Source of the DNA: Sulfurimonas sp.
GTDB lineage: Bacteria > Campylobacterota > Campylobacteria > Campylobacterales > Sulfurimonadaceae
Assembly (NCBI RefSeq): GCF_041583195.1
Contig: NZ_JBFHGL010000006.1
Location: 1 to 64,000, forward strand
Length of the DNA stretch: 64,000 nucleotides
Direction of reading: 5' to 3'
Shown here: positions 1-64,000 of the stretch, piece after piece
How the letters are laid out: every line of letters starts with the position of its first letter
How positions within the stretch are numbered: the first letter of the stretch is position 1
Translations under genes and position numbers: made by a program
The notes under the pieces: model-generated
Told to the model about the DNA's origin: nothing
The model's input: only the letters and a program-made list of their open reading frames with translations
Databases searched by the model: none

Positions 1-1084
1 AGATGATGCTTCAGGTATGGCAATTGCCGATACACTTCGCCAACAAGCGCAGGGTCTTGGACAAGCTATTATGAATGCAAATGATGCTATTGGTGTTACA
101 CAGACTGCGGATGGTGCATTAGATGAGTATACTAAAATTATTGATATTGTAAGAACTAAAGCAATTCAAGCAGCGTCTGATGGTCAAACACTAGATAGTC
201 GTAAAAAAATTCAAGAAGATATTGATAGATTACTAGAGGAAGCGCAGAATATTGCAGCCAGTACATCGTTTAATGGTCAAACACTATTAAATGGTGCATT
301 CCAAAATAAATCTTTCCATATCGGTGCATATTCAGGTGAGACAGTAAAATTATCAATCGGTGATGCACAGCTTGATAATGTTGCAGAGTTCTCTTTCTTA
401 GAAACAACAGTTGGTTTCGGTGGTGCAACTGGTGGTTCTGCTAACTTCTCAGCAAGTTTAAGTGTTAGTGTACTTAATCAAGATGGAACTACTGCTAGTG
501 TAAGTGTTCAAACATCTTTCGCATCTGGTTCACATAAAGCTTATGAAATTACTCAAGCTTTAGTTGATGACTTTAATGCTGCTGCTCAGACAGCTGGTGC
601 TGATGTAAGAGCTAGTATCTATGAAGATGTTGATTCAACTGCAGGTACTGCACAATACGGTATCCGTTTAAGTTCATCTGGTGATTTAACTGGTGTTGGT
701 CTATTCGATGGTAACTTAACTGATGGTTTAACAACTGCAATTGCAGGAAATACAGCAGCAGGATTAGATAACAACTTATCAACTTTAGATGTTACAACTA
801 GACAAGCGGCTGAGAAAGCTATTATAATTGCCGATTATGCTCTTAAAGATGTAGATGGTACACGTGCAGACATTGGTTCTGTTCAAAACCAACTAGAATC
901 TACTATACGTAATATTAGTGTTACTCAGGTGAATGTTAAAGCCGCGGAATCTCAAATCCGTGATGTTGACTTTGCTGCAGAGAGTGCAAACTTTGCAAAA
1001 CATAATATTTTGGCTCAGTCTGGTTCATATGCAATGAGTCAAGCTAATGCTGTTCAACAAAACGTACTACAATTACTTCAGTAA
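1..1084 (+). CDS. Flagellin, 5' end outside window
   Basis: Flagellin is the structural subunit of the flagellar filament, exported by the flagellar type III system. The reading frame is already open at base 2 (D-D-A-S-G before M-A-I-A-D), so the true start lies upstream and roughly the first 50 residues are missing. The conserved D0/D1 helices are visible: an N-terminal run with N-A-N-D-A-I-G and T-A-D-G-A-L, and the C-terminal helix ending S-Q-A-N-A-V-Q-Q-N-V-L-Q-L-L-Q. The centre (about residues 120-250 of the visible part) is variable and rich in Ser, Thr, Ala and Gly, the usual site of O-linked glycosylation in Campylobacterota. The glycosylation genes that follow fit that role. A perfect hairpin follows the stop codon. 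Confidence 0.96.
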   Translation, partial: DDASGMAIADTLRQQAQGLGQAIMNANDAIGVTQTADGALDEYTKIIDIVRTKAIQAASDGQTLDSRKKIQEDIDRLLEEAQNIAASTSFNGQTLLNGAFQNKSFHIGAYSGETVKLSIGDAQLDNVAEFSFLETTVGFGGATGGSANFSASLSVSVLNQDGTTASVSVQTSFASGSHKAYEITQALVDDFNAAAQTAGADVRASIYEDVDSTAGTAQYGIRLSSSGDLTGVGLFDGNLTDGLTTAIAGNTAAGLDNNLSTLDVTTRQAAEKAIIIADYALKDVDGTRADIGSVQNQLESTIRNISVTQVNVKAAESQIRDVDFAAESANFAKHNILAQSGSYAMSQANAVQQNVLQLLQ

Positions 1085-1092
1085 TTTTAATA

Positions 1093-1120
1093 ACTAAAGA
1101 GTTTTACTCTTTAGTTTCTT
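1093..1120. terminator. Hairpin terminator shared by flagellin and maf
   Basis: A 9-bp perfect stem (ACTAAAGAG at 1093-1101, CTCTTTAGT at 1107-1115) with a 5-nt loop is followed by TTCTT. It sits 8 bases after the flagellin stop, and the convergent maf gene ends in its loop, so it probably ends transcription from both sides. The T-run is short, so efficiency is uncertain. Confidence 0.75.
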
Positions 1121-3107
1121 CAAGTGAATTTTTTAGTCTGTTAAAGTCATTCGAAAACGTATCTAAAATATTTCTAGTACCTTCAATAAAGTAAGTTTTA
1201 AACTTCTTAATATATTTTTTGTGGTTTTTAATCTCTTTGGTATTTAAAAAATCATCAATATAAGAAGATGTTCTTAGGAAAAATATAACCATTATTTCTT
1301 TTAACTCTAATTCACATTTATGACTAACTATCATAGAAGCAAATTTTATGTATGAAGCTAAAAATAGATCTGGGTTAGCATGTGGAGAATTTTCAAACTC
1401 TGTTAGATAATTGTAATAATCTTTAATCTGTGTTCCTCTACACTCTATTGCATCTAATTCCGTTCCTATAAGTGAAGTAGTAGAGTATTTGTCAAATATT
1501 TGTTTCAACTCTTCATACATAGATGACTTGTCTAACTTTTTATCTATATTAATATCGTTAAATTTTAGCGGTGTAATATTCTCAAATAGAGCACCATCAC
1601 AAAGGTTGTAAATATTTTGATTTTGAGTTTTAAAAAGTTGTGTTTTTCTATTTATTACTGGAATAGATGCAGCAAATAGGTTAGTCGTTTCTACTGTATC
1701 TCTAAAATTACCTTTAACTTTTATGATATTGTCCAGTTGAAATTGATCATTTTCTTCTTCGGCTTTTTGATCTAAAGTTTTTGCCATAAAGTGATCATCC
1801 GAGTGAGTTTTTCCATTGTCACCTAGGGCTAAATCTAGACCTAATAGATATATATTTGCTACATTAAAAATTAAAGATAATGAATATATTGTTTCTCCAA
1901 CACTTGCAACAGTAAGTGTACTTCTATTAAGTTTATACTTTGTTCTGTCTTCATGAAGGTATATCTTTTCTTTATCAAACTGATTAAAAAGCAGTTTTGA
2001 AACAGAACCACTAAAAATCAATACGGAACTATCTAAAAAATCAAAGTTCTCAATACTTTTTAGCATTTTATCGGTGGTAAAATCATTTTCATCGATTTGA
2101 ACAGCAATATCGGGTTTTACACCGACTCTTTGGAGAGTTTTTAAGGCAGTAAAAGCAGCTATTATTATAAACTTATCTTGGTTTTCTACAAGCCAGTCAG
2201 TGTTTTTGTGAAGTGATGGACCGGCTCCAACAACCAACCATGGTTTATCAGCAAAGTAGCTTTCATTTTCTTTTTTGGTAATATCCAGATATTTGTAGTG
2301 ACTTGTTAGACTGTCTATAATTCTTTTATGTTTTACGATAAGTCTTTCATGTGAATAAGTAGCTTCAGGTCTAGATATAAGCATACTTCTAATTTCATCA
2401 ATTTTATGTTCGTATGCTGATGAAAACATATTAAATTTAATATATTGGTTTTTGAAAAAAGCTTTAAAATAAAAGTCGTTAAAAGTAGTATGAAACTCAT
2501 TTTTTGTCTCGCTAATTGAGAAGAAAGCAAATATATTGTTTAATTTTTTTGCATAGTTTGTTGTAAAAAGAGAGAGTCTAAATAGTTCAATGTCATCTTC
2601 TATAATTAACACTACTTGTAGATCAAACTTTTTGATTATTTTTTCTATATGCATACCAAGTCCGGTACCTATAAAGATAAATTTATCTAGCTTTTTCATA
2701 CTCATTTCATAATCTGTATTATTGTAGTAATACTCAGTTAAAAATGCAGTAGTAGAGTATTGGGCATATGCATTATTTTCTTTTTTTAACGCTTCTAATG
2801 CTACAGGTTCAAATCTTATCTTTCTAAGTGAAATAAAAGTATGGTCATTTTTTTTGTATGTTACTTTATTGGCAAGATTATTTGAAAATTTTTCAGAATT
2901 TTCATTGTAAAGGTGATTTCCTGAGTTTAATTCAACAATATCAAAATAGCCATCTTTATATTCAAGATCATATTTTTGGGGATATCTTCCTTCATCTAAG
3001 AGAGTCTCTAAGGCTAAAAGTCTATTGTATAAAGGTTGATGATGTTTTTCAAAATACAACATATTGTCTTGATAGTTTTGTATAGCTAATGATTCTATTT
3101 CCTGCAT
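1104..3107 (-). CDS. maf: Motility accessory factor (Maf) glycosyltransferase, DUF115/MAF_flag10
   Basis: Maf proteins are cytoplasmic enzymes that transfer nonulosonic acids (pseudaminic or legionaminic acid) onto flagellin before export. The 667-residue length is normal for the family. An N-terminal Maf domain (about residues 10-230) holds F-I-G-T-G-L-G-M-H and L-I-I-E-D-D-I-E-L-F. The central DUF115 domain starts near residue 288 with W-L-V-V-G-A-G-P-S-L and continues to K-P-D-I-A-V-Q-I-D-E-N-D. A helical C-terminal part follows. GAGG lies 7 bases before the ATG. The 52-base gap upstream carries a possible -10 (ACTATACAAT on the minus strand), so it may have its own promoter besides read-through from the sugar operon. 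Which sugar it uses cannot be read from the sequence; legionaminic acid is likely given the neighbours. Confidence 0.93.
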   Translation of the reverse strand: MQEIESLAIQNYQDNMLYFEKHHQPLYNRLLALETLLDEGRYPQKYDLEYKDGYFDIVELNSGNHLYNENSEKFSNNLANKVTYKKNDHTFISLRKIRFEPVALEALKKENNAYAQYSTTAFLTEYYYNNTDYEMSMKKLDKFIFIGTGLGMHIEKIIKKFDLQVVLIIEDDIELFRLSLFTTNYAKKLNNIFAFFSISETKNEFHTTFNDFYFKAFFKNQYIKFNMFSSAYEHKIDEIRSMLISRPEATYSHERLIVKHKRIIDSLTSHYKYLDITKKENESYFADKPWLVVGAGPSLHKNTDWLVENQDKFIIIAAFTALKTLQRVGVKPDIAVQIDENDFTTDKMLKSIENFDFLDSSVLIFSGSVSKLLFNQFDKEKIYLHEDRTKYKLNRSTLTVASVGETIYSLSLIFNVANIYLLGLDLALGDNGKTHSDDHFMAKTLDQKAEEENDQFQLDNIIKVKGNFRDTVETTNLFAASIPVINRKTQLFKTQNQNIYNLCDGALFENITPLKFNDINIDKKLDKSSMYEELKQIFDKYSTTSLIGTELDAIECRGTQIKDYYNYLTEFENSPHANPDLFLASYIKFASMIVSHKCELELKEIMVIFFLRTSSYIDDFLNTKEIKNHKKYIKKFKTYFIEGTRNILDTFSNDFNRLKNSLEETKE

Positions 3108-3159
3108 TTTAACCTCTTTAAATAATTAGTTTTGATTGTATAGTAATAACATTGATGAG

Positions 3160-3876
3160 TTACTTAAAAGGGTGTTTTATCCCCAGATACTCTATTTGAG
3201 CTAACGCATAACTCTCTATAGTACCAATATCTCTATGATATACATCGTTTAAAAATGTATTTATTCTTCCCATATAATTTGGCAATACATCGTTACTAAA
3301 GTCAATCTCTTTTTTGTTTAAAGAGTATAAAAACTCAAATATACTAGGTTCACAAATATATACAGCTCCATTTGCTAAATCTGATGGAGGGTTTTCTACT
3401 TTTTCATGAAACTTTTGGACTATACCGAAGCTATCAAGTTCAACGATTCCACAACTTTTTGGATTATCACTATGGAAAAGCATCATAGTTATCTCACATT
3501 CTTTTTGACGTTGTCTGTGGCTATTTATAAACGACTGAAAGTTACAAAATGACAAGTTATCTGCATGAACAACCATAAAAGCTTCTGTTTTAAAAAACTC
3601 TTTAAGCGATAAAAGAGTTCCACCGGTATTTAAAAGTTCTTTTTCGTATACCAGTGTGATATAGTCTTTATATTTCGATTTAGATACAAAGTCTTCAACT
3701 TGTTCATGTAGATATGAAGTATTTATGAAAAACTCTTTGATACCTGCTTTAGTTAAGTTATCTAGCCAATATTCTAATAAAGGTTTACCGTTTATAGGAA
3801 CTAAACATTTTGGAATATGATCAGTAATAGGAGAAAGTCTAGTACCTAATCCTGCTGCTAATAATAAAGCTTTCAT
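3160..3876 (-). CDS. Sugar-1-phosphate nucleotidyltransferase (HddC/RmlA-like)
   Basis: This enzyme should activate a sugar 1-phosphate with an NTP. It opens directly with the nucleotide-binding signature L-L-A-A-G-L-G-T-R-L-S-P-I-T-D-H-I-P-K-C, and V-H-A-D-N-L near residue 110 supplies the metal-binding Asp. At 238 residues it is a bare nucleotidyltransferase domain with no left-handed beta-helix, like heptose-1-phosphate guanylyltransferase HddC. It is the last gene of the leftward operon and overlaps the kinase/cytidylyltransferase gene by 4 bases (ATGA). With the transketolase, GmhA-like isomerase and PfkB kinase nearby, a heptose substrate is plausible but not proven. Confidence 0.88.
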   Translation of the reverse strand: MKALLLAAGLGTRLSPITDHIPKCLVPINGKPLLEYWLDNLTKAGIKEFFINTSYLHEQVEDFVSKSKYKDYITLVYEKELLNTGGTLLSLKEFFKTEAFMVVHADNLSFCNFQSFINSHRQRQKECEITMMLFHSDNPKSCGIVELDSFGIVQKFHEKVENPPSDLANGAVYICEPSIFEFLYSLNKKEIDFSNDVLPNYMGRINTFLNDVYHRDIGTIESYALAQIEYLGIKHPFK

Positions 3877-5291
3877 TGCAACATCAACTCATTTATGATT
3901 TCTTCTTTATTTATAGGAATATTTCCAACCCTGCTAATTTGTACAGCTGAAGCTAAAGAACCAAGATATGCTGCCTGCCAAATATTTGATCCAACTGCTA
4001 GTGCCATTGAGGAACATGTCAGAAGTGAATCTCCTGCACCACTTACATCTTTTACAATACTACCTAGTGCACTGATATTGTCAGTTAGCAGATCGCCTTG
4101 ATTAGTGTTATAGATCATTACACCTTCTGCACCCAAAGTTGTAAATATATATTTAGTTGATGTTTTATCGGATAGTTTTTTTGAGAGTACTACTAAACCT
4201 GATTCAAAATCATTTAGAGCGAGTCTTATTTCTCTCTCTGTAGGTGTTACGAGATCTACATTTTTAAACTTTGATATATCACCGATTTGAGATGAACTTT
4301 GAGAGTCTGCAACTATAAATGTATTGTGATCTTTACCAAGCTTAGAAACACGTTCAACAAGTGTTTGAGTAAGCACTCCATAGCTGAAATCTGAGAATAT
4401 AATAAGATCAATATCTTTTATGGCTTTTTCAATATCGTTTATTATCTTCTCTTCAATCCCTTTATCAATTGAGTGTTGTTTTAAATGGTTTACTCTAAGT
4501 AGTGTTTTTGAACTAGCTCTATATCTTTGTTTTAAAGTAGTAGGTCTTGTCGAGTCTTGATATAGATATGTTTTTATGCCAAGTTCTTTTAAATTATTAT
4601 CCACATATTCATATGTTGAATCATTTCCTATTACTGAGAAAAAACTAACATCAGCTCCTAAAGAAGATGCATGACTTGCAACTATAGCAGCGCCGCCTAT
4701 AAATTTTTTACTTGCAAGCGGTGAAACAACTATTGTAGGATCTTCCTGGCTCATACCTAGCGGTTCACAAGTTATATATTCATCTATAATCGTATCACCA
4801 ATAACTAAAACTTTTAAGTTTGAAAACCTTTCCAGGATAGACTTTAAGTCTTCCATATCAAGGTTATGTCTGTTTATAAATGCGCTATTGTGCTTTGTCT
4901 TGCTTGTAGGTAGTTGAAACTCTTCATTTAAAAGATCAAGAGAAGCAAATCCTATCTCTCCAGAGGTAAATAGCAGTTTTCCGCCATATGAATTTATTGT
5001 ATCAAGCTCCGGATTGTATTTGTCTGAAAACTCTTTTCCTTTAACGACAATATCTGGTCTATTTTTCTTGATATATTCAACAGCATTATCTTCTAAAATA
5101 AAAGCTTCATCTACATAGCTTGTCGCATTTATTGACTCTAATCTCACTTCTTGAGGAATACTGACGTTGTTTACATTATCCGCATTTATCCCAACACTTA
5201 GGAAATCACCGCTTTCTTTGGCAAATTTTAGCAGCCTAAGGTGTCCCGGATGTAAAATATTAAAATCACCGCTTACAAAAACTTTTTTCAT
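3873..5291 (-). CDS. Bifunctional nucleotidyltransferase/PfkB sugar kinase, reversed HldE-like order
   Basis: Two catalytic domains are fused. Residues 1 to about 130 are a cytidylyltransferase-type fold with the HxGH signature (F-N-I-L-H-P-G-H-L-R). Residues of about 145-472 are a PfkB/ribokinase-family kinase with G-G-A-A-I-V-A-S-H near residue 199 and the C-terminal anion-hole motif S-G-A-G-D-S near residue 418. E. coli HldE carries the same two activities for ADP-heptose synthesis, but with the kinase first and adenylyltransferase second; here the order is inverted. The likely role is phosphorylating and activating a sugar phosphate, plausibly a heptose 7-phosphate. It overlaps both neighbours by 4 bases. 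The nucleotide used is unknown. Confidence 0.85.
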   Translation of the reverse strand: MKKVFVSGDFNILHPGHLRLLKFAKESGDFLSVGINADNVNNVSIPQEVRLESINATSYVDEAFILEDNAVEYIKKNRPDIVVKGKEFSDKYNPELDTINSYGGKLLFTSGEIGFASLDLLNEEFQLPTSKTKHNSAFINRHNLDMEDLKSILERFSNLKVLVIGDTIIDEYITCEPLGMSQEDPTIVVSPLASKKFIGGAAIVASHASSLGADVSFFSVIGNDSTYEYVDNNLKELGIKTYLYQDSTRPTTLKQRYRASSKTLLRVNHLKQHSIDKGIEEKIINDIEKAIKDIDLIIFSDFSYGVLTQTLVERVSKLGKDHNTFIVADSQSSSQIGDISKFKNVDLVTPTEREIRLALNDFESGLVVLSKKLSDKTSTKYIFTTLGAEGVMIYNTNQGDLLTDNISALGSIVKDVSGAGDSLLTCSSMALAVGSNIWQAAYLGSLASAVQISRVGNIPINKEEIINELMLQ

Positions 5292-6391
5292 AATCTATTC
5301 TCTATATATTTGAAATTTAAAGAAGGAAATCTTTTGGATATTGATTCTAACAACTCCAAGGAATATGGAAAAATTACTTGAATGTCAGAATCAATATTCA
5401 TAGGATGAACAATTTTTTTACCATAAAAAGTTTTATTTGTTTTTTTTAAATTTTCATCTATAAAACATTCTATTTGGAAGTTTAATAAGGATGCACAAAA
5501 AAGTGCTGGAGGAGATGTCCCAAATACAGCTACTTTTTTCTTTATATCTGAGATAGAGTCTATTAAATTGTTTATTTGAAGTTTATTTATTTGATGTCTT
5601 TGCACATCATTTTCATGCTCGAGTTTTAGAACTTTATCTGTAGCTAACACACTGATCTCTCTGTTAATTTGCTTTTTTGGAAAATATACATTTTTAAAAT
5701 ATTTTTTTAAAATATAAAGCAGTGTGCTTTTATGAAAATGTGATATATGATCTATTGTAAAAATATCAAAAAGGTTTTCATCTATATTTGGAACCTGTAG
5801 AACTAAAACACCGTCTTTTTTTAATGATCGTTTAACAGATGATAAAAACTCATTTAAATCCACAATATGCTCAAATACGTGTATAGCAGATATAATATCA
5901 AAATAATCTGGAAAGAGCACATCTTGTTTATATATGAAAAACTTTTTGAAGTTTTTTAAATTTTGAAGATTGTTATTTTGACTGATTTTTACATCTTGTG
6001 CAAATAAGTTCCAATCAAAAACTTTGGAAAATTCTTCTAAAAAAACACCGGAACCTGTTCCTATATCTAATATATTTCCATGTTCTTTAATAGATTCGCT
6101 AATATTATTTATTAGTGTTTTTGAGCGATTTATAGTTGCTTTTTTAGAATCTGTATGCTCCTCTTCTTTACCATTTGTAAGATAGTATGCTTCATAATTA
6201 CTATAAATATTTTCAATTGTTTTAAGTAGGCTTTCATCTGTCTTTTTTTGTATATGAAAGCATTTTTTACATTCTAAAAGTTGAAAATTTTGATTAGCTG
6301 TTTTATTGTCTGAGGTTACAACTTTTTCTTTAGTATAATCAAACAGTATATTAAAGTCATCGTGGTTGCAAACTAGACAGCGTTTATTCAT
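5288..6391 (-). CDS. Zinc-ribbon SAM-dependent C-methyltransferase (TylCIII/NovU-like)
   Basis: The protein has the three-part layout of deoxysugar C-methyltransferases. An N-terminal zinc-binding segment has C-L-V-C near residue 5 and C-K-K-C near residue 41. A Rossmann SAM-binding domain contains I-L-D-I-G-T-G-S-G-V-F-L near residue 110. The C-terminal domain contains V-A-V-F-G-T-S-P-P-A near residue 288, typical of the family's second Rossmann-like part. Relatives methylate a carbon of an NDP-keto-sugar. It overlaps the upstream methyltransferase gene by 8 bases and the downstream kinase gene by 4. The substrate is not known, but a branched sugar for flagellin or surface glycan is the natural inference. 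Confidence 0.82.
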   Translation of the reverse strand: MNKRCLVCNHDDFNILFDYTKEKVVTSDNKTANQNFQLLECKKCFHIQKKTDESLLKTIENIYSNYEAYYLTNGKEEEHTDSKKATINRSKTLINNISESIKEHGNILDIGTGSGVFLEEFSKVFDWNLFAQDVKISQNNNLQNLKNFKKFFIYKQDVLFPDYFDIISAIHVFEHIVDLNEFLSSVKRSLKKDGVLVLQVPNIDENLFDIFTIDHISHFHKSTLLYILKKYFKNVYFPKKQINREISVLATDKVLKLEHENDVQRHQINKLQINNLIDSISDIKKKVAVFGTSPPALFCASLLNFQIECFIDENLKKTNKTFYGKKIVHPMNIDSDIQVIFPYSLELLESISKRFPSLNFKYIENRL

Positions 6392-7505
6392 AGTCTATAT
6401 TCTCTTTCACAAAACTAATATAAGCTTGTCCCCGACCAAAAGCTGAATTAAAAAATTTCATATTTTTTATTTTTGTCGGAGTTATAGAATCATTTATCAC
6501 TTCTATTGCTTCCTCTATAGCTAATAGTGTCTCTTTTTCAATATCTGATTTCAAATTAATTTTGATTTTTTCTAATATATCAACGATTTTTATTTTATCA
6601 TCTGAATTTTTTATTGCCTTGATCAATTCCAAACAATATTTTGAGAGTTCTATATTGGATTTATAATCTCTGTCTTTTTGTATAAATCTATAATCAATAA
6701 AGTTATGCCATTTTTCTAGCATCTGTTCTTGAAATACTTGATTGTATTCGAATGTATTTGTGGGCAGCTGCTTATACCATGAATAGTTATTAAATATGTT
6801 GGGAGATATACCAAGGATATAATTGTTTTTTAATAGCTCAATAGCATCATTTATCGAAAGTGTATGCTCAAGTATAGCATCTCCTACAAGGTTGTCTAAA
6901 CACCAATCAGAATAACTTCTTGTCATACCTTTTAAAGTATCAAGATGTGATGAAAATGAGTCAACTAATATTTTTACTTTTTCATCAATATCTTCAATAT
7001 CTTTTATTAAAACATTTGCCATATATTTTCTTATTATTTCAAAAAATACAGACACTTGGTCCGATGTTGTCATGATAAATATACCGTTTGGTTTTAATAA
7101 TGATTGAATGATCTTAATAAATTGTTCTTTTGAACTTAATCCTGGTATAAGACCTTCACAAATAATGATGTCGTATTGTTTGATAGCTTTAAACTCTTCT
7201 AGCATCTCATTAAATATAAAAACATTTTTATCTAAATTTTTAAAATTATTTTTTAGTTCATGATAGCCTTGTGTACTCGGTTCTATTAATGTATAAGTTT
7301 TTGGACCATAGCTATATGTAACTAAAGCGTTGTACCCACCACCTGGTCCAATTTCTAAAATATCTTTATCTTTAAAGATAAGATGAGAAGCACCGAGTTG
7401 TCTATATAGATTATTACGTCTTCTTACATGCTCTTTAAAATTATCTATATCTTGAACAACAGGAGAGATTTTGTATTTTTCATAAAAACTTAAATATTCA
7501 TTCAT
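6384..7505 (-). CDS. Class I SAM-dependent methyltransferase
   Basis: A SAM-binding Rossmann core is seen at roughly residues 45-180: motif I I-L-E-I-G-P-G-G-G-Y-N, an acidic post-I T-L-I-E-P-S, and I-I-I-C-E-G-L-I-P-G. A long helical C-terminal half (about residues 190-373) is unlike the small O-methyltransferases and may bind the acceptor. It shares one base with the downstream end of the SDR gene and overlaps the next gene by 8, so it is co-translated in the sugar operon. The methyl acceptor is unknown; the context points to a sugar or glycan. Confidence 0.75.
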   Translation of the reverse strand: MNEYLSFYEKYKISPVVQDIDNFKEHVRRRNNLYRQLGASHLIFKDKDILEIGPGGGYNALVTYSYGPKTYTLIEPSTQGYHELKNNFKNLDKNVFIFNEMLEEFKAIKQYDIIICEGLIPGLSSKEQFIKIIQSLLKPNGIFIMTTSDQVSVFFEIIRKYMANVLIKDIEDIDEKVKILVDSFSSHLDTLKGMTRSYSDWCLDNLVGDAILEHTLSINDAIELLKNNYILGISPNIFNNYSWYKQLPTNTFEYNQVFQEQMLEKWHNFIDYRFIQKDRDYKSNIELSKYCLELIKAIKNSDDKIKIVDILEKIKINLKSDIEKETLLAIEEAIEVINDSITPTKIKNMKFFNSAFGRGQAYISFVKENIDYE

Positions 7506-8245
7506 TATACGCCCCCTTGAAGTTCAATTAATGAACCTGTAGCATGCATACTGTCTATTTCGCATAGTGAAGATATGTAAGGTGTTAAGTCTTCAGGAGT
7601 AGCAAATTTTTTTAATGGAACCTCGTCAACTCTTTTTTTATAATATTGCGGATCATTCTCTTGTTTTATTTTCCAGTCGCTATTTTCGTGCATAATTATG
7701 TTTGGAACTATCGCACAAAACATAATATTATCCAAAGCATAGTATCTTGCACAATTTTTTATATATATATTAACAGCAGCCTTACTCATAGAGTAACATG
7801 GTGAGGCATTACCTGTTAAAGATGCAGAAGAACTGATATGTATAATTTTTTGAATATATTTATTAGCTTGAAATTTAGGAATAAAATAGTTGTTTATCAA
7901 TATTGCACTATTAATATTTAAATCCATAGTTTTATTGAGTATATTTATATTGATTGGATGTTTGTCGTTTATAACTTTTCCACCAAGTGAGTGAATAATA
8001 ATATTTGGCAAGAGCTTATGTTTTGTAAAAAAATCATCTAATTCTTTTGGCATTTCATCTGTTGTAAGATCGCAGCAAAATATATGATGCAGATCTTGAT
8101 TGTGTAGTTTTGCTTTTGCACTTTTTAATCTGTCTATATCCCGACCGTTCAATATTACTGAATAACCTTTTTTTGACAAATCCAAAGCTATTTCAAAACC
8201 AAATCCACTACTTGAAGCAGTTATAAAAACAACTTTTTGCATCAT
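7505..8245 (-). CDS. Short-chain dehydrogenase/reductase
   Basis: An NAD(P)-dependent SDR. It has F-I-T-A-S-S-S-G-F-G-F-E (the TGxxxGxG cofactor loop with Ala for Gly), S-S-S-A-S-L as the catalytic Ser region, and Y-S-M-S-K as catalytic Tyr/Lys. The start chosen is the ATG at 8245, which overlaps the preceding stop by one base (TAATG); an adjacent ATG is at 8242. A longer open frame to 8284 would add an unlikely tail upstream of the SDR fold and overlap the neighbour by 40 bases. It probably oxidises or reduces a keto-sugar or a related intermediate. PtmA-type SDRs occur in legionaminic loci, but no specific assignment is made. Confidence 0.85.
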   Translation of the reverse strand: MMQKVVFITASSSGFGFEIALDLSKKGYSVILNGRDIDRLKSAKAKLHNQDLHHIFCCDLTTDEMPKELDDFFTKHKLLPNIIIHSLGGKVINDKHPININILNKTMDLNINSAILINNYFIPKFQANKYIQKIIHISSSASLTGNASPCYSMSKAAVNIYIKNCARYYALDNIMFCAIVPNIIMHENSDWKIKQENDPQYYKKRVDEVPLKKFATPEDLTPYISSLCEIDSMHATGSLIELQGGV

Positions 8246-8946
8246 TAATCTTTTGGACTTGTACATAACATAATGTAGTACCAAGCTAATTTTTGAAATC
8301 CGGTATGTACCATCTCATCATTCATGGAAAAAGGAAAAATTCTATCAAAATTAATAGATAGCTCTCTCTCTAAATCATCTCTGTCTGGACAGTTAATATG
8401 TGATGCCTGACTTAGTGGACTTTGAAATTCATAGGAATAGATACTTGGTACTCCGCAAGCAAAAAAACCGTTTGGTTTTAGCAGTTTAGAAATTTTTTCA
8501 ATAAATTTTCTACCATCTTCGATACTTAAGTGCTCTAATACATCTAAACAAACAATTGAGTCATATTTCTTTTCTTCATCAAGCAAGAATAGATCTTTTA
8601 CTTCAAATTTAACGTTGTCTCTTCTACTGAGTTCTTGTGCTTCTGCAATCTCTTGCTTTTGAACATCAATACCATAAACACTTTTGCAGTTTTGTGATAA
8701 ATATATTGAGCCTAGACCTGAACCACAACCAACTTCAAGCACTTCGTCTGTTGGCTTTAACATCTTTGCAACAAATTTATATCTGCTTAATCTAATGAGT
8801 ATGTTTGACATACTTTTATCAATAAACTGTGCATACATTGGAGGCAGGTTTACTCCATCGGGATAATTTTTATACACTTCATTGATTAAATCACTATACT
8901 CATCAACACTTTTATGGTATTTCCCAACATTCAAATCTTTTGCCAT
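8245..8946 (-). CDS. Class I SAM-dependent methyltransferase (UbiG/Methyltransf_11-like)
   Basis: The SAM-binding motif I is V-L-E-V-G-C-G-S-G-L-G near residue 69, followed by V-Y-G-I-D-V-Q (acidic ribose ligand), V-C-L-D-V-L-E-H-L and L-L-K-P-N-G-F-F. This layout is common to UbiG-like O- and N-methyltransferases. The N-terminal 60 residues are helical. It is one of four methyltransferases in this operon and shares single-base overlaps with both neighbours. Substrate unknown; methylation of a glycan sugar is the simplest reading. Confidence 0.82.
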   Translation of the reverse strand: MAKDLNVGKYHKSVDEYSDLINEVYKNYPDGVNLPPMYAQFIDKSMSNILIRLSRYKFVAKMLKPTDEVLEVGCGSGLGSIYLSQNCKSVYGIDVQKQEIAEAQELSRRDNVKFEVKDLFLLDEEKKYDSIVCLDVLEHLSIEDGRKFIEKISKLLKPNGFFACGVPSIYSYEFQSPLSQASHINCPDRDDLERELSINFDRIFPFSMNDEMVHTGFQKLAWYYIMLCTSPKD

Positions 8947-10013
8947 TATACAAATCCTAGGTGTTCTACATTTAAGTAGTCTAATATCATTTTGTTTTTA
9001 TTATCTGCTACACAATGGTTGTTGCAGTGGACTTTTGGATTTATTTTAAAAAAATTATTTTTATCACTAAACCAAAACTCTTTAAAACTACTATCTTTTA
9101 TACTTCCCATAAGCCCATTATCCAAGTTATAAGCTTTATCTTGACAAGGGTAAATATTCAAATCTGCTCCTATGACTGGCAGTATTTGTGAATAAGGGCA
9201 CCATTCATAATCTTTTGCAGATGCTTCCTCTTGCCAGTGGTATAGTTCATTTACCTCAAAGTTATTATCTTCAAGTTCCTGTTTTACTTTTATAGACATT
9301 GCTTTTGCCTGATCATAAAACGGTTTATGGTACTCATTGTTTTTAGTACCGTCGTTGTCAACTATACATGGGGATATTTTAATGCTGTCTACACCTATAT
9401 CTTTCATCAACTGTGAAAACTCATATATCTTTGAGTAATTTTTATTATCGACTATAAAACTGACACCGAGATTACAGGTTCTATTTGGAAGACTTGCAAA
9501 CTTTTTCATATTATCTACAATCTTGCTGAATTCACCTATTTTTACACCTCTGTATTCAGCGTAACTCTCATCATCATAACCATCTATAGAAACTCTTACC
9601 CATGTTGCATTATATGCAAACAGTTCGGCTATTTCATCTTTTAGTCTGCTTCCATTTGTTAAAGATGCAAATGATATGTTTGATTCTATAACTTTTTTGA
9701 TTGTATCAGTGAAGTATCTGTATGTAAAAGGTTCCCCTCCACCGCTAAAAGTTATGGCTTTGATACCCATCTCTTTACAATCATCAATTATCTGCATCAT
9801 TTTATCATGTGGAATATAATCTCTCTCAACCATATCTTGTCCAAGTTGAAGATTATCAGCTTTATATGCACAGTACCAACAATCATGATTACATACATTT
9901 GTCGGTTTAATTCTAATATGGATAGGTGCCTTAATATCTGTTATATTTTTTGGTAGCGAGTCGAGCTTATTTTGGTAATGAAATATTTTTAAATTGGAAT
10001 ATTTATTTGCCAT
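8946..10013 (-). CDS. Radical SAM enzyme with SPASM/twitch-like C-terminus
   Basis: The CxxxCxxC iron-sulfur motif is C41-N-H-D-C45-W-Y-C48, which binds the [4Fe-4S] cluster that cleaves SAM. A GGEP-type motif (F-S-G-G-G-E-P-F) follows near residue 95. The C-terminal part has further cysteines (E-W-C-P-Y, Y-P-C-Q-D, H-C-N-N-H-C), as in SPASM/twitch proteins that hold auxiliary clusters. The product starts a radical reaction on an unknown substrate; SPASM relatives modify peptides, sugars and anaerobic sulfatases. Lying among sugar-nucleotide genes suggests dehydrogenation, epimerisation or dehydration of a sugar. A second radical SAM gene is in the same operon. Confidence 0.85.
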   Translation of the reverse strand: MANKYSNLKIFHYQNKLDSLPKNITDIKAPIHIRIKPTNVCNHDCWYCAYKADNLQLGQDMVERDYIPHDKMMQIIDDCKEMGIKAITFSGGGEPFTYRYFTDTIKKVIESNISFASLTNGSRLKDEIAELFAYNATWVRVSIDGYDDESYAEYRGVKIGEFSKIVDNMKKFASLPNRTCNLGVSFIVDNKNYSKIYEFSQLMKDIGVDSIKISPCIVDNDGTKNNEYHKPFYDQAKAMSIKVKQELEDNNFEVNELYHWQEEASAKDYEWCPYSQILPVIGADLNIYPCQDKAYNLDNGLMGSIKDSSFKEFWFSDKNNFFKINPKVHCNNHCVADNKNKMILDYLNVEHLGFV

Positions 10014-10024
10014 AACATTTCCTT

Positions 10025-10687
10025 TTATTCAAAATAGATAAATTCATAATCACCATCATATCCCCATTCGTTATACATCCAAACCCATTCATCCGGTCTG
10101 AAAAAACTTTCACAAGTTAAAGCCCAACATTCAAGATTAAACAATTCAGCCTCATTTCTATAAGCTTCGACCATAATATATTTATTTTTAGCGACTCTTT
10201 GACATTCTTGAACAGCTTTTTTTAGATCGTATATTTTTAGATTATGTAAAGTTGTCAAAGATATTAGCAAATCAAACTCATTGTCTTTAAACGGGTAACT
10301 ATCTTCTGCTTTGTGTAGTGTCAAAGAATCTTTTATTTCCTCTTTTGCATTCTCTAAAGCATACTCACTGCTGTCTATACCGACAACTGTACTATTTGGA
10401 AGTAGCTGTTTTAGTTCGTACAATAAAAATGCTTTTCCACATCCAACATCAAGTATTTTACAGCCATCTTTTAGATCATACTCTCTAATTAGATCTTCTG
10501 CAACAACTTTCCATCTTCCATCATATTTATAACCGCCATAGCCGTACTTTCTATCACCATCCCAATAGTCATATCCATACTCTTTTGATTTAACCATGGC
10601 ATTTATTTTATCATCAACCATTCTTGATACATAATCCCTTGATGTTCTTGTATGAAGCTTTGTTACGATATCTAAAAGTTTACCCAT
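10025..10687 (-). CDS. Class I SAM-dependent methyltransferase
   Basis: A SAM-binding fold occupies about residues 70-175: I-L-D-V-G-C-G-K-A-F, V-V-G-I-D-S-S, and F-D-L-L-I-S-L-T-T-L-H-N. The N-terminal 65 residues contain Y-G-Y-D-Y-W-D-G-D-R-K-Y-G, an aromatic-rich stretch that may shape the acceptor site. It overlaps the transketolase C-subunit gene by 8 bases. Function beyond methyl transfer cannot be assigned. Confidence 0.8.
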   Translation of the reverse strand: MGKLLDIVTKLHTRTSRDYVSRMVDDKINAMVKSKEYGYDYWDGDRKYGYGGYKYDGRWKVVAEDLIREYDLKDGCKILDVGCGKAFLLYELKQLLPNSTVVGIDSSEYALENAKEEIKDSLTLHKAEDSYPFKDNEFDLLISLTTLHNLKIYDLKKAVQECQRVAKNKYIMVEAYRNEAELFNLECWALTCESFFRPDEWVWMYNEWGYDGDYEFIYFE

Positions 10688-11555
10688 TGATAATATCCTT
10701 TATTTTCTCTCCAATAGTATGGCCGTCAATTCCATAGTGTTCTCTCAAATAATCTCTATTACCTATTTTATGAATATACTCATTTTTAATACCAAACTTG
10801 TATATTTTATTATCTACTTTATCTCTTAGCATTGATCCAAATCCACCGTTTATAAAGTGTTCTTCAAGTACAAATATTTTGTCGAAATCTTCTAAGAATG
10901 ATGACCAATCAAACTCACTTGTTAACATAGGCATTGTTACTATGTTTAGATCAACAAAGTCTAAAATTTTGCTAACTTCATCTACAATAGAACCATGCAC
11001 TATGAGAATGTGTTTAGAGTTTGTTTTATTGATAAATATAGGTTTTGTAATATCAATATCATCTTTATGTATAATCTCTTCACCGTTTTTGGCTATTCTT
11101 ATATAACTTGGTTTTTGGCTTTTATATGCATACTTGAAACACTCTATGGCTTCGACTGGATCTGCTGGTGAGAATATGTCAAGGTTTGGCATTGTTGAAG
11201 CAAGTGCAATATCTTCAACTACATAATGTGTTACACCGGCTGGTGCATAAGTTATACCGCTTCCTGTTCCAATTAATATCATAGGCAGTTCTTGGTAGCA
11301 TATGTCGTTTCGTACAAACTCATAAGGTCTCATTATGACAAAAGGAGCGATATTATAATAAATAACTTTGTGACCCATTAAAGACAGTCCGGCTCCAAAT
11401 CCAATATCAAGCTGCTCATTTACTCCTGGATTGATAAACTGTTTGCTATCTTTAAAATCATCCCATACACCAAGTCCGGCATCACCTGCTATAACAAAAA
11501 GTGTCTCATCTACTTTTGCGATTTTTTTGATTTCATTTGCGACACTATTTCTCAT
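10680..11555 (-). CDS. Transketolase-like protein, C-terminal (pyrimidine-binding) subunit
   Basis: It corresponds to the pyrimidine-binding and C-terminal domains of transketolase. The N-V-E/G-I-x-E type segment reads P-G-V-N-E-Q-L-D-I-G-F-G-A-G, giving the Glu that protonates thiamine diphosphate, and the middle contains T-G-S-G-I-T-Y-A-P-A-G-V-T-H. It overlaps the N-subunit gene by 11 bases. Split transketolase pairs are frequent in sugar-biosynthesis clusters, where they move two-carbon ketol units. Here the pair could supply sedoheptulose 7-phosphate or build a branched or long-chain sugar. A housekeeping role is less likely because the gene is embedded in the glycan operon. Confidence 0.87.
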   Translation of the reverse strand: MRNSVANEIKKIAKVDETLFVIAGDAGLGVWDDFKDSKQFINPGVNEQLDIGFGAGLSLMGHKVIYYNIAPFVIMRPYEFVRNDICYQELPMILIGTGSGITYAPAGVTHYVVEDIALASTMPNLDIFSPADPVEAIECFKYAYKSQKPSYIRIAKNGEEIIHKDDIDITKPIFINKTNSKHILIVHGSIVDEVSKILDFVDLNIVTMPMLTSEFDWSSFLEDFDKIFVLEEHFINGGFGSMLRDKVDNKIYKFGIKNEYIHKIGNRDYLREHYGIDGHTIGEKIKDIING

Positions 11556-12336
11556 CTGAAGATCCCTCTAGCTCAAGTATAGCTTTTTGTTTAATTTCAT
11601 CTGTAACTATATAGTAATGCCAGATAAGCTCATCTTCCATGAAGCTAACCCCTTTACCTTTTGTTGTGTCACATATTATCATCTTCGGCTTGTTTGTTTT
11701 AGTATTAACAGCATCTAAAATTGCTTTATAATCATGACCATCAATCCTAAATACTTCCCAGTTAAATGCTTCAAACTTTTTATCTATAGGTTCATATGAA
11801 AGTATCTCGTCAGCTCTTGCATATCCTTGAAGATTATTTCTGTCTATGAATACTGTCAAGTTATTAAGCTCAAGTTTTGGAGCTAGCATAGCTGCCTCCC
11901 AAACACTCCCTTCCTGACTTTCTCCATCACCCATCAGTACATAAACTTTTCTCTCGCTACCTTTTAATTTTAAGGCATGTGCCATACCTGATGCTATAGG
12001 AAGACCATGGCCGAGACTTCCGGCACTTATTTCTATATATGGATTTGTAAGTCTATCTGTATGGGCTGGTAATGTACCGCCATTTTGATAATAACCCTCT
12101 AAATCATCTTTACTTAGAAGACCTTTCTCATGTAAAGTAGCGTATAGAGTCATAGCAGAGTGTGCCTTGGATAGGATAAACAGATCTCTGTTTTCATAAT
12201 CATCCAAGTTTAATATCTTAAAATATAAAGTGGTTAATATATCTGTACAGCTTAAAGCGGAACCGATATGTGGAGAACCTGATAGATTTGCGATATGTAA
12301 AATGTTTTTTCTAATATTTGTAGCTATCTGTTTCAC
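11545..12336 (-). CDS. Transketolase-like protein, N-terminal (ThDP-binding) subunit
   Basis: Residues of the thiamine diphosphate motif are plain: M-G-D-G-E-S-Q-E-G-S-V-W-E followed by F-I-D-R-N-N-L-Q (GDG...NN). The start of the protein has the conserved S-G-S-P-H-I-G-S-A-L-S and K-A-H-S-A-M. At 263 residues it is only the N-terminal third of a transketolase and needs the following gene product to form an active site at the dimer interface. It starts 8 bases after the radical SAM gene and overlaps its partner gene by 11 bases. Confidence 0.9.
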   Translation of the reverse strand: MKQIATNIRKNILHIANLSGSPHIGSALSCTDILTTLYFKILNLDDYENRDLFILSKAHSAMTLYATLHEKGLLSKDDLEGYYQNGGTLPAHTDRLTNPYIEISAGSLGHGLPIASGMAHALKLKGSERKVYVLMGDGESQEGSVWEAAMLAPKLELNNLTVFIDRNNLQGYARADEILSYEPIDKKFEAFNWEVFRIDGHDYKAILDAVNTKTNKPKMIICDTTKGKGVSFMEDELIWHYYIVTDEIKQKAILELEGSSDEK

Positions 12337-12344
12337 TAAAATCC

Positions 12345-13403
12345 TTATATAAAATTAATATGTTCTATAGATGGATTTTTTAGCTCCCATAAATAGTTGT
12401 TAATTTGATGATGTCTACAATTTGGTTGGCAATTGTTTTTGTCTATGCAATCATTGATATAGTTTATACTATCGGCTTTTTTAGCAGATTCCCAAATTTC
12501 TTTAAAAGTGTTTTGAAAAATATTCCCCATTATAGTTTTTTTATCATATTGGTGGGAAAAACAACTGTAAACGTCACCGTTTTCATCTATAAATACAATG
12601 AATTCTAACCCGTAACATTTGTTATATGCCCTTTGAGATGTTAAGTTTTTGGTACTTCTAACCAAGAAGGTAAAATTTTCATCACTAAGATCTTTTGCTT
12701 TTTTTGATAAGTCCTCTATAAATTCGTCATCAATACTCTCAGTAACTTTAAATTCATTATGGGAATGATCGTAAAAGTGTTTCACGCTGAAGTAATCAAC
12801 ACCAAGAGATTTTAATCTTTTTCCATGTTCAAGTGCAAAGTCTTTATTTTCAGGAATAAGTACAAACTGTGTCCCTATAGTGATTTGACTATTTAATCTG
12901 GTTTTTGCTTCTTTTAACTTTTTTATATTTTCTATTACTTTTTTAAAGTCATCATTTTTTGTTTGATGAACGTAAGCATAGTTTTCCTCACTACCTGCAT
13001 TAAATGAGAATCTTATCCAAGTTAAACATTTAGCAAGTATGTCAAAATGTTCATCTTTTAAGAGTGCCCCGTTTGTACTTAATGCGACATCTAGTCCCAG
13101 ACTTTTTGCCAATTCAATTGCCTCAATTGTATCAACATGTAAAGTTGGTTCACCGTTACCTGCAAATACTAAAGATTTTACACCCATTTGAGCTAGTTCT
13201 TTTACAAGCTCAGGTATTTTCCCTTTTTTAAATTTACCTTCATGACCAAGATAATTGTAATGACAAAACAAACATTTGTGGTTACATATTCCTGTTGGAG
13301 ATATCTCAACATATATTGGAGCTTGAAGCTTGCCTTCAAACATATCCGATATCTCTTTTGGATGGTAGTTTATTTTATGACCATCAAGTAGATTACTACT
13401 CAT
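12345..13403 (-). CDS. Radical SAM/SPASM domain protein
   Basis: The cluster-binding motif is C40-N-H-K-C44-L-F-C47. V-F-A-G-N-G-E-P (a GGEP variant with Asn at the second Gly) follows, then a strand pattern typical of the radical SAM barrel. The C-terminal SPASM-like region has a Cys set: K-C-Y-G, Y-S-C-F-S-H, N-D-C-I, N-N-C-Q-P-N-C. It resembles the enzyme at 8946-10013 in layout but is not a close duplicate. The ATG lies in an 8-base overlap with the epimerase gene. The substrate is unknown; it probably acts on a sugar nucleotide or aminosugar in this operon. Confidence 0.85.
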   Translation of the reverse strand: MSSNLLDGHKINYHPKEISDMFEGKLQAPIYVEISPTGICNHKCLFCHYNYLGHEGKFKKGKIPELVKELAQMGVKSLVFAGNGEPTLHVDTIEAIELAKSLGLDVALSTNGALLKDEHFDILAKCLTWIRFSFNAGSEENYAYVHQTKNDDFKKVIENIKKLKEAKTRLNSQITIGTQFVLIPENKDFALEHGKRLKSLGVDYFSVKHFYDHSHNEFKVTESIDDEFIEDLSKKAKDLSDENFTFLVRSTKNLTSQRAYNKCYGLEFIVFIDENGDVYSCFSHQYDKKTIMGNIFQNTFKEIWESAKKADSINYINDCIDKNNCQPNCRHHQINNYLWELKNPSIEHINFI

Positions 13404-14391
13404 TTTTATCTCCTAGACATTCAAACCAGTCTTTTGTAGCATCTTTAATGCTATCTTCATCCCAAACAGGAGCTTCTCTCCATTGTTCAATGTTCTCAAG
13501 CATAGTTTTTACACCATCTTCAAAGCTTACTTTTGGTGTCCACCCAAGCATTCTTTTTATTTTGCTGATATCTGCAAATGTTGAATCAGGTTCACCGGGT
13601 CTTTTTGGAATGTATATTTTTTCTCCACCTAGTAGTTCTACTAAATAGTTTATACTATAAGTATTATCACTGCCTACGTTAAAAATTTCTCCGGTTATAT
13701 TACTCTCGGCAGCTTTATAACAAGCATCTACAATATCTGTCACATATGTAAAGTCTCTAGTTTGTTCACCATCTCCTACAACGGTTAGTGGTTTATTATT
13801 TAAAAGTTGTGCTAAAAAAACTCCAAATACCGCACCATAAGTTCCGCTTGTTCGATGCCTTACTCCATAAACATTAAAAAATCTCATTGATACGACAGGC
13901 ATGTCATATACCTGTCCCCAATGCATAACATATTGCTCACCAACAGTTTTTGTATGTGCATAAGGATATTCAGGTTTTATAGGACTTGTTTCGGGAGTAG
14001 GGTAGATATCAGGTATGCCGTAGCATGAACTTGAAGCTGCATATACAAATTTTTTTAGATTTTTAGATTTTTTAGCAGCTTGAAGTACCTGTATAGTTCC
14101 GTCAACATTTGCTTTGTGATATTTAACAGGATTATTTATAGATGGGACGATATCTGCAAGGGCGGCATAATGAAAAACATAATCAACATCTTCAAAGTAT
14201 TGATCAAGTTCTATTTGGTAGTCTCCTATATCTGCTTGAATAAATTTTATTTTTCCCTTGTGCTGTTCAATGTTGTCAAGACGACCGTTGGCTAGATTGT
14301 CAATAACTGTTACGTCATGACCTTTAGAGACCAATAAGTCAACCATATGTGAGCCTATAAAACCTGCTCCTCCTGTAACTACTGCTTTCAT
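13396..14391 (-). CDS. NAD-dependent sugar-nucleotide epimerase/dehydratase (GalE-like, extended SDR)
   Basis: The N-terminus is a textbook NAD-binding fold, V-T-G-G-A-G-F-I-G-S-H, with V-I-D-N-L-A-N-G binding the adenosine ribose. The catalytic residues are in A-S-S-S-C-Y-G and P-Y-A-H-T-K (Tyr and Lys). R-F-F-N-V-Y-G-V-R-H and the C-terminal K-R-P-G-E-P-D-S-T-F-A-D substrate loop are characteristic of UDP-glucose or UDP-GlcNAc 4-epimerases. The 331-residue length is normal. It overlaps the upstream glycosyltransferase by 4 bases. Specificity cannot be decided from the sequence. Confidence 0.9.
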   Translation of the reverse strand: MKAVVTGGAGFIGSHMVDLLVSKGHDVTVIDNLANGRLDNIEQHKGKIKFIQADIGDYQIELDQYFEDVDYVFHYAALADIVPSINNPVKYHKANVDGTIQVLQAAKKSKNLKKFVYAASSSCYGIPDIYPTPETSPIKPEYPYAHTKTVGEQYVMHWGQVYDMPVVSMRFFNVYGVRHRTSGTYGAVFGVFLAQLLNNKPLTVVGDGEQTRDFTYVTDIVDACYKAAESNITGEIFNVGSDNTYSINYLVELLGGEKIYIPKRPGEPDSTFADISKIKRMLGWTPKVSFEDGVKTMLENIEQWREAPVWDEDSIKDATKDWFECLGDKNE

Positions 14392-15809
14392 TTTTTCGTC
14401 TTTTTATTAATTTGTTCAAAGATTATATTCATAAACTCATCATATGTAAAATGTTCTAACATCTCTTTGGACATATATTTTTTAGGTTTTATATTATTGT
14501 CTAAAATATAATTTAATTCATCTTGTGTTTTAAAATATAAACACTCATCATCCCAAGTATTTTCTTCATGCGTTAAATCTCTACAATCATATACTACAGG
14601 AATAGCCCCGCTATGGACAAGTTCCCCAAGTCTTTGAGTATTGATTGCTGAAGCTGATGCAGATAAAACGTATTTTGCACTATTGTAGATTCTATTTAAA
14701 TCATCTTTTTCTGCTTTACCTTTAAATTTGTCTATGATGTTGTCATTTTTGCTTTGTTTCCAGTTAGATCCATATACTTCTACTTCTTTTGAAGTATTCT
14801 GAGATATCCAAGATACACAAGCAGTTCTTACATAAGCTTGTTGAACACGATTTATAAATGTTGGTTTATCAGAAACATCAACTTTTTTCTTTGCAAAAAT
14901 TTCTATTAATGTTTCAGATGATAATGTATCTCCATTTTCAATAACTTCCATAATATCATTATGGATGTCTTTGTGCGTATCTATATAGTCAACATCTGCG
15001 TAATAGCTTCCTACAAAAATTATTTTATCCTCTTTTTTTATCGTTTCATCAAGATAAAATTGATTTGTATCAACAGGTATAATGTCATACTTAAAAATTT
15101 TATTTTTATCTACACCTTTCTTTAGTAAAAGGTCAGTGAAAATTTTATGATATGAAAATATATAGTCTCTATCTTTAAGGTTTATTGGTTGATTATTTGT
15201 TAGTAGAGGCATAGAGTCTTGGAACCATACAAAATAAAATAGGTCCTTACTAAATAAGAAACTATTGAAGTAATTTATGTTAATGATTGCGTGAGGATTA
15301 AATACAAGTAAATTTCTTTTACATTCTGGATCATACATCCCATAGCTCATGTCGAAAAATACTTCATAACCTCTTTTTATTAGTTCGTCAGCTATATTTT
15401 TAGAGACATATTGCATAACCTGTGTAGATGAGTTTGCAGGTATATAAAACCTTAGTTTTTCACTGAAGTCTAGTTTTGTATTTTGAAGTGCTATGAGATA
15501 GTTCTTATTAAACTCATGTCTAAGTCTTTTAGCTTGTTCTAATGCATTTTTAAAGTTTAACACAATATCTTCTTTAACGTCATTAGATAAGTTTAAACCA
15601 TCTAAGTTTATTTGTCTAGGAAGTCTATAGACACCTTCTCCTAATGAATGTACAAAAGATTCAAACGGTAAATGAATGAGATTGACTAGATCCGTCTCCA
15701 TTTTGTCGCCGGCATAATAACAAACTTGCAACATATGTGGTACCGGTCTATTCTGTTGAGAAGCAACCTTATGAGCTTCATTATAGTCAAGAAAATAAGT
15801 ATCTATCAT
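14388..15809 (-). CDS. Glycosyltransferase family 1/CgeB-like
   Basis: The C-terminal half (about residues 250-450) has the GT-B donor-binding pattern: I-I-F-V-G-S-Y-Y-A, V-E-V-Y-G-S-N-W, Y-N-S-A-K-Y-V-L-S, and Q-R-L-G-E-L-V-H-S-G-A-I-P-V-V-Y, whose Glu normally binds the nucleotide sugar. This matches the Glyco_trans_1_2/CgeB type that labels protein or spore surfaces. The first 200 residues are less conserved. It is the first gene of the leftward sugar operon, so it may add the sugar made by that operon to flagellin or another acceptor. Confidence 0.78.
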   Translation of the reverse strand: MIDTYFLDYNEAHKVASQQNRPVPHMLQVCYYAGDKMETDLVNLIHLPFESFVHSLGEGVYRLPRQINLDGLNLSNDVKEDIVLNFKNALEQAKRLRHEFNKNYLIALQNTKLDFSEKLRFYIPANSSTQVMQYVSKNIADELIKRGYEVFFDMSYGMYDPECKRNLLVFNPHAIININYFNSFLFSKDLFYFVWFQDSMPLLTNNQPINLKDRDYIFSYHKIFTDLLLKKGVDKNKIFKYDIIPVDTNQFYLDETIKKEDKIIFVGSYYADVDYIDTHKDIHNDIMEVIENGDTLSSETLIEIFAKKKVDVSDKPTFINRVQQAYVRTACVSWISQNTSKEVEVYGSNWKQSKNDNIIDKFKGKAEKDDLNRIYNSAKYVLSASASAINTQRLGELVHSGAIPVVYDCRDLTHEENTWDDECLYFKTQDELNYILDNNIKPKKYMSKEMLEHFTYDEFMNIIFEQINKKTKK

Positions 15810-15863
15810 AACAATTAATCTTTATATTTATTTTTATTTAGTAGAATACAACATATTTACTTA
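15810..15863. promoter_or_regulatory. Divergent promoter region of the two sugar operons
   Basis: Only 54 bases separate the start of the leftward operon (15809) from the rightward operon (15864). The stretch is almost pure A/T and holds TAGAATAC near 15841 as a possible rightward -10. Both operons must be driven from here or from within neighbouring coding sequence. No operator is seen, and the exact promoters cannot be fixed by eye. Confidence 0.4.
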
Positions 15864-16436
15864 ATGGGTATTAAAATGGTTGAGTTCGCAAAAAGCTACG
15901 TTCAAGAGTTGGTACAACTTCTTCAAAAAATAGATTATACTGTATTAGAAAAAATTATATCGAAATTAGAATCTACAAATGGTAGAATCTATATAATCGG
16001 TAACGGTGGCAGTGCAGCAACTGCATCCCATATGGTTAATGATCTGGGAATAGGTCTCAAAAGAAGAGAGATAAAAAATTTTGACGTATACAGTTTAAGT
16101 GACAACACGCCTGTATGTAGTGCTATAGCAAATGACATAGGATATGAAAACGTATTTTATATGCAGTTAAAAGATAGAATAAAACAGGACGATCTTTTAA
16201 TGGCAATCTCTTGTAGCGGAAATTCAGAAAATATTGTAAAAGCTGTAGAGTATGCTAAAGATGTGGGGACAGATGTTATAGGTATAACCGGATTTGATGG
16301 CGGCAGGGTAAAAGAGCTATGTGACATCAGTTTTCATGTTGAGAGCAAAAAAGGTGATTACGGCTTGGTTGAAGATGTCCATATGATACTGGACCATATA
16401 ATCTACAGTTACTACATAGATAAAGATAAAAAATGA
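15864..16436 (+). CDS. SIS-domain phosphosugar isomerase, GmhA-like
   Basis: A single SIS fold of 190 residues matches sedoheptulose-7-phosphate isomerase GmhA in size. Visible motifs are Y-I-I-G-N-G-G-S-A-A-T-A-S-H, with the phosphate-binding Gly/Ser loop, and A-I-S-C-S-G-N-S-E-N. The family converts ketose to aldose phosphates. It is the first gene of the rightward operon and overlaps legB by 4 bases, but biochemically it fits the divergent operon, which has transketolase and HldE-like genes. The start is uncertain: ATG 15864 and ATG 15876 are both possible and neither has a clear Shine-Dalgarno sequence. Confidence 0.85.
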   Translation: MGIKMVEFAKSYVQELVQLLQKIDYTVLEKIISKLESTNGRIYIIGNGGSAATASHMVNDLGIGLKRREIKNFDVYSLSDNTPVCSAIANDIGYENVFYMQLKDRIKQDDLLMAISCSGNSENIVKAVEYAKDVGTDVIGITGFDGGRVKELCDISFHVESKKGDYGLVEDVHMILDHIIYSYYIDKDKK

Positions 16437-17620
16437 ATATTTTAAAATTAATCGGAAGAGAAAAAGAGTTACTTGAAGACGATATATCATCAAAAGGTCA
16501 AGAGTTATTAGATATTGTTTCCTCTTCATCTTTTTTAGTACTTGGCGGTGCGGGTAGTATTGGTAGTGCAGTCGTAAAAGAGATATTCAAACGCTCTCCT
16601 AAAAAACTTCATGTAGTAGATATAAGTGAAAATAATCTTGTTGAACTTGTGCGTGACATTAGAAGTAGTTTTGGTTATATTGATGGTGATTTTAAAACTT
16701 TTGCACTCGATATAGGCAGTGTTGAATATGATGCTTTTATAGCAAAAGACGGCAAGTACGATTACGTTTTAAACCTCTCAGCACTAAAGCATGTAAGAAG
16801 TGAAGAAGATGAGTTTACCTTGATGCGTATGATAGATGTAAATATCTTTAACACAGACAAAACAATTGCTCAAGCTACATCAAAAAGGTCTAAAAAATAT
16901 TTTTGTGTATCAACTGACAAAGCGGCAAATCCTGTTAATATGATGGGGGCTTCAAAAAGGATCATGGAGATGTTCTTGATGCGAAGAAGCAAGTACATTA
17001 AAATTTCAACTGCACGTTTTGCAAATGTGGCTTTTTCAGACGGATCACTACTGCACAGTTTTAATAAGCGTATTGAGAAAAAACAGCCCATTGTAGCCCC
17101 AAATGATATTAAAAGATATTTTGTAACTCCGAAAGAATCAGGTGAGTTATGTTTGATGAGTTGTATTTTCGGTCAAAACAGAGATATCTTTTTCCCGAAA
17201 CTAAGTGAGAATTTACATCTTATAAGCTTTGCAGATATAGCTGTAAAGTATCTAAATGATCTTGGATACGAACCGTATGAGTGTAAAGATGAAGATGAGG
17301 CAAGAGAGCTCGTTAAAATACTGCCTGAACAGGGAAAATACCCGTGCCTGTTTACATCAAGTGATACAACAGGTGAGAAAGATTTTGAAGAGTTCTTTAC
17401 AGAGAATGAGACACTTGATATGGATAGCTTTGAAAATCTGGGTGTAATTAAAAACAATCCTGATTACGACGATAACTTACTAAATTTGTTTTCACAAAGC
17501 ATAAAAAACTTTAAAATAAACATGAGTTGGACTAAAGCAGATATTGTAGAGTTGTTTTTTAAGCTCATACCAAATTTTGAGTATGAGGACAAAGGTAAAT
17601 ATTTGGACGGAAAAATGTGA
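16433..17620 (+). CDS. legB: Nucleotide-sugar 4,6-dehydratase, LegB-like (Polysacc_synt_2)
   Basis: A soluble extended SDR of the FlaA1/WbpM/CapD group. V-L-G-G-A-G-S-I-G-S-A binds NAD near residue 36, V-V-D-I-S-E-N-N follows, and the active-site segment is S-T-D-K-A-A-N-P-V-N-M-M-G-A-S-K. The usual catalytic Tyr is Met here, as in WbpM/CapD-type members. In legionaminic-acid synthesis this step makes the 4-keto-6-deoxy intermediate from NDP-GlcNAc. The gene is followed immediately by legC (4-base overlap), which supports the assignment. It has no membrane segments, unlike long WbpM proteins. Confidence 0.85.
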   Translation: MNILKLIGREKELLEDDISSKGQELLDIVSSSSFLVLGGAGSIGSAVVKEIFKRSPKKLHVVDISENNLVELVRDIRSSFGYIDGDFKTFALDIGSVEYDAFIAKDGKYDYVLNLSALKHVRSEEDEFTLMRMIDVNIFNTDKTIAQATSKRSKKYFCVSTDKAANPVNMMGASKRIMEMFLMRRSKYIKISTARFANVAFSDGSLLHSFNKRIEKKQPIVAPNDIKRYFVTPKESGELCLMSCIFGQNRDIFFPKLSENLHLISFADIAVKYLNDLGYEPYECKDEDEARELVKILPEQGKYPCLFTSSDTTGEKDFEEFFTENETLDMDSFENLGVIKNNPDYDDNLLNLFSQSIKNFKINMSWTKADIVELFFKLIPNFEYEDKGKYLDGKM

Positions 17621-18756
17621 TGAAAGAGATAGTAGATTTTATACAAAAAACCTTTGGAACCACTGAGTTTATTCCACTCCATGAACCTCGTTTTATTGGG
17701 AATGAAAAAAAATATCTAAATGAATGTATAGATTCTACTTTTGTATCATCTGTTGGAGCATTTGTTGATAGGTTTGAAGAGGAGTTTGCATCTTATGTCG
17801 GAGCCAGATATGCAATTGCTGCTGTAAACGGTACATCAGCACTACACCTGGCACTGGTCTTGGCTGATGTAAATAGAGATGATGAGGTAATAACACAGTC
17901 TCTTACATTTGTTGCTACTGCAAACGCTATCAGTTATACTGGTGCAAAACCTATTTTTGTAGATGTAGATATGGATACAATGGGTTTAAGTCCAGATGCA
18001 CTGAAAAGTTTTTTAGATAATAACTGCGAAGTAGTTGACGGCAGATGTATAAATAAAACAACAAAAAGAGTTATTAAAGCATGTGTGCCAATGCACACGT
18101 TTGGACACCCTTGTAAGATAGATAAGATAGTTGAAATCTGTAAAAGCTGGGGAATAAAAGTGGTTGAGGACTCAGCTGAGAGTTTGGGTAGTTTTTATAA
18201 ATATAAACATACGGGAACTTTCGGTACACTTGGTGTTTTTAGCTTTAATGGCAATAAGATCATAACAAGTGGTGGCGGCGGAGTTATAGTTACAGATGAC
18301 GAATCTTTGGCAAAAAGAGCGAAACATTTAAGTACCACCGCAAAAATGCCTCATGCATATGAATTTGAGCATGATGAGATTGGATTTAATTACAGAATGC
18401 CAAATATTAATGCGGCACTTCTTTGTGCTCAACTTGAAAATATAGAGCAGTTTTTAGACTCTAAAAGATCTTTAGCATCTAAATATAGTGAATTTTTTGA
18501 TGGTATTGATAATATAACATTTATAAAAGAACCAGAGGATGCTAAGTCGAACTATTGGTTAAATGCTATTATGCTAAATGATAAAACAGAACGTGACAGA
18601 TGTTTAGAAGAGTTAAATTTACATGGCGTTATGGCAAGACCTATATGGAAGTTTATAAATGAACTTGAGATGTATAAAAACTTTCAAAGTGATGATTTGA
18701 AAAATACCAAGTATTTACAATCTAGAATTGTAAATATACCAAGTAGTGTAATATGA
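17617..18756 (+). CDS. legC: PLP-dependent sugar aminotransferase, LegC-like (DegT/DnrJ/EryC1)
   Basis: It aminates C4 of the keto-sugar produced by LegB. The DegT family signs are V-N-G-T-S-A-L-H-L-A (phosphate loop), V-V-E-D-S-A-E-S-L-G-S (Asp that contacts the pyridine nitrogen), and S-F-N-G-N-K-I-I-T-S-G-G-G-G, whose Lys forms the Schiff base with PLP. The 379-residue length is typical. It overlaps legB and legH by 4 bases each. The LegC call rests on operon order; sequence alone gives a generic sugar aminotransferase. Confidence 0.88.
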   Translation: MMKEIVDFIQKTFGTTEFIPLHEPRFIGNEKKYLNECIDSTFVSSVGAFVDRFEEEFASYVGARYAIAAVNGTSALHLALVLADVNRDDEVITQSLTFVATANAISYTGAKPIFVDVDMDTMGLSPDALKSFLDNNCEVVDGRCINKTTKRVIKACVPMHTFGHPCKIDKIVEICKSWGIKVVEDSAESLGSFYKYKHTGTFGTLGVFSFNGNKIITSGGGGVIVTDDESLAKRAKHLSTTAKMPHAYEFEHDEIGFNYRMPNINAALLCAQLENIEQFLDSKRSLASKYSEFFDGIDNITFIKEPEDAKSNYWLNAIMLNDKTERDRCLEELNLHGVMARPIWKFINELEMYKNFQSDDLKNTKYLQSRIVNIPSSVI

Positions 18757-19325
18757 AAGAGATTATTTTAGTAGGTGGCGGTGGGCATTGCAAGGCTGTG
18801 ATAGATATAATTGAGCAGAGTGAATCTTACATAATAGCCGGTATAGTTGATAAAGAAGAATTAGTTGGAACAGAAGTTCTTGGATATAAAGTAATCGGCT
18901 GTGATGATGATCTTGCTAAACTAAGAGAACAAATACCAAATGCCATAGTCACAGTTGGACATATAGAGTCGAATGAGTTAAGAAAAAAACTATATTCACA
19001 ACTAAAAGAGTTGGACTTTACATTGCCTAGCATTGTCTCACCACGTGCGTACATTGCCAAGGGAGCATCTATAGACGAGGGTAGTGTAGTGATGCACGAT
19101 GTAGTTATAAATTCAGGTGCATCGGTTGGAAAAAACTCTATTATAAATACAAAAGCTTTGGTTGAACATGAGTGTAAAGTCGAGGACAATACCCATATCT
19201 CAACTGGTGCTATAATTAACGGTAATGTGGTTGTTAAAGAGAATAGTTTTGTCGGAAGTGGTGTTATAGTAGTTCAAGGTGTAACAGTGGATGGGTTTAT
19301 AAAAGCCGGGAGTGTTTTTAAATGA
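18753..19325 (+). CDS. legH: Sugar N/O-acetyltransferase, NeuD/LegH-like hexapeptide protein
   Basis: Residues 1-70 form a small Rossmann-like domain with V-G-G-G-G-H-C-K-A-V-I-D, the mark of the NeuD/PglD family that binds the sugar nucleotide. From about residue 90 the protein runs in left-handed beta-helix hexapeptides (A-K-G-A-S-I, D-E-G-S-V-V, V-G-K-N-S-I-I-N-T), with H-E-C as the likely catalytic His region. In the legionaminic pathway it acetylates the 4-amino group added by LegC using acetyl-CoA. It has 4-base overlaps on both sides. Confidence 0.88.
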   Translation: MKEIILVGGGGHCKAVIDIIEQSESYIIAGIVDKEELVGTEVLGYKVIGCDDDLAKLREQIPNAIVTVGHIESNELRKKLYSQLKELDFTLPSIVSPRAYIAKGASIDEGSVVMHDVVINSGASVGKNSIINTKALVEHECKVEDNTHISTGAIINGNVVVKENSFVGSGVIVVQGVTVDGFIKAGSVFK

Positions 19326-20329
19326 GTGTCTTTATAATAGCAGAAGCCGGAGTTAACCATAACGGCTCAGTAGAACTTGCTAAAAAGCTTGTAGATGTCG
19401 CAAGTATGGCAGGGGCTGATGCCGTAAAGTTTCAAACGTTTAAAACTGAAAATTTGGTTAGTAAAAATGCTCACAAAGCTGAGTATCAAAAACAGACAAC
19501 CGACAAAGAAGAATCACAGTTTGAGATGATCAAAAAACTGGAACTTGATTTAGATGTTCACAAAGAATTAATAAACTACTGTAAAAATAAAAATATAATT
19601 TTTATGTCAACACCGTTTGACCTTGATAGTGTAGATATGCTAAATGATCTTGGTCTTGAAATATTTAAAATTCCAAGCGGTGAGATTACTAACCTTCCAT
19701 ATCTTAGAAAAATAGGAAAGCTTAATAAAAAGATAGTCCTATCAACAGGGATGGCAGATATGGACGAGATTGGTGATTCATTAAATGTTTTAATCTCATC
19801 TGGCACTAAAAAAGAAAATATCACTGTTTTACATGCAAATACAATGTACCCGACACCAATGGAAGATGTAAACCTAAATGCAATGCTTAGCATAAAAAAA
19901 GAGTATGCTGTAGAGATCGGTTATAGTGACCATACACTGGGAATCGAGGTAGACATCGCTGCTGTTGCTATGGGTGCGAAAGTTATAGAGAAACACTTTA
20001 CACTTGACAATACTATGGAAGGTCCTGATCATAAGGCCAGCCTTGAACCGTATGAGCTTATTGCCATGGTTAGCGGAATAAGAAACATTGAAAAAGCCTT
20101 GGGTGATGGTGTAAAAAAACCAAGTAAAAGTGAGACTCCAAATATTGAAGTTGCAAGAAAATCTATAGTTGCTTCTTGTGATATAAAAAAAGGTGAGATT
20201 TTAGACGAATCAAACCTGGCAATAAAGCGTCCTGGAAATGGAATCAATCCAATGAAATGGGATAGCGTTATCGGAACTGTAGCACAAAAAGATTATCAAG
20301 CAGATGAGTTGATTTTGGAGATGGTGTGA
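19322..20329 (+). CDS. legI: Nonulosonic (legionaminic) acid synthase, NeuB family
   Basis: It condenses a 6-deoxy-N-acetyl-hexosamine with phosphoenolpyruvate to give a nine-carbon acid. The N-terminal TIM barrel opens with I-A-E-A-G-V-N-H-N-G-S and holds K-F-Q-T-F-K, K-I-P-S-G-E-I-T-N and S-D-H-T-L-G, all NeuB hallmarks with PEP- and metal-binding residues. The C-terminal SAF (antifreeze-like) domain, about residues 275-335, has K-R-P-G-N-G-I-N-P, which caps the partner's active site. The neighbours legH and legG support legionaminic over pseudaminic acid. Confidence 0.93.
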   Translation: MSVFIIAEAGVNHNGSVELAKKLVDVASMAGADAVKFQTFKTENLVSKNAHKAEYQKQTTDKEESQFEMIKKLELDLDVHKELINYCKNKNIIFMSTPFDLDSVDMLNDLGLEIFKIPSGEITNLPYLRKIGKLNKKIVLSTGMADMDEIGDSLNVLISSGTKKENITVLHANTMYPTPMEDVNLNAMLSIKKEYAVEIGYSDHTLGIEVDIAAVAMGAKVIEKHFTLDNTMEGPDHKASLEPYELIAMVSGIRNIEKALGDGVKKPSKSETPNIEVARKSIVASCDIKKGEILDESNLAIKRPGNGINPMKWDSVIGTVAQKDYQADELILEMV

Positions 20330-22131
20330 GTGATAATTTAATTAGAGAGAGTGCTAATATTAAATCGAGTTATGATTTTGAATTATCTATAAAAAGAGAA
20401 AACGATGTAATTTACAACTACACATATCCAAAGAATCAAAAACTAGAGGGTATTGTTTTTATTATTCCAGGTTTTGGTAATGATGCAGATAAAAGCTATT
20501 CTAAAAATTTAAGAGATTTTATCGCAAGTACATTTAAAGTAGTTGCAATTAGTGTAGATTATCATTGTATCCATTCAAGACTAAATAGCGGTGCTACACA
20601 GATTTTAGACAGGTTCGATCAGGAACTCTTAAAGATCAACTTAAATGAATTGTCGATCAAACTTGATGAAAATGCGAACTTGGATATTGGGCAACTATTT
20701 CATTATATTGACCAAGAAATGCAGAAAAAGAAATTAAACGGTGAATTAGATAAAGAGATTAAACTTTTTCAGACACTAACTATGCAACCTGCAAAAGGTG
20801 AATATCAAAATTTTGGGATACTTCAGGCTCTTGATCATATAAACGTATTAAAAGATATAAAAAATAAGAATTTGGGTTTTATTGATCGATATCCGACTAT
20901 ATTAATGGGAAGTAGTCACGGTGCATATATAGCAAATCTTATAGCCAAAATTATCCCAAATTCAATAGATTGTGTAATAGATAATTCATCATATATAAAA
21001 CCACCTCTAAATTATATAATTGGTAAAGAAGACGATTTACACTTTCCGGAGTTTAGAGTTAACTATGGTGAAAATGTTTTTGTGAATATGTTTACAAAAA
21101 CTATGTGGAGCAAAAATGAAAAATCTTTTTATCATTTTTCACAAGACAATTATGATATTAGAGATCTGTCAAACAAAGTCCACAATGAACTAATGTCTAA
21201 AAAATCTAATTCAAATACAAAATACATATCTTATCATTTTAAAGATGACGACATAGCTCCATACGAGGATAAAGAGAAGTTTTATAAAGAACTAAGTGCG
21301 CTTGGTTTTGACACAACTTTAAAAACAATATCTGAAGATTCACAGGTTGATGGCAAGTTTATTAAAAGTTTAAAACACGGTTTTGATATGTCAATGAAAG
21401 AGTTGGCTAATATTGAACTACCAGGTGTACTAAAAATTAGAAGTGATAGTTCAGAACACGATATTGAGCCTGTAACTTACCAATGCAAAAGTGTAAATTA
21501 TAATTTTGAAGATATAAACGGAATCTTTAGTGCAATATTATCTCCTACAGAAAATATAGAAGAAAAAGTTATAGAGATTTTTAATAAAAATATGGAATAT
21601 TTTGAGAAGTATCAGCCAAATGTTTATTCAAAATTAGCTTCACTTGATTCTGCGGTTGAGCAGGGACTATATAACAATAAATACGACTTGATCTTTAATA
21701 ACAACTATTTTGATGTTAAAGAGTTCGCTACAAATAATTATCTTTATTCTGACAACAGTAAAAAGTATGCCTATGAAGTGAGTAAAAAATTCAACAAAAG
21801 CGTTGATAAGTTTATATTCTTTGGAGTTGGACTTGGTCTGCATATTGTACAGATAGATAAAAATATAGGCGCGAAAAGTTATCTGATCATAGAAGACGAT
21901 CTAGAACTGTTTAAATTATCTACTTTTGTAATACCTTACTATGAAATAGCAAAAAATTCAAAGCTTTATTTTTCAGTATTTGCCGAAGAAAATGAGTTTT
22001 CAAAAATAGCTAAAGAGTTTTTTGAGGATTTAAAATATGGGCAAAAAACAGTTGATAGTTTTGAGATGAATAGTAATTATAAAAATCAAATCTTTTTACT
22101 TAACAATATTATAGGTGAGCTAAATGGATAA
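20326..22131 (+). CDS. DUF2920-like alpha/beta hydrolase fused to a Maf N-terminal domain
   Basis: Starts at GTG 20326 in a GTGA overlap with legI. Residues 1 to about 390 look like a DUF2920 alpha/beta hydrolase: I-I-P-G-F-G-N-D, nucleophile elbow G-S-S-H-G, an acid in F-K-D-D-D-I-A-P and a His in L-K-H-G-F-D. From about residue 410 the sequence matches the N-terminal domain of the Maf protein at 1104-3107 (both have Y-F-E-K, K-Y-D-L, D-K-F-I-F, G-L-G-x-H, L-I-I-E-D-D-x-E-L-F). The catalytic DUF115 domain is absent; the frame ends in a normal coupled junction with legG. It may be an esterase or deacylase acting on nonulosonic acid and docked through the Maf-type domain. The function is inferred. 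Confidence 0.8.
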   Translation: MSDNLIRESANIKSSYDFELSIKRENDVIYNYTYPKNQKLEGIVFIIPGFGNDADKSYSKNLRDFIASTFKVVAISVDYHCIHSRLNSGATQILDRFDQELLKINLNELSIKLDENANLDIGQLFHYIDQEMQKKKLNGELDKEIKLFQTLTMQPAKGEYQNFGILQALDHINVLKDIKNKNLGFIDRYPTILMGSSHGAYIANLIAKIIPNSIDCVIDNSSYIKPPLNYIIGKEDDLHFPEFRVNYGENVFVNMFTKTMWSKNEKSFYHFSQDNYDIRDLSNKVHNELMSKKSNSNTKYISYHFKDDDIAPYEDKEKFYKELSALGFDTTLKTISEDSQVDGKFIKSLKHGFDMSMKELANIELPGVLKIRSDSSEHDIEPVTYQCKSVNYNFEDINGIFSAILSPTENIEEKVIEIFNKNMEYFEKYQPNVYSKLASLDSAVEQGLYNNKYDLIFNNNYFDVKEFATNNYLYSDNSKKYAYEVSKKFNKSVDKFIFFGVGLGLHIVQIDKNIGAKSYLIIEDDLELFKLSTFVIPYYEIAKNSKLYFSVFAEENEFSKIAKEFFEDLKYGQKTVDSFEMNSNYKNQIFLLNNIIGELNG

Positions 22132-23290
22132 AAAAAAGGTCTTGATTGTAACTGGTGGCAGAGCAGAATATGGGTTGTTGTACCCTGTTATTAAAAAAGT
22201 TAGTAAACATAAAGATTTAGATCTTCAGCTTTTGGTTACGGGGATGCATCTAAAAGATGAGTTTGGTTCTACTTACAAAGAGATAGAAAAAGAGTTTGTA
22301 ATTGATAAAAAAGTAGATATCCCTTTAGATGATGACTCGGCTGTTGGTATATCTGAATCAATATCTTGCGCTGTATCTGGATTTGCAAAGAGTTTTAGTG
22401 AGTTAAAACCTGATATACTGGTAGTTTTAGGTGATCGCTATGAGATATTTGCAGCCGTAACTGCAGCTATGGTAGCAAATATACCAATAGCTCATATCCA
22501 TGGTGGCGAGATTACAGAAGGTGCTATTGATGATGCTATAAGACATTCTATTACCAAGATGAGTCACTTGCATTTTACTTCTACAAATGAGTATAAAAAT
22601 AGAGTTATTCAGTTAGGAGAAGACCCTAAGAGAGTTTTCAATGTTGGAGCTTTGGGAGTTGAAAATATTAAAAACATTAAAGTACTGAGCAGAGAAGAGT
22701 TTGAAAAAAGTATAGATTTTAAGCTCACTAATAAAAATATACTCGTTACTTTTCATCCTGTAACCTTAGATAAAACAAGCTCCAAAGAACAGTTTAATGA
22801 GCTGCTAAAAGCATTAGATGATCTAAAAGATACAAATATTATTTTTACAAAAGCAAACAGTGACACGGATGGAAAAATCATAAATAGTATGATAGATGAA
22901 TACGTATCAAAAAATCCTCAAAAATCAGTAGCTTTTGCATCACTTGGTATGCTTAGGTATTTTAGTGCTTTAACTTATGTAGATGCAGTCGTCGGGAATA
23001 GTTCAAGCGGTATTATAGAAGTTCCGAGTTTTAAAAAAGCTACAATAAACATAGGTGATAGACAAAAAGGCAGGTTACAGGCTGGCAGTGTGATTAATTC
23101 TAGCTGTGATTATGCCGATATTAAAGTAGCTATTGACAAAGGACTCTCAAATGAGTTTAATGACTCTTTAGTTAGTATACATAACCCTTATGAGGGTATG
23201 AATACATCTGATAATATTATTAAAGAGATTGTTGAAGTTGATTTAAGTAATATATTAAAGAAAAAATTTTGGGATATAAGTTATGAATAA
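22124..23290 (+). CDS. legG: Hydrolysing NDP-GlcNAc 2-epimerase, NeuC/LegG family
   Basis: It removes the nucleotide and inverts C2 to give the mannose-configured precursor for the synthase. The opening V-T-G-G-R-A-E-Y-G-L-L is diagnostic of NeuC-type hydrolysing epimerases. V-L-G-D-R-Y-E, H-I-H-G-G-E and G-N-S-S-S-G-I-I-E (nucleotide-binding) complete the GT-B-like active site. The 388-residue length is standard. It overlaps the DUF2920/Maf gene and ptmE by 8 bases each, so the whole operon is translationally coupled. Confidence 0.92.
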   Translation: MDKKKVLIVTGGRAEYGLLYPVIKKVSKHKDLDLQLLVTGMHLKDEFGSTYKEIEKEFVIDKKVDIPLDDDSAVGISESISCAVSGFAKSFSELKPDILVVLGDRYEIFAAVTAAMVANIPIAHIHGGEITEGAIDDAIRHSITKMSHLHFTSTNEYKNRVIQLGEDPKRVFNVGALGVENIKNIKVLSREEFEKSIDFKLTNKNILVTFHPVTLDKTSSKEQFNELLKALDDLKDTNIIFTKANSDTDGKIINSMIDEYVSKNPQKSVAFASLGMLRYFSALTYVDAVVGNSSSGIIEVPSFKKATINIGDRQKGRLQAGSVINSSCDYADIKVAIDKGLSNEFNDSLVSIHNPYEGMNTSDNIIKEIVEVDLSNILKKKFWDISYE

Positions 23291-24335
23291 CTGTAAAGAT
23301 GTAACAGTCCATAAAGAACAGAGTATAAAAGAAGCTTTAGAAGTTATAGACAAAGGTGCTATTAGAATCGCCATCGTACTTGATGAAAAAGATAAAGTTG
23401 TAGGTACATTAACAGATGGTGATATAAGAAGGGGTCTCTTAAGCGGTCTATCACTAGATTCAACTATTGATAATCTTTACTTTAAAGAACCGACACTTGC
23501 AAATGTAAATGATTCAAAAGAGTTAATAGTTCAAAAAGCAATCTCTAAACAGATCTATCAGATTCCTATTGTAGATGATGAAGGAAAACTTGTTAAGATT
23601 GAGGAGTTGGCAAACCTTTTAAAAACCAATACCAGAAGCAATAAGGTTGTTCTTATGGCTGGAGGTTTGGGTACAAGACTACGCCCATTAACAGAGGATA
23701 TTCCAAAACCGCTTTTAAAAGTTGGAAATAAACCTATTTTGGAAACTATAATAGAGAACTTTGCAAAGTATGGTTTTGTCAACATTGTAATAAGCGTAAA
23801 CTATAAAGCCGACATGATCAAAGAGTATTTTGGAGATGGAAGTAAGTTTGGTGTAAATATTGAATATATTGAAGAGACTAAAAGACTTGGAACGGCAGGT
23901 GCACTTAGTCTTATAAAAGACAGACCGCAAGAACCTTTCTTTGTAATGAACGCAGATCTTTTAACTAATGTAAACTTTACACACCTTCTTGATTTTCATA
24001 CATATGAAAACTCGGTTGCTACTATGTGTGTTAGAGAGTATGACTATCAGGTACCATATGGTGTTATAGAAACTGATGGAAGTAATATTACATCAATTAA
24101 GGAAAAGCCTGTACAAAAGTTTTTTGTAAATGCAGGTATCTATGCACTCTCTCCTCAAGTTTTTGAGTATATTCCAAAAAATGAGTTTTATGATATGCCT
24201 ACGCTTTTTGAAGATATTATAAAAGAGAAGTTAAAAACAATCTCTTTTCCTGTTCATGAATATTGGCTAGATATTGGTCGTATGAGTGATTTTGAACAGG
24301 CTCAGAGTGAATACTTTGGTGTCTTTAATGAGTAA
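23283..24335 (+). CDS. ptmE: CBS-domain sugar-1-phosphate nucleotidyltransferase, PtmE-like
   Basis: Residues 1-115 are a tandem CBS pair (V-G-T-L-T-D-G-D-I-R-R-G is the nucleotide-contact segment of the first). Residues of about 120-350 are a nucleotidyltransferase with M-A-G-G-L-G-T-R-L-R-P-L and I-P-K-P-L-L-K-V. The same architecture is found in Campylobacter PtmE, the glucosamine-1-phosphate guanylyltransferase that feeds the legionaminic pathway with a GDP-sugar. The CBS pair probably senses adenylates. It overlaps legF by 8 bases (ATGAGTAA). Confidence 0.87.
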   Translation: MNNCKDVTVHKEQSIKEALEVIDKGAIRIAIVLDEKDKVVGTLTDGDIRRGLLSGLSLDSTIDNLYFKEPTLANVNDSKELIVQKAISKQIYQIPIVDDEGKLVKIEELANLLKTNTRSNKVVLMAGGLGTRLRPLTEDIPKPLLKVGNKPILETIIENFAKYGFVNIVISVNYKADMIKEYFGDGSKFGVNIEYIEETKRLGTAGALSLIKDRPQEPFFVMNADLLTNVNFTHLLDFHTYENSVATMCVREYDYQVPYGVIETDGSNITSIKEKPVQKFFVNAGIYALSPQVFEYIPKNEFYDMPTLFEDIIKEKLKTISFPVHEYWLDIGRMSDFEQAQSEYFGVFNE

Positions 24336-25011
24336 ATACTTAGCTGTTATCCCTGCACGTGGCGGGAGTAAAAGGCTTCCAAGAAAAAATGTTTTAAATA
24401 TATGTGAAAAGCCTTTGATAGCTTGGAGTATTGAGGCATCATTAAATAGTAACTTGATAGATAAAACTTTGGTAACAAGTGATGATGAAGAGATACTTGA
24501 TATATCAAAAAAGTACGGTGCAGAAACTATAAAAAGACCACATGATATTTCAAACGATACTGCTACAACTTATGAAGCTATAGAACATGCTATAAACGCA
24601 CTGGAAATAAAATACGATTATATAGTTTTACTCCAACCTACAAGCCCCTTAAGAGGCTCAAAACACATAGATGAAGCTATAAAGTTATTAGAAGAAAAAA
24701 ATGCAGATGCCATAGTATCTGTATGTGAAGTTGAACATCCTGTGCAGTGGAGTATGACTCTAAAAAATGATAATGATATGTCTGAATTTGTAAAAAATAT
24801 CGATTCTCGCAGAAGTCAAGAACAAGAAAAACACTATAGATTAAACGGTGCTATATATATTTGTAAAACGGATAAACTTGTGGAGTCTAAAAGTTTCTTT
24901 TTAAAAGATAATATCTTTGCATATATTATGAATAAAGAAGATTCTATCGACATAGATGAGGAGCTAGATTTTAAACTAGCTTCACTCATCTTGTCATCTA
25001 GAAAAGATTAA
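24328..25011 (+). CDS. legF: CMP-nonulosonic (legionaminic) acid cytidylyltransferase
   Basis: It activates legionaminic acid with CTP, giving the donor used by Maf proteins. The signature is I-P-A-R-G-G-S-K-R-L-P-R-K-N, followed by Q-P-T-S-P-L-R and the C-terminal D-S-I-D-I-D-E-E-L-D metal-binding pattern. The start at 24328 (M-S-K-Y-L-A-V) is chosen because it begins right at the fold and has the 8-base ATGAGTAA overlap with ptmE; an earlier start at 24286 would add a non-homologous tail. Last gene of the operon; it converges with fliD, whose stop codon overlaps its own. Confidence 0.93.
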   Translation: MSKYLAVIPARGGSKRLPRKNVLNICEKPLIAWSIEASLNSNLIDKTLVTSDDEEILDISKKYGAETIKRPHDISNDTATTYEAIEHAINALEIKYDYIVLLQPTSPLRGSKHIDEAIKLLEEKNADAIVSVCEVEHPVQWSMTLKNDNDMSEFVKNIDSRRSQEQEKHYRLNGAIYICKTDKLVESKSFFLKDNIFAYIMNKEDSIDIDEELDFKLASLILSSRKD

Positions 25012-26393
25012 TTACCTGCGTTAATCTCTGCAGAGATCATCATTTGAAGTGATGAGAATTGAGCATTTACTTTACTGATCATAGAGTCATAAGCAGTAAA
25101 TCTTTTTGTCATAATCTCATATCTAGCTTCTAAAAGCTCTTTAGCACGGTCATAACTCTCAGCAAGACTTGTCGCTTCAGTTTTTAAACTCGTTTCGAAG
25201 TTACTTAGAAGTTTACCGTAACCTGTATATGATTTGATTTTTTCATCTATTGTTTCAAAAATACCGGTTCTATCAACACCGTTTGAGTCTGTCCCACCTG
25301 TAAAGAAAAGTTTTACAGCATCAGGATCATCTGCCATTTTTTCTTCCAATACAGTTTTATCAAAGCTCATAGTTCCGCTTCTGTCAAGATCAAGACCGTA
25401 ATTCATTAAAGATTCACCATTAGTTAGAGATGTTATAACACTATTTAGATCTCTTCTGATGTTTTTAACAAAACTCTCATCGTTGAATACACCTTTGGCT
25501 CCGTTTTCTTCGTCATAAACAGTCATATCACTTATGTTCTGCATTAAAGAATTATAAGCTTCAACAAAAAGTTCCATCTCGCCGATCAACGGTTCATTGT
25601 CTTGAGTGATATCTACCTGAGATATATCACCTTCTTTTTTAAGTGTTATATTAACACCCAGAATCAGATCATCAATTTCGTTTGTGCTTCTTGTAGTTGT
25701 AATACCATTATATTTAAACTCTGCATCTGAAGCAGTTTGGATTTTTTGGTAACCATCAGGGTTAGTTGCTGCATCATAAGGAGTCATAAGTATAGATTCT
25801 AAAGAACCACTACTATCTGTAATAGTAAGTGCCTGATCAGCACCTGTTTGACTAGAAGATACAACTAATGAGTATGCACCATCACCAGTTTGAAGGATTG
25901 ATGCTTCTATATCACCGTTTGATGCATCTGTAATAGCTTGAGCCAGTTCAGATAGAGTTGTTGTAGAATCATAGTCTACAGAATAAGCACCTATTGTTAA
26001 AGTACCTGCACCACCATTAATAGCAGCATCTGAAACTGTTGCAGCTGTCGATGAGAGCGCTGTAAATTTTGTAATATCTTTTTTTGCCAAAGTTACAGTT
26101 TCAAGTGTGAAAGAATCAACTGTAGCACCAGCACTTACTTCTACTAAGGCACTCCCACTTACATCTACTGTTTTGTTGTCAAAAATAGTGTCATAGCTAA
26201 GAGCAGAAGCACTACTTTTTAATGTACTCATTAAAGATGACAACATAGTATAAGCATCTTGCTTTTGGTTATTAAGAGTTATCTTATCTTCTATCGGTGA
26301 AATTATTTGTGCTTCGTCTGCTTCTTTTAACTGATCAATTACGTCTGCAGTTAAAACACCAGAACCAACACCTAGTGAACTTATACCAGCCAT
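25008..26393 (-). CDS. fliD: Flagellar filament capping protein FliD
   Basis: FliD caps the filament tip and folds flagellin monomers. The N-terminus M-A-G-I-S-S-L-G-V-G-S-G and the C-terminal coiled helices with Y-D-R-A-K-E-L-L-E and the final S-S-L-Q-M-M-I-S are typical. The middle is Ser/Thr/Ala-rich. The start at 26393 has AAAGGA 8 bases upstream and is preferred over a longer frame to 26447, which would add an atypical 18-residue leader. The protein is 461 residues. A plausible -10 (TATAAT on the minus strand, 26412-26417) lies about 20 bases upstream of the start codon. Confidence 0.95.
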   Translation of the reverse strand: MAGISSLGVGSGVLTADVIDQLKEADEAQIISPIEDKITLNNQKQDAYTMLSSLMSTLKSSASALSYDTIFDNKTVDVSGSALVEVSAGATVDSFTLETVTLAKKDITKFTALSSTAATVSDAAINGGAGTLTIGAYSVDYDSTTTLSELAQAITDASNGDIEASILQTGDGAYSLVVSSSQTGADQALTITDSSGSLESILMTPYDAATNPDGYQKIQTASDAEFKYNGITTTRSTNEIDDLILGVNITLKKEGDISQVDITQDNEPLIGEMELFVEAYNSLMQNISDMTVYDEENGAKGVFNDESFVKNIRRDLNSVITSLTNGESLMNYGLDLDRSGTMSFDKTVLEEKMADDPDAVKLFFTGGTDSNGVDRTGIFETIDEKIKSYTGYGKLLSNFETSLKTEATSLAESYDRAKELLEARYEIMTKRFTAYDSMISKVNAQFSSLQMMISAEINAGN

Positions 26394-26411
26394 GATAAAT
26401 CCTTTTATCTT

Positions 26412-26448
26412 ATTATATATATTTCCTATTGTGACACACATCGTCACA
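26412..26448 (-). promoter_or_regulatory. fliD promoter -10 and adjacent inverted repeat
   Basis: On the minus strand TATAAT (26412-26417) precedes fliD. Just upstream is an inverted repeat, TGTGAC (26430-26435) and GTCACA (26443-26448), with a 7-base spacer. The half-sites resemble Crp/Fnr-type sites but the spacing is wrong for that family, so the binding protein, if any, is unknown. Confidence 0.4.
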
Positions 26449-26522
26449 TTTGTAAAAAACTTTAATTAAATCAAAGCATAGTTTATTCCATAAATTAATT
26501 GATAAATTAGCCTAAAAAACTC

Positions 26523-26549
26523 TAAATAAAATAAAATTGATGTCGATAT
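26523..26549 (+). promoter_or_regulatory. Candidate sigma-28 (FliA) promoter for fliS
   Basis: TAAA at 26523-26526 is followed by a 15-base spacer and GTCGATAT at 26542-26549. This matches the general sigma-28 pattern TAAA-N15-GCCGATAA and the CGATWT -10 known from Campylobacter. It lies 55 bases ahead of the fliS start, in keeping with late flagellar gene control. The spacer and AT background make a chance TAAA easy; the -10 part is the stronger evidence. Confidence 0.6.
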
Positions 26550-26604
26550 ACTTCACATGAATGACTCAGACAATAAGAACAATTTAACAAATAAAGGATC
26601 TAAG

Positions 26605-26979
26605 ATGTATGGTAGTGTTGCGCATAATACTTATGCACAAAATAATGTGGGAATAGAATCACCAACAAGACTTATAGAGATGCTTTATGAGGGTGTTCTT
26701 CGTTTTAATGCACAGGCAAAAAAATCTATAAAAGAAAACGATATTGAGAAAAAAGTATATTGGATTAACCGCTCAGTTGCAATCATAACTGAACTATTAG
26801 TTATTTTAGATGATGATCAAGGTGATGTAGCATTATATCTTGAAGGATTATACAATTATGAAATATCTCTTTTAACTAGAGCAAGTGTAGATGGTGATAT
26901 AGCTAAGATAGATGAAGTTAGCAATGTTTTCAAAGGTCTTTTAGAAGCATGGAGAGAGAGCACAAATGTGGGTCAATGA
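26605..26979 (+). CDS. fliS: Flagellin export chaperone FliS
   Basis: FliS binds the C-terminus of newly made flagellin and keeps it unfolded for export. The 124-residue helical protein shows A-Y-A-Q/T-Y-A-Q-N near the start, S-P-T-R-L-I-E-M-L-Y-E-G and a C-terminal W-R-E-S, all FliS features. The start at 26605 (M-Y-G-S-V) is chosen because AAGGATCTAAG lies just upstream; the frame is open to 26557 but that part has no FliS similarity. The downstream small gene overlaps by 14 bases. Confidence 0.94.
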   Translation: MYGSVAHNTYAQNNVGIESPTRLIEMLYEGVLRFNAQAKKSIKENDIEKKVYWINRSVAIITELLVILDDDQGDVALYLEGLYNYEISLLTRASVDGDIAKIDEVSNVFKGLLEAWRESTNVGQ

Positions 26980-27220
26980 TCTTCAAATAGCTATTATTGA
27001 AAAAGACACTGATAAGCTTGACGAACTGCTTGAGACTCTTCCTGAATTTAAAAGCAAAGAAGAGATGGAAAAAGCCGCTTATCTATTAAAAGAGGCTCTG
27101 GCTTTATTATATAAACTCAAAGATCAAACTTCAGTATCTATGAAACAGATCAAAAAAAATATAGACTTTTTAAACTCCACTCATGGAGATGTTAAAAATA
27201 AACTGGACGTAAAGTTCTAA
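26966..27220 (+). CDS. Small helical protein, FliT-like position
   Basis: An 84-residue, highly charged helical protein directly after and overlapping fliS by 14 bases. In many bacteria this place is held by FliT, the FliD export chaperone, which is also a small all-helical protein. Sequence identity to FliT is not evident by eye, so the call rests on position, size and helix content. It ends one base before the stop of the convergent SDR gene. Confidence 0.6.
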   Translation: MWVNDLQIAIIEKDTDKLDELLETLPEFKSKEEMEKAAYLLKEALALLYKLKDQTSVSMKQIKKNIDFLNSTHGDVKNKLDVKF

Positions 27221-27910
27221 CTACTTCTTTTTAATTCCAAAATTCAAACTTCTTATAGTGTATTCACTAACAACCGCACCTTTACGCATTTTAAGTATAT
27301 GCTCCAATGCATCGGCTATATCTGAAGCGTAAAGTTTTTCATTTTCATTATCGCTTACATCAAAACGTAAAGAATCATAAAAATAGCTCTGTGTCATATC
27401 CGGATTTATGTTTGTAATGCTTAGCGAGCTTTTTCTACACTCTTCAAAAAGTGAATCGCTAAAAGCTTTTAAACCTGCTTTTGTAGCTGAATAAACACCT
27501 GCAAACTTAGATGAACGAAGAGCTTCAATTGAGCTGATATTTATAAGATAACCATCATTTTTTTTAAGATCTCTTAATAGTGCATTTGTTAAAAGCATTG
27601 GTGCCGTAAGATTTAAAAAAGTCATCTGTGTTATTGTTCTTTGGTTTAGTTCTTCATGAGGTTCAAACTTGCCAAAACCTGCACAGTTTATTAGTATAGA
27701 TATGTTTTCTTTTTTTAGTTTGTCACAAAGTGCTATTGTATCTTTTTCATCAGATAAGTCACATTCTATATGTGTAAAATTTTCATTTTCTAATAGTTTT
27801 TCAGGCTTGTTTCTGCTAATGCCGATAACATAAAATCCAAGCTCTAATATCCTTTGAGATATTGAACCTCCAATACCTCCGCTTGCTCCTGTAACTATTG
27901 CTTTTTTCAC
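27221..27910 (-). CDS. Short-chain dehydrogenase/reductase
   Basis: A classical SDR of 229 residues: T-G-A-S-G-G-I-G-G binds the cofactor, C-A-G-F-G-K is the NNAG-like segment, I-S-S-I-E-A carries the catalytic Ser, and Y-S-A-T-K the Tyr and Lys. The 4-base overlap with the preceding nucleosidase-like gene shows the two are a unit. The substrate is unknown, and it is not obviously part of the legionaminic operon. Confidence 0.88.
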   Translation of the reverse strand: MKKAIVTGASGGIGGSISQRILELGFYVIGISRNKPEKLLENENFTHIECDLSDEKDTIALCDKLKKENISILINCAGFGKFEPHEELNQRTITQMTFLNLTAPMLLTNALLRDLKKNDGYLINISSIEALRSSKFAGVYSATKAGLKAFSDSLFEECRKSSLSITNINPDMTQSYFYDSLRFDVSDNENEKLYASDIADALEHILKMRKGAVVSEYTIRSLNFGIKKK

Positions 27911-28365
27911 GATACTTTCTCCATTATTTCATCAATTTTTTCAAAGATTAGTTTTTTTGCCATATCTTTTGTTACACTCTTTGGTTCAAAATGGTCACTT
28001 ACAACTTTAAAGACACGTTTGTTTTGTACACTCTTAGTAGCCTCTATAAAACCTTTACTTTCCATATCTACCACTTCATAGGTATTATCTGATACTTCGT
28101 GATCGACACAAGTAAGGTTTATATCATTCGCATCGAAAAGCTGACCTATAGAGTATTTTTTATCAGCTCCACAGATCCCGACATTTATAATAGTGTCCTC
28201 TGGTTTCATTTTAGCAACAACTTCAGATGTAGCTTTAAACATATTTTCACTACCCATACCGCTGATGACAACTGAGAGTTTATCATTTTGCTTGTCAATT
28301 CCAAGTTTAAATCGCTCAACAAATGCTTGTGCTTCACTTTTTAAAGCTACCAAAATATATATCAT
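27907..28365 (-). CDS. Short nucleoside phosphorylase/MTAN-like protein
   Basis: Motifs match the MTA/SAH nucleosidase and purine phosphorylase superfamily: S-G-M-G-S-E-N, I-I-N-V-G-I-C-G, V-D-M-E-S (base- and ribose-binding) and V-S-D-H (catalytic acid region). At 152 residues it is much shorter than the usual 230, with the segment between the central strands reduced. It might cleave a nucleoside or futalosine-like compound, or be a reduced, altered-function member. It is co-translated with the downstream SDR. Confidence 0.7.
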   Translation of the reverse strand: MIYILVALKSEAQAFVERFKLGIDKQNDKLSVVISGMGSENMFKATSEVVAKMKPEDTIINVGICGADKKYSIGQLFDANDINLTCVDHEVSDNTYEVVDMESKGFIEATKSVQNKRVFKVVSDHFEPKSVTKDMAKKLIFEKIDEIMEKVS

Positions 28366-28457
28366 TATTTTCCATTGTTTCTTTGGATACTATTTTATCA
28401 AAATTATAGAGATGAAATAATATTTATTTAAATATATTTAGATAAAATTTCATCCGC

Positions 28458-28568
28458 TTCTCTTTAGACCTGTGCAATGGTGATTAAAAGCACCGTGTCA
28501 GGGTAGGAATACAGCAGCACACTTTTTTTTGCTATGTGCCGCAGGTATCTGGAGGGAGGCCCTTCAAG
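28458..28568 (+). ncRNA. ffs: Signal recognition particle RNA (4.5S-type)
   Basis: The universal SRP helix 8 motif is present: GTCAGG at 28497-28502, GGAA at 28506-28509 and AGCAGC at 28513-28518. TGTGCCGCAGGTATCTGGAGGG downstream (28535 on, given here only in part as TGTGCCG...CTGGAGGG) parallels the 3' arm of E. coli 4.5S RNA. ACCTG (28468-28472) pairs with CAGGT (28542-28546) to close the long hairpin. A run of eight T in one arm is an unusual feature. The exact ends are estimates. Confidence 0.87.
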
Positions 28569-28739
28569 ACAGTCAACTATCCCAAACCTAAATAATTACA
28601 ATCTAATTTTTATTTATCATAGTATTTACATTTTAAATTATGTTATTTATATGTAACAAAATATGATAAACTATGTATATTAAAAGCTATGTAAAAAAAT
28701 TAATCTTATTTTTGATTGATGTTTTATAAAGGTGTTGTT
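28569..28739 (+). promoter_or_regulatory. AT-rich leader upstream of the hydrogenase operon
   Basis: About 170 bases of nearly pure A/T separate ffs from the hydrogenase gene. The only clear signal is the ribosome binding site AAAGG about 8 bases before the chosen ATG at 28740. A promoter must lie here but no unique -10 stands out, and no terminator for ffs is obvious. Confidence 0.35.
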
Positions 28740-31157
28740 ATGAGAGTTGTAATTATTGGCGGTGGTATAGCTGCAGTTTATTTGGCAAATAACTTAAAAA
28801 AGCAAGACACATCTATAGAGGTCACAATACTTAGTGACGAGAAATATCCTCCATATGACAGGATACACTTATGCAGGCTGGTTGATGGAACATCAGATAT
28901 GGAAGATATTAAACTTCCTCTTGATCCAACCGTTAGCCTAGAATTAGAGCAAAAAATCACTTCAATAGATAAAGAGAAGAAAAGAGTCCTATCAAACGAT
29001 TCAATGTTTAGTTACGACAAACTAATCATTGCAACGGGTTCACAACCAATCTCACTTTTAGACGAAAACCTTAAAAACGTAGCAGTATTTAGAAGTTCTC
29101 AAAATTGTTTGCAGATCAGAGAGAATCTAAATGATAGAGAATTGGTAGTAGTAGGAAGCGGTCCTATAGGACTTGAGCTATTAGAGACACTTAATGATAT
29201 AGAACAAGTTAAAAGCATAACTCTTTTGATCAGAGGAAGTCATCTTTATAACAAAAACCTCTCTTTGGAGAGTATAGAGATTATGAAAAAATGCTATACG
29301 GAATCAGGAAAGATAAAAATATCTTTTGAAGATGAGATAGTAGATACCGTAATCGAAGATAACGAGATTAAAACACTAAAAACTAAAAAGCTTGAGATTC
29401 AAAACCCTTACATAGTTTTTGGTGTTGGTATAAAACCAAATATAGATCCTTTCAAAGATACACTTAAATGTAATAAAGGGATTTTGACAAACAACTATAT
29501 GCAAGCTGACCCTGATATATATGCAGTCGGTGAGTGTGCAGAGGTCGAAGAACTTTCTTTTATAGCTGGACACGTAAAAGAGTGTACGGCTGAAGCTGAT
29601 GTGGCAATTTCACATATAACAGGAAATGATCTAAAAGAGTTTGAACTTGAAGTAAGTATTGATATGCTCAAAGTTGGTGAGTTTGATCTTGTTGAAGTAT
29701 CATCGGCTAAATTTGCAGAGGGCTTTGAAAAGATTGTTATTAGCTCAAAAGAGTTTAACAGAATGGATGAGTACTTTTTAAACGATGATAAGCTGACACG
29801 TTTTATAGGTATAAACTCAAACGTAGACGTAGGTTATGTTGAGACACTTATAAAAGAGGGACATGAAGTAGATATAAACTATCTTTATGAAAACCGTGTT
29901 GTAGGTGAACGTGGACGTCTTATATGTTCATGTGAGCATATCTATCACCAAGATCTTGTTGATATAGTTACACAAACAGGAATTTCTAGTTTTTCTGAAC
30001 TAGCAGACTTTACTGAAGCTGGACGTGTTTGTGGTCGCTGTAAAATGATGGTTAGCGATGTTATAAAAGAATCTCAACATCTTATTGATCCAAATATGCC
30101 AAGAAAAAGTGCCGAAGATATAAAACGCGAGCGTGAGATAGCAGAGGTTCAAAAACGTATAGATAAGTTTAATACCTTGCATCCTAGAAATGAGTTGACA
30201 ACTGAAAACTTAGAGAGTGCTATGGAGTCTTTAGATATAGGTAAAAAAGAAGTAAACTCTTGGATATCTATGGTTACGGCATCCATGAAGCTGCATCCAA
30301 ACTTTGAACAGGTTGTAGAGGGGGCGGTATGTTCACTAAACAGAGTCCCTATTATCTGGCTTGAACTAAGTGATTGTAGCGGAAATAGTGAAGCATTTAT
30401 AAAATCAACAAATCCAGCTATAGAAGATCTGATTTTTGATTATGTTTCATTAGATTATCATGAGTTGATTATGAGTGCCAGCGGTGATCAAAGTGAGACT
30501 ATTTTAGAAGATATTATAAAAACTCAAAAGGATGAGTATATTCTAATAGTTGAAGGTGCAGTTCCGTTAGGACTTGATGGTAAGTTCTTACGTCTTGGAC
30601 CAAACGGTGAAACAGGTTATGAGCTACTCAAAAAATGTGCCAAAGATGCTGCACTTGTAATGGCAGTTGGTTCATGTGCATATGATGGCGGTATAGTAGC
30701 GGCTGAGCCAAATCCTACAGGTGCTGTTGGTGTTGCAGATGCACTTGGACGTAAAGATATTATAAATCTCCCTGGTTGTCCGGTAAACCCAACGAACATA
30801 GTAGGAACCCTGCTTTCATATTTGATGTTTGAAGAGTTGCCTGAACTAGATAGTACAAACCGTCCATTATGGGCGTATGAAGGACGTGTACATGATAATT
30901 GTGAGCGTCGCGGACATTATGAACTTGGTGAGTTTGTAAAAGAGTGGGGTGATATTGGAGCTAAAAAAGGCTGGTGTTTATTTGAGATGGGTTGTAAAGG
31001 ACCATATGCAAATGTTAACTGTCCGACTATGAAATTCAACGGTGGTACGAGCTGGCCTGTTCAAGCAGGGCATGGTTGTATGGGATGTACAGAACTTGGC
31101 TTTTTTGATAAGTTTGCAAACGAAAGAGAATATGTGGAGGAAGAGGACGATGAGTAA
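28740..31157 (+). CDS. FAD/NAD(P) oxidoreductase-BFD-NiFe hydrogenase small subunit fusion
   Basis: Three parts are visible in 805 residues. Residues 1 to about 380 are a pyridine-nucleotide-disulfide flavoprotein (V-I-I-G-G-G-I-A-A, A-T-G-S-Q-P, V-G-S-G-P-I-G-L-E-L, A-V-G-E-C-A). At about 393-440 is a BFD-like [2Fe-2S] domain with C-S-C and C-G-R-C, as in NirB-type proteins. After a helical linker, residues of about 535-805 are a NiFe hydrogenase small subunit (D-C-S-G-N-S-E, G-S-C-A-Y-D-G-G, L-P-G-C-P-V-N-P, C-M-G-C-T-E). There is no Tat signal, so it is cytoplasmic. The fusion suggests direct electron transfer between H2 and NAD(P)H or another partner. Start 28740 has AAAGG 8 bases upstream; a frame from 28716 is rejected. 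The large subunit overlaps by 8 bases. Confidence 0.88.
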   Translation: MRVVIIGGGIAAVYLANNLKKQDTSIEVTILSDEKYPPYDRIHLCRLVDGTSDMEDIKLPLDPTVSLELEQKITSIDKEKKRVLSNDSMFSYDKLIIATGSQPISLLDENLKNVAVFRSSQNCLQIRENLNDRELVVVGSGPIGLELLETLNDIEQVKSITLLIRGSHLYNKNLSLESIEIMKKCYTESGKIKISFEDEIVDTVIEDNEIKTLKTKKLEIQNPYIVFGVGIKPNIDPFKDTLKCNKGILTNNYMQADPDIYAVGECAEVEELSFIAGHVKECTAEADVAISHITGNDLKEFELEVSIDMLKVGEFDLVEVSSAKFAEGFEKIVISSKEFNRMDEYFLNDDKLTRFIGINSNVDVGYVETLIKEGHEVDINYLYENRVVGERGRLICSCEHIYHQDLVDIVTQTGISSFSELADFTEAGRVCGRCKMMVSDVIKESQHLIDPNMPRKSAEDIKREREIAEVQKRIDKFNTLHPRNELTTENLESAMESLDIGKKEVNSWISMVTASMKLHPNFEQVVEGAVCSLNRVPIIWLELSDCSGNSEAFIKSTNPAIEDLIFDYVSLDYHELIMSASGDQSETILEDIIKTQKDEYILIVEGAVPLGLDGKFLRLGPNGETGYELLKKCAKDAALVMAVGSCAYDGGIVAAEPNPTGAVGVADALGRKDIINLPGCPVNPTNIVGTLLSYLMFEELPELDSTNRPLWAYEGRVHDNCERRGHYELGEFVKEWGDIGAKKGWCLFEMGCKGPYANVNCPTMKFNGGTSWPVQAGHGCMGCTELGFFDKFANEREYVEEEDDE

Positions 31158-32829
31158 TCTTGCCAATAAGAAAAAAATAGTAATAGACCCTATCACAAGA
31201 ATTGAAGGACACCTAAGAGCCGAAGTTGAGGTAGATGATAACGGTATAGTTCAAGAAGCTTGGGTAAGCGGACAGCTTTTTCGTGGAATTGAGACTATTT
31301 TAAAAGGTCGTGATCCAAGAGATGCAGGGCTTATGGCAGGACGTATATGCGGTGTTTGTACAAATTCACATTTCCGCGGTGCTATAACTTGTGTAGAGGA
31401 TGCTTATTCAATTGAAATTCCAAAAAATGCTGATATTATCCGTGATCTTATGGCTATGGCTTTGTTTATTCAAGACCATGTTGTTCACTTTTACCATCTT
31501 CACTCTCTTGATTTTGCAGATGTAACTTCAGCGCTAAAAGCCGATGCGAAAACTGCAACAAAAGAGGCTCCTAAATATACTAAAAACCCTTACAGAAACT
31601 CAGTTGCACACTATGAAAATGTTTTGGCAAAACTAACTAAGTTTGTAGAATCAGGCAAGCTTGGACCGTTTGCAAATGCTTATTGGGGTCATTGTGAGTA
31701 TAGACTCTCACCTGAACAAAACTTGATAATTATTTCACACTATCTCGATGCTCTTAAATTTCAAACTGAGATCTCTAAAGCCGTAGCTATATTTGGCGGT
31801 AAAACACCACACCCTCAAAGTTTGGTAGTCGGTGGTGTTACAAGTGTAGCAGATATGTTAAATCCGCAACGTTTGAATGATTACTTATTTATCATGAAAG
31901 AGGCTAAAGAGTTTGTTGAACGTGCGTATTTAGCAGATATGAAATTAATCTCAAAAGTATACAGAGGTGAGATAAAAGCGGGAATCGGTAGAGCCAATGG
32001 AAACTTTATGTGTGTTGGCGGTTATGAATTTGAAGGTGAGAGAAGACTGTTTTGTAACGGTGTAGTATATGGACACGACTTTGCAAATATAGAAGAGTTT
32101 GATCCATCAAAAGTAACCGAAGAGGTTGACCGTGCATGGTATGATGAAAATGATGAGATCTGTTATACCGATCTAAATGAAGACGGAACGCTTAAAACTG
32201 AAAAAAATGATGATAAATACTCATGGATAAAAGCTCCTAGATATGATGGTAAAACGGTTGAAACAGGACCACTTGCACGTGTACTTGTGAGTTACCATAA
32301 AGGGAATGATCTTATAAAGTCTTTTGTTGATGAGTTTTTAAAAGACACAGATCTTGATGTGATGGACCTCTCAACTACTGTTGGTAGAAATGCTGCCAGA
32401 GCTATAGAGAGTTTATATATATGTGAGTATATTTTTAAACTAGTATCTCGTCTTATTCAAAATATAAAATATTACGACACCGATACATGGGCAAAATATG
32501 ATTTTGAAAAACTGCCAAAATCTACAAAAGGTGCTGCATTTTTAGAAGTACCACGTGGGGTCTTAGTACATTTGGTTGAAGTTGATGATGCTAAGATAAA
32601 AAACTACTCGGTAATGGCACCTACTACTTGGAATGCTACACCTAAAAACTTAGATGGGCTTCGTGGTGCATACGAAGAAGCTTTAATAGGTATAAGTGTT
32701 GCAGATAGAGAAAAACCTTTAGAAGTTCTTCGTATAATCCACTCATTTGATCCATGTCTTGCATGTGCAGTACATATAATAGACACTAAGGGAAAAGAGT
32801 TAAGTCGTTATAAAATAAAAACTATCTAG
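31150..32829 (+). CDS. NiFe hydrogenase large subunit, cytoplasmic uptake (group 2-like)
   Basis: It carries the NiFe(CN)2CO active site. The N-terminal motif is G-R-I-C-G-V-C-T-N-S-H near residue 63, and the C-terminal motif is D-P-C-L-A-C-A-V-H near residue 533, giving the four Cys ligands of nickel. About 17 residues follow the final His and are expected to be removed by a maturation protease, which is not encoded in this window. The start at 31150 has GGAGG and AGAGGA upstream and an 8-base ATGAGTAA overlap with the small-subunit fusion. Group 2 assignment rests on the missing Tat signal of the partner and its CSGN motif. Confidence 0.93.
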   Translation: MSNLANKKKIVIDPITRIEGHLRAEVEVDDNGIVQEAWVSGQLFRGIETILKGRDPRDAGLMAGRICGVCTNSHFRGAITCVEDAYSIEIPKNADIIRDLMAMALFIQDHVVHFYHLHSLDFADVTSALKADAKTATKEAPKYTKNPYRNSVAHYENVLAKLTKFVESGKLGPFANAYWGHCEYRLSPEQNLIIISHYLDALKFQTEISKAVAIFGGKTPHPQSLVVGGVTSVADMLNPQRLNDYLFIMKEAKEFVERAYLADMKLISKVYRGEIKAGIGRANGNFMCVGGYEFEGERRLFCNGVVYGHDFANIEEFDPSKVTEEVDRAWYDENDEICYTDLNEDGTLKTEKNDDKYSWIKAPRYDGKTVETGPLARVLVSYHKGNDLIKSFVDEFLKDTDLDVMDLSTTVGRNAARAIESLYICEYIFKLVSRLIQNIKYYDTDTWAKYDFEKLPKSTKGAAFLEVPRGVLVHLVEVDDAKIKNYSVMAPTTWNATPKNLDGLRGAYEEALIGISVADREKPLEVLRIIHSFDPCLACAVHIIDTKGKELSRYKIKTI

Positions 32830-33053
32830 TCTTCTCTGTATTTTGATATTCCGCAAGCCTGATTCGGGCTTGGCGGGTTGTCACGCAGATATTTTAGATC
32901 TTCTAATGTTTGTGTTAAAACTTTTTTTTGCTGAAGCAGCGGAAGCATCATATTATCTTTCTCATTCATTGGAATATCCCAGTTTTGAATGATTTTTTGC
33001 ACTTCTTCATCTAGCTCATCTAAAGCATTTTGTATATGTTTTATTGAATCCAT
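32826..33053 (-). CDS. Small conserved-looking helical protein
   Basis: A 75-residue acidic helical protein, ending in P-P-S-P-N-Q-A-C-G-I-S-K-Y. It converges on the hydrogenase large subunit gene with a 4-base stop overlap. No family is recognised. Its position suggests it may be transcribed independently from the short gap before rpmI. Confidence 0.55.
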   Translation of the reverse strand: MDSIKHIQNALDELDEEVQKIIQNWDIPMNEKDNMMLPLLQQKKVLTQTLEDLKYLRDNPPSPNQACGISKYRED

Positions 33054-33088
33054 TTTGCGATTATAGCAAACTTTTAAAAAAATTTGGG

Positions 33089-33094
33089 TATAAT
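33089..33094 (+). promoter_or_regulatory. Sigma-70 -10 element for rpmI-rplT
   Basis: GGGTATAATCCC gives a perfect TATAAT about 55 bases ahead of the rpmI start. The upstream stretch is A/T-rich without a clear -35, which is normal for Campylobacterota promoters. Confidence 0.65.
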
Positions 33095-33149
33095 CCCGTT
33101 CTCAAATTACATCTATATGTAATGGGAATTTTACGAGAAAGGATAATCG

Positions 33150-33341
33150 ATGCCTAAAATGAAATCGGTAAAAGGCGCTGTAAAGCGTTTTAAAGTTAAG
33201 AAAAATGGTTCTGTTAAACGCGGTACTGCTTACAGAAGTCACATTCTAACTAAACAAGATGCAGATACTCGTCGTAAGCAAAATACTCCTAAAGTAGTTG
33301 CTAAAGTTGATGAGAAAAGTATTAAGGAAATGATTAACTAA
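33150..33341 (+). CDS. rpmI: 50S ribosomal protein L35
   Basis: A 63-residue, strongly basic protein with the L35 pattern P-K-M-K-S-V-K-G-A-V-K-R-F and the K-R-G-T-A-Y-R-S-H-I-L-T-K segment. GAGAAAGG lies upstream of the ATG. It is followed by rplT as in most bacteria, but infC is not directly upstream here; hydrogenase genes and a small protein are. Confidence 0.96.
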   Translation: MPKMKSVKGAVKRFKVKKNGSVKRGTAYRSHILTKQDADTRRKQNTPKVVAKVDEKSIKEMIN

Positions 33342-33362
33342 TTAAATAGTTGATTCAAAAAT

Positions 33363-33424
33363 CTCCAGTTATCTAACTGGGCAAGTCCATAATGGGACAC
33401 CTTGATTGCGAGAAGCAACTGGGT
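33363..33424 (+). promoter_or_regulatory. Structured rpmI-rplT intergenic RNA, candidate L20 regulatory site
   Basis: The 101-base gap between L35 and L20 genes is unusually long and structured. CCAGTT (33365-33370) can pair with AACTGG at 33375-33380 or with a second AACTGG at 33417-33422, giving two exclusive folds; GTCC...GGAC forms another short hairpin between. L20 controls its own operon in other bacteria by binding a mRNA mimic of its rRNA site, so a similar role is possible, though the usual site lies before infC/rpmI. Confidence 0.45.
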
Positions 33425-33442
33425 AAAGAATAAAGGAAAAAT

Positions 33443-33802
33443 ATGCCAAGAGTAAAAACAGGTGTTGTTCGTAGAAGAAGACACAAAAGATTATTAAAAT
33501 TAGCGAAAGGCTTTTACCAAGGTCGTCGTAAACACTTTAGAAAAGCTAAAGAGCAATTAGAGCGTTCATTAGTATACGCTCACAGAGATCGTAAGCAGAA
33601 AAAACGTGATTTCCGTAAATTATGGATCATCCGTATCAATGCAGCGACTCGTTTAAACGGTATGAACTATTCAACTTTCATGAATGGTGTTAAAAAAGCC
33701 GGTATCGAACTAGATCGTAAAATTCTAGCTGACATGGCTATGAACGATGCAGCAGCGTTTAGTGCAGTTGTTGAAGCTTCAAAAGCAGCATTAGCTAAAT
33801 AA
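33443..33802 (+). CDS. rplT: 50S ribosomal protein L20
   Basis: A 119-residue basic protein with [23 protein letters not shown] and [14 protein letters not shown], the L20 signature. It is an early assembly protein of the large subunit. AAAGGAAAA lies just upstream of the ATG. A terminator hairpin follows the stop codon. Confidence 0.98.
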
Positions 33803-33809
33803 AACACCT

Positions 33810-33838
33810 CAAACCTCTCTTATGAGGTTTGGTTTTCT
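33810..33838. terminator. rplT terminator, shared with convergent phosphatase gene
   Basis: CAAACCTC (33810-33817) pairs with GAGGTTTG (33824-33831) around a 6-base loop, followed by GTTTTCT. The stop codon of the minus-strand gene falls inside, so the hairpin probably serves both directions. Confidence 0.8.
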
Positions 33839-35100
33839 ATCTTATTTATAAATAAAACTGAATTTCCCTTAGAATTATAATATATCCCAAAAGAGTTTTT
33901 TCTAGATACAAATACACCGCGTCCATGAAATTTTTTAGAATTTCTAAAGATCTCGCTTAATATCTGAGTATCAAAACCCTCACCCTCATCAGTTATCTTA
34001 GTTATGATATATACATCATTCATATGATTAACCTGATCTACAATTACTTCAATATATTTTTTGCACCCTTTTTCTCTCTGGGCAAGTGTGTCAAAATATG
34101 TATCATCTTCCATTAGTGAGTGTTTTATTTTGGATGGTATAGCCAAATTTCCATGTTCATGTGCATTCATAAAGAGTTCAGTAAAAACCATGCCTGCTTG
34201 ATAAGAGACTTTTTTATTTTTAGTTATGGTATTCCATAATTCTTCGTACCACTGACTTGCTACATCCATACTCTTCAGTGAAGATTTGAACTTTTCATGT
34301 GCTATGGTAGTTGAGTATCTTGTGATCTGATTAACAAATATAAGTGTAACGTCATCTTCTTGTTTTTTTATTCTACTTTGGAAACTATTACTAAGGTCTT
34401 CTCTTGTAAAAGCCTTTAAAAAATCATCTTCTATAAAGTGTGAATATGGTTTTTTGTCATCTATTGTCTTGTTTTCGATCATACCATCAGAATATATAAG
34501 AAACTTTGTAATACCTTTTATATCAAAACTGTCTATATTAAAAGTAGGGGAGTATTTTGACATAGGAGGATTGTTTGATTTTAGTTTTACTATTTTATTG
34601 TCTTGATCCTGCATAAGAATAGGTGGCATGGCAAATTTTGAATATATAAGCGTATGCTCTTTGTTATTGATCAGGACATAATCTACAGACAAAGCTTCTT
34701 CATCTAAAAGTATAGGTTTTATATACTCCATTGTTTCGTGTATTAGTATTCTGAAGTCAAAATCATCAAAGCCAAGCATTTTATCAACGATGTGATTGGC
34801 AAACGATATAAAGATCATTGTAGTTAAAGAAGCAGATAACCCTTTTCCCATACCATCTACTACTATATATAGACTACTTTCATCATCTATATTTCTTGCA
34901 CTATATGCATCACCACTCATAACATCTTTAGGATGGTATAAAAAATCCAGTAGAGAGACATCATGATTATAGTCTGTCATCTGGTAGTAGTAATCGTTTC
35001 GTAGTATGTTTAACTCTTTAGCAAATGCTAAAATCTCTTGATGTGATTGATAATTGCTTTTTGCTTTGAGTTTTTTAAGTTCCTTAGTTTTTTCCAACAT
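33820..35100 (-). CDS. SpoIIE/RsbU-type serine phosphatase with HATPase kinase domain
   Basis: Residues of about 40-250 are a PP2C-like SpoIIE phosphatase: S-G-D-A-Y-S and V-V-D-G-M-G-K-G-L-S-A supply metal-binding Asp residues. Residues of about 290-425 are an RsbW-like HATPase_c domain with T-E-L-F-M-N-A-H-E-H-G and T-D-E-G-E-G-F-D. Such proteins set the phosphorylation state of a STAS antagonist in a partner-switching circuit. A STAS gene overlaps the start by 17 bases, so the two act together. There is no N-terminal sensor domain or membrane segment, so the input is unknown. Confidence 0.87.
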   Translation of the reverse strand: MLEKTKELKKLKAKSNYQSHQEILAFAKELNILRNDYYYQMTDYNHDVSLLDFLYHPKDVMSGDAYSARNIDDESSLYIVVDGMGKGLSASLTTMIFISFANHIVDKMLGFDDFDFRILIHETMEYIKPILLDEEALSVDYVLINNKEHTLIYSKFAMPPILMQDQDNKIVKLKSNNPPMSKYSPTFNIDSFDIKGITKFLIYSDGMIENKTIDDKKPYSHFIEDDFLKAFTREDLSNSFQSRIKKQEDDVTLIFVNQITRYSTTIAHEKFKSSLKSMDVASQWYEELWNTITKNKKVSYQAGMVFTELFMNAHEHGNLAIPSKIKHSLMEDDTYFDTLAQREKGCKKYIEVIVDQVNHMNDVYIITKITDEGEGFDTQILSEIFRNSKKFHGRGVFVSRKNSFGIYYNSKGNSVLFINKIENQTS

Positions 35101-35371
35101 TAAAAACGCTAGTTAAATTTAGATCGTCAAGTAATGATATAAGGTCGTCATTTCCTATTCTCATATCTATTTTTATACCGTCTTTTAAAATAAGTTTATT
35201 AAAATAACCTATAACCGACGATGTTATAGAGATAGAATCAGCAATAACCAAAGTAATTTGAGAGTTATTTGCAGTAACACTATCCATAGTTGACTTGATA
35301 GTCTGAAAATCACCCACACTTTTTATATTTCCATTTATAGTAACGGTTGAACCTGAAGTTGAAATTTCCAT
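35084..35371 (-). CDS. STAS-domain antagonist protein (anti-anti-sigma-like)
   Basis: A 95-residue STAS fold: beta start V-T-I-N-G-N-I-K-S, then the helix-capping loop I-T-S-S-V-I-G-Y, where one of the two Ser residues should be the phosphorylation site. The D-S-S-G-L of classic SpoIIAA proteins is changed to I-T-S-S-V. It overlaps the phosphatase/kinase gene, the expected partner. The downstream target is not in the window. Confidence 0.78.
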   Translation of the reverse strand: MEISTSGSTVTINGNIKSVGDFQTIKSTMDSVTANNSQITLVIADSISITSSVIGYFNKLILKDGIKIDMRIGNDDLISLLDDLNLTSVFNVGKN

Positions 35372-35421
35372 AAATATCCTTTAGTTCTTAATGAGATGTT
35401 TTTACATACTTAATGATAGCA

Positions 35422-36594
35422 TTATATTTTTAATTTTTCTATCCAAGATTTCATTTTTGCTTCAAAACCAATCTCTTTAAATTCTACAAGATCTAGTTTC
35501 TGTGTAAGATACTCTTGATCTACATAGCCGCCAAAATCGTGCGGGTATAGATAACCTTCGTTATTTTGTTGAATATTTTTTGGAATATCCAGCATTACGC
35601 CGTTGTTAATCATCTGTAGAGCTTTATTTATGGCCATATAGGCAGAGTTTGATTTAGGCGATGCACACAGATATATAACTGCTTGAGCTAATGGTATACG
35701 AGCTTCTGGATAACCTATATTTTTAACAGTAGTAAGACAAGATGTGCAAAGTGTAAGTGCTTGAGGATTTGCATTTCCAACATCTTCACTTGCTAAAATT
35801 ACAAGTCGTCTTGCTATAAAGTCGGCACTCTCACCACCGTCAATCAGACGAGCAAGATAGTAGATCGCAGCATCTGCATCACTTCCGCGGATCGATTTGA
35901 TCATCGCTGAAGCTAGGTCATAGTGAACTCCAGCTTCTGAACTTCCTGCACTAAGCGCATTTGGTCTTAGTGATTTTAGATTTTTTAGAGTAATGTGTGT
36001 GTCAAGGTTTGAAGAAAACTCTAAAAGTTTTAACATTGCTCTTGCATCTCCTCCACTGCTTGCAACTAGATACTCTCTTGCATCGCTGTCTATTGTGAGC
36101 TCTTTTAAAGCCTTGTCTAAAAGTTTATCTAGTGCATCATTTTTTATATTGTAAAGTTCAAAAAGCATACTGCGTGAACGAATAGCTGATGTGAGTGAAA
36201 AGAATGGATTCTCTGTGGAAGCTCCAATTAAAAGAACAGAGTTGTTCTCCATTACAGGCAAAAGCACCTCTTGCTGGTTTTTTGCAAGGCGGTGAACCTC
36301 GTCTATAAATATAAGAGGTTTTTGCAAAGCGTTTTTGTATTGATCAAAGATCTTTCTTAGCTGATCTATCTTTAGTGAGGTTGCATTAAACTCATAAAAC
36401 GGCATATCAAGAGTTTTAGAGATTATACGTGCAATTGAAGTTTTCCCACATCCTGCAGGACCGAAGAAAAAGCTGTGTCCCAAAGCATTTTGTTCACAAA
36501 GTTTTCTAAGTGGAGAATTAGGGGAGCTTAGATGTTCTTGACCGACTAAATCATCAAAATTATCAGGACGAAGAAGGTGTGTAAAGTCAGGCAC
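35422..36594 (-). CDS. rarA: Replication-associated recombination protein A (AAA+ ATPase)
   Basis: RarA/MgsA acts at stalled replication forks and binds SSB. Walker A is G-P-A-G-C-G-K-T-S near residue 46 and Walker B F-I-D-E-V-H-R near residue 97, with sensor 1 in L-I-G-A-S-T-E-N-P. The C-terminal tetramerisation region has D-A-A-I-Y-Y-L-A-R-L-I-D-G-G and P-E-A-R-I-P-L-A-Q-A. The length is normal (390). It lies 3 bases downstream of the pseudouridine synthase gene and is likely co-transcribed with it. Confidence 0.94.
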   Translation of the reverse strand: MPDFTHLLRPDNFDDLVGQEHLSSPNSPLRKLCEQNALGHSFFFGPAGCGKTSIARIISKTLDMPFYEFNATSLKIDQLRKIFDQYKNALQKPLIFIDEVHRLAKNQQEVLLPVMENNSVLLIGASTENPFFSLTSAIRSRSMLFELYNIKNDALDKLLDKALKELTIDSDAREYLVASSGGDARAMLKLLEFSSNLDTHITLKNLKSLRPNALSAGSSEAGVHYDLASAMIKSIRGSDADAAIYYLARLIDGGESADFIARRLVILASEDVGNANPQALTLCTSCLTTVKNIGYPEARIPLAQAVIYLCASPKSNSAYMAINKALQMINNGVMLDIPKNIQQNNEGYLYPHDFGGYVDQEYLTQKLDLVEFKEIGFEAKMKSWIEKLKI

Positions 36595-36597
36595 TCG

Positions 36598-37383
36598 CTA
36601 CTCTTTGTCTGCTTTGTCTTTAGCTTTTTTCTCTTCTTTTAAAAACTTTGCAAGTGCAGAGTATTCGCTTCTTGTTAAAAACCTGCTTTTTCCAGTTGGG
36701 AGGTTATTTAATTCGATCTCCGCAAAACTTATACGTTTAAGATCAACTACTTCAGCTCCAAAGTGTGCGAAAAAACGTCTTAGTTCACGGTTCTTACCTT
36801 CAGATATAGCTACTTTTAAAATAGAGTAGCTTGGAGTGTTTTTTTGAATCTGATAACCAATAAAAGGTTTAAAAGTCATAGATGTTATTTTCGAATGACT
36901 ATGAGCACCTGCAGTCGCATCCTCTAAAGTCATGCCGTTTAGCATAGCATCTTCCATGTCAGGAGTTATTTCACCCTGAATTTTTATCTTATAAGTTCTT
37001 TGAAGATCAGATTCCATTAAAGCTGTAGCAACTTTAGATGCATCAGTTAAAAGTAGAACTCCCTCACTAGCAAAATCTAGACGTCCAACAGGTATATAGT
37101 GTCTGTACTTTTTCTCTAAAGTATCATAGATAGTTTTGCGTCCTTTAGGATCTTTCTTTGTAACAAGTTCACCTTTTGCTTTGTTGTAAACAATAACCGT
37201 ATATTTATCTTTTGGAGCTACTTTTTTACCGCTGATCCAAACATCTGCACCAAACTCTTCTACTTGTGTCGCAGGGTTTGTTTCTACTTCACCGTTTACT
37301 TTTACGTAACCGTCTTGAATAGCTTTGTCCGCTTCACGACGTGAATAGCTGGAATGATGTGCTATATATTTGTTTAATCTCAA
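36598..37383 (-). CDS. RNA pseudouridine synthase, RsuA/RluB family
   Basis: An S4 RNA-binding domain (M-R-L-N-K-Y-I-A to V-K-V-N-G-E-V) is followed by the catalytic domain with G-R-L-D-F-A-S-E-G, the Asp nucleophile. R-E-L-R-R-F-F-A-H is also typical. The enzyme isomerises a uridine in rRNA; whether the 23S (RluB) or 16S (RsuA) site is used cannot be told. The C-terminal tail is Lys-rich. It overlaps the upstream kdsD by 4 bases. Confidence 0.92.
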   Translation of the reverse strand: MRLNKYIAHHSSYSRREADKAIQDGYVKVNGEVETNPATQVEEFGADVWISGKKVAPKDKYTVIVYNKAKGELVTKKDPKGRKTIYDTLEKKYRHYIPVGRLDFASEGVLLLTDASKVATALMESDLQRTYKIKIQGEITPDMEDAMLNGMTLEDATAGAHSHSKITSMTFKPFIGYQIQKNTPSYSILKVAISEGKNRELRRFFAHFGAEVVDLKRISFAEIELNNLPTGKSRFLTRSEYSALAKFLKEEKKAKDKADKE

Positions 37384-38342
37384 GAGATTCCCTTCTCTAC
37401 AAGTGTATGGATGTGTAGTACACCCTTTATTTTCTTCTCTTTATCTGTAATTACAAGAAGTTGAATTTTTTTGTTTTCTATAAGTTCAAGTGCTTCACTC
37501 GCTAAAAGCTCATCATTATCACAAGTCATAGGATCTTTTGTAGCATAGTTCATAACGTCATCTTCGATTGAGAAGTCTTCACTCATAAGTGCACGGCGAA
37601 TATCCCCATCACTTAAAAGTGCTACAAGTTTATTATTAGAATCTGCTATTAAAACAGTTCCTAAACGACCTTCACTGATCTTTAAAATTGCATCTTTAAC
37701 TTTTGTATCTTCTGAAATTATAGGAAGATTTTTTGTAGTCATAAGATCGCTAATTTTTATAAAAAGCTGTTTTCCAAGCGAACCACCCGGGTGAAAAGAT
37801 GCAAAATCGCTCTTTTTAAAGTCACGGGCTTTCATTAAACATACGGCTAGTGCATCACCAAGAGCAAGTGTAAGTGTAGTTGAACTTGTCGGTGCAATAT
37901 TTAGCGGGCATGCCTCTTTCTCAACCACTACGTCTATAACCATATCTGAGTATTTTCCAAGAGTTGAGTTCTTGTCTCTAGTCATACCAATTAAAGGGAT
38001 GTCAAAACGTTTTATATGTGGCAAAATCTGACTAAGCTCTTCACTCTCACCACTGTACGAGATAGCGATCACTACATCACCTTTGCTTATCATACCTAGA
38101 TCACCGTGAAGTGCTTCTGTCGGGTGAAGAAAAAAACTAGGAGTACCGGTTGAGGCAAAAGTTGCTGCCATTTTCGCACCGATTAGGCCTGATTTACCAA
38201 CACCGGTAACTATTAGTTTTCCATTTGAGTTTAAAATAAGTTCAACTGCCCTGTCAAAAACATCATCAATTTTTTTGGATGCTTCTAAAAGTGTATTTGC
38301 TTCAATATTTAATGTTTCTTGTGCTATTTGTTTAAAATTCAT
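37380..38342 (-). CDS. kdsD: Arabinose-5-phosphate isomerase (KpsF/GutQ family)
   Basis: It makes D-arabinose 5-phosphate for KDO synthesis. The N-terminal SIS domain has T-G-V-G-K-S-G-L-I-G-A-K-M and S-Y-S-G-E-S-E-E; F-H-P-G-G-S-L-G-K near residue 190 is diagnostic. Two CBS motifs occupy about residues 205-320. The length (320) is standard. It diverges from the P-loop gene at 38393. Confidence 0.94.
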   Translation of the reverse strand: MNFKQIAQETLNIEANTLLEASKKIDDVFDRAVELILNSNGKLIVTGVGKSGLIGAKMAATFASTGTPSFFLHPTEALHGDLGMISKGDVVIAISYSGESEELSQILPHIKRFDIPLIGMTRDKNSTLGKYSDMVIDVVVEKEACPLNIAPTSSTTLTLALGDALAVCLMKARDFKKSDFASFHPGGSLGKQLFIKISDLMTTKNLPIISEDTKVKDAILKISEGRLGTVLIADSNNKLVALLSDGDIRRALMSEDFSIEDDVMNYATKDPMTCDNDELLASEALELIENKKIQLLVITDKEKKIKGVLHIHTLVEKGIS

Positions 38343-38366
38343 GAAGATATTATATCCTTATTTTGC

Positions 38367-38372
38367 TATAAT
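38367..38372 (+). promoter_or_regulatory. -10 element for the P-loop/nnr genes
   Basis: TTGCTATAATTTAGG contains TATAAT 20 bases before the ATG at 38393, in the 50-base gap diverging from kdsD. No good -35 is seen. Confidence 0.55.
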
Positions 38373-38392
38373 TTAGGTAATAAACATTAAAT

Positions 38393-39145
38393 ATGAAAAG
38401 AGCAGTTATGAGAAATATTATTGGTAAATTTAATGACGCATTGGGGTCTTTGGAACTTAAAGAACCTAGCTTATATTACAATACACTTATCCTTGGTGAG
38501 CATGGTGCGGGTAAGACGAATTTGGCTTGTAGAATTAGAGACTTTGTTATAGATAGTGGTATACCTACGTTTTATATAGATTTTTCAGATTCAAATGAAG
38601 AAGATATTGAAATGAGATATAAAGATCAGTACTTTAACTATATAAGATACGAAGAGACTGAAGAGTTTGATAAAGAGTTAGATAAGTTAATTGCTGAGAG
38701 AAAACATATATACATGTCTGCAAGTCCTTCATATTTTGACACTTCAAAAAGACGTGTAAAAAGCAGACTTACTAAAACTATACAAAAGCAGGAACTTTTA
38801 GATAATTACTACTATTTCCTACATGACATTGAAAATCTTAACGGTTTTTACGTTCAGTTTTCTGACTTTTTACTATATATGTTAAGTTTTTCAAAACTTT
38901 CAAAATACGGTATTACATTCTTAGCTCAACCGCATAAAACGTTTGAAAATACAAATATAAAACTTATGTTTACATATCTTTTCATAGGTAAGTGTTCAAA
39001 TCTAGATTATTTCAATACGGCAAGTTTAAACAATCTTGTAAAAAATAGATTTTTATACCAGTATAGAACACAGTATCCTACACTTTTATTTAACGATATA
39101 AAAACTCACAGTGTAGATATAAATGAGAACTATATAGAAGCTTAA
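38393..39145 (+). CDS. Uncharacterised P-loop ATPase-like protein
   Basis: Walker A is L-G-E-H-G-A-G-K-T-N near residue 40, and Y-M-S-A-S-P near residue 105 follows a strand. No clear Walker B is found; the middle is rich in Tyr and Asp. About 250 residues with no recognised family. ATG 38393 is used; ATG 38408 (M-R-N-I-I-G-K-F) is an alternative with AGAG ahead. One base separates its stop from the nnr gene, so they are in one operon. It may be an ATP-binding accessory or orphan AAA-type protein. Confidence 0.65.
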   Translation: MKRAVMRNIIGKFNDALGSLELKEPSLYYNTLILGEHGAGKTNLACRIRDFVIDSGIPTFYIDFSDSNEEDIEMRYKDQYFNYIRYEETEEFDKELDKLIAERKHIYMSASPSYFDTSKRRVKSRLTKTIQKQELLDNYYYFLHDIENLNGFYVQFSDFLLYMLSFSKLSKYGITFLAQPHKTFENTNIKLMFTYLFIGKCSNLDYFNTASLNNLVKNRFLYQYRTQYPTLLFNDIKTHSVDINENYIEA

Positions 39146-39146
39146 G

Positions 39147-40511
39147 ATGCAAAAATTATACGATGAGGTAGCTTCACTAGATCAAAGGTGTTACGATAGT
39201 TTTGGACTGAGTGAAGATTTGCTTATGGAACATGCAGCTGATGGCATGGCCGATTTTATCAGAACAAAATTTGATAAGCACTCATCTATAGTTATAGTAT
39301 GTGGAAGCGGTAATAATGGAGCTGACGGTATAGCTCTTGGAAGGCTTTTGCATAAAGATTATGATGTACGACTGTTTCATGTAAAAGAGCCTAAATCTGA
39401 GATGGCAATATTACAAAAAAAACGCTCAGATGCAATAGGTATTAATGAATGTAGATCTATTGAGGAGTGTGATGTTTTAGTTGATGCTATTGTAGGAACT
39501 GGTTTTAGCGGAGAGTTTAATTCAGATATATTAAACACAGTTGAGCAAATGAATAACTCTAACGCATATAAGATAGCCTGCGATGTTCCAAGTGGATATA
39601 GATTTTTTGCAGATACAACTCTAACTATGGGTGCACTTAAAAAAGATATGTATCTTGACGGGCATAAAGAGTATGTAGGTGATATTAGAGTTCTTGATCT
39701 TGGAGTTTCAAGAGAGATATATGAGAGTAAATCAGACTGGACATTGCTTGATTTAGAAGATTTGGAACTTCCAAACAGAGAAATAGAAGATACTCATAAA
39801 GGTAGCTTTGGACATCTTGCTTGTATAAGCGGAGAGAAGATCGGTGCAGGAGTTCTTTGTGCTAAAGCGGCACTGCGTTTTGGAGCAGGACTTGTAACTA
39901 TCGTTGGTTATAACAATACAAACATACCACACTCAATTATGAGTAGTGAACTTCTGCCTGATAATACAACTGCTATAGCAATCGGCATGGGGCTTGGAGA
40001 TTCTTACTCAGACAGAGATCTAAATGCTTTTTTAGATAATGACACCCCTCTAATAATAGATGCAGATATTTTACATATGGATATTTTATTAGATATTTTA
40101 AAAAGAAAAAATGTAGTTTTAACACCTCATGCAAAAGAGTTTGTTTCTGTTTTGAAACTATGTGATCTTGCAGATATATCAATAGAAGAGTTACAGAAAA
40201 ATCGTTTTAAATATGTAGAGATGTTTTGTCAAAAGTACCAAAATGCAACACTTCTTTTAAAAGGTGCAAATGTTATTATTGGACAAGGCAATAGTTTTTA
40301 TGTAAATCCACATGGCAGTTCTAAACTTGCAAAAGGTGGCAGCGGAGATGTTTTAAGCGGTCTTATAGGCTCATTACTTGCTCAGGGTTATGAACCGATA
40401 GAAGCAGTTAAAAATGCATCGCTTGCACATGTCAGCCTTGCACTTAACTACACAGGTTCTGATTTTTCCCTTACGCCAGATGATTTAATCTCTCAAATTG
40501 GGAAACTGTAA
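39147..40511 (+). CDS. nnr: Bifunctional NAD(P)H-hydrate epimerase/ADP-dependent dehydratase
   Basis: It repairs hydrated NADH and NADPH. The N-terminal YjeF_N domain (about residues 1-205) has C-G-S-G-N-N-G-A-D-G and V-D-A-I-V-G-T-G-F-S-G. The C-terminal carbohydrate-kinase-like domain (about 210-454) has the diagnostic L-A-K-G-G-S-G-D-V-L-S-G with catalytic Asp, and L-T-P-H-A-K-E-F. The N-terminal domain looks a little shorter than in E. coli YjeF. It is followed by thiG after 47 bases. Confidence 0.93.
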   Translation: MQKLYDEVASLDQRCYDSFGLSEDLLMEHAADGMADFIRTKFDKHSSIVIVCGSGNNGADGIALGRLLHKDYDVRLFHVKEPKSEMAILQKKRSDAIGINECRSIEECDVLVDAIVGTGFSGEFNSDILNTVEQMNNSNAYKIACDVPSGYRFFADTTLTMGALKKDMYLDGHKEYVGDIRVLDLGVSREIYESKSDWTLLDLEDLELPNREIEDTHKGSFGHLACISGEKIGAGVLCAKAALRFGAGLVTIVGYNNTNIPHSIMSSELLPDNTTAIAIGMGLGDSYSDRDLNAFLDNDTPLIIDADILHMDILLDILKRKNVVLTPHAKEFVSVLKLCDLADISIEELQKNRFKYVEMFCQKYQNATLLLKGANVIIGQGNSFYVNPHGSSKLAKGGSGDVLSGLIGSLLAQGYEPIEAVKNASLAHVSLALNYTGSDFSLTPDDLISQIGKL

Positions 40512-40558
40512 GAAAGCTTATGTTATAAACTCCACAATAAAATATTTTAGGGAAAAAT

Positions 40559-41341
40559 ATGAATGATACAAATTTAAAAATTGGAAAATATGAACTTGGA
40601 AGCCGCTTAATTGTTGGAAGCGGAAAGTATGATTCTTTTGAAACTACAAAAGAAGCGACTCTTGCAAGTGGAAGTGAGCTGATTACTGTTGCTGTTCGTC
40701 GTCTTAACATTACTGATCCAGATAAAGAAAACCTTCGTGATACTTTTGCAGGTACTAATGTAAAATTTTTACCAAATTCTGCAGGATGTACAACTGCTGA
40801 AGAGGCTATAACAACGTTCCGTCTTACTCGTGAAGCTACAGGAATTGATCTTATAAAACTAGAGGTTATCGGAGATACTGCAAAAACTTTATATCCTGAC
40901 GTATTAGAGACAATTGAAGCATGTAAAGTTTTAGCAAAAGACGGTTTCACTATTATGGCTTATACTTCAGATGATCCTATCATGGCTAAGCGTTTAGAAG
41001 ATGCTGGTGCTCATGCTATTATGCCTCTTGCTGCTCCTATTGGAAGTGGTCTTGGGATCCAAAACCCATACAACGTAGCATTTATTAAAGATGCAGTTAA
41101 CGTACCTGTTATTGTAGATGCTGGGATCGGTTGTGCGAGTGATGCTGCTTATGCAATGGAATTAGGTGCTGAGGGTGTTTTAACAAATACTGCTATTGCT
41201 CAAGCACAAAACCCTATGATGATGGCAGTTGCGATGAAGCATGCAGTTCAAGCTGGACGTATGAGTTATTTAGCTGGACGTATTCCTAAAAAACCATACG
41301 CAACTGCGTCTAGTCCTATAGATGGACTGATTCAGTTCTAA
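40559..41341 (+). CDS. thiG: Thiazole synthase
   Basis: ThiG forms the thiazole phosphate ring of thiamine from deoxyxylulose phosphate, glycine-derived imine and ThiS-thiocarboxylate. It opens with L-I-V-G-S-G-K-Y and continues with [16 protein letters not shown] (Schiff-base Lys), A-P-I-G-S-G-L-G and [10 protein letters not shown]. The 260-residue length is normal. No TPP riboswitch motif is seen in the short leader, and no other thiamine genes are in the window. Confidence 0.96.
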
Positions 41342-41613
41342 ACCTCAAACTTACTAGATAGATGGGACATAAGTAAAAGTTGTCCCATCCCCTCAAAAAA
41401 CTTATCTATTCCCATCTCTTGAGCCGATGTGGCTTTTTGTAATGCAGTTAAAAAAACAAGTTGAGACTCTTCGCTCGCACTCATGTATGTATCTATTATG
41501 TACTCTATAGATAAAGAGTGTGTCTCGCCGTTTACATCAAAGTCAATTTTAGAGGCAGGATTTATACCTTTTGAATTGACTATATCTAGACATTCTTTTT
41601 TATTCGGATTCAA
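41338..41613 (-). CDS. Small hypothetical protein
   Basis: A 91-residue mixed alpha/beta protein of unknown family. It starts 1 base after the transporter gene and converges on thiG with a 4-base stop overlap. It has an acidic middle with S-A-S-E-E-S-Q. The close spacing suggests it is co-transcribed with the transporter. Confidence 0.55.
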
Positions 41614-41614
41614 T

Positions 41615-42952
41615 TTAAATAACCCCCATCAATGAAAGCATAACTATAAACATAGCTACAGGTGTTATGTAGCGAAGTGAAAAGTACCATAACTCAAAAG
41701 ACTTTCCAAGTTGTGGTTTTAAAATAGATTCAACTCTTTGTTTCTCAATTACAAAACCTACAAAAACCGCCATTATAAGTCCACCAAGTGGAAGCATGAT
41801 AGCAGCTGTAATATGATCAACCCAATCAAAAAAGTTTTTATCTCCCCAAGTTAATACCTCTTTATAGCCGTCTATATTTGAGAGTAGGGCAATAATACCA
41901 ACAAGATAGAAAAACAGACCCATCGCTACAGATGCTTTTACTCTGCTCCATTTGAACCTATCTATAAAGTACTGAACCATAGGCTCAACTAGTGAAACTG
42001 AAGATGTAAGTCCTGCAAATGCTAAAGCCAAGAAAAATAAAACGGCAAATATATTTCCTAAAATCCCCATCTCATAAAATGCAGCTGGTAATGAGATGAA
42101 AACAAGTCCAGGTCCTTTTGCAGGTCCTGCACCGTATTGGTAAAGGAAAGTAAAAAGCATAAGTCCAGCTACTATAGCAATAGCTGTATCTAAAAATACA
42201 ACCCAAAAAGCGTTTTGAACAATGTTTGAGTTTTTCTCCATGGAAGCTGAGTAGGTCATAATAGCACCCATACCAAGAGATAGTGTGAAAAATGCATGTC
42301 CTACCGCTGTTACAAAAGCGTCAGAGTCTATTTTAGACCAGTCAGATGCAAACATAAATTCAACTGAGCGTGAGAATGAATCTAAGCTAACAGCATATGC
42401 AAACATACCAAGCAAGATGATCATAAGTGTGGGCATTAAAACCATATTTATTTTCTCAATACCGCCTTTAATACCACGTGTGAGAACATAAGTGATCCAA
42501 GCAAAAGCAATAGTATGATAAAAAAGCTGTGTAAATATATCAGTATGAAGCATAGCACTAAATGTCGTTTCAGCTTCTTTTACAGATGCAGGCAAGTGTG
42601 TTAAAGACGTGACAATATAATGAAAGATCCATCCTATTACAACTGAGTAAAAGATCATAATAAACAGACCTGCTAAGCCTTGGAAGCCACCATATTTCCA
42701 TTTTTCTTTGTGTCTAGGGGCTAGATCTTCAAAAGATGTAACTGTATCTTTTCTACCCATATAACCGATTAACATCTCTGCTATCATAATAGAAAAACCA
42801 ATAAGTAAAACTGTTATAAGATATATAAGTACAAAAGCACCACCGCCATACTCACCTGCAATATATGGAAATTTCCATATATTTCCCAGTCCAACAGCAC
42901 TTCCGGCTGCTGCTAAAATAAAACCAATCCGACTAAACCTAGCTATTTTCAT
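41615..42952 (-). CDS. Neurotransmitter:sodium symporter (NSS) family transporter
   Basis: An inner-membrane Na+-coupled transporter, likely for an amino acid. Transmembrane segment 1 has the NSS hallmark A-A-A-G-S-A-V-G-L-G-N-I-W-K-F-P, where the unwound region binds Na+ and substrate. About 11-12 hydrophobic segments are seen over 445 residues. S-L-G-M-G-A-I-M-T-Y-S-A-S lies in TM6-7. The substrate is not predictable. It is transcribed away from the tRNA cluster. Confidence 0.93.
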   Translation of the reverse strand: MKIARFSRIGFILAAAGSAVGLGNIWKFPYIAGEYGGGAFVLIYLITVLLIGFSIMIAEMLIGYMGRKDTVTSFEDLAPRHKEKWKYGGFQGLAGLFIMIFYSVVIGWIFHYIVTSLTHLPASVKEAETTFSAMLHTDIFTQLFYHTIAFAWITYVLTRGIKGGIEKINMVLMPTLMIILLGMFAYAVSLDSFSRSVEFMFASDWSKIDSDAFVTAVGHAFFTLSLGMGAIMTYSASMEKNSNIVQNAFWVVFLDTAIAIVAGLMLFTFLYQYGAGPAKGPGLVFISLPAAFYEMGILGNIFAVLFFLALAFAGLTSSVSLVEPMVQYFIDRFKWSRVKASVAMGLFFYLVGIIALLSNIDGYKEVLTWGDKNFFDWVDHITAAIMLPLGGLIMAVFVGFVIEKQRVESILKPQLGKSFELWYFSLRYITPVAMFIVMLSLMGVI

Positions 42953-43013
42953 ATGTCAAAACCCCTTGAATTGAGGATATTATACAGAAAATGAAAAAAA
43001 TGTCAAAAAACTA

Positions 43014-43042
43014 TTGACATATTTTATAAAATTGTCTATAAT
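43014..43042 (+). promoter_or_regulatory. Consensus sigma-70 promoter of the tRNA cluster
   Basis: TTGACA at 43014-43019, a 17-base spacer and TATAAT at 43037-43042: a perfect match to the sigma-70 consensus, as common for stable RNA genes. It lies 42 bases upstream of the first tRNA. Confidence 0.92.
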
Positions 43043-43084
43043 TTCGCCTCATTAATCAGCTATGTGTTGGTTTTTGTAACAGGT

Positions 43085-43162
43085 CGGGGTGTAGCTCAGT
43101 ATGGTTAGAGTACTTGGTTTGGGACCAAGGGGCCGAAGGTTCGAGTCCTTTCACCCCGACCA
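43085..43162 (+). tRNA. tRNA-Pro(TGG)
   Basis: The acceptor arms CGGGGTG/CACCCCG, the anticodon stem CTTGG/CCAAG with loop TTTGGGA, and GGTTCGAGTCC in the T arm fold as a standard cloverleaf. CCA is encoded. Confidence 0.96.
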
Positions 43163-43190
43163 CTCTTTTTTTATGTTTAATTAGACTTAT

Positions 43191-43268
43191 GGTGAGATTA
43201 GCTCAGCTGGTTAGAGCACTGGTTTGTGGTGCCGGGGGTCGCGGGTTCGAATCCCGTATCTCACCCCA
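43191..43268 (+). tRNA. tRNA-His(GTG)
   Basis: Anticodon GTG in loop TTGTGGT. The acceptor GTGAGAT/ATCTCAC is preceded by the extra G(-1) at 43191 that pairs with C73, specific to tRNA-His. CCA is encoded. Confidence 0.95.
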
Positions 43269-43319
43269 TGAATTAAATATAAAAAAGTAAATAACATTAA
43301 AAATTAATAAATTTTTGTG

Positions 43320-43396
43320 GCGTCCGTGGCTCAACTGGATAGAGTTTCGGACTTCGGATCCGACGGTTATAGGTTCGAATCCTATCGGGCGCACCA
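43320..43396 (+). tRNA. tRNA-Arg(TCG)
   Basis: Acceptor GCGTCCG/CGGGCGC with one G-T pair, anticodon stem TCGGA/TCCGA with loop CTTCGGA, T loop GGTTCGAATCC, encoded CCA. Confidence 0.95.
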
Positions 43397-43411
43397 TTTA
43401 TTTAAATGTAT

Positions 43412-43488
<77 letters not shown>

Positions 43489-43541
43489 CTTTTTATTTAT
43501 GTTAATGTCTGAAGAGACATAAAACACTTTCTACAACGTGC

Positions 43542-43626
43542 GCGGATGTGGTGAAATTGGTAGACACGCCAGACTTAGGATCTGGTGCCGCAAGGTGTGG
43601 AGGTTCGAGTCCTCTCATCCGCACCA
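43542..43626 (+). tRNA. tRNA-Leu(TAG)
   Basis: Acceptor GCGGATG/CATCCGC, anticodon stem CCAGA/TCTGG with loop CTTAGGA, and a long class II variable arm (TGCCGCAAGGTGTG) confirm tRNA-Leu. The accessory island begins right after its 3' end, so it may be the integration site. Confidence 0.96.
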
Positions 43627-43880
43627 TTTAAAGCTATAGCGAACTTTTAAAGGTTTTCTAAACGCTTAAAACTTCAAATAATAATCTTATTGGGTACGGT
43701 TTAGGGTACGGTTCTAGCAGAGCTTAAAACTAAATTTATTTTAAGATTACTTCAAAACATTAAGCATAAAAATCATATAAAGTATATTTTTATAACACCA
43801 TGTTATTTGATAATACACTATATAACTAAAATAATGTATTTTTGGATTTATTTACTTTTTTTTTCATTTTAATACAATTT
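43627..43880. other. AT-rich island boundary with a short tandem repeat
   Basis: About 250 bases between tRNA-Leu and the structured leader hold no gene. GGGTACGGTT occurs twice (43692-43701 and 43704-43713) with a 12-base period. This could be a recombinase arm site, but no second copy of the tRNA 3' end was found in the window, so attachment-site ends are not defined. Confidence 0.4.
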
Positions 43881-43982
43881 CGGCATACAACTAATTACTG
43901 TGTGCAGGGAGCCAAAAACTGCACAATAAGGATTCTTTGAATCCTTGCACAGAGTAATTGATGTGTATGTTTTTTGGCTCTC
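43881..43982 (+). promoter_or_regulatory. Pseudoknot-capable leader upstream of the putative replication gene
   Basis: TGTGCA (43901-43906) pairs with TGCACA at 43920-43925, leaving GGGAGCCAAAAAC as a loop. That loop's GAGCCAAAAA core (43909-43918) is complementary to TTTTTGGCTC at 43971-43980, forming a pseudoknot. TGCACAGAGTAATT (43946-43959) is an alternative partner for AATTACTGTGTGCA (43893-43906). AAGGATTC/GAATCCTT (43928-43946) makes a further 8-bp hairpin. Such competing folds before a rep gene recall copy-control leaders of IncI/IncL-type plasmids; the role here is inferred. Confidence 0.55.
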
Positions 43983-44035
43983 ATGCGCATTTGTATAATT
44001 ATTCTTAATCCAGATCCAGACCAAACCAAAATATT

Positions 44036-45001
44036 ATGAATGATATATTATTGAAGGTTCTATCGGAAGATAAGAACCTAATCATTTACAGAAAAGAACT
44101 TAATAAACTGACGGGTAGTGTCACAGCTACTATATTGCTTCAACAAATGATTTTTCATTCGTCTAATCATAACTATAAACCATTTTATAAGTTTATTGAA
44201 CCTTCACCAGCTAACGAACTATACAGAGAAGGTGATAGCTGGACTGAAGAGCTTGGTTTCACAAAATATGAGTTTAGAACAGCATACAAAAAGTTAGAAG
44301 AACTAAAAATTGTAAGCAAAAAAACAACAATGACAAGGGTAACTTATTACACTTTAAATAAGTCTCACTTAGGTAAGTTGATAAAGTCAATTTACGTGGA
44401 AGAGATAGAAATTGAAAAAGAGCCTAAAAATGCCGAAAATAAGGATATTACTAATGTAAGTGGAGAAAGTCAATTTACGTATGTTGATAATAACGATCTA
44501 GATTATAGTAAAATCAAAAGACAGAGACTTCCTCTAGATGATGAGGATGAAGGGGTCATAACTGAAAAACTTGATCTGACTTACCTTGATGATTATGTTT
44601 ATGAAGTCACTAAAAATGGAAATAATATCAAAAGCTCGTTTACCAACTACCGAAACCAGATAAAAGAAGTACTCAAAGACAGAACACATAAAAACCATCA
44701 AAAGACACTGCGGAACTATAGGACTTTTCTGAACAAGCGTATAGCTAAAGAGAGTAAAGAAGTTGTCGAAGAAAAGCCAATTGAACAACTCTCAGAGATA
44801 GTTGAGATCGATATAAATAATTATGTTGGAAAAAGAATAAATGGAAAATATGATGAAGGAACAGTTGAGAGAATCAAAACACTAGGCATAGATACTTATG
44901 AGGTAGTTTACATGGGGAAAGGTATACATCAGTCCCAGCTACTTCCACACACTGAATTAATGACAGGTAGTCAAATTATTAAGCAAACTAAGGCTAGTTG
45001 A
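44036..45001 (+). CDS. Putative winged-helix replication initiation/replisome-organiser protein
   Basis: The N-terminal 110 residues read like a phage or plasmid replication protein with a winged helix-turn-helix (K-L-T-G-S-V-T-A-T-I-L-L-Q-Q, W-T-E-E-L-G-F-T-K-Y-E-F, Y-K-K-L-E-E-L-K-I-V). The middle is acidic and linker-like, and the C-terminal part is basic. The gene follows a leader with pseudoknot potential, which fits a rep gene. No clear Shine-Dalgarno precedes the ATG. It may instead be a DnaD-like or transcription factor protein of the mobile element. Confidence 0.55.
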   Translation: MNDILLKVLSEDKNLIIYRKELNKLTGSVTATILLQQMIFHSSNHNYKPFYKFIEPSPANELYREGDSWTEELGFTKYEFRTAYKKLEELKIVSKKTTMTRVTYYTLNKSHLGKLIKSIYVEEIEIEKEPKNAENKDITNVSGESQFTYVDNNDLDYSKIKRQRLPLDDEDEGVITEKLDLTYLDDYVYEVTKNGNNIKSSFTNYRNQIKEVLKDRTHKNHQKTLRNYRTFLNKRIAKESKEVVEEKPIEQLSEIVEIDINNYVGKRINGKYDEGTVERIKTLGIDTYEVVYMGKGIHQSQLLPHTELMTGSQIIKQTKAS

Positions 45002-45010
45002 AATACTAAA

Positions 45011-45523
45011 TTATTTTTTCAAATTAATATTAATTGTGACAAGTACATATACTTCAGCGTTTGAATAAGAATTTGTTAATTCTGTGATTAACTTTTTAGC
45101 TCTTGGTTTATCTATACTAGCAAATATATTAAATTTTGAAATAGCTTTTTGGTTTAAAATTTCAAATAGAACCTCTTTGGCATTATTTGTATTAAAACTA
45201 TCTTTGTGCTCATTATAAATATCTTTGAATAAGTCTAAATTGTTTTTTAAGTTCCAGGAAGTTTTATTAAAATTAAAATTATATTGAATATACTCAAGCA
45301 ATGTATCATCTTTTTTGGTGTTTGTACCGAGTTTTATAAATAACTCATCGTATGACAAATTTTTAACAAGTTCAAATTTTCTGATCTCACCAGTATCATT
45401 TAACTCATTAAGGTCTTCTTTTTCAAGCGAGTTCAAAAAAACTACTATAGGATAATTTTCTTTCACATACCTATAGTATGTTGTTTTACTGATATGAAGG
45501 AGCTTACAAATTAGTTCTGGCAT
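45011..45523 (-). CDS. Small HTH-containing protein, possible repressor
   Basis: The N-terminus M-P-E-L-I-C-K-L-L-H-I-S-K-T-T-Y-Y-R-Y has the look of a helix-turn-helix (recognition helix T-T-Y-Y-R). The rest of the 170 residues is helical and unrecognised. It is transcribed away from the operator array at 45571-45690, which lies directly upstream, so self-repression and control of the divergent excisionase-like gene are plausible. Confidence 0.55.
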   Translation of the reverse strand: MPELICKLLHISKTTYYRYVKENYPIVVFLNSLEKEDLNELNDTGEIRKFELVKNLSYDELFIKLGTNTKKDDTLLEYIQYNFNFNKTSWNLKNNLDLFKDIYNEHKDSFNTNNAKEVLFEILNQKAISKFNIFASIDKPRAKKLITELTNSYSNAEVYVLVTININLKK

Positions 45524-45570
45524 ATATTGACCTTGTTGTTTAAAATGAATACAGTAATTATAGCAAAAAA

Positions 45571-45690
45571 TACTATATGATACTAATAGGTACTATATGA
45601 CACTAATTAATATTAAATTAAGTATCAAAATAGTATTATTTGATAATTTAAGTATCATATAGTACCTGTATGTATGTTATGATACCATAT
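45571..45690. promoter_or_regulatory. Array of TACTATATGATACT-type operator repeats
   Basis: TACTATATGATACT (45571-45584) recurs as TACTATATGACACT (45591-45604), in the opposite orientation as AGTATCATATAGTA (45651-45664), and as weaker copies AGTATCAAAATAGTA (45621-45635) and GATACCATAT (45681-45690). Spacing is near multiples of 10 bases, so the sites lie on one helix face. The array fills the divergent gap between the HTH protein and the excisionase-like gene, as a phage-type switch would. Confidence 0.7.
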
Positions 45691-45707
45691 AAGAGATTGG
45701 AGAAGAA

Positions 45708-45956
45708 ATGGAAAACGATATGACAATAGACAAAGATAAATACAATGAAATTTATGAAAATCTAAAAAATATAATAAATCTCCTTCAAAACATGCAAACT
45801 AATGCACCCAATGATGTTAAATACGTTACAGTCGCTGAAGCAGCCCAAATAACTAAGCTATCGGAACAGAAGATAAGACAGATGATCGATGAAGGAACTA
45901 TTAAAATAAATCCAGATTTTGGTCGTGCAAAACGCATATATATAGATAGCTTGTAA
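45708..45956 (+). CDS. Excisionase-like HTH protein
   Basis: The 82-residue protein ends in a MerR/excisionase-type HTH (Y-V-T-V-A-E-A-A-Q-I-T-K-L-S-E-Q-K-I-R-Q-M-I). The recognition segment is L-S-E-Q-K-I-R-Q, followed by a short wing. It lies beside the operator array and 0.5 kb before the recombinase, so it may be the recombination directionality factor or a regulator. GGAGAAGAA precedes the ATG. Confidence 0.72.
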   Translation: MENDMTIDKDKYNEIYENLKNIINLLQNMQTNAPNDVKYVTVAEAAQITKLSEQKIRQMIDEGTIKINPDFGRAKRIYIDSL

Positions 45957-46009
45957 AATAATAAAAATGCTATTTAAAAAGAAAAATAGAAACTATAGAA
46001 GCTACATTA

Positions 46010-46444
46010 ATGAAGATTAAAATATATGAAAACGACTATCTTGAACTTTATGTTCATCTTGATGATAGAGTTAAAGGTAAGAAAGAATATAAGTCATTCA
46101 ATAATCTGGGTGTAATGTTTCCCAAGAATGAAAGCAAAGACTTAGATGTAGCTATCCTAGAAGGCTTTTCAATCTTTGATTTAAAAGGGGCGTTATCATC
46201 TTTTATTTCAAAGCAATTTCCAAAAACCCAAAAAAACAAAATGCTGAAATTTGATGGATTCGAAGCAAAAATAGCGCAAACTAATAAGGTGTACTCTTTG
46301 AAATTATATTTTTCAAAGAACATTTATATACCGGATCAAGGCAGACATAATATGGAAATAACATTGTTTTTATCATTGCTTGAATGCAATATATTTCATT
46401 CAAAACTAAATAAAATACTCCACGAATGTAGTTTTGTTCACTAA
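46010..46444 (+). CDS. Hypothetical mobile-element protein
   Basis: A 144-residue mixed alpha/beta protein with no recognised motif, positioned between the excisionase-like gene and the recombinase, 8 bases ahead of the latter. The start is unclear because no strong ribosome binding site is present. Confidence 0.5.
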   Translation: MKIKIYENDYLELYVHLDDRVKGKKEYKSFNNLGVMFPKNESKDLDVAILEGFSIFDLKGALSSFISKQFPKTQKNKMLKFDGFEAKIAQTNKVYSLKLYFSKNIYIPDQGRHNMEITLFLSLLECNIFHSKLNKILHECSFVH

Positions 46445-46452
46445 GGATATAG

Positions 46453-47358
46453 ATGAAAGGCAGCATAAACAATCAGGCTAATCAACTATGGAAGGTATCA
46501 GATGGAATAGGGGTGTCTAAAAAAGATTCAAGAGAAAACAGTGGTATTTCTGCAATGTCTGGACATAAAATGTCTTATAAGATTCATTCACTTCGCTCAA
46601 AACAAGAGTTCATCCGAATCTCAAAAGAGCTTCTTACTTATGCAAAAACCGTGTATGGTATAAAAGATATGCAACAGATAAATAATCAAGTTGTTTCAAC
46701 ATTTATCACAGATAAAATCGAAGACGGAATACTAAGGGATTCGCTTTCATCATATATTTCTTTGCTTCAAAAAGTACAAATCAACCTTGACAAAATGCCA
46801 AAAAAAATAGATGCACATAATAATCTTTATAGTATAGATAAATTGAAAGAACTAAGAGTGGAAATAGATAAACATGCTGTTAGTTCTAAGCATGTTAATA
46901 AGGCATATACTAATCCTAATTCAATAGTTTCTTCTGTTGAAGGTGACTTAAAAATAGCTGCACAATTGCAAGTTCAAAATGGTTTGAGAGTTCATGAAGC
47001 AACACGGATAAAGTCCAACAATATGCTTGGAAAAAATACTATACACGTTCAGGGTAAAGGCGGTTTTACAAGAGATGTGAGGGTCGAGCCAAAGTTATAT
47101 AAAGAGATTGAAAAGCATATAAATAAGTATGGCTCATACAATATAGAGTACCGAAATTATTATAATGAATTGAAAAATGCAGTTAGTTTAAACAATGAAA
47201 AATGGAATGGAACACATGGTTTACGTTACAACTATGCTCAAAGAAAAATGGCAGAATATCAGCGTGAAATGCCATATAGATCAGCACTTCAAAAAGTTAG
47301 TTTTGAACTAGGTCATAAGCGTGCAGATATCACAAAGCACTACCTAAAGGCGAGTTAA
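46453..47358 (+). CDS. Tyrosine recombinase/integrase
   Basis: All catalytic residues are visible in the C-terminal half: G-L-R-V-H-E-A (Arg I), G-K-G-G (Lys in the beta-hairpin), H-G-L-R (His/Arg II), L-G-H-K-R (His III) and the nucleophile in K-H-Y-L. The N-terminal part (about residues 30-100) is a helical core-binding domain. It is likely the enzyme that moves this island, perhaps into tRNA-Leu at 43.5 kb. At 301 residues it is a typical small integrase. Confidence 0.87.
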   Translation: MKGSINNQANQLWKVSDGIGVSKKDSRENSGISAMSGHKMSYKIHSLRSKQEFIRISKELLTYAKTVYGIKDMQQINNQVVSTFITDKIEDGILRDSLSSYISLLQKVQINLDKMPKKIDAHNNLYSIDKLKELRVEIDKHAVSSKHVNKAYTNPNSIVSSVEGDLKIAAQLQVQNGLRVHEATRIKSNNMLGKNTIHVQGKGGFTRDVRVEPKLYKEIEKHINKYGSYNIEYRNYYNELKNAVSLNNEKWNGTHGLRYNYAQRKMAEYQREMPYRSALQKVSFELGHKRADITKHYLKAS

Positions 47359-47796
47359 ATGGAGATCAAAAAGAGCATAAAAAAGTTAAATTCTAAGCTT
47401 CAAAAAATGACTGAAAGTGAAGCTCAGGAAGAGATTTTAAAGCTTGTAAATAGCTATGATTTGTTTATAAGATATGGCGCAACTGATAAATTAACAGCAT
47501 TTATAAATTCAATATATACACCAAAAACTAAAACCAATCTTACGAAAGAAAAAGAGATAAAACATCAAAAAAAACTAAAAAATGATAGTCGATACGCCAC
47601 ACTATACAACTTAAAAGATGAATTGATAGCTAAGCTAAAAGAAGGAATGAGTTACAGAGAAGTGGCAAAATATTTGAGCACATACAAAGTGGCTAATTCA
47701 TACAGAAATAGCAAGAAAAAGCCAATATTCAATAAGATGTATATACATAGGTTCTGCAAGGAACATTGTATAAAACCTTACAAATTATCTAGTTAG
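47359..47796 (+). CDS. Hypothetical basic protein with HTH-like C-terminus
   Basis: It starts directly at the recombinase stop codon, so it is translationally coupled to it. The 145 residues are Lys-rich. The C-terminal segment with L-K-E-G-M-S-Y-R-E-V-A-K-Y-L looks like a DNA-binding helix-turn-helix, seen in TraK/MobC-like accessory proteins. It may help the recombinase or a mobilisation system; the assignment is weak. Confidence 0.5.
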   Translation: MEIKKSIKKLNSKLQKMTESEAQEEILKLVNSYDLFIRYGATDKLTAFINSIYTPKTKTNLTKEKEIKHQKKLKNDSRYATLYNLKDELIAKLKEGMSYREVAKYLSTYKVANSYRNSKKKPIFNKMYIHRFCKEHCIKPYKLSS

Positions 47797-47897
47797 CTAA
47801 TGTAGTGTTGATATATTAATTGTAAAATACCAATTGCTATAGCTGTGTAAAAAGATATTTTAATTCCATAAAAAAAATCTTCAAAAAATTTATGCAT
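47793..47897 (-). CDS. 34-residue membrane peptide
   Basis: M-H-K-F-F-E-D-F-F followed by a hydrophobic stretch with Y-T-A-I-A-I-G-I-L makes a single membrane helix. An excellent ribosome binding site (AAGGAGTAAATATG) precedes ATG 47897, which is why this start is chosen over the longer frame to 48020. Short toxins of type I toxin-antitoxin pairs look like this, and no antisense RNA was identified. It overlaps the end of the neighbouring gene by 4 bases. Confidence 0.5.
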   Translation of the reverse strand: MHKFFEDFFYGIKISFYTAIAIGILQLIYQHYIS

Positions 47898-48084
47898 ATT
47901 TACTCCTTCTATTTTAATTATTAAATTGTATAAGTCTATTGACAAGTTTAATATTAAGAATAGTTGCGATTGTGGAAGTTCTCTGAGTTTGATAAATTTT
48001 ACTCGAAACAACTGTAACACATTACTGTAACAGGATAAAGAAAGCTAAATCTTTTAAGCTACTATATTATGGTTAGAGTAGCCA

Positions 48085-48270
48085 TCGGTCAAGTTAAAGC
48101 AAAGCGGGAACTTGACCGAGGGTAGGAAAACCTACACTCGCGTTTATTTCGGCATTTTCGCGTGTTCACACGCTTCAAAAATCCGAAATCAACCGAATAA
48201 TGATTTTGATTTCGCGTGAGCCGCGAACTCAAAATCCCGAGTTTTTCAAGAGAAAAAGCTGCGCTTTTTT
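48085..48270. other. Highly structured non-coding block: candidate oriT or ncRNA
   Basis: Four consecutive hairpins fill about 155 bases: CGGTCAAGTT/AACTTGACCG (48086-48118), CGAGGGTAGG/CCTACACTCG with AAAA loop (48117-48140), a compound hairpin ATTTCGG...CCGAAAT with inner GCGTG/CACGC (48146-48189), and GATTTTGA-T-TTCGCG paired with CGCGAA-C-TCAAAATC (48202-48236). A terminator-like hairpin follows. The block is clearly richer in G/C than the AT-rich sequence around it. It could be a conjugative transfer origin, a structured RNA, or a recombination site. Confidence 0.6.
48253..48270 (+). terminator. Rho-independent terminator-like hairpin
   Basis: AAAAAGC (48253-48259), TGC loop, GCTTTTT (48263-48269) and a final T. 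The A-tract on the other side makes it bidirectional. It closes the structured block. Confidence 0.65.
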
Positions 48271-49105
48271 ACTGTAAATTTGACAATCAATATAAAAACT
48301 AGGGACAATATAACTTACATTTTTTATTTATATAAAACTTGTTGAACTTTGACTTAACCACATCACGGTTACCTTGTCTGAATAAAAGCAATTGGGCTAT
48401 ACAGATAATGCAGCATTTTTTAAATGCCTTCCGGATTTATTTCCGAAATATAAAGTAGTGAATATCATTACTAAATATTTGGGTTCTTGTTTTGCGAGTA
48501 TAAAAAAATGCGAAAAATGAAAAATAATTTTTGACTTACCTCAATTATTATTACGTAGTTGTTTTCATTTTCCTTTTACCGGGTCTTTAACAACACATCA
48601 ACAGGTGCTGACCTACCTCATAAGGTTGTTTTATTTTTCTGTGAGACACTGAAAGAATTTTAACTATTTGGTTAGTTGATTCAAATAGGTGTATAGTTAA
48701 ATAATGCAAAAAAATAGTGACATTAATATGTCATCTGTAGTTTATTTTTTCAGACCATTTAATTGGTTTTTATAAGCACACGTTTTGCTCAAGTTTTACG
48801 ATAAAACGAGAAGAAGATTTTTTAATTTTATAGTATGCGGTTTGCATAAGTAAGTTTGACATCTGGTAAGTTGTTTCTTGTATGTTTCAAGCTTGACAAA
48901 TTTATTACTTGTTTTAAAAATGATTTAGTCACTATTTTAGTAAAGACTTTAACAAGCTAAAGAGAACGAAACTCTCACAAAATATCTGATAATTTATTTT
49001 ATCCATGTCATCACTGTTCAATGACATTAAATAATTGAATAATTTGCTTAACATTAACAACCAAAACAGTAATACAAAAAAATAAATCATTTTAAAATAT
49101 TTATA
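48271..49105. other. AT-rich non-coding stretch
   Basis: About 830 bases with no convincing gene. Frames are short and stop-rich, and no RNA motif is recognised apart from CCGGATTTATTTCCG, a weak inverted repeat near 48431. Confidence 0.5.
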
Positions 49106-49245
49106 AAAAGTATTAATTAGATGTCAAAAAAGTATTAATTAGATGCATAATTAGTTCATAGATAAATGACTTATAAAAAAATGATTCCCTATTATAGGAT
49201 ATAAAATTAAAAAAAAATTATAATTTTAAAAGTATTAATTAGATG
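49106..49245. repeat. Three iteron-like direct repeats
   Basis: AAAAGTATTAATTAGATG occurs at 49106-49123, 49128-49145 and 49228-49245. The first two are 22 bases apart (two helix turns) and the third is 100 bases further on. They are perfect 18-base copies in an A/T-rich tract, as in plasmid iterons or operators. They lie 170-300 bases upstream of the gene at 49413. Confidence 0.65.
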
Positions 49246-49412
49246 CACTATCCCTGTTTTAGGTGCTTTGTAAAGCCTGTTTTTAACTATAGAAGAAAAA
49301 ATACTACAACTTTAATCTACTTATGATGTAATACAAAATACAAAATATATTATTTTAATGTCAATTTGACATATTTTGAATATGAGAAAATTTTTTATAA
49401 TAAAGTTCTATC

Positions 49413-49721
49413 ATGGATACTAAAAAACTATTAGAAGAACTTAGTGAAGATTGTTTATCAGAGCTTACAAAACATAAATACAATAAGCATTTAGATATAT
49501 CTGACAGATATAGAAAAGGTAAGATTGTTTCCTATGAGTATATACTTGATCTAATTTATTATTTTTATGAAAAAGATAGAGCTCTTAAAGTAGAATTTGA
49601 AGACATGATCATTAAACAAATTGAGTATATAAAATCATTAAATGAAGGTGACTACCAAGATGGAATAAGTGATGTACTCAAATGGACTAGAAACAAACTC
49701 AACAAAAATGGAATAAAGTAA
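49413..49721 (+). CDS. Hypothetical small helical protein
   Basis: A 102-residue acidic-then-basic helical protein of unknown family. It lies downstream of the three iteron-like repeats and about 100 bases before the small membrane genes. No clear ribosome binding site precedes the ATG. Confidence 0.5.
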   Translation: MDTKKLLEELSEDCLSELTKHKYNKHLDISDRYRKGKIVSYEYILDLIYYFYEKDRALKVEFEDMIIKQIEYIKSLNEGDYQDGISDVLKWTRNKLNKNGIK

Positions 49722-49821
49722 TGAAGCTTTTATTGATTAAGTTGAAGATCTATGTTTACAACCTCAGAAAGAAGATGTTGAAGGTTTAGTTTTAGATCAA
49801 AAAAATACGAAGGTTTATAAA

Positions 49822-49995
49822 ATGTTACTAGAACTGTTAGACCAGCTAAATAATCCTGGTATTATATTTTTATCAATTATTGTAGTTTTTATGTATATAT
49901 TTAAACTGCAATTGGATTCTATGCCAGATGTAGATAAGAAAGCCATCTCTACTGATAAATATTTAGAAATTAGAAAAAAACTTAGCAAGTGTTAA
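49822..49995 (+). CDS. Small membrane protein
   Basis: A 57-residue frame with one hydrophobic segment (I-I-F-L-S-I-I-V-V-F-M-Y-I-F) and AAGG 8 bases before the ATG. The same frame is open upstream to 49741 and reads like protein before a TAA at 49738, so a longer ancestral gene may have been interrupted. The downstream DUF2905 gene starts 5 bases after its stop. Confidence 0.4.
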   Translation: MLLELLDQLNNPGIIFLSIIVVFMYIFKLQLDSMPDVDKKAISTDKYLEIRKKLSKC

Positions 49996-50000
49996 AGAGG

Positions 50001-50207
50001 ATGGATAAAATACTAATATACTCAGGATTAGCATTACTCATTATAGGCCTTATATGGCAATTTATTCCAGGAGCATTTAGTTGGATTGGTAATTTACCCG
50101 GTGATATAAAATATAAAAATGAAAACACCAGCTTTTATTTTCCAATAACTACCATGATAGTTATCAGTATTACCTTATCTTTGATATTTAGATTTTTTGG
50201 AAAGTAG
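50001..50207 (+). CDS. DUF2905 family membrane protein
   Basis: Two hydrophobic segments flank the family signature G-N-L-P-G-D-I-K-Y-K-N-E-N, followed by F-Y-F-P-I-T-T-M. The start at ATG 50001 gives the usual length; GTG 49989 in the same frame would add four residues. DUF2905 proteins are small inner-membrane proteins of unknown function. Confidence 0.8.
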   Translation: MDKILIYSGLALLIIGLIWQFIPGAFSWIGNLPGDIKYKNENTSFYFPITTMIVISITLSLIFRFFGK

Positions 50208-50253
50208 CTAACTGCATCAATGGTTCAATAAATAAAAAAACTAAGAGGAACAT

Positions 50254-50934
50254 ATGAAAAAACTATCAATACTACTACCACTTTTAATCTCAATAGCATT
50301 TGCACAAATACCTATAGAAGAAAAACTGTTTATAAAGAAGTTTTTCAATAAAAAACAGTGTGATCAGATTATAGATAAAACGTATTATGAAATTTGCTAC
50401 AACTATAAAGCAAAAGGTGCAAACTATGTTTACTATGTGTTAGATGGTTCTAAAGTAAATAAAGGCAATATCAAAGAGCGACCTAGATTTTATGATGAAC
50501 TAAAGCTACCTAGAAATTATCGCACTAAACACAGTGACTACACAAGAAACCAATATAAGATGGATCGCGGACACTTAGCAAATGATGCTTCTTTTGATTG
50601 GAGTGAAAAATCTCTTAAAAGTACCTACAGTATGGCTAATGTAATTCCACAATATAAAAACATAAATAGATACACATGGATTAAAGCTGAAAAGCTTGAG
50701 AGATTAGTAGCAACTAAACTTGGTAAAGTAAGTGTATTAAACAGTGTTATCTATTCTAACAGTCCTAAAACTATAGGTAGAAATAAAGTAGCAGTACCTA
50801 AAGCCTTTTGGAAGATGATCTTTAATAAAGAGAAAAACTATGAGCGCTGCTTTTACTATGAGAATATAATTGGACTTAAAACTAGAGGTGATAAGTTAAA
50901 AGATCATGAGGTTGAGTGTAATAGTCTATATTAA
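50254..50934 (+). CDS. Secreted DNA/RNA non-specific endonuclease
   Basis: The N-terminus is a Sec signal peptide (M-K-K-L-S-I-L-L-P, cleavage after A-F-A). The catalytic core has D-R-G-H (general base His) near residue 108 and N-V-I-P-Q...N with W for metal binding, the NUC1 endonuclease pattern. It degrades DNA and RNA outside the cytoplasm. Related nucleases (Dns) on Campylobacter integrated elements block natural transformation, and this copy lies on an integrase-bearing island. GAGG lies upstream of the ATG. Confidence 0.9.
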   Translation: MKKLSILLPLLISIAFAQIPIEEKLFIKKFFNKKQCDQIIDKTYYEICYNYKAKGANYVYYVLDGSKVNKGNIKERPRFYDELKLPRNYRTKHSDYTRNQYKMDRGHLANDASFDWSEKSLKSTYSMANVIPQYKNINRYTWIKAEKLERLVATKLGKVSVLNSVIYSNSPKTIGRNKVAVPKAFWKMIFNKEKNYERCFYYENIIGLKTRGDKLKDHEVECNSLY

Positions 50935-51032
50935 TGTTCAACAAACTACTCTTTGTGTAACATAACATGAGAAAGCAAGTTTATCTTAAATATTTTTCAT
51001 AAAAATCATCAATCTTTTCCAAAAAAAGAAAA

Positions 51033-52241
51033 TCATTTAAGGTATTTATCTATATATTTAATTTTATATTCTTGACTGCCAACTCTATTTAAGCAATCAT
51101 CATAAAAAGCATGTACTTCCAAACAATTATCATGAATAACATGTAGTTGATTAAAATAATTTTTAGCGCGTGGAAATGTTCTCCATTTAGTAATAGCGCC
51201 AGATATATTAGTGAATGTATTATTATCATGATGTACAACCAATGCATTCTCACATTCAATTATGGTACCAAAGTGGGAAACACCACCACCAACAACTTTA
51301 CCTTTCCACTCTTGCAAGTGGACTTGTTTAACATTTGAGAAATAAGACTCATCTTCATTATTATTATCAAATGAAACAATTTCTAAACCTCCGTTAGAAG
51401 TTGCACGATATATTTTGTCCTGAAGCCCCCATGACAATCCATTAGTACTACTTTGACCAAATATCTCTTCCTCTGTAAACTTTTTATAGTACTCTCTAAA
51501 GTACTTTTTAGCATTATTAAAATTATTCCTTTCACTCCATCTATAAAGTTCAAGTTCAGCACTTTCTACTGTTGAACTGTTATATAAACTTATAAAAGAA
51601 TAGTTTGAAAAAGTAGAATGCTTGTTTGATACTTGTATTATGTTATTTTCAACTATTGAACTATTAGGAACTATATTATCAATATTATTATTATATTCAT
51701 ATAACCCTGTTTGACCACCTGATAAGGATATTTGCCCAAAACCACTTGCATTAATTGAAAAAAGTTTATTATCCCATAACTTTTGAGGACGAGAAGACAC
51801 TAGATACTTTTCATTTAAACTTCTATGCGCAGTTGAACTAAACAAGCCTTCTTCTGTTGCTGCATAAATCTTTTTATTAAATATATCCATATCTATAGTT
51901 AAATATTTAAATGGGCTTTTTTGCTTAGAATACAAGTATTCGTTAAGTTCGTTTATACTAATGGTTAATTCTTTATTTGCATAATTATCCATCAAATTAG
52001 AAATAATGTTGTGTACACTATTAATCTTCATAATTTTTAAAATAAATTCATTATGAAATGCATGACTTTGCCTAAATATATCGCTTATAAACTCTTCCGA
52101 ATATATATCAAATTTAGATAAAACTAAATCATCCCAGTTTACTATTAATAAATCATTATCAAATGTCCACAGATATAATCTTCCCATATAAATGTACGAA
52201 TCCCAATAGTCACCTTCAATTCTAATTTTCAAAGATTGCAT
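51033..52241 (-). CDS. Hypothetical protein, possible beta-propeller-like sensor
   Basis: 402 residues without known domains. Short repeats of the form K-I-Y-A-A-T-E-E-G-L, K-I-Y-R-A-T-S-N-G-G-L and L-S-G-G-Q-T-G-L suggest blade-like beta strands. It overlaps the small gene upstream by 13 bases, so the two products are made together. The surroundings (nuclease, restriction genes) suggest a defence or mobile-element role, but there is no direct evidence. Confidence 0.55.
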   Translation of the reverse strand: MQSLKIRIEGDYWDSYIYMGRLYLWTFDNDLLIVNWDDLVLSKFDIYSEEFISDIFRQSHAFHNEFILKIMKINSVHNIISNLMDNYANKELTISINELNEYLYSKQKSPFKYLTIDMDIFNKKIYAATEEGLFSSTAHRSLNEKYLVSSRPQKLWDNKLFSINASGFGQISLSGGQTGLYEYNNNIDNIVPNSSIVENNIIQVSNKHSTFSNYSFISLYNSSTVESAELELYRWSERNNFNNAKKYFREYYKKFTEEEIFGQSSTNGLSWGLQDKIYRATSNGGLEIVSFDNNNEDESYFSNVKQVHLQEWKGKVVGGGVSHFGTIIECENALVVHHDNNTFTNISGAITKWRTFPRAKNYFNQLHVIHDNCLEVHAFYDDCLNRVGSQEYKIKYIDKYLK

Positions 52242-52690
52242 GATTTACCTTGTATTATTTTGTTAAGCTTTGCTTTAGTAAGATAGTTTTCTTCCTTTAG
52301 TTTTTTTAAAAATGATGTTTCTGGTACATCTTGGGGATTATATTGATAATCCGCTGGATACCCATGCCATTCTCTATTGTTTGAATGTTTTGTAAATTTT
52401 GCAAATTTAATGTTTGTAGAGTTATTATTTTCACCTAATTTAGATAAAGAACCATAACTAGTATGTATACCCCAGCATAATTCTAAACTATCATACTGAT
52501 TTACTCTTTTCCCTGTATAAGCTAACGCATTTTTAAAACAATTATACTCATCTGAAATCGCAATAGTCCATCGTGATATATTACCAATAAGACCATTTCT
52601 ATGTTTAGAAATTGTTTTAAATAACTGACCACATTCTGTAGTGACAGTTTGATCTACTATAGTTGGTGCTGGCATACTCTTCCCTAACAA
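52229..52690 (-). CDS. Hypothetical protein, partner of the larger gene
   Basis: A 153-residue protein with cysteines at T-E-C-G, N-C-F and L-C-W, then W-H-G-Y-P-A-D-Y. No family is recognised. It is the first gene of a two-gene unit, overlapping the next by 13 bases. Confidence 0.55.
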   Translation of the reverse strand: MLGKSMPAPTIVDQTVTTECGQLFKTISKHRNGLIGNISRWTIAISDEYNCFKNALAYTGKRVNQYDSLELCWGIHTSYGSLSKLGENNNSTNIKFAKFTKHSNNREWHGYPADYQYNPQDVPETSFLKKLKEENYLTKAKLNKIIQGKSCNL

Positions 52691-53228
52691 GTAAATTATT
52701 TTTCAACATTTAAATTATAATAATTTTAACATTATTTAGAAAAAAAAGGTGGTGTTATGTAACTAAATTGGATTACAGAATATAATTGGAATGTTCCCTA
52801 TAAACCAGATACTCTATAATTCAACAATCTCTTACTTTTGGAGCAAAAACTAATGTTATATAGCTTGCTCCATTAATAGTTGAATATTTGAACAGTTATT
52901 TTTTACTCTCCAAAATGAACAGGTTCTTGAACTAACCTCTAATCATCCACTGTAACATCTCAATCAATTCTTTTCGCTTAAGCAACATTTTGTATGTTAT
53001 GTAGTTTTTTAGGCAATTAACAAATATTTATGGTGTGTTTTTATATATGGGACTTAACACGCACAATATGTTTAAGAAAATTGCATATTCTTTACTAATT
53101 CTCTTATTATTATCATATATTGACTGTTTTTAATAATTAACACACATTTAATATGTAAGTTATTTTTGTTGTTTTAAGTTAGTGTGTATATAATATATTT
53201 GATTAAATAGTTATAGCAAAGGAGTAAT
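52691..53228. promoter_or_regulatory. Divergent intergenic region with hairpin and promoter
   Basis: 540 bases without a gene. GGAGCAA (52840-52846) and TTGCTCC (52865-52871) form a hairpin. TATAAT at 53189-53194 is a likely -10 for the gene at 53229, which has AAGGAG just upstream. The region is otherwise plain A/T. Confidence 0.5.
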
Positions 53229-53675
53229 ATGCAAGGCTTTAAAGATTTTTTAGAAGAAACAGATGTAGATTATTTAATTGTTGATATTCCAGAAAGTTTA
53301 TTGGATGACTCATTACTTCTATTAGAAGGTCGTTGGATAAATTCAGGTAAAAAAGGTTATCAAATGAGAATTGACAAACCTACTGATCATACACAAAAAC
53401 TACATGTTCACATTGCAAAAGACAAACATATAAATACAAAAACCCAACAAGTTGCATGGAATGACGATGGAACTAAACATGATAAAAAAACTTTTAATAC
53501 AAAACTGGGTTCTAGCCCTAAAGTACAACAAATTGCAAAACAAGCTTTAAATCTTGATGATAATATTATTTTAGAAATGTATACTCCAACTAAACTTGGA
53601 TTTATTTTAGAAAGTATTGAAACCAACCAACAAATTGGTAGAGAACCTGATTGTAGATTTGTTGTGAAGCTATAA
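53229..53675 (+). CDS. Hypothetical protein, His-rich core
   Basis: 148 residues; the central H-V-H-I-A-K-D-K-H and T-K-H-D-K-K-T-F carry several His that could bind metal or act in catalysis. The N-terminus is acidic. No family is assigned. It has its own promoter and a good ribosome binding site, and is followed by a long hairpin before the candidate defence pair. Confidence 0.55.
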   Translation: MQGFKDFLEETDVDYLIVDIPESLLDDSLLLLEGRWINSGKKGYQMRIDKPTDHTQKLHVHIAKDKHINTKTQQVAWNDDGTKHDKKTFNTKLGSSPKVQQIAKQALNLDDNIILEMYTPTKLGFILESIETNQQIGREPDCRFVVKL

Positions 53676-53687
53676 CAAATCATTGTA

Positions 53688-53722
53688 GAGAAATATTTGA
53701 CCCTACGGCTCGAATATTTCTC
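53688..53722 (+). terminator. Long perfect hairpin between genes
   Basis: GAGAAATATTTGA (53688-53700) pairs with TCGAATATTTCTC (53710-53722) with one G-T pair and a 9-base loop. There is no T-run after it, so it could be a weak terminator, an RNA stabiliser or an operator. Confidence 0.5.
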
Positions 53723-53768
53723 AACTCAAACGTTAAAATACAATTTAGCAAGGAATACATAAACTATA

Positions 53769-55448
53769 ATGAAACAGTATGATGAGAAAGATATAGAAAA
53801 AATTTTACAAAATCATTCAATAGAACTGTTCGATGCTTTACAGTATTATGATAAAGATATGTATACTCCTATCATAGAAAGAAATTGTGAAAAAGATAAA
53901 TATGACTATTTTGATTTAGCTCACCAAGCATTAGAAAATGATGCTAATAGTTGGAATTTAAGCAATCTTTTAATAGATTTTATTCCATACACAAAAGTGA
54001 ACCTTGATACAATATTACAATTTTATAAATTACTTCATTTCAAGGAAAATGGAACATCTATACATTTTCAAATAACAAAATCATTAGTGTCAAATAATCA
54101 GACTTTAGCTAAAAAACTGCTTGAAAAATTAGTTATTATTGAAAATGCTTTTATTATTCCGCATATTGCAGCTATATTAATTGAACTACATAATTCAAAT
54201 GATGAATCTCAATATAAGACAATTATAGATTATTTGAAATCTAACAATATCATTCAACAACAATGTGCCATTTCTTATATTCACTTATTCGACTTTTCTG
54301 ATGATGAGTTAAAAGAAATTTTTGAACTTTTCAAAGAAAAAGCAAAACTATCAAATGCTGAAATAGATAGAGCATTATTATATAGTTCTTATGATTTAAT
54401 TGAAAAAGGTTGTGAATATTTTTCAGAAATATTACTTTTATATATTGATAATAACGATATAGAGATTAAATTTAATTTGTCTCAAATTTTAATGTATGCC
54501 AGCAAAAAGCACATTACTAAAGAATGGTTTAGAGAACTATTTAACTCAATCATTGATGTGGATATAGACAAACAACATGTTATTTTTAATATTGAATCTG
54601 TATTGAAAGAATTTTTAAAACTTGATGATTATGATTTTATAAGAGACTTTTTGTACAAATGGGTAGAAAAAGGAAACCTATCTTCAATTTCTTCAAAAAA
54701 TACATTAAGTACTTTTAAACATGAATTTAATGAACATAAATTATTTAGTAAGTTTGTTACAGAATCTTTAGTGTATGAAAGTGCTAAACTGCATAAAGTT
54801 TTAGTAGATTTAATACAAAAAGATATAAAACTCAATGCTGATATAATGCAAACATGGAATAAAGACGATTATTTATATGTTTGTCGAAAAACACTTGGTT
54901 ATTTTTATGAATTTAAAACTATGAATACTCTAATATTTTCAATGTTATCGGTAGAGAATCTTTCAGATGATATAAAAAATATAATTTTTGAGGTTTTGGT
55001 AAATCATATTGGAAAAGACTATTCTTATGATACATTGGAGTATTTCAAAACACTAGAAGATTCAAAACTCAATAAAAATGAAATGCAAGCCAAAGACATT
55101 GTCATTGAAGAGTTAGAGAAAAGAAATAAACAAATTAAAAATTTGCCAATATTAAAAGAATTAACACCACCATCTCAACAAAATAGAATAATTTCAAGAA
55201 CTAATAGTATAGCCATGCAAAAAGCAATGGACAAATCAGGAGAAGATTCTTTTTTATCCTCATTGTTTTCTAAAATTCTTATTCGGTATGGGAAAGGTTC
55301 TTTCTCTGAAATTGACGGAAAATTTAGTGATGTAATGTACCTTCAAAGTTTTAGTCATTCAGTAACAATGCCAAACGCGACTAGAACCCACCCTGTTGAC
55401 CATGAACTAGAACGATTCAGTTTTAGAATGGTTAAAAAAGGTCAATAG
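53769..55448 (+). CDS. Uncharacterised helical-repeat protein, first gene of candidate defence pair
   Basis: 559 residues that read as a continuous alpha-solenoid, with many Leu/Ile-rich helices about 35-40 residues apart (D-E-L-K-E-I-F-E-L-F, E-I-K-F-N-L-S-Q-I). The C-terminal 60 residues are different, with T-M-P-N-A-T-R-T-H-P. No enzyme motif is seen. The next gene starts directly after its stop (TAGATG), so the products likely work together, this one perhaps as sensor or scaffold. No known family is recognised. Confidence 0.6.
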   Translation: MKQYDEKDIEKILQNHSIELFDALQYYDKDMYTPIIERNCEKDKYDYFDLAHQALENDANSWNLSNLLIDFIPYTKVNLDTILQFYKLLHFKENGTSIHFQITKSLVSNNQTLAKKLLEKLVIIENAFIIPHIAAILIELHNSNDESQYKTIIDYLKSNNIIQQQCAISYIHLFDFSDDELKEIFELFKEKAKLSNAEIDRALLYSSYDLIEKGCEYFSEILLLYIDNNDIEIKFNLSQILMYASKKHITKEWFRELFNSIIDVDIDKQHVIFNIESVLKEFLKLDDYDFIRDFLYKWVEKGNLSSISSKNTLSTFKHEFNEHKLFSKFVTESLVYESAKLHKVLVDLIQKDIKLNADIMQTWNKDDYLYVCRKTLGYFYEFKTMNTLIFSMLSVENLSDDIKNIIFEVLVNHIGKDYSYDTLEYFKTLEDSKLNKNEMQAKDIVIEELEKRNKQIKNLPILKELTPPSQQNRIISRTNSIAMQKAMDKSGEDSFLSSLFSKILIRYGKGSFSEIDGKFSDVMYLQSFSHSVTMPNATRTHPVDHELERFSFRMVKKGQ

Positions 55449-57092
55449 ATGAAATTAATTATAAAAGAGTATTTGAGCTTATTGAAAGAATCAAAAGAAC
55501 TTGATAGTTTAATACCTGAATTATTATTAGCTATGGGACATGAAGTTATTAGTAAACCAAAAATTGGTGTTAACCAATTTGGGGTAGATGTTGTATCAGT
55601 TAGTAATGATGAAGTATATATATTTACTATTAAACAAGGGAATATTGCTAGAGGTGACTGGAACACAGGAGATCAAGCTGTTAAACCATCTTTAGATAGT
55701 ATATTAAATGTTTACATTCATACACATTTAGAAGAAAAATACAAAAATCTACCTATTAAAATCATTCTAGCTACTAGTGGTGATATGGAACAAACTATTC
55801 AATTGGAATGGGGTCAATATACAACCAATAATTCAAAAGATAAGCTTAAATTTGAATTTTGGGGAGGAGATAAACTTGCTCTTCTTATAGAGGAGTATAT
55901 TTTTAATGAATTTATCATTCCAAAAGAACAAAGAAGTCTATTTAGAAAAGCATTAGCATTAATCGGAGATACTGACTATGATTTAAGAGATTATTATCAA
56001 TTTTTAAATGAAATATTATTTAAAAATGAGTTAGAAAAAAAGTCTGATAAAAAGATATTAAAAGCATTGAGATTAATATATTTATCTTTAAATATTGTTG
56101 TCTATTGGTCTCAAAGTGAAAATAATTTAAAGCACGGGTTATTAGCTACAGAGAGGACGCTTCTAAATATATATGAATTCCTAAATAGCAATAATTTTAT
56201 GACAAAAAGAAATTTAAAGAAAATATTACATAAGGTTTATGAAAAAAATTTTCAAACAATAGAAAATTATTGTAAAAAAATCTATCCATTAATTGAAGTT
56301 GAAAATGGATTATCGTTTAGAGGGCATGATTTTTTACAAGAGAGTTTAATCCTATTTGAACAATTAGGCATTTTTGCATTGTATGGGAACTTATATTATT
56401 TATCAGCATATACAGATGAAGATAATTTTGATTATACAAAATATGAAGAAATAAATAAACATTTAAAACTAATGATCAAAAATCATAAAGGTTTATATAA
56501 TCCAGTTTATGATGAACATATTATTGATATATCTTTAGCTTTGCATTTTTTAGAATTCTGGAATGAAATTGAATTTATTAATGAGTGGGTTTATAACATA
56601 ATATCTCATATAGAATTTGCATACTATCAAGGCAACTATTTCCCTATTGATACAAATAGTTTTGATGACTTAGTTGAGTGTAACTTAGGAGATAAAAAAG
56701 ACTTAAAAGATTATATAAAGACATCTACACTTATTCCAACACTTGCTTTTTGGTGTGTTAAATTGGGATTGATTGAAAACTATAAATATTTGTATAAAGT
56801 TTCTCAAGATATTTATAAAGAAACAACCTTACAAATCTGGTTTGCAGATAGTGAACTTGAAAATTATGTTTATAAGACTAGTGCATCAATTGAAAGTGGT
56901 CATGTATTTGCTCCAATGAAAATATATGAAAATATTTCTGAAATGGGCAGTATCATAAACAAATTAAAAGATAGTGAGCATTTAATAAATTTAGAAAATA
57001 AAGAAATGCCAATTTTATACTTTATTTCAAGTAGATATTTTAGGATGCCAATATTGTCACATGTTTTAATTGATGGCAAAGATATATTATGA
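55449..57092 (+). CDS. Mrr-like PD-(D/E)XK nuclease-domain protein, second gene of the pair
   Basis: The N-terminal 150 residues look like a restriction-type nuclease fold. G-V-N-Q-F-G-V-D47-V-V and F-T-I-K62-Q-G-N supply Asp and Lys in the right spacing, and E24 lies in the preceding helix. The usual Glu/Gln before Lys is Thr, so activity is uncertain. The remainder (about 180-547) is helical and probably senses or regulates. The gene abuts its partner and is followed, with an ATGA overlap, by a 19-codon remnant. The architecture resembles nuclease effectors of anti-phage systems. Confidence 0.65.
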   Translation: MKLIIKEYLSLLKESKELDSLIPELLLAMGHEVISKPKIGVNQFGVDVVSVSNDEVYIFTIKQGNIARGDWNTGDQAVKPSLDSILNVYIHTHLEEKYKNLPIKIILATSGDMEQTIQLEWGQYTTNNSKDKLKFEFWGGDKLALLIEEYIFNEFIIPKEQRSLFRKALALIGDTDYDLRDYYQFLNEILFKNELEKKSDKKILKALRLIYLSLNIVVYWSQSENNLKHGLLATERTLLNIYEFLNSNNFMTKRNLKKILHKVYEKNFQTIENYCKKIYPLIEVENGLSFRGHDFLQESLILFEQLGIFALYGNLYYLSAYTDEDNFDYTKYEEINKHLKLMIKNHKGLYNPVYDEHIIDISLALHFLEFWNEIEFINEWVYNIISHIEFAYYQGNYFPIDTNSFDDLVECNLGDKKDLKDYIKTSTLIPTLAFWCVKLGLIENYKYLYKVSQDIYKETTLQIWFADSELENYVYKTSASIESGHVFAPMKIYENISEMGSIINKLKDSEHLINLENKEMPILYFISSRYFRMPILSHVLIDGKDIL

Positions 57093-57148
57093 AATTTTTA
57101 ACAAATCTTAGCACCGAACAGCAAGCTATTGGTGAGATCCTACGTTAA
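57089..57148 (+). pseudogene. Truncated third ORF of the nuclease operon
   Basis: A 19-codon frame (M-K-F-L-T-N-L-S-T-E-Q-Q) begins in an ATGA overlap with the nuclease gene, as real operon genes do, but stops at TAA after I-L-R. It may be the start of a lost third gene. It is too short to be certain. Confidence 0.35.
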
Positions 57149-57255
57149 GTTTCTAAATCTCTTATTCTTTGAACATATAATAGTGCTACAATTTTTCTGT
57201 GTTACACAAAGTATTCAAAAAGTATAATAAGTGAATTTCCTCAATCTCTAAGGAG

Positions 57256-57375
57256 TTATTGTAAATAATTTATCTCATCTTCAAGTTTTTTCAAAATATC
57301 AATCATTTCTTCAAACTCTAACTTCTTATCAAATATCAGAAGTGTTATTTTGTTAAAACTTCTTTTACGTATCAT
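57256..57375 (-). CDS. Possible small ORF after hsdR
   Basis: A 39-codon charged, Glu/Lys-rich frame starts inside the hsdR stop region (ATG at 57375, 11 bases overlap) and ends at 57256. It may be a leftover or a small helical protein; nothing else supports it. Confidence 0.3.
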   Translation of the reverse strand: MIRKRSFNKITLLIFDKKLEFEEMIDILKKLEDEINYLQ

Positions 57376-60226
57376 AAAACTTCTCTACAAATCCAACTAT
57401 CTCATCAAGGATTCTAGGTATCACTTTCTTCCTCTCTAAGAGCTTTGGTTTAACTTGTAGAGTTTTAGCTATATCGTCATTGAGCGGTTTTCTACCATCA
57501 TAAAGATAAGTGTCTATAACATTAGTGAGTTCTGCTCTGTGTAGCTTCTCTTTCTCCACTAGTGCACTTATAGCCTTCTCTTTCTCAACTTCAACAAACT
57601 TATCGTATTCATCTTCAATGTCATCAGGGTTGATACCTTGCAGTGAAGTATCTATAAACTGTTCAATCAACTCACGTTTACTTCTAAGCTGTGGATTAGA
57701 GTTAAGGATGTTTGTGATGTTCTCTCTTTGTTTTTTCTTCTCTTCAGGGCTACCTGCTTCTGTGTATTTTGCTAAGAGTTTCAAGATGTAAGCTACATTA
57801 ATCTCATCTTTGTGTATTAGCTCTAGCTCAAAGTCTACATCTTCTAGAATAGAGACCTTATCACCTTCACCTGCTCCTTGACCTTTCATCTTGTCATATA
57901 AATCAAGATACTTAGACTTATAGTCTTCATATTCCTGCTCAGACATATCCAAATCAGACCACTTGAAGTTACTAAAGCCATCTAAGATGTTCTTTGTTCT
58001 CATTAAAGCTCTAAAGGCTTGAACAAACTCTAGCTCTGCATTCTCATCTACAAGCTCATCCACACTTGAAACTGTTGGAGCTATAGCTTTTAACTTTTTA
58101 ACATCTTCATTAAACCTACTTACATACTCATCATAAGGTTGCATTAGGATTATGTCTTTAGCTTCTTTGTTTGAGAACAGTGCTATAGCGTCATCTGTGT
58201 TCTTCTTTAGGTTTCTAAAGCAAACGATGTTACCCTGAGACTTCTTCTCACCTAATATTCTGTTTGTTCTACTATAAGCTTGTATAAGCCCGTGATACTT
58301 CAAGTTCTTATCTACATAAAGAGTATTAAGGCTAGGAGAGTCAAATCCTGTGAGGAACATATTGACTACTAGCAGTATATCTATATCTCTGTTTTTTACC
58401 TTCTTAGAGATGTCATTGTAGTAGTTGTAGAAGCTCTGAGAGTCACGTGTTGTAAACTTAGAGCCAAACATAGCATTATAATCTTGTATGTACTCTTCAA
58501 GCTTATCCCTTGAATGCTTATTGATGTGAGACTCATCTATATGTGCACCGTCACTCTCATCAAGTTCATAGATACCATTAGCATCTTTATCGTCCTCATT
58601 AGCAGAATAACTAAAGATAGTAGCTATTTTAAGATTATGGTTCTTGAGCTTAAAGAACTCATAGTACTTAGTAAGAACATCTACACTGCTCACACACATC
58701 ATAGCTGTAAACTCTTTAGAATGAGTTTTTCTATCGTGGTTAGCTATGATATAATCAACTATCTTGTCTATTCTCTCATCACTCTCTAGTAGCTCTTTGA
58801 TGTCTATGTTTTCAACTTCTATGTCTATTGCAGTTGCACTATCTTCTTTTTCTTTGTATCTACCTACATACTCTACAGAGAATTTTAGAACATTATCATC
58901 GCTAATAGCATCTGTAATAACATACCTATGGAGTATCTCATCAAACAGCTCTGCCGTAGTTCTTTTACCATACTTGTTACCTACAGCATTCTCAGGGAAG
59001 ATAGGTGTTCCTGTAAAACCTATGAGCTGAGCATTGGTAAAGAAGCTTGTAATGTTCTTGTGAGTTTCCCCAAACTGTGACCTGTGACACTCATCGAAGA
59101 TAAAGACTATATTCTTATCTCTTAAAGCTTCCATATCTTTTAGATAATGAGGTTTACTTATAGCAGTGTTTAGCTTCTGAATAGTGGTGATGATAAGGTC
59201 AGAGTCTTTTAGTACACCTTTTTTATCTTTGTGTTGACCTAAGAACTGATTTACCAGTACCTTAGTGTTGTCAGTACCATCCACAGAGCCATCTGAGAAG
59301 CTGTTAAACTCTTTGGATGTCTGATAGTCTAAATCTTTTCTATCTACTACAAACACCACCTTGTCAACTTCAGGAAGTTTAGTGAGTATCTGAGAGGCTT
59401 TAAATGATGTAAGAGTCTTACCTGAACCTGTTGTATGCCATATATAGCCGTTTTTGTTGGTGTTTTTAATCCTATCAACTATAGCTTCAACTGCATAGTA
59501 CTGATAAGGTCTAAGAACCATAAGTATCTTTAGAGTCTCAGCTAGTACTATGTACTTACATATCATCTTAGAAATGTGACATCGCTCCAAAAAGACACTT
59601 GTAAACTCTTCTAGGTTTGTGATGTTCTTATTGTCCTTATCTGCCCAAAAGAATGTCTGCTTAAATGTCTGCTTTTTGTTGTTTGAGTAGTACTTAGTAT
59701 TTACACCGTTAGAGATAACAAAGATTTGAACATAGTGAAATAAAGCACTGTTAAAGCCATAAGAGTGCCTTTGGTATCTGTTGATTTGATTGAAGGCTTC
59801 TTTTAGCTCTAAGCCTCTTCTTTTTAGCTCTATCTGCACTAAAGGTAAGCCGTTAATAAGTAGCGTTACATCATATCTGTTCTTGTACTTTCCATCTATT
59901 GTAACCTGTTGCGTTACTTGAAATAGATTTTGACACCAGTGCTCTGAGTCTAAGAACTCTATATATGAAGTCTCTCCATCATCTTTAATAAGAGCAAACT
60001 TATCTCTAAGTATCTTAGCTTTTTCAAAGACATTACCTTTGTTTAGATGGTTAATTATTCTGTCAAACTCAGTGTCGCTTAGAGTAGTCTTGTTATGCTT
60101 CTCTAGTTGCTTCTTTAGGTTAGCTAATAGGTCTGCTTCATCATTGATAGATACTCTCTCATAACCACCACTAGCTAACTGCTTTACAAGGTTCTCTTCT
60201 AATACTGCTTCACTTTGTCTACTCAT
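57365..60226 (-). CDS. hsdR: Type I restriction enzyme, R subunit
   Basis: It cleaves and translocates DNA in complex with HsdM and HsdS. The N-terminal nuclease has D-V-T-L-L-I-N-G-L-P-L-V-Q-I-E-L-K-R (PD-(D/E)XK). The helicase motor has W-H-T-T-G-S-G-K-T-L-T-S (Walker A), F-D-E-C-H-R-S-Q-F (DEAH-like) and T-G-F-D-S-P (motif V region). At 953 residues it is normal. It ends the operon hsdM-hsdS-60229 gene-hsdR, starting 2 bases after the previous stop. Confidence 0.95.
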   Translation of the reverse strand: MSRQSEAVLEENLVKQLASGGYERVSINDEADLLANLKKQLEKHNKTTLSDTEFDRIINHLNKGNVFEKAKILRDKFALIKDDGETSYIEFLDSEHWCQNLFQVTQQVTIDGKYKNRYDVTLLINGLPLVQIELKRRGLELKEAFNQINRYQRHSYGFNSALFHYVQIFVISNGVNTKYYSNNKKQTFKQTFFWADKDNKNITNLEEFTSVFLERCHISKMICKYIVLAETLKILMVLRPYQYYAVEAIVDRIKNTNKNGYIWHTTGSGKTLTSFKASQILTKLPEVDKVVFVVDRKDLDYQTSKEFNSFSDGSVDGTDNTKVLVNQFLGQHKDKKGVLKDSDLIITTIQKLNTAISKPHYLKDMEALRDKNIVFIFDECHRSQFGETHKNITSFFTNAQLIGFTGTPIFPENAVGNKYGKRTTAELFDEILHRYVITDAISDDNVLKFSVEYVGRYKEKEDSATAIDIEVENIDIKELLESDERIDKIVDYIIANHDRKTHSKEFTAMMCVSSVDVLTKYYEFFKLKNHNLKIATIFSYSANEDDKDANGIYELDESDGAHIDESHINKHSRDKLEEYIQDYNAMFGSKFTTRDSQSFYNYYNDISKKVKNRDIDILLVVNMFLTGFDSPSLNTLYVDKNLKYHGLIQAYSRTNRILGEKKSQGNIVCFRNLKKNTDDAIALFSNKEAKDIILMQPYDEYVSRFNEDVKKLKAIAPTVSSVDELVDENAELEFVQAFRALMRTKNILDGFSNFKWSDLDMSEQEYEDYKSKYLDLYDKMKGQGAGEGDKVSILEDVDFELELIHKDEINVAYILKLLAKYTEAGSPEEKKKQRENITNILNSNPQLRSKRELIEQFIDTSLQGINPDDIEDEYDKFVEVEKEKAISALVEKEKLHRAELTNVIDTYLYDGRKPLNDDIAKTLQVKPKLLERKKVIPRILDEIVGFVEKFYDT

Positions 60227-60228
60227 AA

Positions 60229-61251
60229 TTAATCTAACCTGTCTTCATTTTTATTGTTTATAACTATTCTATATTTAGGTGAGAAGTTTTCTTGCTCTAC
60301 AAAATCACCATAGGGTTCTTTATCTAGTGTAAGTGCTTCATTGAATGAGAGTTTTTTCCATTCATTATTATCTAACAGCTCTTTTTTAGTGTAACTTTTT
60401 GTATGTGGTGTACCTATTATCGTTCTTGTTAGAGAATCATCTTCAAATTCAGGGCAAACCAGTATATACCATGGACTAGCAACGATTTGACCACCTGTAG
60501 AGTTTACATGGAAATCATTAAAAGTTGGATTTTTTTTATAATGATGCTTTTTTATGTAGTTTGCATCTACAATAGAACATCCATAGTTATTAAGCTTTGA
60601 ATCATATACTGGACTATAGTTGTACAGTAAATATAACGGTATTCCATTTGTTTTTTTTGCATAATTGATTAACTTATCAGTTTGACTTACAGTTGAACCT
60701 GTTGTAGTGTATGGTATTTTTTCATACTTTAGACTGGGATATAAAATCTTTGCTTGCATAGGATAAAAAACATATTGACCATTTGGTTGTTGAACAAAAA
60801 ACTCAATATCATTCCCATTCCTTGTTTCGCTTACAGCTTCAAAGAGTTCTATTGTTCTAGTAATACAAGTTTCTAAGTACTTATTCAATTCAAATAGCAG
60901 GTTCTCAGTTATTGTAACTTCATTAATTTTTAAAGGGAGACTACTTTTTCTTATAAACTTAACTCTCTCCCATGTATCATATGATAAATCTATCATTTTC
61001 TGACATATATTACATGGAGTTAAATTATACAAATGATATTTTTGGCAATATTTATAAAAATTAATATGTTTATTAAATTCTTTCTCATAACCTTTAGAAA
61101 GAGTAGAAGTGTTTTTTATAAATACTGCACCATTGATTTTATTCTTAATGAAATAATCTGCATATTGAAATATTAATAATCTAAATGTAGAAACTTTTTC
61201 TCCATCTAACGCCGTAATTACTTTATTTTCAATATCTTTTATTATTTTCAA
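60229..61251 (-). CDS. PD-(D/E)XK nuclease-like protein inserted in the type I operon
   Basis: 340 residues placed between hsdS and hsdR. E-T-R-N-G-N-D-I-E-F-F (about residue 143) followed by Y-P-M-Q-A-K (Q-x-K) matches the PD-(D/E)XK pattern, reminiscent of DUF6615-like proteins, and N-I-C-Q-K adds a Cys. It could be an extra nuclease or modulator of the restriction system. It is not a standard type I subunit. Spacing of 2 bases to hsdR shows co-expression. Confidence 0.65.
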   Translation of the reverse strand: MKIIKDIENKVITALDGEKVSTFRLLIFQYADYFIKNKINGAVFIKNTSTLSKGYEKEFNKHINFYKYCQKYHLYNLTPCNICQKMIDLSYDTWERVKFIRKSSLPLKINEVTITENLLFELNKYLETCITRTIELFEAVSETRNGNDIEFFVQQPNGQYVFYPMQAKILYPSLKYEKIPYTTTGSTVSQTDKLINYAKKTNGIPLYLLYNYSPVYDSKLNNYGCSIVDANYIKKHHYKKNPTFNDFHVNSTGGQIVASPWYILVCPEFEDDSLTRTIIGTPHTKSYTKKELLDNNEWKKLSFNEALTLDKEPYGDFVEQENFSPKYRIVINNKNEDRLD

Positions 61252-61269
61252 TATTTTACCTTTAAGTTT

Positions 61270-62472
61270 TTACACAAACATCTGCTGTAGCAATGCTTTT
61301 TTAAACTCTTTTGTTGAGTCTAGTTGTGCTGACACTTGCTCTATTTTAGAGTCTATAGATGATATGAAGTTTGCTATCTTAGTTTGTTCTTCTAGAGAAG
61401 GTATTGATAGAGTAACTTTTAATAAATCTTTAGTGTAGATAGCTGCGACACTAGTTGTTCCAGTTGCTATCCTTCTTAAAGCTTTTATACCATCAAATGA
61501 GTTAAGCCTATAGTTCATAAAGAAGTTATTTTCAAACTTCATCAACATTAGATTTGAGTTATAGTAAGCTATTGGTAGTTCATTTCTCCATGCTGCCACT
61601 TTACCAACTAAATCTAGAGTATTTCTTGTATTAAAGAATAAGTCTCCGTATTGAATTAAATCTTTATCATCAATGGTTTCATTCTGTTCGATGTACTCAA
61701 TCTTATTTAACAATATTTTACCTCTATCAAGATTACCCATTTTAATTAAAGGAGTAGAGTTTTCTTTTTCAGAGTTAGCATAATTTCCACCTAATCTTGA
61801 GCTTATAAGTATATCCCCTAACTTCTTCTCATACCAATCCTCAAACTCACTACCATCATTAGCTTGGAACCTAATCTCTTGAGAGAAGATTTGTTGCATT
61901 ACACCTTTTTTATACTGCTTTAAAAGCTCCTCTTTTTTTGTTAGCTGTTCTATTTTGGTATCTACTGAAGTAAGAAATGAAGCTATCTTTTCTTGTTCTT
62001 GTTTTGATGGTAGATTTATTTTAAGTCTATAAAAGTCACCATGGTTTAAATCAGGTATTGTTGAAGTACCAGCGTATCTTAATATCATATTTTGAGTATC
62101 TCTTAACCTTAAAAACTCTACTAAAAAGTCTTTATTTAAGTCATCAGAATACTTTATTTTAAAGAAGTTGTTATGAAAAGCACCATTTACATTTGTAACT
62201 ACTTGTCCTGTGTTACCTGTTCTAGTCATTAAAACATCACTTTCGGTACATAATACTGACTCAGGAGGATTTTTAATAAAATACTTATTACTTGAAGTCT
62301 CTTTCAAAAACTCATTTGTTATATAAAAATAGCTATTTTCAACTTGTTCTGTAAATCTATCAGATATTTGTATTTGAAGTCCTTGATTTATTTTAGTTAA
62401 ATCTTTAAGTGACTTTTCTTCCCATTCTTCACTAAACTCTTTAAATCTTAACTTAGGTACATTACTCATCAT
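61270..62472 (-). CDS. hsdS: Type I restriction enzyme, specificity subunit
   Basis: Two target recognition domains (about residues 15-165 and 205-355) each end in a conserved coiled helix (S-K-Q-E-Q-E-K-I-A-S-F-L and S-L-E-E-Q-T-K-I-A-N-F-I). This is the standard HsdS layout reading a bipartite DNA site. AGGGA precedes the ATG at 62472; ATG 62469 is equally possible. The target is not predictable from sequence. Confidence 0.94.
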   Translation of the reverse strand: MMSNVPKLRFKEFSEEWEEKSLKDLTKINQGLQIQISDRFTEQVENSYFYITNEFLKETSSNKYFIKNPPESVLCTESDVLMTRTGNTGQVVTNVNGAFHNNFFKIKYSDDLNKDFLVEFLRLRDTQNMILRYAGTSTIPDLNHGDFYRLKINLPSKQEQEKIASFLTSVDTKIEQLTKKEELLKQYKKGVMQQIFSQEIRFQANDGSEFEDWYEKKLGDILISSRLGGNYANSEKENSTPLIKMGNLDRGKILLNKIEYIEQNETIDDKDLIQYGDLFFNTRNTLDLVGKVAAWRNELPIAYYNSNLMLMKFENNFFMNYRLNSFDGIKALRRIATGTTSVAAIYTKDLLKVTLSIPSLEEQTKIANFISSIDSKIEQVSAQLDSTKEFKKALLQQMFV

Positions 62473-62478
62473 AAATCC

Positions 62479-64000
62479 CTAAAATGGTTTAGCTATGCCT
62501 AGCTCATCGCAGAACTTAGCTATGGTTTCATCTGTATTAGCCATATCAACTTCAAGAGCTTTTAGTTCAAAACTAACATCATCTAAATCAATAGGCTCTT
62601 CCTCTTCAAAAGTATCTACATATCTAGGGATGTTTAGGTTGTAGTCATTTTCTTTGATTTCATCCATTGAAGCTAGGTGAGAGTATTTCTCTATTTCAGT
62701 CCTTGAAGCATAAGTATTAACTATCTTAGCTACATTTTCTTCTGTAAGATAGTTTTGAGTCTTTACTTTCTTGTAATCGTTTGAAGCATCTATGAAAAGT
62801 ATATTATCACTATCTTCTCTACATTTTTTAAATACCAAGATACAAGTAGGAATACCTGTACCATAGAAGATATTTGCAGGTAGACCTATGACAGCATCAA
62901 GGAAGTTTCTATCTTCTATAAGGTACTTTCTTATGTGACCTTCTGCTGAACCTCTAAACAGTACCCCGTGAGGTAGGACAATAGCCATAGTACCATTCTC
63001 ATCTAAATGGTGTATCATGTGTTGTACAAAAGCAAAATCGGCTTTACTAGATGGGGCTAGTTTACCGTACTGTGAGAATCTATCATCACTCAAAAACAAG
63101 TCATTAGCAGACCATTTAGCACTAAAAGGAGGATTAGCAACTATAGCTTCAAATCTCTCTTCTAAGTGTTGTGGATGTTCTAGTGTGTCATCTTGTTTGA
63201 TGTCAAACTTTCTGTAGTGAACATCGTGCATAATCATATTCATTCTAGCTAAGTTGTATGTAGTACGGTTAAGCTCTTGACCATAAAAAGCAGATACATC
63301 TTCAACCTCTTTAGCAACACGTAAAAGAAGTGAACCTGAACCACAAGTTGGGTCATAAACTGATTTTAGTTTTGATTTACCATTTGTTACTATCTTTGCT
63401 AATACTTTAGATACCTGTTGAGGAGTATAGAACTCTCCTGCTTTTTTACCTGCACCTGCGGCGAACTGAGCTATAAGATACTCATAGGCATCACCTAGAA
63501 CATCTCTGTCGTGGTTTTTAAGTTCAAAGTTGATTTTATCTAGGTGTGTAAGAACCTGAACTATAAGCTTGTTTCTTTGTTCTACAGATTTACCTAGTTT
63601 AGTTGAAGCTAAGTCAAGGTCTTCAAAAAGGTGTACAAAGTCATCTTCAGACTCTGTTCCCATAGTTGTTTGTTCTATGTTTCTAAGGATAGATGTAAGG
63701 TCTTCTAAGATAAAGTTGTTTTCTAAACCATTACCCCTTTTAGCAACCTCGGAGAATAGCTCTTCAGGTCTTAGGAAGTAACCTAGCTTTTCTATAGCCT
63801 CTTCTTTGATAGCCTCTATGTAGTCCTCTTCATCATCTGAGCCTATGATGTCAAAGTAAGTGATGTTGTCTTCTACAAGTATCTCGTTTGCATAATCTTC
63901 CATCTTCTCTGATAAGTACTTGTAAAAAATAAAACCTAATATGTAATCTCTAAACTCATCAGCATCCATCTTACCTCTAAGTGTGTTTGCTATATTCCAT
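62479..64000 (-). CDS. hsdM: Type I restriction enzyme, methyltransferase subunit, N-terminus outside window
   Basis: HsdM methylates adenine. SAM motif I region is D-P-T-C-G-S-G-S-L-L, catalytic N-P-P-F is at A-N-P-P-F-S-A, and G-E-F-Y-T-P-Q-Q-V marks the start of the catalytic domain. The frame continues upstream of ATG 63969 as W-N-I-A-N-T-L-R-G-K, which is the normal HsdM N-terminal sequence, so the gene runs off the end of the window. The short start at 63969 is therefore not the true one. Confidence 0.95.
   Translation of the reverse strand, partial: WNIANTLRGKMDADEFRDYILGFIFYKYLSEKMEDYANEILVEDNITYFDIIGSDDEEDYIEAIKEEAIEKLGYFLRPEELFSEVAKRGNGLENNFILEDLTSILRNIEQTTMGTESEDDFVHLFEDLDLASTKLGKSVEQRNKLIVQVLTHLDKINFELKNHDRDVLGDAYEYLIAQFAAGAGKKAGEFYTPQQVSKVLAKIVTNGKSKLKSVYDPTCGSGSLLLRVAKEVEDVSAFYGQELNRTTYNLARMNMIMHDVHYRKFDIKQDDTLEHPQHLEERFEAIVANPPFSAKWSANDLFLSDDRFSQYGKLAPSSKADFAFVQHMIHHLDENGTMAIVLPHGVLFRGSAEGHIRKYLIEDRNFLDAVIGLPANIFYGTGIPTCILVFKKCREDSDNILFIDASNDYKKVKTQNYLTEENVAKIVNTYASRTEIEKYSHLASMDEIKENDYNLNIPRYVDTFEEEEPIDLDDVSFELKALEVDMANTDETIAKFCDELGIAKPF

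Follow-up and report, generated by a model that had tools for sequence, protein, structure and literature searches.

The described systems closest to the locus analysed here are flagellin glycosylation with CMP-legionaminic or CMP-pseudaminic acid and Maf, the GDP/ADP-heptose pathway (GmhA, HldE, HddC and HldD) and a few radical SAM sugar enzymes. Methyltransferases occur in flagellar islands, and we know of neither a radical SAM enzyme nor a transketolase in the well-known legionaminic and pseudaminic acid pathways; most known examples of radical SAM sugar chemistry come from a few antibiotic pathways. According to passages of the respective articles, DesII is able to deaminate or dehydrogenate TDP-sugars at C3' (PMC11434129), and the dehydrogenase BtrN has an auxiliary [4Fe-4S] cluster with four cysteine ligands (PMC9012708). 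Our search of the literature for an earlier account of a comparable locus returned one sentence on Campylobacter fetus, in which CFF8240_1582-1612, comprising several radical SAM genes, two transketolase subunits (1587 and 1589), a methyltransferase (1590) and two glycosyltransferases, is named as a recombination region, without a function in the passage available (PMC5013579). By this description the gene set is similar to the cassette reported below, the difference being that the passage mentions no heptose-type genes.

The window (the whole stretch of 64,000 nucleotides analysed, from Sulfurimonas sp. contig NZ_JBFHGL010000006.1) carries, between 15809 and 3160 of its minus strand, thirteen intact open reading frames, each encoding 220-473 residues and without internal stops (Table 1). 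The open reading frames, together with Pfam, by which the domain content was assigned, confirm the initial annotation of an operon that encodes two radical SAM proteins, four methyltransferases and a transketolase whose two halves are separate genes. All genes had further been described as coupled by overlaps of 1-11 bases, which holds for nine of the 12 junctions; the remaining three are gaps of 8, 11 and 2 bases, so that this description was slightly overstated. The SDR start used in this count is the ATG at 8242, an alternative TTG start being called at 8284. Scanning the operon for promoters and terminators gave no clear excess over shuffled sequences.

Table 1. Genes of the operon, in order of transcription, and of its flanks (window coordinates).
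Feature	Coordinates	Strand	Description	Basis
GT	14388..15809	-	glycosyltransferase-like, Glyco_trans_1_2, 473 aa; operon gene 1	Pfam
EPIM	13396..14391	-	NAD-dependent nucleotide-sugar epimerase/dehydratase-like SDR, 331 aa	Pfam
rSAM1	12345..13403	-	radical SAM + SPASM, CX3CX2C + 4 auxiliary Cys, C-terminal HxxFI, 352 aa	Pfam, alignment
TKN	11545..12336	-	split transketolase, N-terminal ThDP-binding half (Transketolase_N), 263 aa	Pfam
TKC	10680..11555	-	split transketolase, pyrimidine-binding (Transket_pyr) + C-terminal half, 291 aa	Pfam
MT220	10025..10687	-	class I SAM methyltransferase; adjoins rSAM2 in other loci also	Pfam, locus comparison
rSAM2	8946..10013	-	radical SAM, C-terminal HxxFV, 355 aa	Pfam
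MT233	8245..8946	-	class I SAM methyltransferase	Pfam
SDR	7505..8242	-	short-chain dehydrogenase/reductase, 245 aa counted from ATG 8242	Pfam
MT373	6384..7505	-	class I methyltransferase domain + long C-terminal extension	Pfam
MT367	5288..6391	-	class I methyltransferase, N-terminal CxxC..CxxC stretch (by reading)	Pfam
NTkin	3873..5291	-	CTP_transf_like nucleotidyltransferase (HldE C-domain-like), then PfkB heptose-kinase-like domain	Pfam
NTP	3160..3876	-	NTP_transferase; sugar-phosphate nucleotidyltransferase, HddC/MurU/RmlA-like	Pfam
Flagellin	17..1084	+	likely acceptor	
Maf	1104..3107	-	Maf-type flagellin glycosyltransferase, 52 bases downstream of operon	
GmhA-like	15864..16436	+	SIS isomerase, divergent from operon start, 54 bases between	
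Legionaminic-acid-type operon	16433..25011	+	dehydratase, LegC, NeuD-like, NeuB, DUF2920/Maf-N protein, NeuC, PtmE-like, NeuA-like (the last two names by reading)	

Flagellin and Maf genes flank the operon on one side and the legionaminic-acid-type operon, followed by a FliD-like gene, on the other; it thereby shares with the CMP-legionaminic/pseudaminic acid systems the adjoining Maf, flagellin and LegC/NeuB/NeuC-type genes. The latter score above their curated cut-offs (LegC 572.3 bits against 420, NeuB 521 against 399.65 and NeuC 476.7 against 235.9). Maf and flagellin are present and linked in the window, from which glycosylation is predicted, and a search of the whole genome with Maf found no second full-length relative. 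Considering these flanks and the neighbours of the cassette's relatives in other genomes, a role in a surface or flagellar glycan, as initially proposed, is by far the likeliest and may be held with high confidence.

The same order of all thirteen genes is found in Sulfurimonas sp. D96SM.bin.32, a divergent MAG (locus L035), with 50-90% protein identity, the last operon gene being incomplete at the end of the stretch compared. Between the two loci Ka/Ks is 0.03-0.22 for twelve genes (NTkin was not computable), these ratios being rough because Ks is 1.0-3.5. Across the 398 genomes of the same order, a relative of rSAM1 is present in 27, and a split transketolase (TKN) lies near it in 25, being not seen there in G346 (L125) and in the short stretch of G048 (L146). 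At least two radical SAM genes of the family occur in 24 of the 27 genomes (23 if both are required in one stretch, the difference being G119, with one gene in each of two clusters), and flagellin, Maf or FliD is within the stretch examined in 13. EPIM is 76-88% identical across Campylobacterota loci, taking those at at least 70% identity, and 13 of 27 such loci also have a relative of GT; relatives of MT373 are close to MT220 and rSAM2 in some other clusters. A further relative belongs to an island on an Azospirillum plasmid, where PfkB, SIS, SDR, transketolase and DegT genes accompany it and the 29 kb shown contain no gene annotated as flagellin. The operon, which had been set against the known Campylobacter flagellar sugar pathways, is not a one-off, being a form of a variable cassette that also occurs beyond the order, and its host is Sulfurimonas-like and not Campylobacter.

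This variability bears on whether the locus is an ordinary composite flagellar glycosylation island, whose genes would serve several different sugars or substituents, such as heptose, methyl groups and the substituents of legionaminic acid, and be co-transcribed by location only. The gene content between EPIM and NTkin does vary from locus to locus, and the stretch from EPIM to MT233 is 83-90% identical to L035 while GT, MT367, NTkin and NTP reach 50-70%, both of which would suit such an island. Against this, the genes overlap tightly, and the order of a core cassette (rSAM1, TKN, TKC, MT220 and rSAM2) recurs from family to family, and other phyla have a similar set; a merely composite island is on balance unlikely.

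The two radical SAM proteins are paralogues with 26% identity. An alignment of 24 proteins shows that the CX3CX2C cysteines (C40, C44 and C47) and the auxiliary cysteines C263, C281, C325 and C329 are invariant; in the wider set of 115 family members CX3CX2C is found in 110, the strict auxiliary spacing in 71 and a C-terminal HxxF[IV] in 111, this conserved tail falling where both models have pLDDT under 50. The seven-cysteine SPASM motif is not conserved family-wide, the four further cysteines being the only others invariant in the 24 proteins, although single members may have more, and the Pfam SPASM model is over its cut-off in rSAM1 and below it in rSAM2. The pattern present at the sequence level is that of a BtrN-type Twitch domain (CX3CX2C plus four cysteines), cluster binding being putative, and the spacing of these cysteines is presumably similar in BtrN. 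The four-cysteine auxiliary site is the point of likeness to BtrN (PMC9012708), which is however much shorter, acts on an aminocyclitol and aligns over 226 residues (Z 16.8, rmsd 3.4).

The best match of both models, over nearly the whole chain, is DesII, with Z 25.1, rmsd 4.4 and 339 aligned residues for rSAM1 (on 8hzv_A) and Z 25.5, rmsd 4.3 and 327 aligned for rSAM2, and DesII was also ranked first by Foldseek with the rSAM2 model. The Z values of SuiB and SkfB for rSAM1, and that of SkfB for rSAM2, are within 1 of those of DesII, which amounts to a tie, and as both are peptide-modifying enzymes, the fold does not settle the substrate. Moreover, identity to DesII is 14-16%, DesII is about 100 N-terminal residues longer, and the article cited on it uses neither 'auxiliary' nor 'SPASM', whereas the present family has four further conserved cysteines; DesII acts on a nucleotide sugar (PMC11434129), and such a substrate is putative for rSAM1 and rSAM2. 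The ties, the SPASM match of rSAM1 and the closeness of cassettes to flagellin would also suit radical SAM enzymes that modify protein, be it flagellin side chains or a small carrier peptide, with the transketolase and methyltransferases serving a separate sugar. The recurrence of the split transketolase near rSAM1 in nearly all the genomes instead ties both to one small-molecule pathway, and the Azospirillum relative is accompanied by sugar genes, with no flagellin annotated within its 29 kb, which makes protein modification quite improbable.

The best PDB matches of TKN and TKC are with the split transketolase of Carboxydothermus hydrogenoformans (6yaj/6yak), likewise a two-gene enzyme. In TktA numbering, Asp155, Asn185, His26 and His66 are kept in 18 of 18 split transketolases and the catalytic Glu411 and His473 in all 58 C subunits, residues which we take to be those of ThDP binding and catalysis; a further active-site residue, His100, remains in only 10 of these 18, among them the enzyme in the window. 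His461 and Asp469, presumably the sugar-phosphate contacts, are each retained in none of the 58 C subunits, TKC included, whereas both are present in the full-length transketolase of the same genome and in E. coli TktA, and the C. hydrogenoformans C subunit retains GEDG.SH. Half of the related C subunits (29/58) have fewer than 215 residues and no third domain, some being possibly cut by contig ends. The usual acceptors of transketolases are aldehydes, and ketones in this role are better known from YerE/AHAS-type enzymes, a point against transfer to a ketone here.

Loss of these contacts would suit an unphosphorylated acceptor, as would be needed if the transketolase salvaged a by-product, recycling 5-deoxyribose from the 5'-deoxyadenosine released by the radical SAM enzymes; a deoxyheptose may then be the activated sugar, and heptose-kinase-like and GmhA-like genes are nearby. 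Such chemistry is documented in a passage on Synechococcus elongatus, in which a promiscuous transketolase converts 5-deoxyribose to 7-deoxysedoheptulose (PMC8102628). Nevertheless, nucleosidase- and phosphorylase-type domains were not found among the Pfam matches of the operon, the heptose-kinase model gives the kinase domain of NTkin 216.9 bits and the ribokinase model 53.5, and split transketolases with the same losses occur at L075, L092, L105 and L106, where no such radical SAM gene was counted. Nor, to our knowledge, does a dedicated transketolase generally accompany radical SAM genes, and salvage appears very unlikely.

In respect to sugar activation, the isomerase-, kinase- and nucleotidyltransferase-like proteins resemble those of the GDP/ADP-heptose pathway, but the domain order of NTkin is the reverse of that of HldE and the GmhA-like, NTkin, NTP and EPIM proteins all fall below the curated heptose cut-offs (GmhA 109.9 against 209.45 bits, heptose kinase 216.9 against 345, HddC 97.5 against 300 and HldD 132.6 against 274.6). 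Genome searches located a separate housekeeping-type transketolase, HldD, GmhA and HldE kinase elsewhere, and therefore the copies in the window look dedicated to something else. In addition, 11 of the 25 transketolase-containing cassettes are without genes of the NTkin or GmhA type in the stretch examined, so that the activated sugar may not be a heptose; a heptose-derived product, as initially suggested, is thus plausible from its GmhA-, HldE- and HddC-like proteins and weakened by these scores and absences.

With these same genes in or beside the operon, the split transketolase could act upstream, making an unusual ketose phosphate, either of octulose or of a modified sedoheptulose, which the GmhA-like, kinase and nucleotidyltransferase proteins activate and the radical SAM enzymes trim later; lincosamide octose biosynthesis, in which octulose-phosphate is processed by an isomerase, a kinase, a phosphatase and a nucleotidyltransferase, is a precedent for the activation of such a higher-carbon ketose phosphate. 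The position of the transketolase between EPIM or rSAM1 and NTkin in many Campylobacterota loci agrees with this, as does the full-length transketolase already in the genome, beside which a second should act differently. However, the uniform loss of His461 and Asp469 and the cassettes devoid of GmhA and NTkin speak against a phosphorylated ketose, and this route seems unlikely.

A branched product would fit a transketolase. C-methyltransferases with Methyltransf_13 and Methyltransf_14 domains act on keto nucleotide sugars. In line with the reading preferred below, the sister clusters L034 and L102 have members of one protein family, of which that in L034 carries these domains; MT367 matched general methyltransferase Pfam models, was over the cut-off with neither Methyltransf_13 nor Methyltransf_14 and is weakly similar to the L034 protein (22% identity, E 5e-07).

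The reading that we prefer, with a probability of about 0.4, is a flagellar nucleotide-sugar pathway combining radical oxidation or deoxygenation with two-carbon transfer. The GmhA-like isomerase, NTkin and NTP would yield an NDP-activated sugar, probably of heptose type, which EPIM would epimerise or oxidise. Each of rSAM1 and rSAM2 may then abstract hydrogen from an unactivated sugar carbon to give a ketone or deoxy-ketone, by analogy to DesII and BtrN, and the split transketolase would move a two-carbon ketol unit to or from the carbonyl, resulting in a branched or chain-altered sugar. SDR would reduce the new ketone, MT220, MT233, MT373 and MT367 would methylate the sugar, and GT, Maf or both would place it onto flagellin, with or instead of the neighbouring legionaminic acid. 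As judged from sequence, the probable product of the operon is an unusual methylated sugar destined for the flagellum.

The radical enzymes and the rebuilt transketolase belong to no described flagellar sugar pathway found in the literature. The initial statement to that effect stands as regards a pathway, with the qualification that a similar C. fetus region is in print, without a function in the passage available (PMC5013579). More speculatively, the cassette might represent a new route to carbon-branched or chain-altered sugars for protein glycosylation, in which a DesII-like radical SAM enzyme makes a nucleotide-sugar ketone and a split transketolase devoid of phosphate binding adds a two-carbon unit, the cassette being swapped among Campylobacterota flagellar islands and, in other phyla, forming part of surface-glycan islands. 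Protein glycosylation influences motility, immune recognition and phage binding, and a conserved radical SAM and transketolase cassette at flagellin loci would extend radical sugar chemistry to it. A precise and testable start, in environmental Sulfurimonas relatives and perhaps in the Campylobacter fetus region, is offered by the signature of the radical SAM family, by the genes that recur beside it and by the residues missing from the transketolase.

The thirteen genes of the operon run head to tail, and the operon proposed in the initial annotation proved to be a real unit on one strand, as its gene order recurs in L035, a stretch of Sulfurimonas sp. D96SM.bin.32. Comparison of gene order with other genomes, which that annotation had recommended, recovered there the complete set of thirteen genes in identical order with 50-90% protein identity, the last gene being partial at the stretch end. 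Since both gene order and protein similarity recur in L035, a chance string of open reading frames is rejected. The coupling of all genes by overlaps of 1-11 bases stood for 9 of the 12 junctions and failed for the other three, which are gaps of 8, 11 and 2 bases. The host, which had been discussed in terms of Campylobacter, agrees with that name at the level of the phylum only, the genus being Sulfurimonas (Sulfurimonas sp.; genome of 2.38 Mb in 22 contigs).

Coordinates of the operon and of other features in the window and in two compared stretches
Feature	Stretch	Coordinates	Strand	Basis
Operon, transcribed from 15809 down: GT (glycosyltransferase-like), EPIM (NAD epimerase/dehydratase-like), rSAM1 (radical SAM), TKN and TKC (N-terminal and pyrimidine-binding plus C-terminal halves of a split transketolase), MT220 (methyltransferase), rSAM2 (radical SAM), MT233 (methyltransferase), SDR (short-chain dehydrogenase/reductase), MT373 and MT367 (methyltransferases), NTkin (nucleotidyltransferase fused before a PfkB heptose-kinase-like domain), NTP (sugar-phosphate nucleotidyltransferase)	window	3160-15809	-	Pfam
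601-aa protein inside the legionaminic operon, DUF2920 joined to a partial Maf N-terminal domain	window	20326-22131		
Five tRNA genes	window	43085-43626		
tRNA genes, then a likely mobile island	window	43085-64000		
Integrase-like protein	window	46453-47358		
Type I restriction-modification genes in the likely mobile island	window	57365-63969		by reading
Cassette adjoining sulfate-activation-type genes	L012	14382-18108		
Radical SAM gene and adjoining genes	L185	12423-19841		

Flagellum-related genes lie on both sides. A Maf glycosyltransferase lies 52 bases beyond the NTP end of the operon, followed by flagellin on the opposite strand; in L035 flagellin and Maf are instead found at the GT end. 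A GmhA-like isomerase gene diverges from the operon, 54 bases from its start, and downstream of it come a dehydratase, LegC, NeuD-like, NeuB, DUF2920/Maf-N, NeuC, PtmE-like and NeuA-like genes and then FliD-like and FliS-like genes, where LegC, NeuB and NeuC score above their curated cut-offs and the PtmE, NeuA, FliD and FliS names come from reading of the sequence. In the DUF2920/Maf-N protein Pfam detects no MptE-like domain. Promoter and terminator scans returned 105 promoter-like sites where shuffles had 91.4 (sd 8.9), and 3 terminator-like sites where they had 5.1, with no clear surplus, and Rfam at its gathering cut-off gave no match inside the operon. Sequence searches of the PDB gave only generic methyltransferases for MT220 and no match for MT367. 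Between the window and L035, Ka/Ks is 0.03-0.08 for EPIM to MT233 and the partial NTP, and 0.13-0.22 for SDR, MT373, MT367 and GT (NTkin was not computable), ratios which are rough because Ks is 1.0-3.5.

We have analyzed conservation around EPIM in 79 loci of named genomes, drawn from the best 80 of 239 matches, counting neighbours over 10 kb per side where the contig allows and radical SAM genes with a family score of at least 80. Among these, the 27 loci with at least 70% EPIM identity (by title 25 Campylobacterota, one unplaced 'bacterium' and Pseudoalteromonas rubra) all have a radical SAM gene of the family, with two or more in 24, TKN in 25, NTkin in 22, a GmhA-like gene in 17 and a flagellin, Maf, FliD or FliS gene in 12. 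At 55-70% identity (46 loci from the same best 80), radical SAM genes are found in 12, TKN in 8, NTkin in 33 and GmhA-like genes in 22, and none of the four is present in the six loci below 55%. A second count used an rSAM1 query from L012 (E <= 1e-45) on 398 genomes of the same order, and found a relative in 27, the window's genome counted in; NTkin relatives (E <= 1e-90) occur in 19 of the 398. The stretches around the 27 contain TKN (25), the transketolase C subunit (24), NTkin (15), MT220 (13), flagellin, Maf or FliD (13) and a GmhA-like gene (11), and 24 of them have at least two radical SAM genes, or 23 if these must lie within one stretch; TKN in the absence of NTkin and also of GmhA was observed in 11. 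Stretches are mostly of 20 kb, with 26 kb for the window, a short one for G048, two overlapping ones for G390 and G408 and two separate clusters in G119: absences are thus weaker evidence than presences, including that of TKN near rSAM1 in G048 and G346. The EPIM and rSAM1 counts overlap, at least eight contigs being records in both, and the HMMs for the neighbour, tail and transketolase C-subunit counts were built from members in named loci.

The cassette rSAM1-TKN-TKC-MT220-rSAM2 is seen without NTkin and GmhA genes in L172-L175, four genomes of family f14, and in L176 of family f11. All four f14 stretches have flagellin and Maf a few genes away, and in L174 and L175 an MT233-like gene separates TKN from the radical SAM pieces. 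The five-gene block thus seems to be the core, to which a second module, the heptose-type genes, is often joined. The f14 cassettes near flagellin carry three or four radical SAM family ORFs each, and in L174 and L175 one gene is apparently split into two ORFs beside rSAM1a. In the Arcobacteraceae stretches L042 and L125 both radical SAM genes are present, no transketolase gene was seen, and the block contains a pair of ATPase-like genes from a single family, the one scanned being Pfam ATPase_2. Proteins of 97-243 aa from families F16 (L046, L047, L049, L054, L093, L104) and F57 (L048, L053, L058) lie between a transketolase subunit and rSAM1b, and larger F16 relatives (391-420 aa) before rSAM1b in L088, L094 and L096; the copies scanned (L046, L096, L048 and the L009 copy) have no Pfam match. 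The cassette of L012 adjoins genes reading as APS kinase, sulfate adenylyltransferase subunits and an inositol-phosphatase-like protein, which suggests a sulfated product in that strain. Outside the phylum, one island of Solidesulfovibrio carbinolicus plasmid pDCAR1 holds transketolase N and C, methyltransferase, SIS, PfkB, pseB/pseC and Maf-like (MptE-like) genes together with a radical SAM protein that shares 51.7% identity with rSAM2, and Azospirillum oryzae has SIS, PfkB, transketolase halves and DegT together with a radical SAM gene whose identity to rSAM1 is 31.6%. On Streptomyces vietnamensis plasmid pSVL1 (L185), a radical SAM protein with 30.6% identity to rSAM1 adjoins a second SPASM protein, UDP-galactopyranose mutase, WbqC, DegT aminotransferase and NTP transferase, possibly a small natural-product cluster.

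In 24 aligned proteins comprising rSAM1, rSAM2 and their relatives, the CX3CX2C motif, four further cysteines (in rSAM1 C263-x17-C281-x43-C325-x3-C329) and the C-terminal tail are all invariant. The tail was counted in 115 non-redundant members that reach a score of 150 bits or more and whose 3' end is intact, chains cut at the stretch 3' end being left out; here, as in the transketolase C-subunit count, identical sequences were removed and close relatives kept. HxxF[IV] ends 111 of the 115, two of the four exceptions being short pieces from L174 and L175, and none of 34 lower-scoring radical SAM neighbours; CX3CX2C is found in 110 and a strict form of the auxiliary cysteine spacing in 71. Because the invariant auxiliary cysteines number four rather than seven, they argue for one auxiliary cluster, a pattern likened to that of BtrN, which has one such cluster according to PMC9012708. 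The two AlphaFold models, one for each radical SAM protein, have pLDDT values of 87.0 and 88.5, dropping below 50 over the final four residues, and all 50 fold matches listed for each are radical SAM proteins. For rSAM1 the first match is DesII (8hzv_A; Z 25.1, rmsd 4.4, 339 aligned), tied with SuiB (24.6, 3.8, 290) and SkfB (24.5, 3.9, 293) and followed by BlsE (24.0, 3.8, 298); for rSAM2 DesII again comes first (25.5, 4.3, 327), tied with SkfB (24.9, 3.6, 291) and followed by BlsE (23.7, 3.9, 291). The substrates of these matches differ, being an NDP-sugar for DesII and peptides for SkfB and SuiB. According to PMC11434129, DesII converts TDP-4-amino-4,6-dideoxyglucose to a 3-keto-4-deoxy sugar and also dehydrogenates TDP-quinovose; BlsE is described as acting on cytosylglucuronic acid.

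In the PDB sequence search, the solved structure closest to TKN and TKC is the split transketolase of Carboxydothermus, matched by its two chains. A housekeeping role for the split enzyme is rejected, as a 639-aa transketolase is encoded elsewhere in the genome. In an alignment that includes E. coli TktA and this full-length transketolase, Asp155, Asn185, His26 and His66 (TktA numbering, also below) are present in 18 of 18 split enzymes and His100 in 10. Among 58 C subunits (those under 140 or over 420 aa left out), Glu411 and His473 are always present, the His461 position is always Gly and Asp469 is always replaced; 29 are shorter than 215 aa and have no third domain, some perhaps through contig ends. 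Losses of the His461/Asp469 type are also seen in transketolases of L075, L092, L105 and L106, loci in which no radical SAM gene of the family was counted; the lost residues therefore characterise a broader subfamily of glycan type and do not prove a radical SAM partnership.

The heptose-derived sugar considered in the initial annotation is made plausible by the resemblance of NTkin, GmhA-like, NTP (HddC/MurU/RmlA-like) and EPIM proteins to heptose enzymes, but all score below the curated cut-offs: 216.9 bits of 345 for the NTkin kinase domain, 109.9 of 209.45 for the GmhA-like protein, 97.5 of 300 for NTP and 132.6 of 274.6 for EPIM. Separate genomic copies score higher (HldD 338.4, HldE kinase 377.9, and GmhA 206, just under its cut-off), so that the window's genes are, as judged from these scores, a paralogous set.

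In print, within a search of papers outside subscription, radical SAM and transketolase genes were found together in such a region only in PMC5013579, which gives cassette-type genes as a bare gene list in a C. fetus recombination region. PMC8743553 lists a radical SAM gene within a cluster of C. jejuni that bears the label methylation/capsule biosynthesis, and the word 'transketolase' is absent from its text. The view that this is not a known pathway holds as far as that search goes, which found no described pathway for the cassette; the similar C. fetus list was given without a function. The most economical reading, in which we infer every reaction from anatomy, neighbourhood and residue patterns, would be that a heptose-type sugar is activated, EPIM, the radical SAM enzymes or both form a ketone, the split transketolase transfers a two-carbon unit, SDR reduces and the methyltransferases methylate the product, and the sugar is passed to flagellin. 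Flagellar glycan islands as such are of a known kind.
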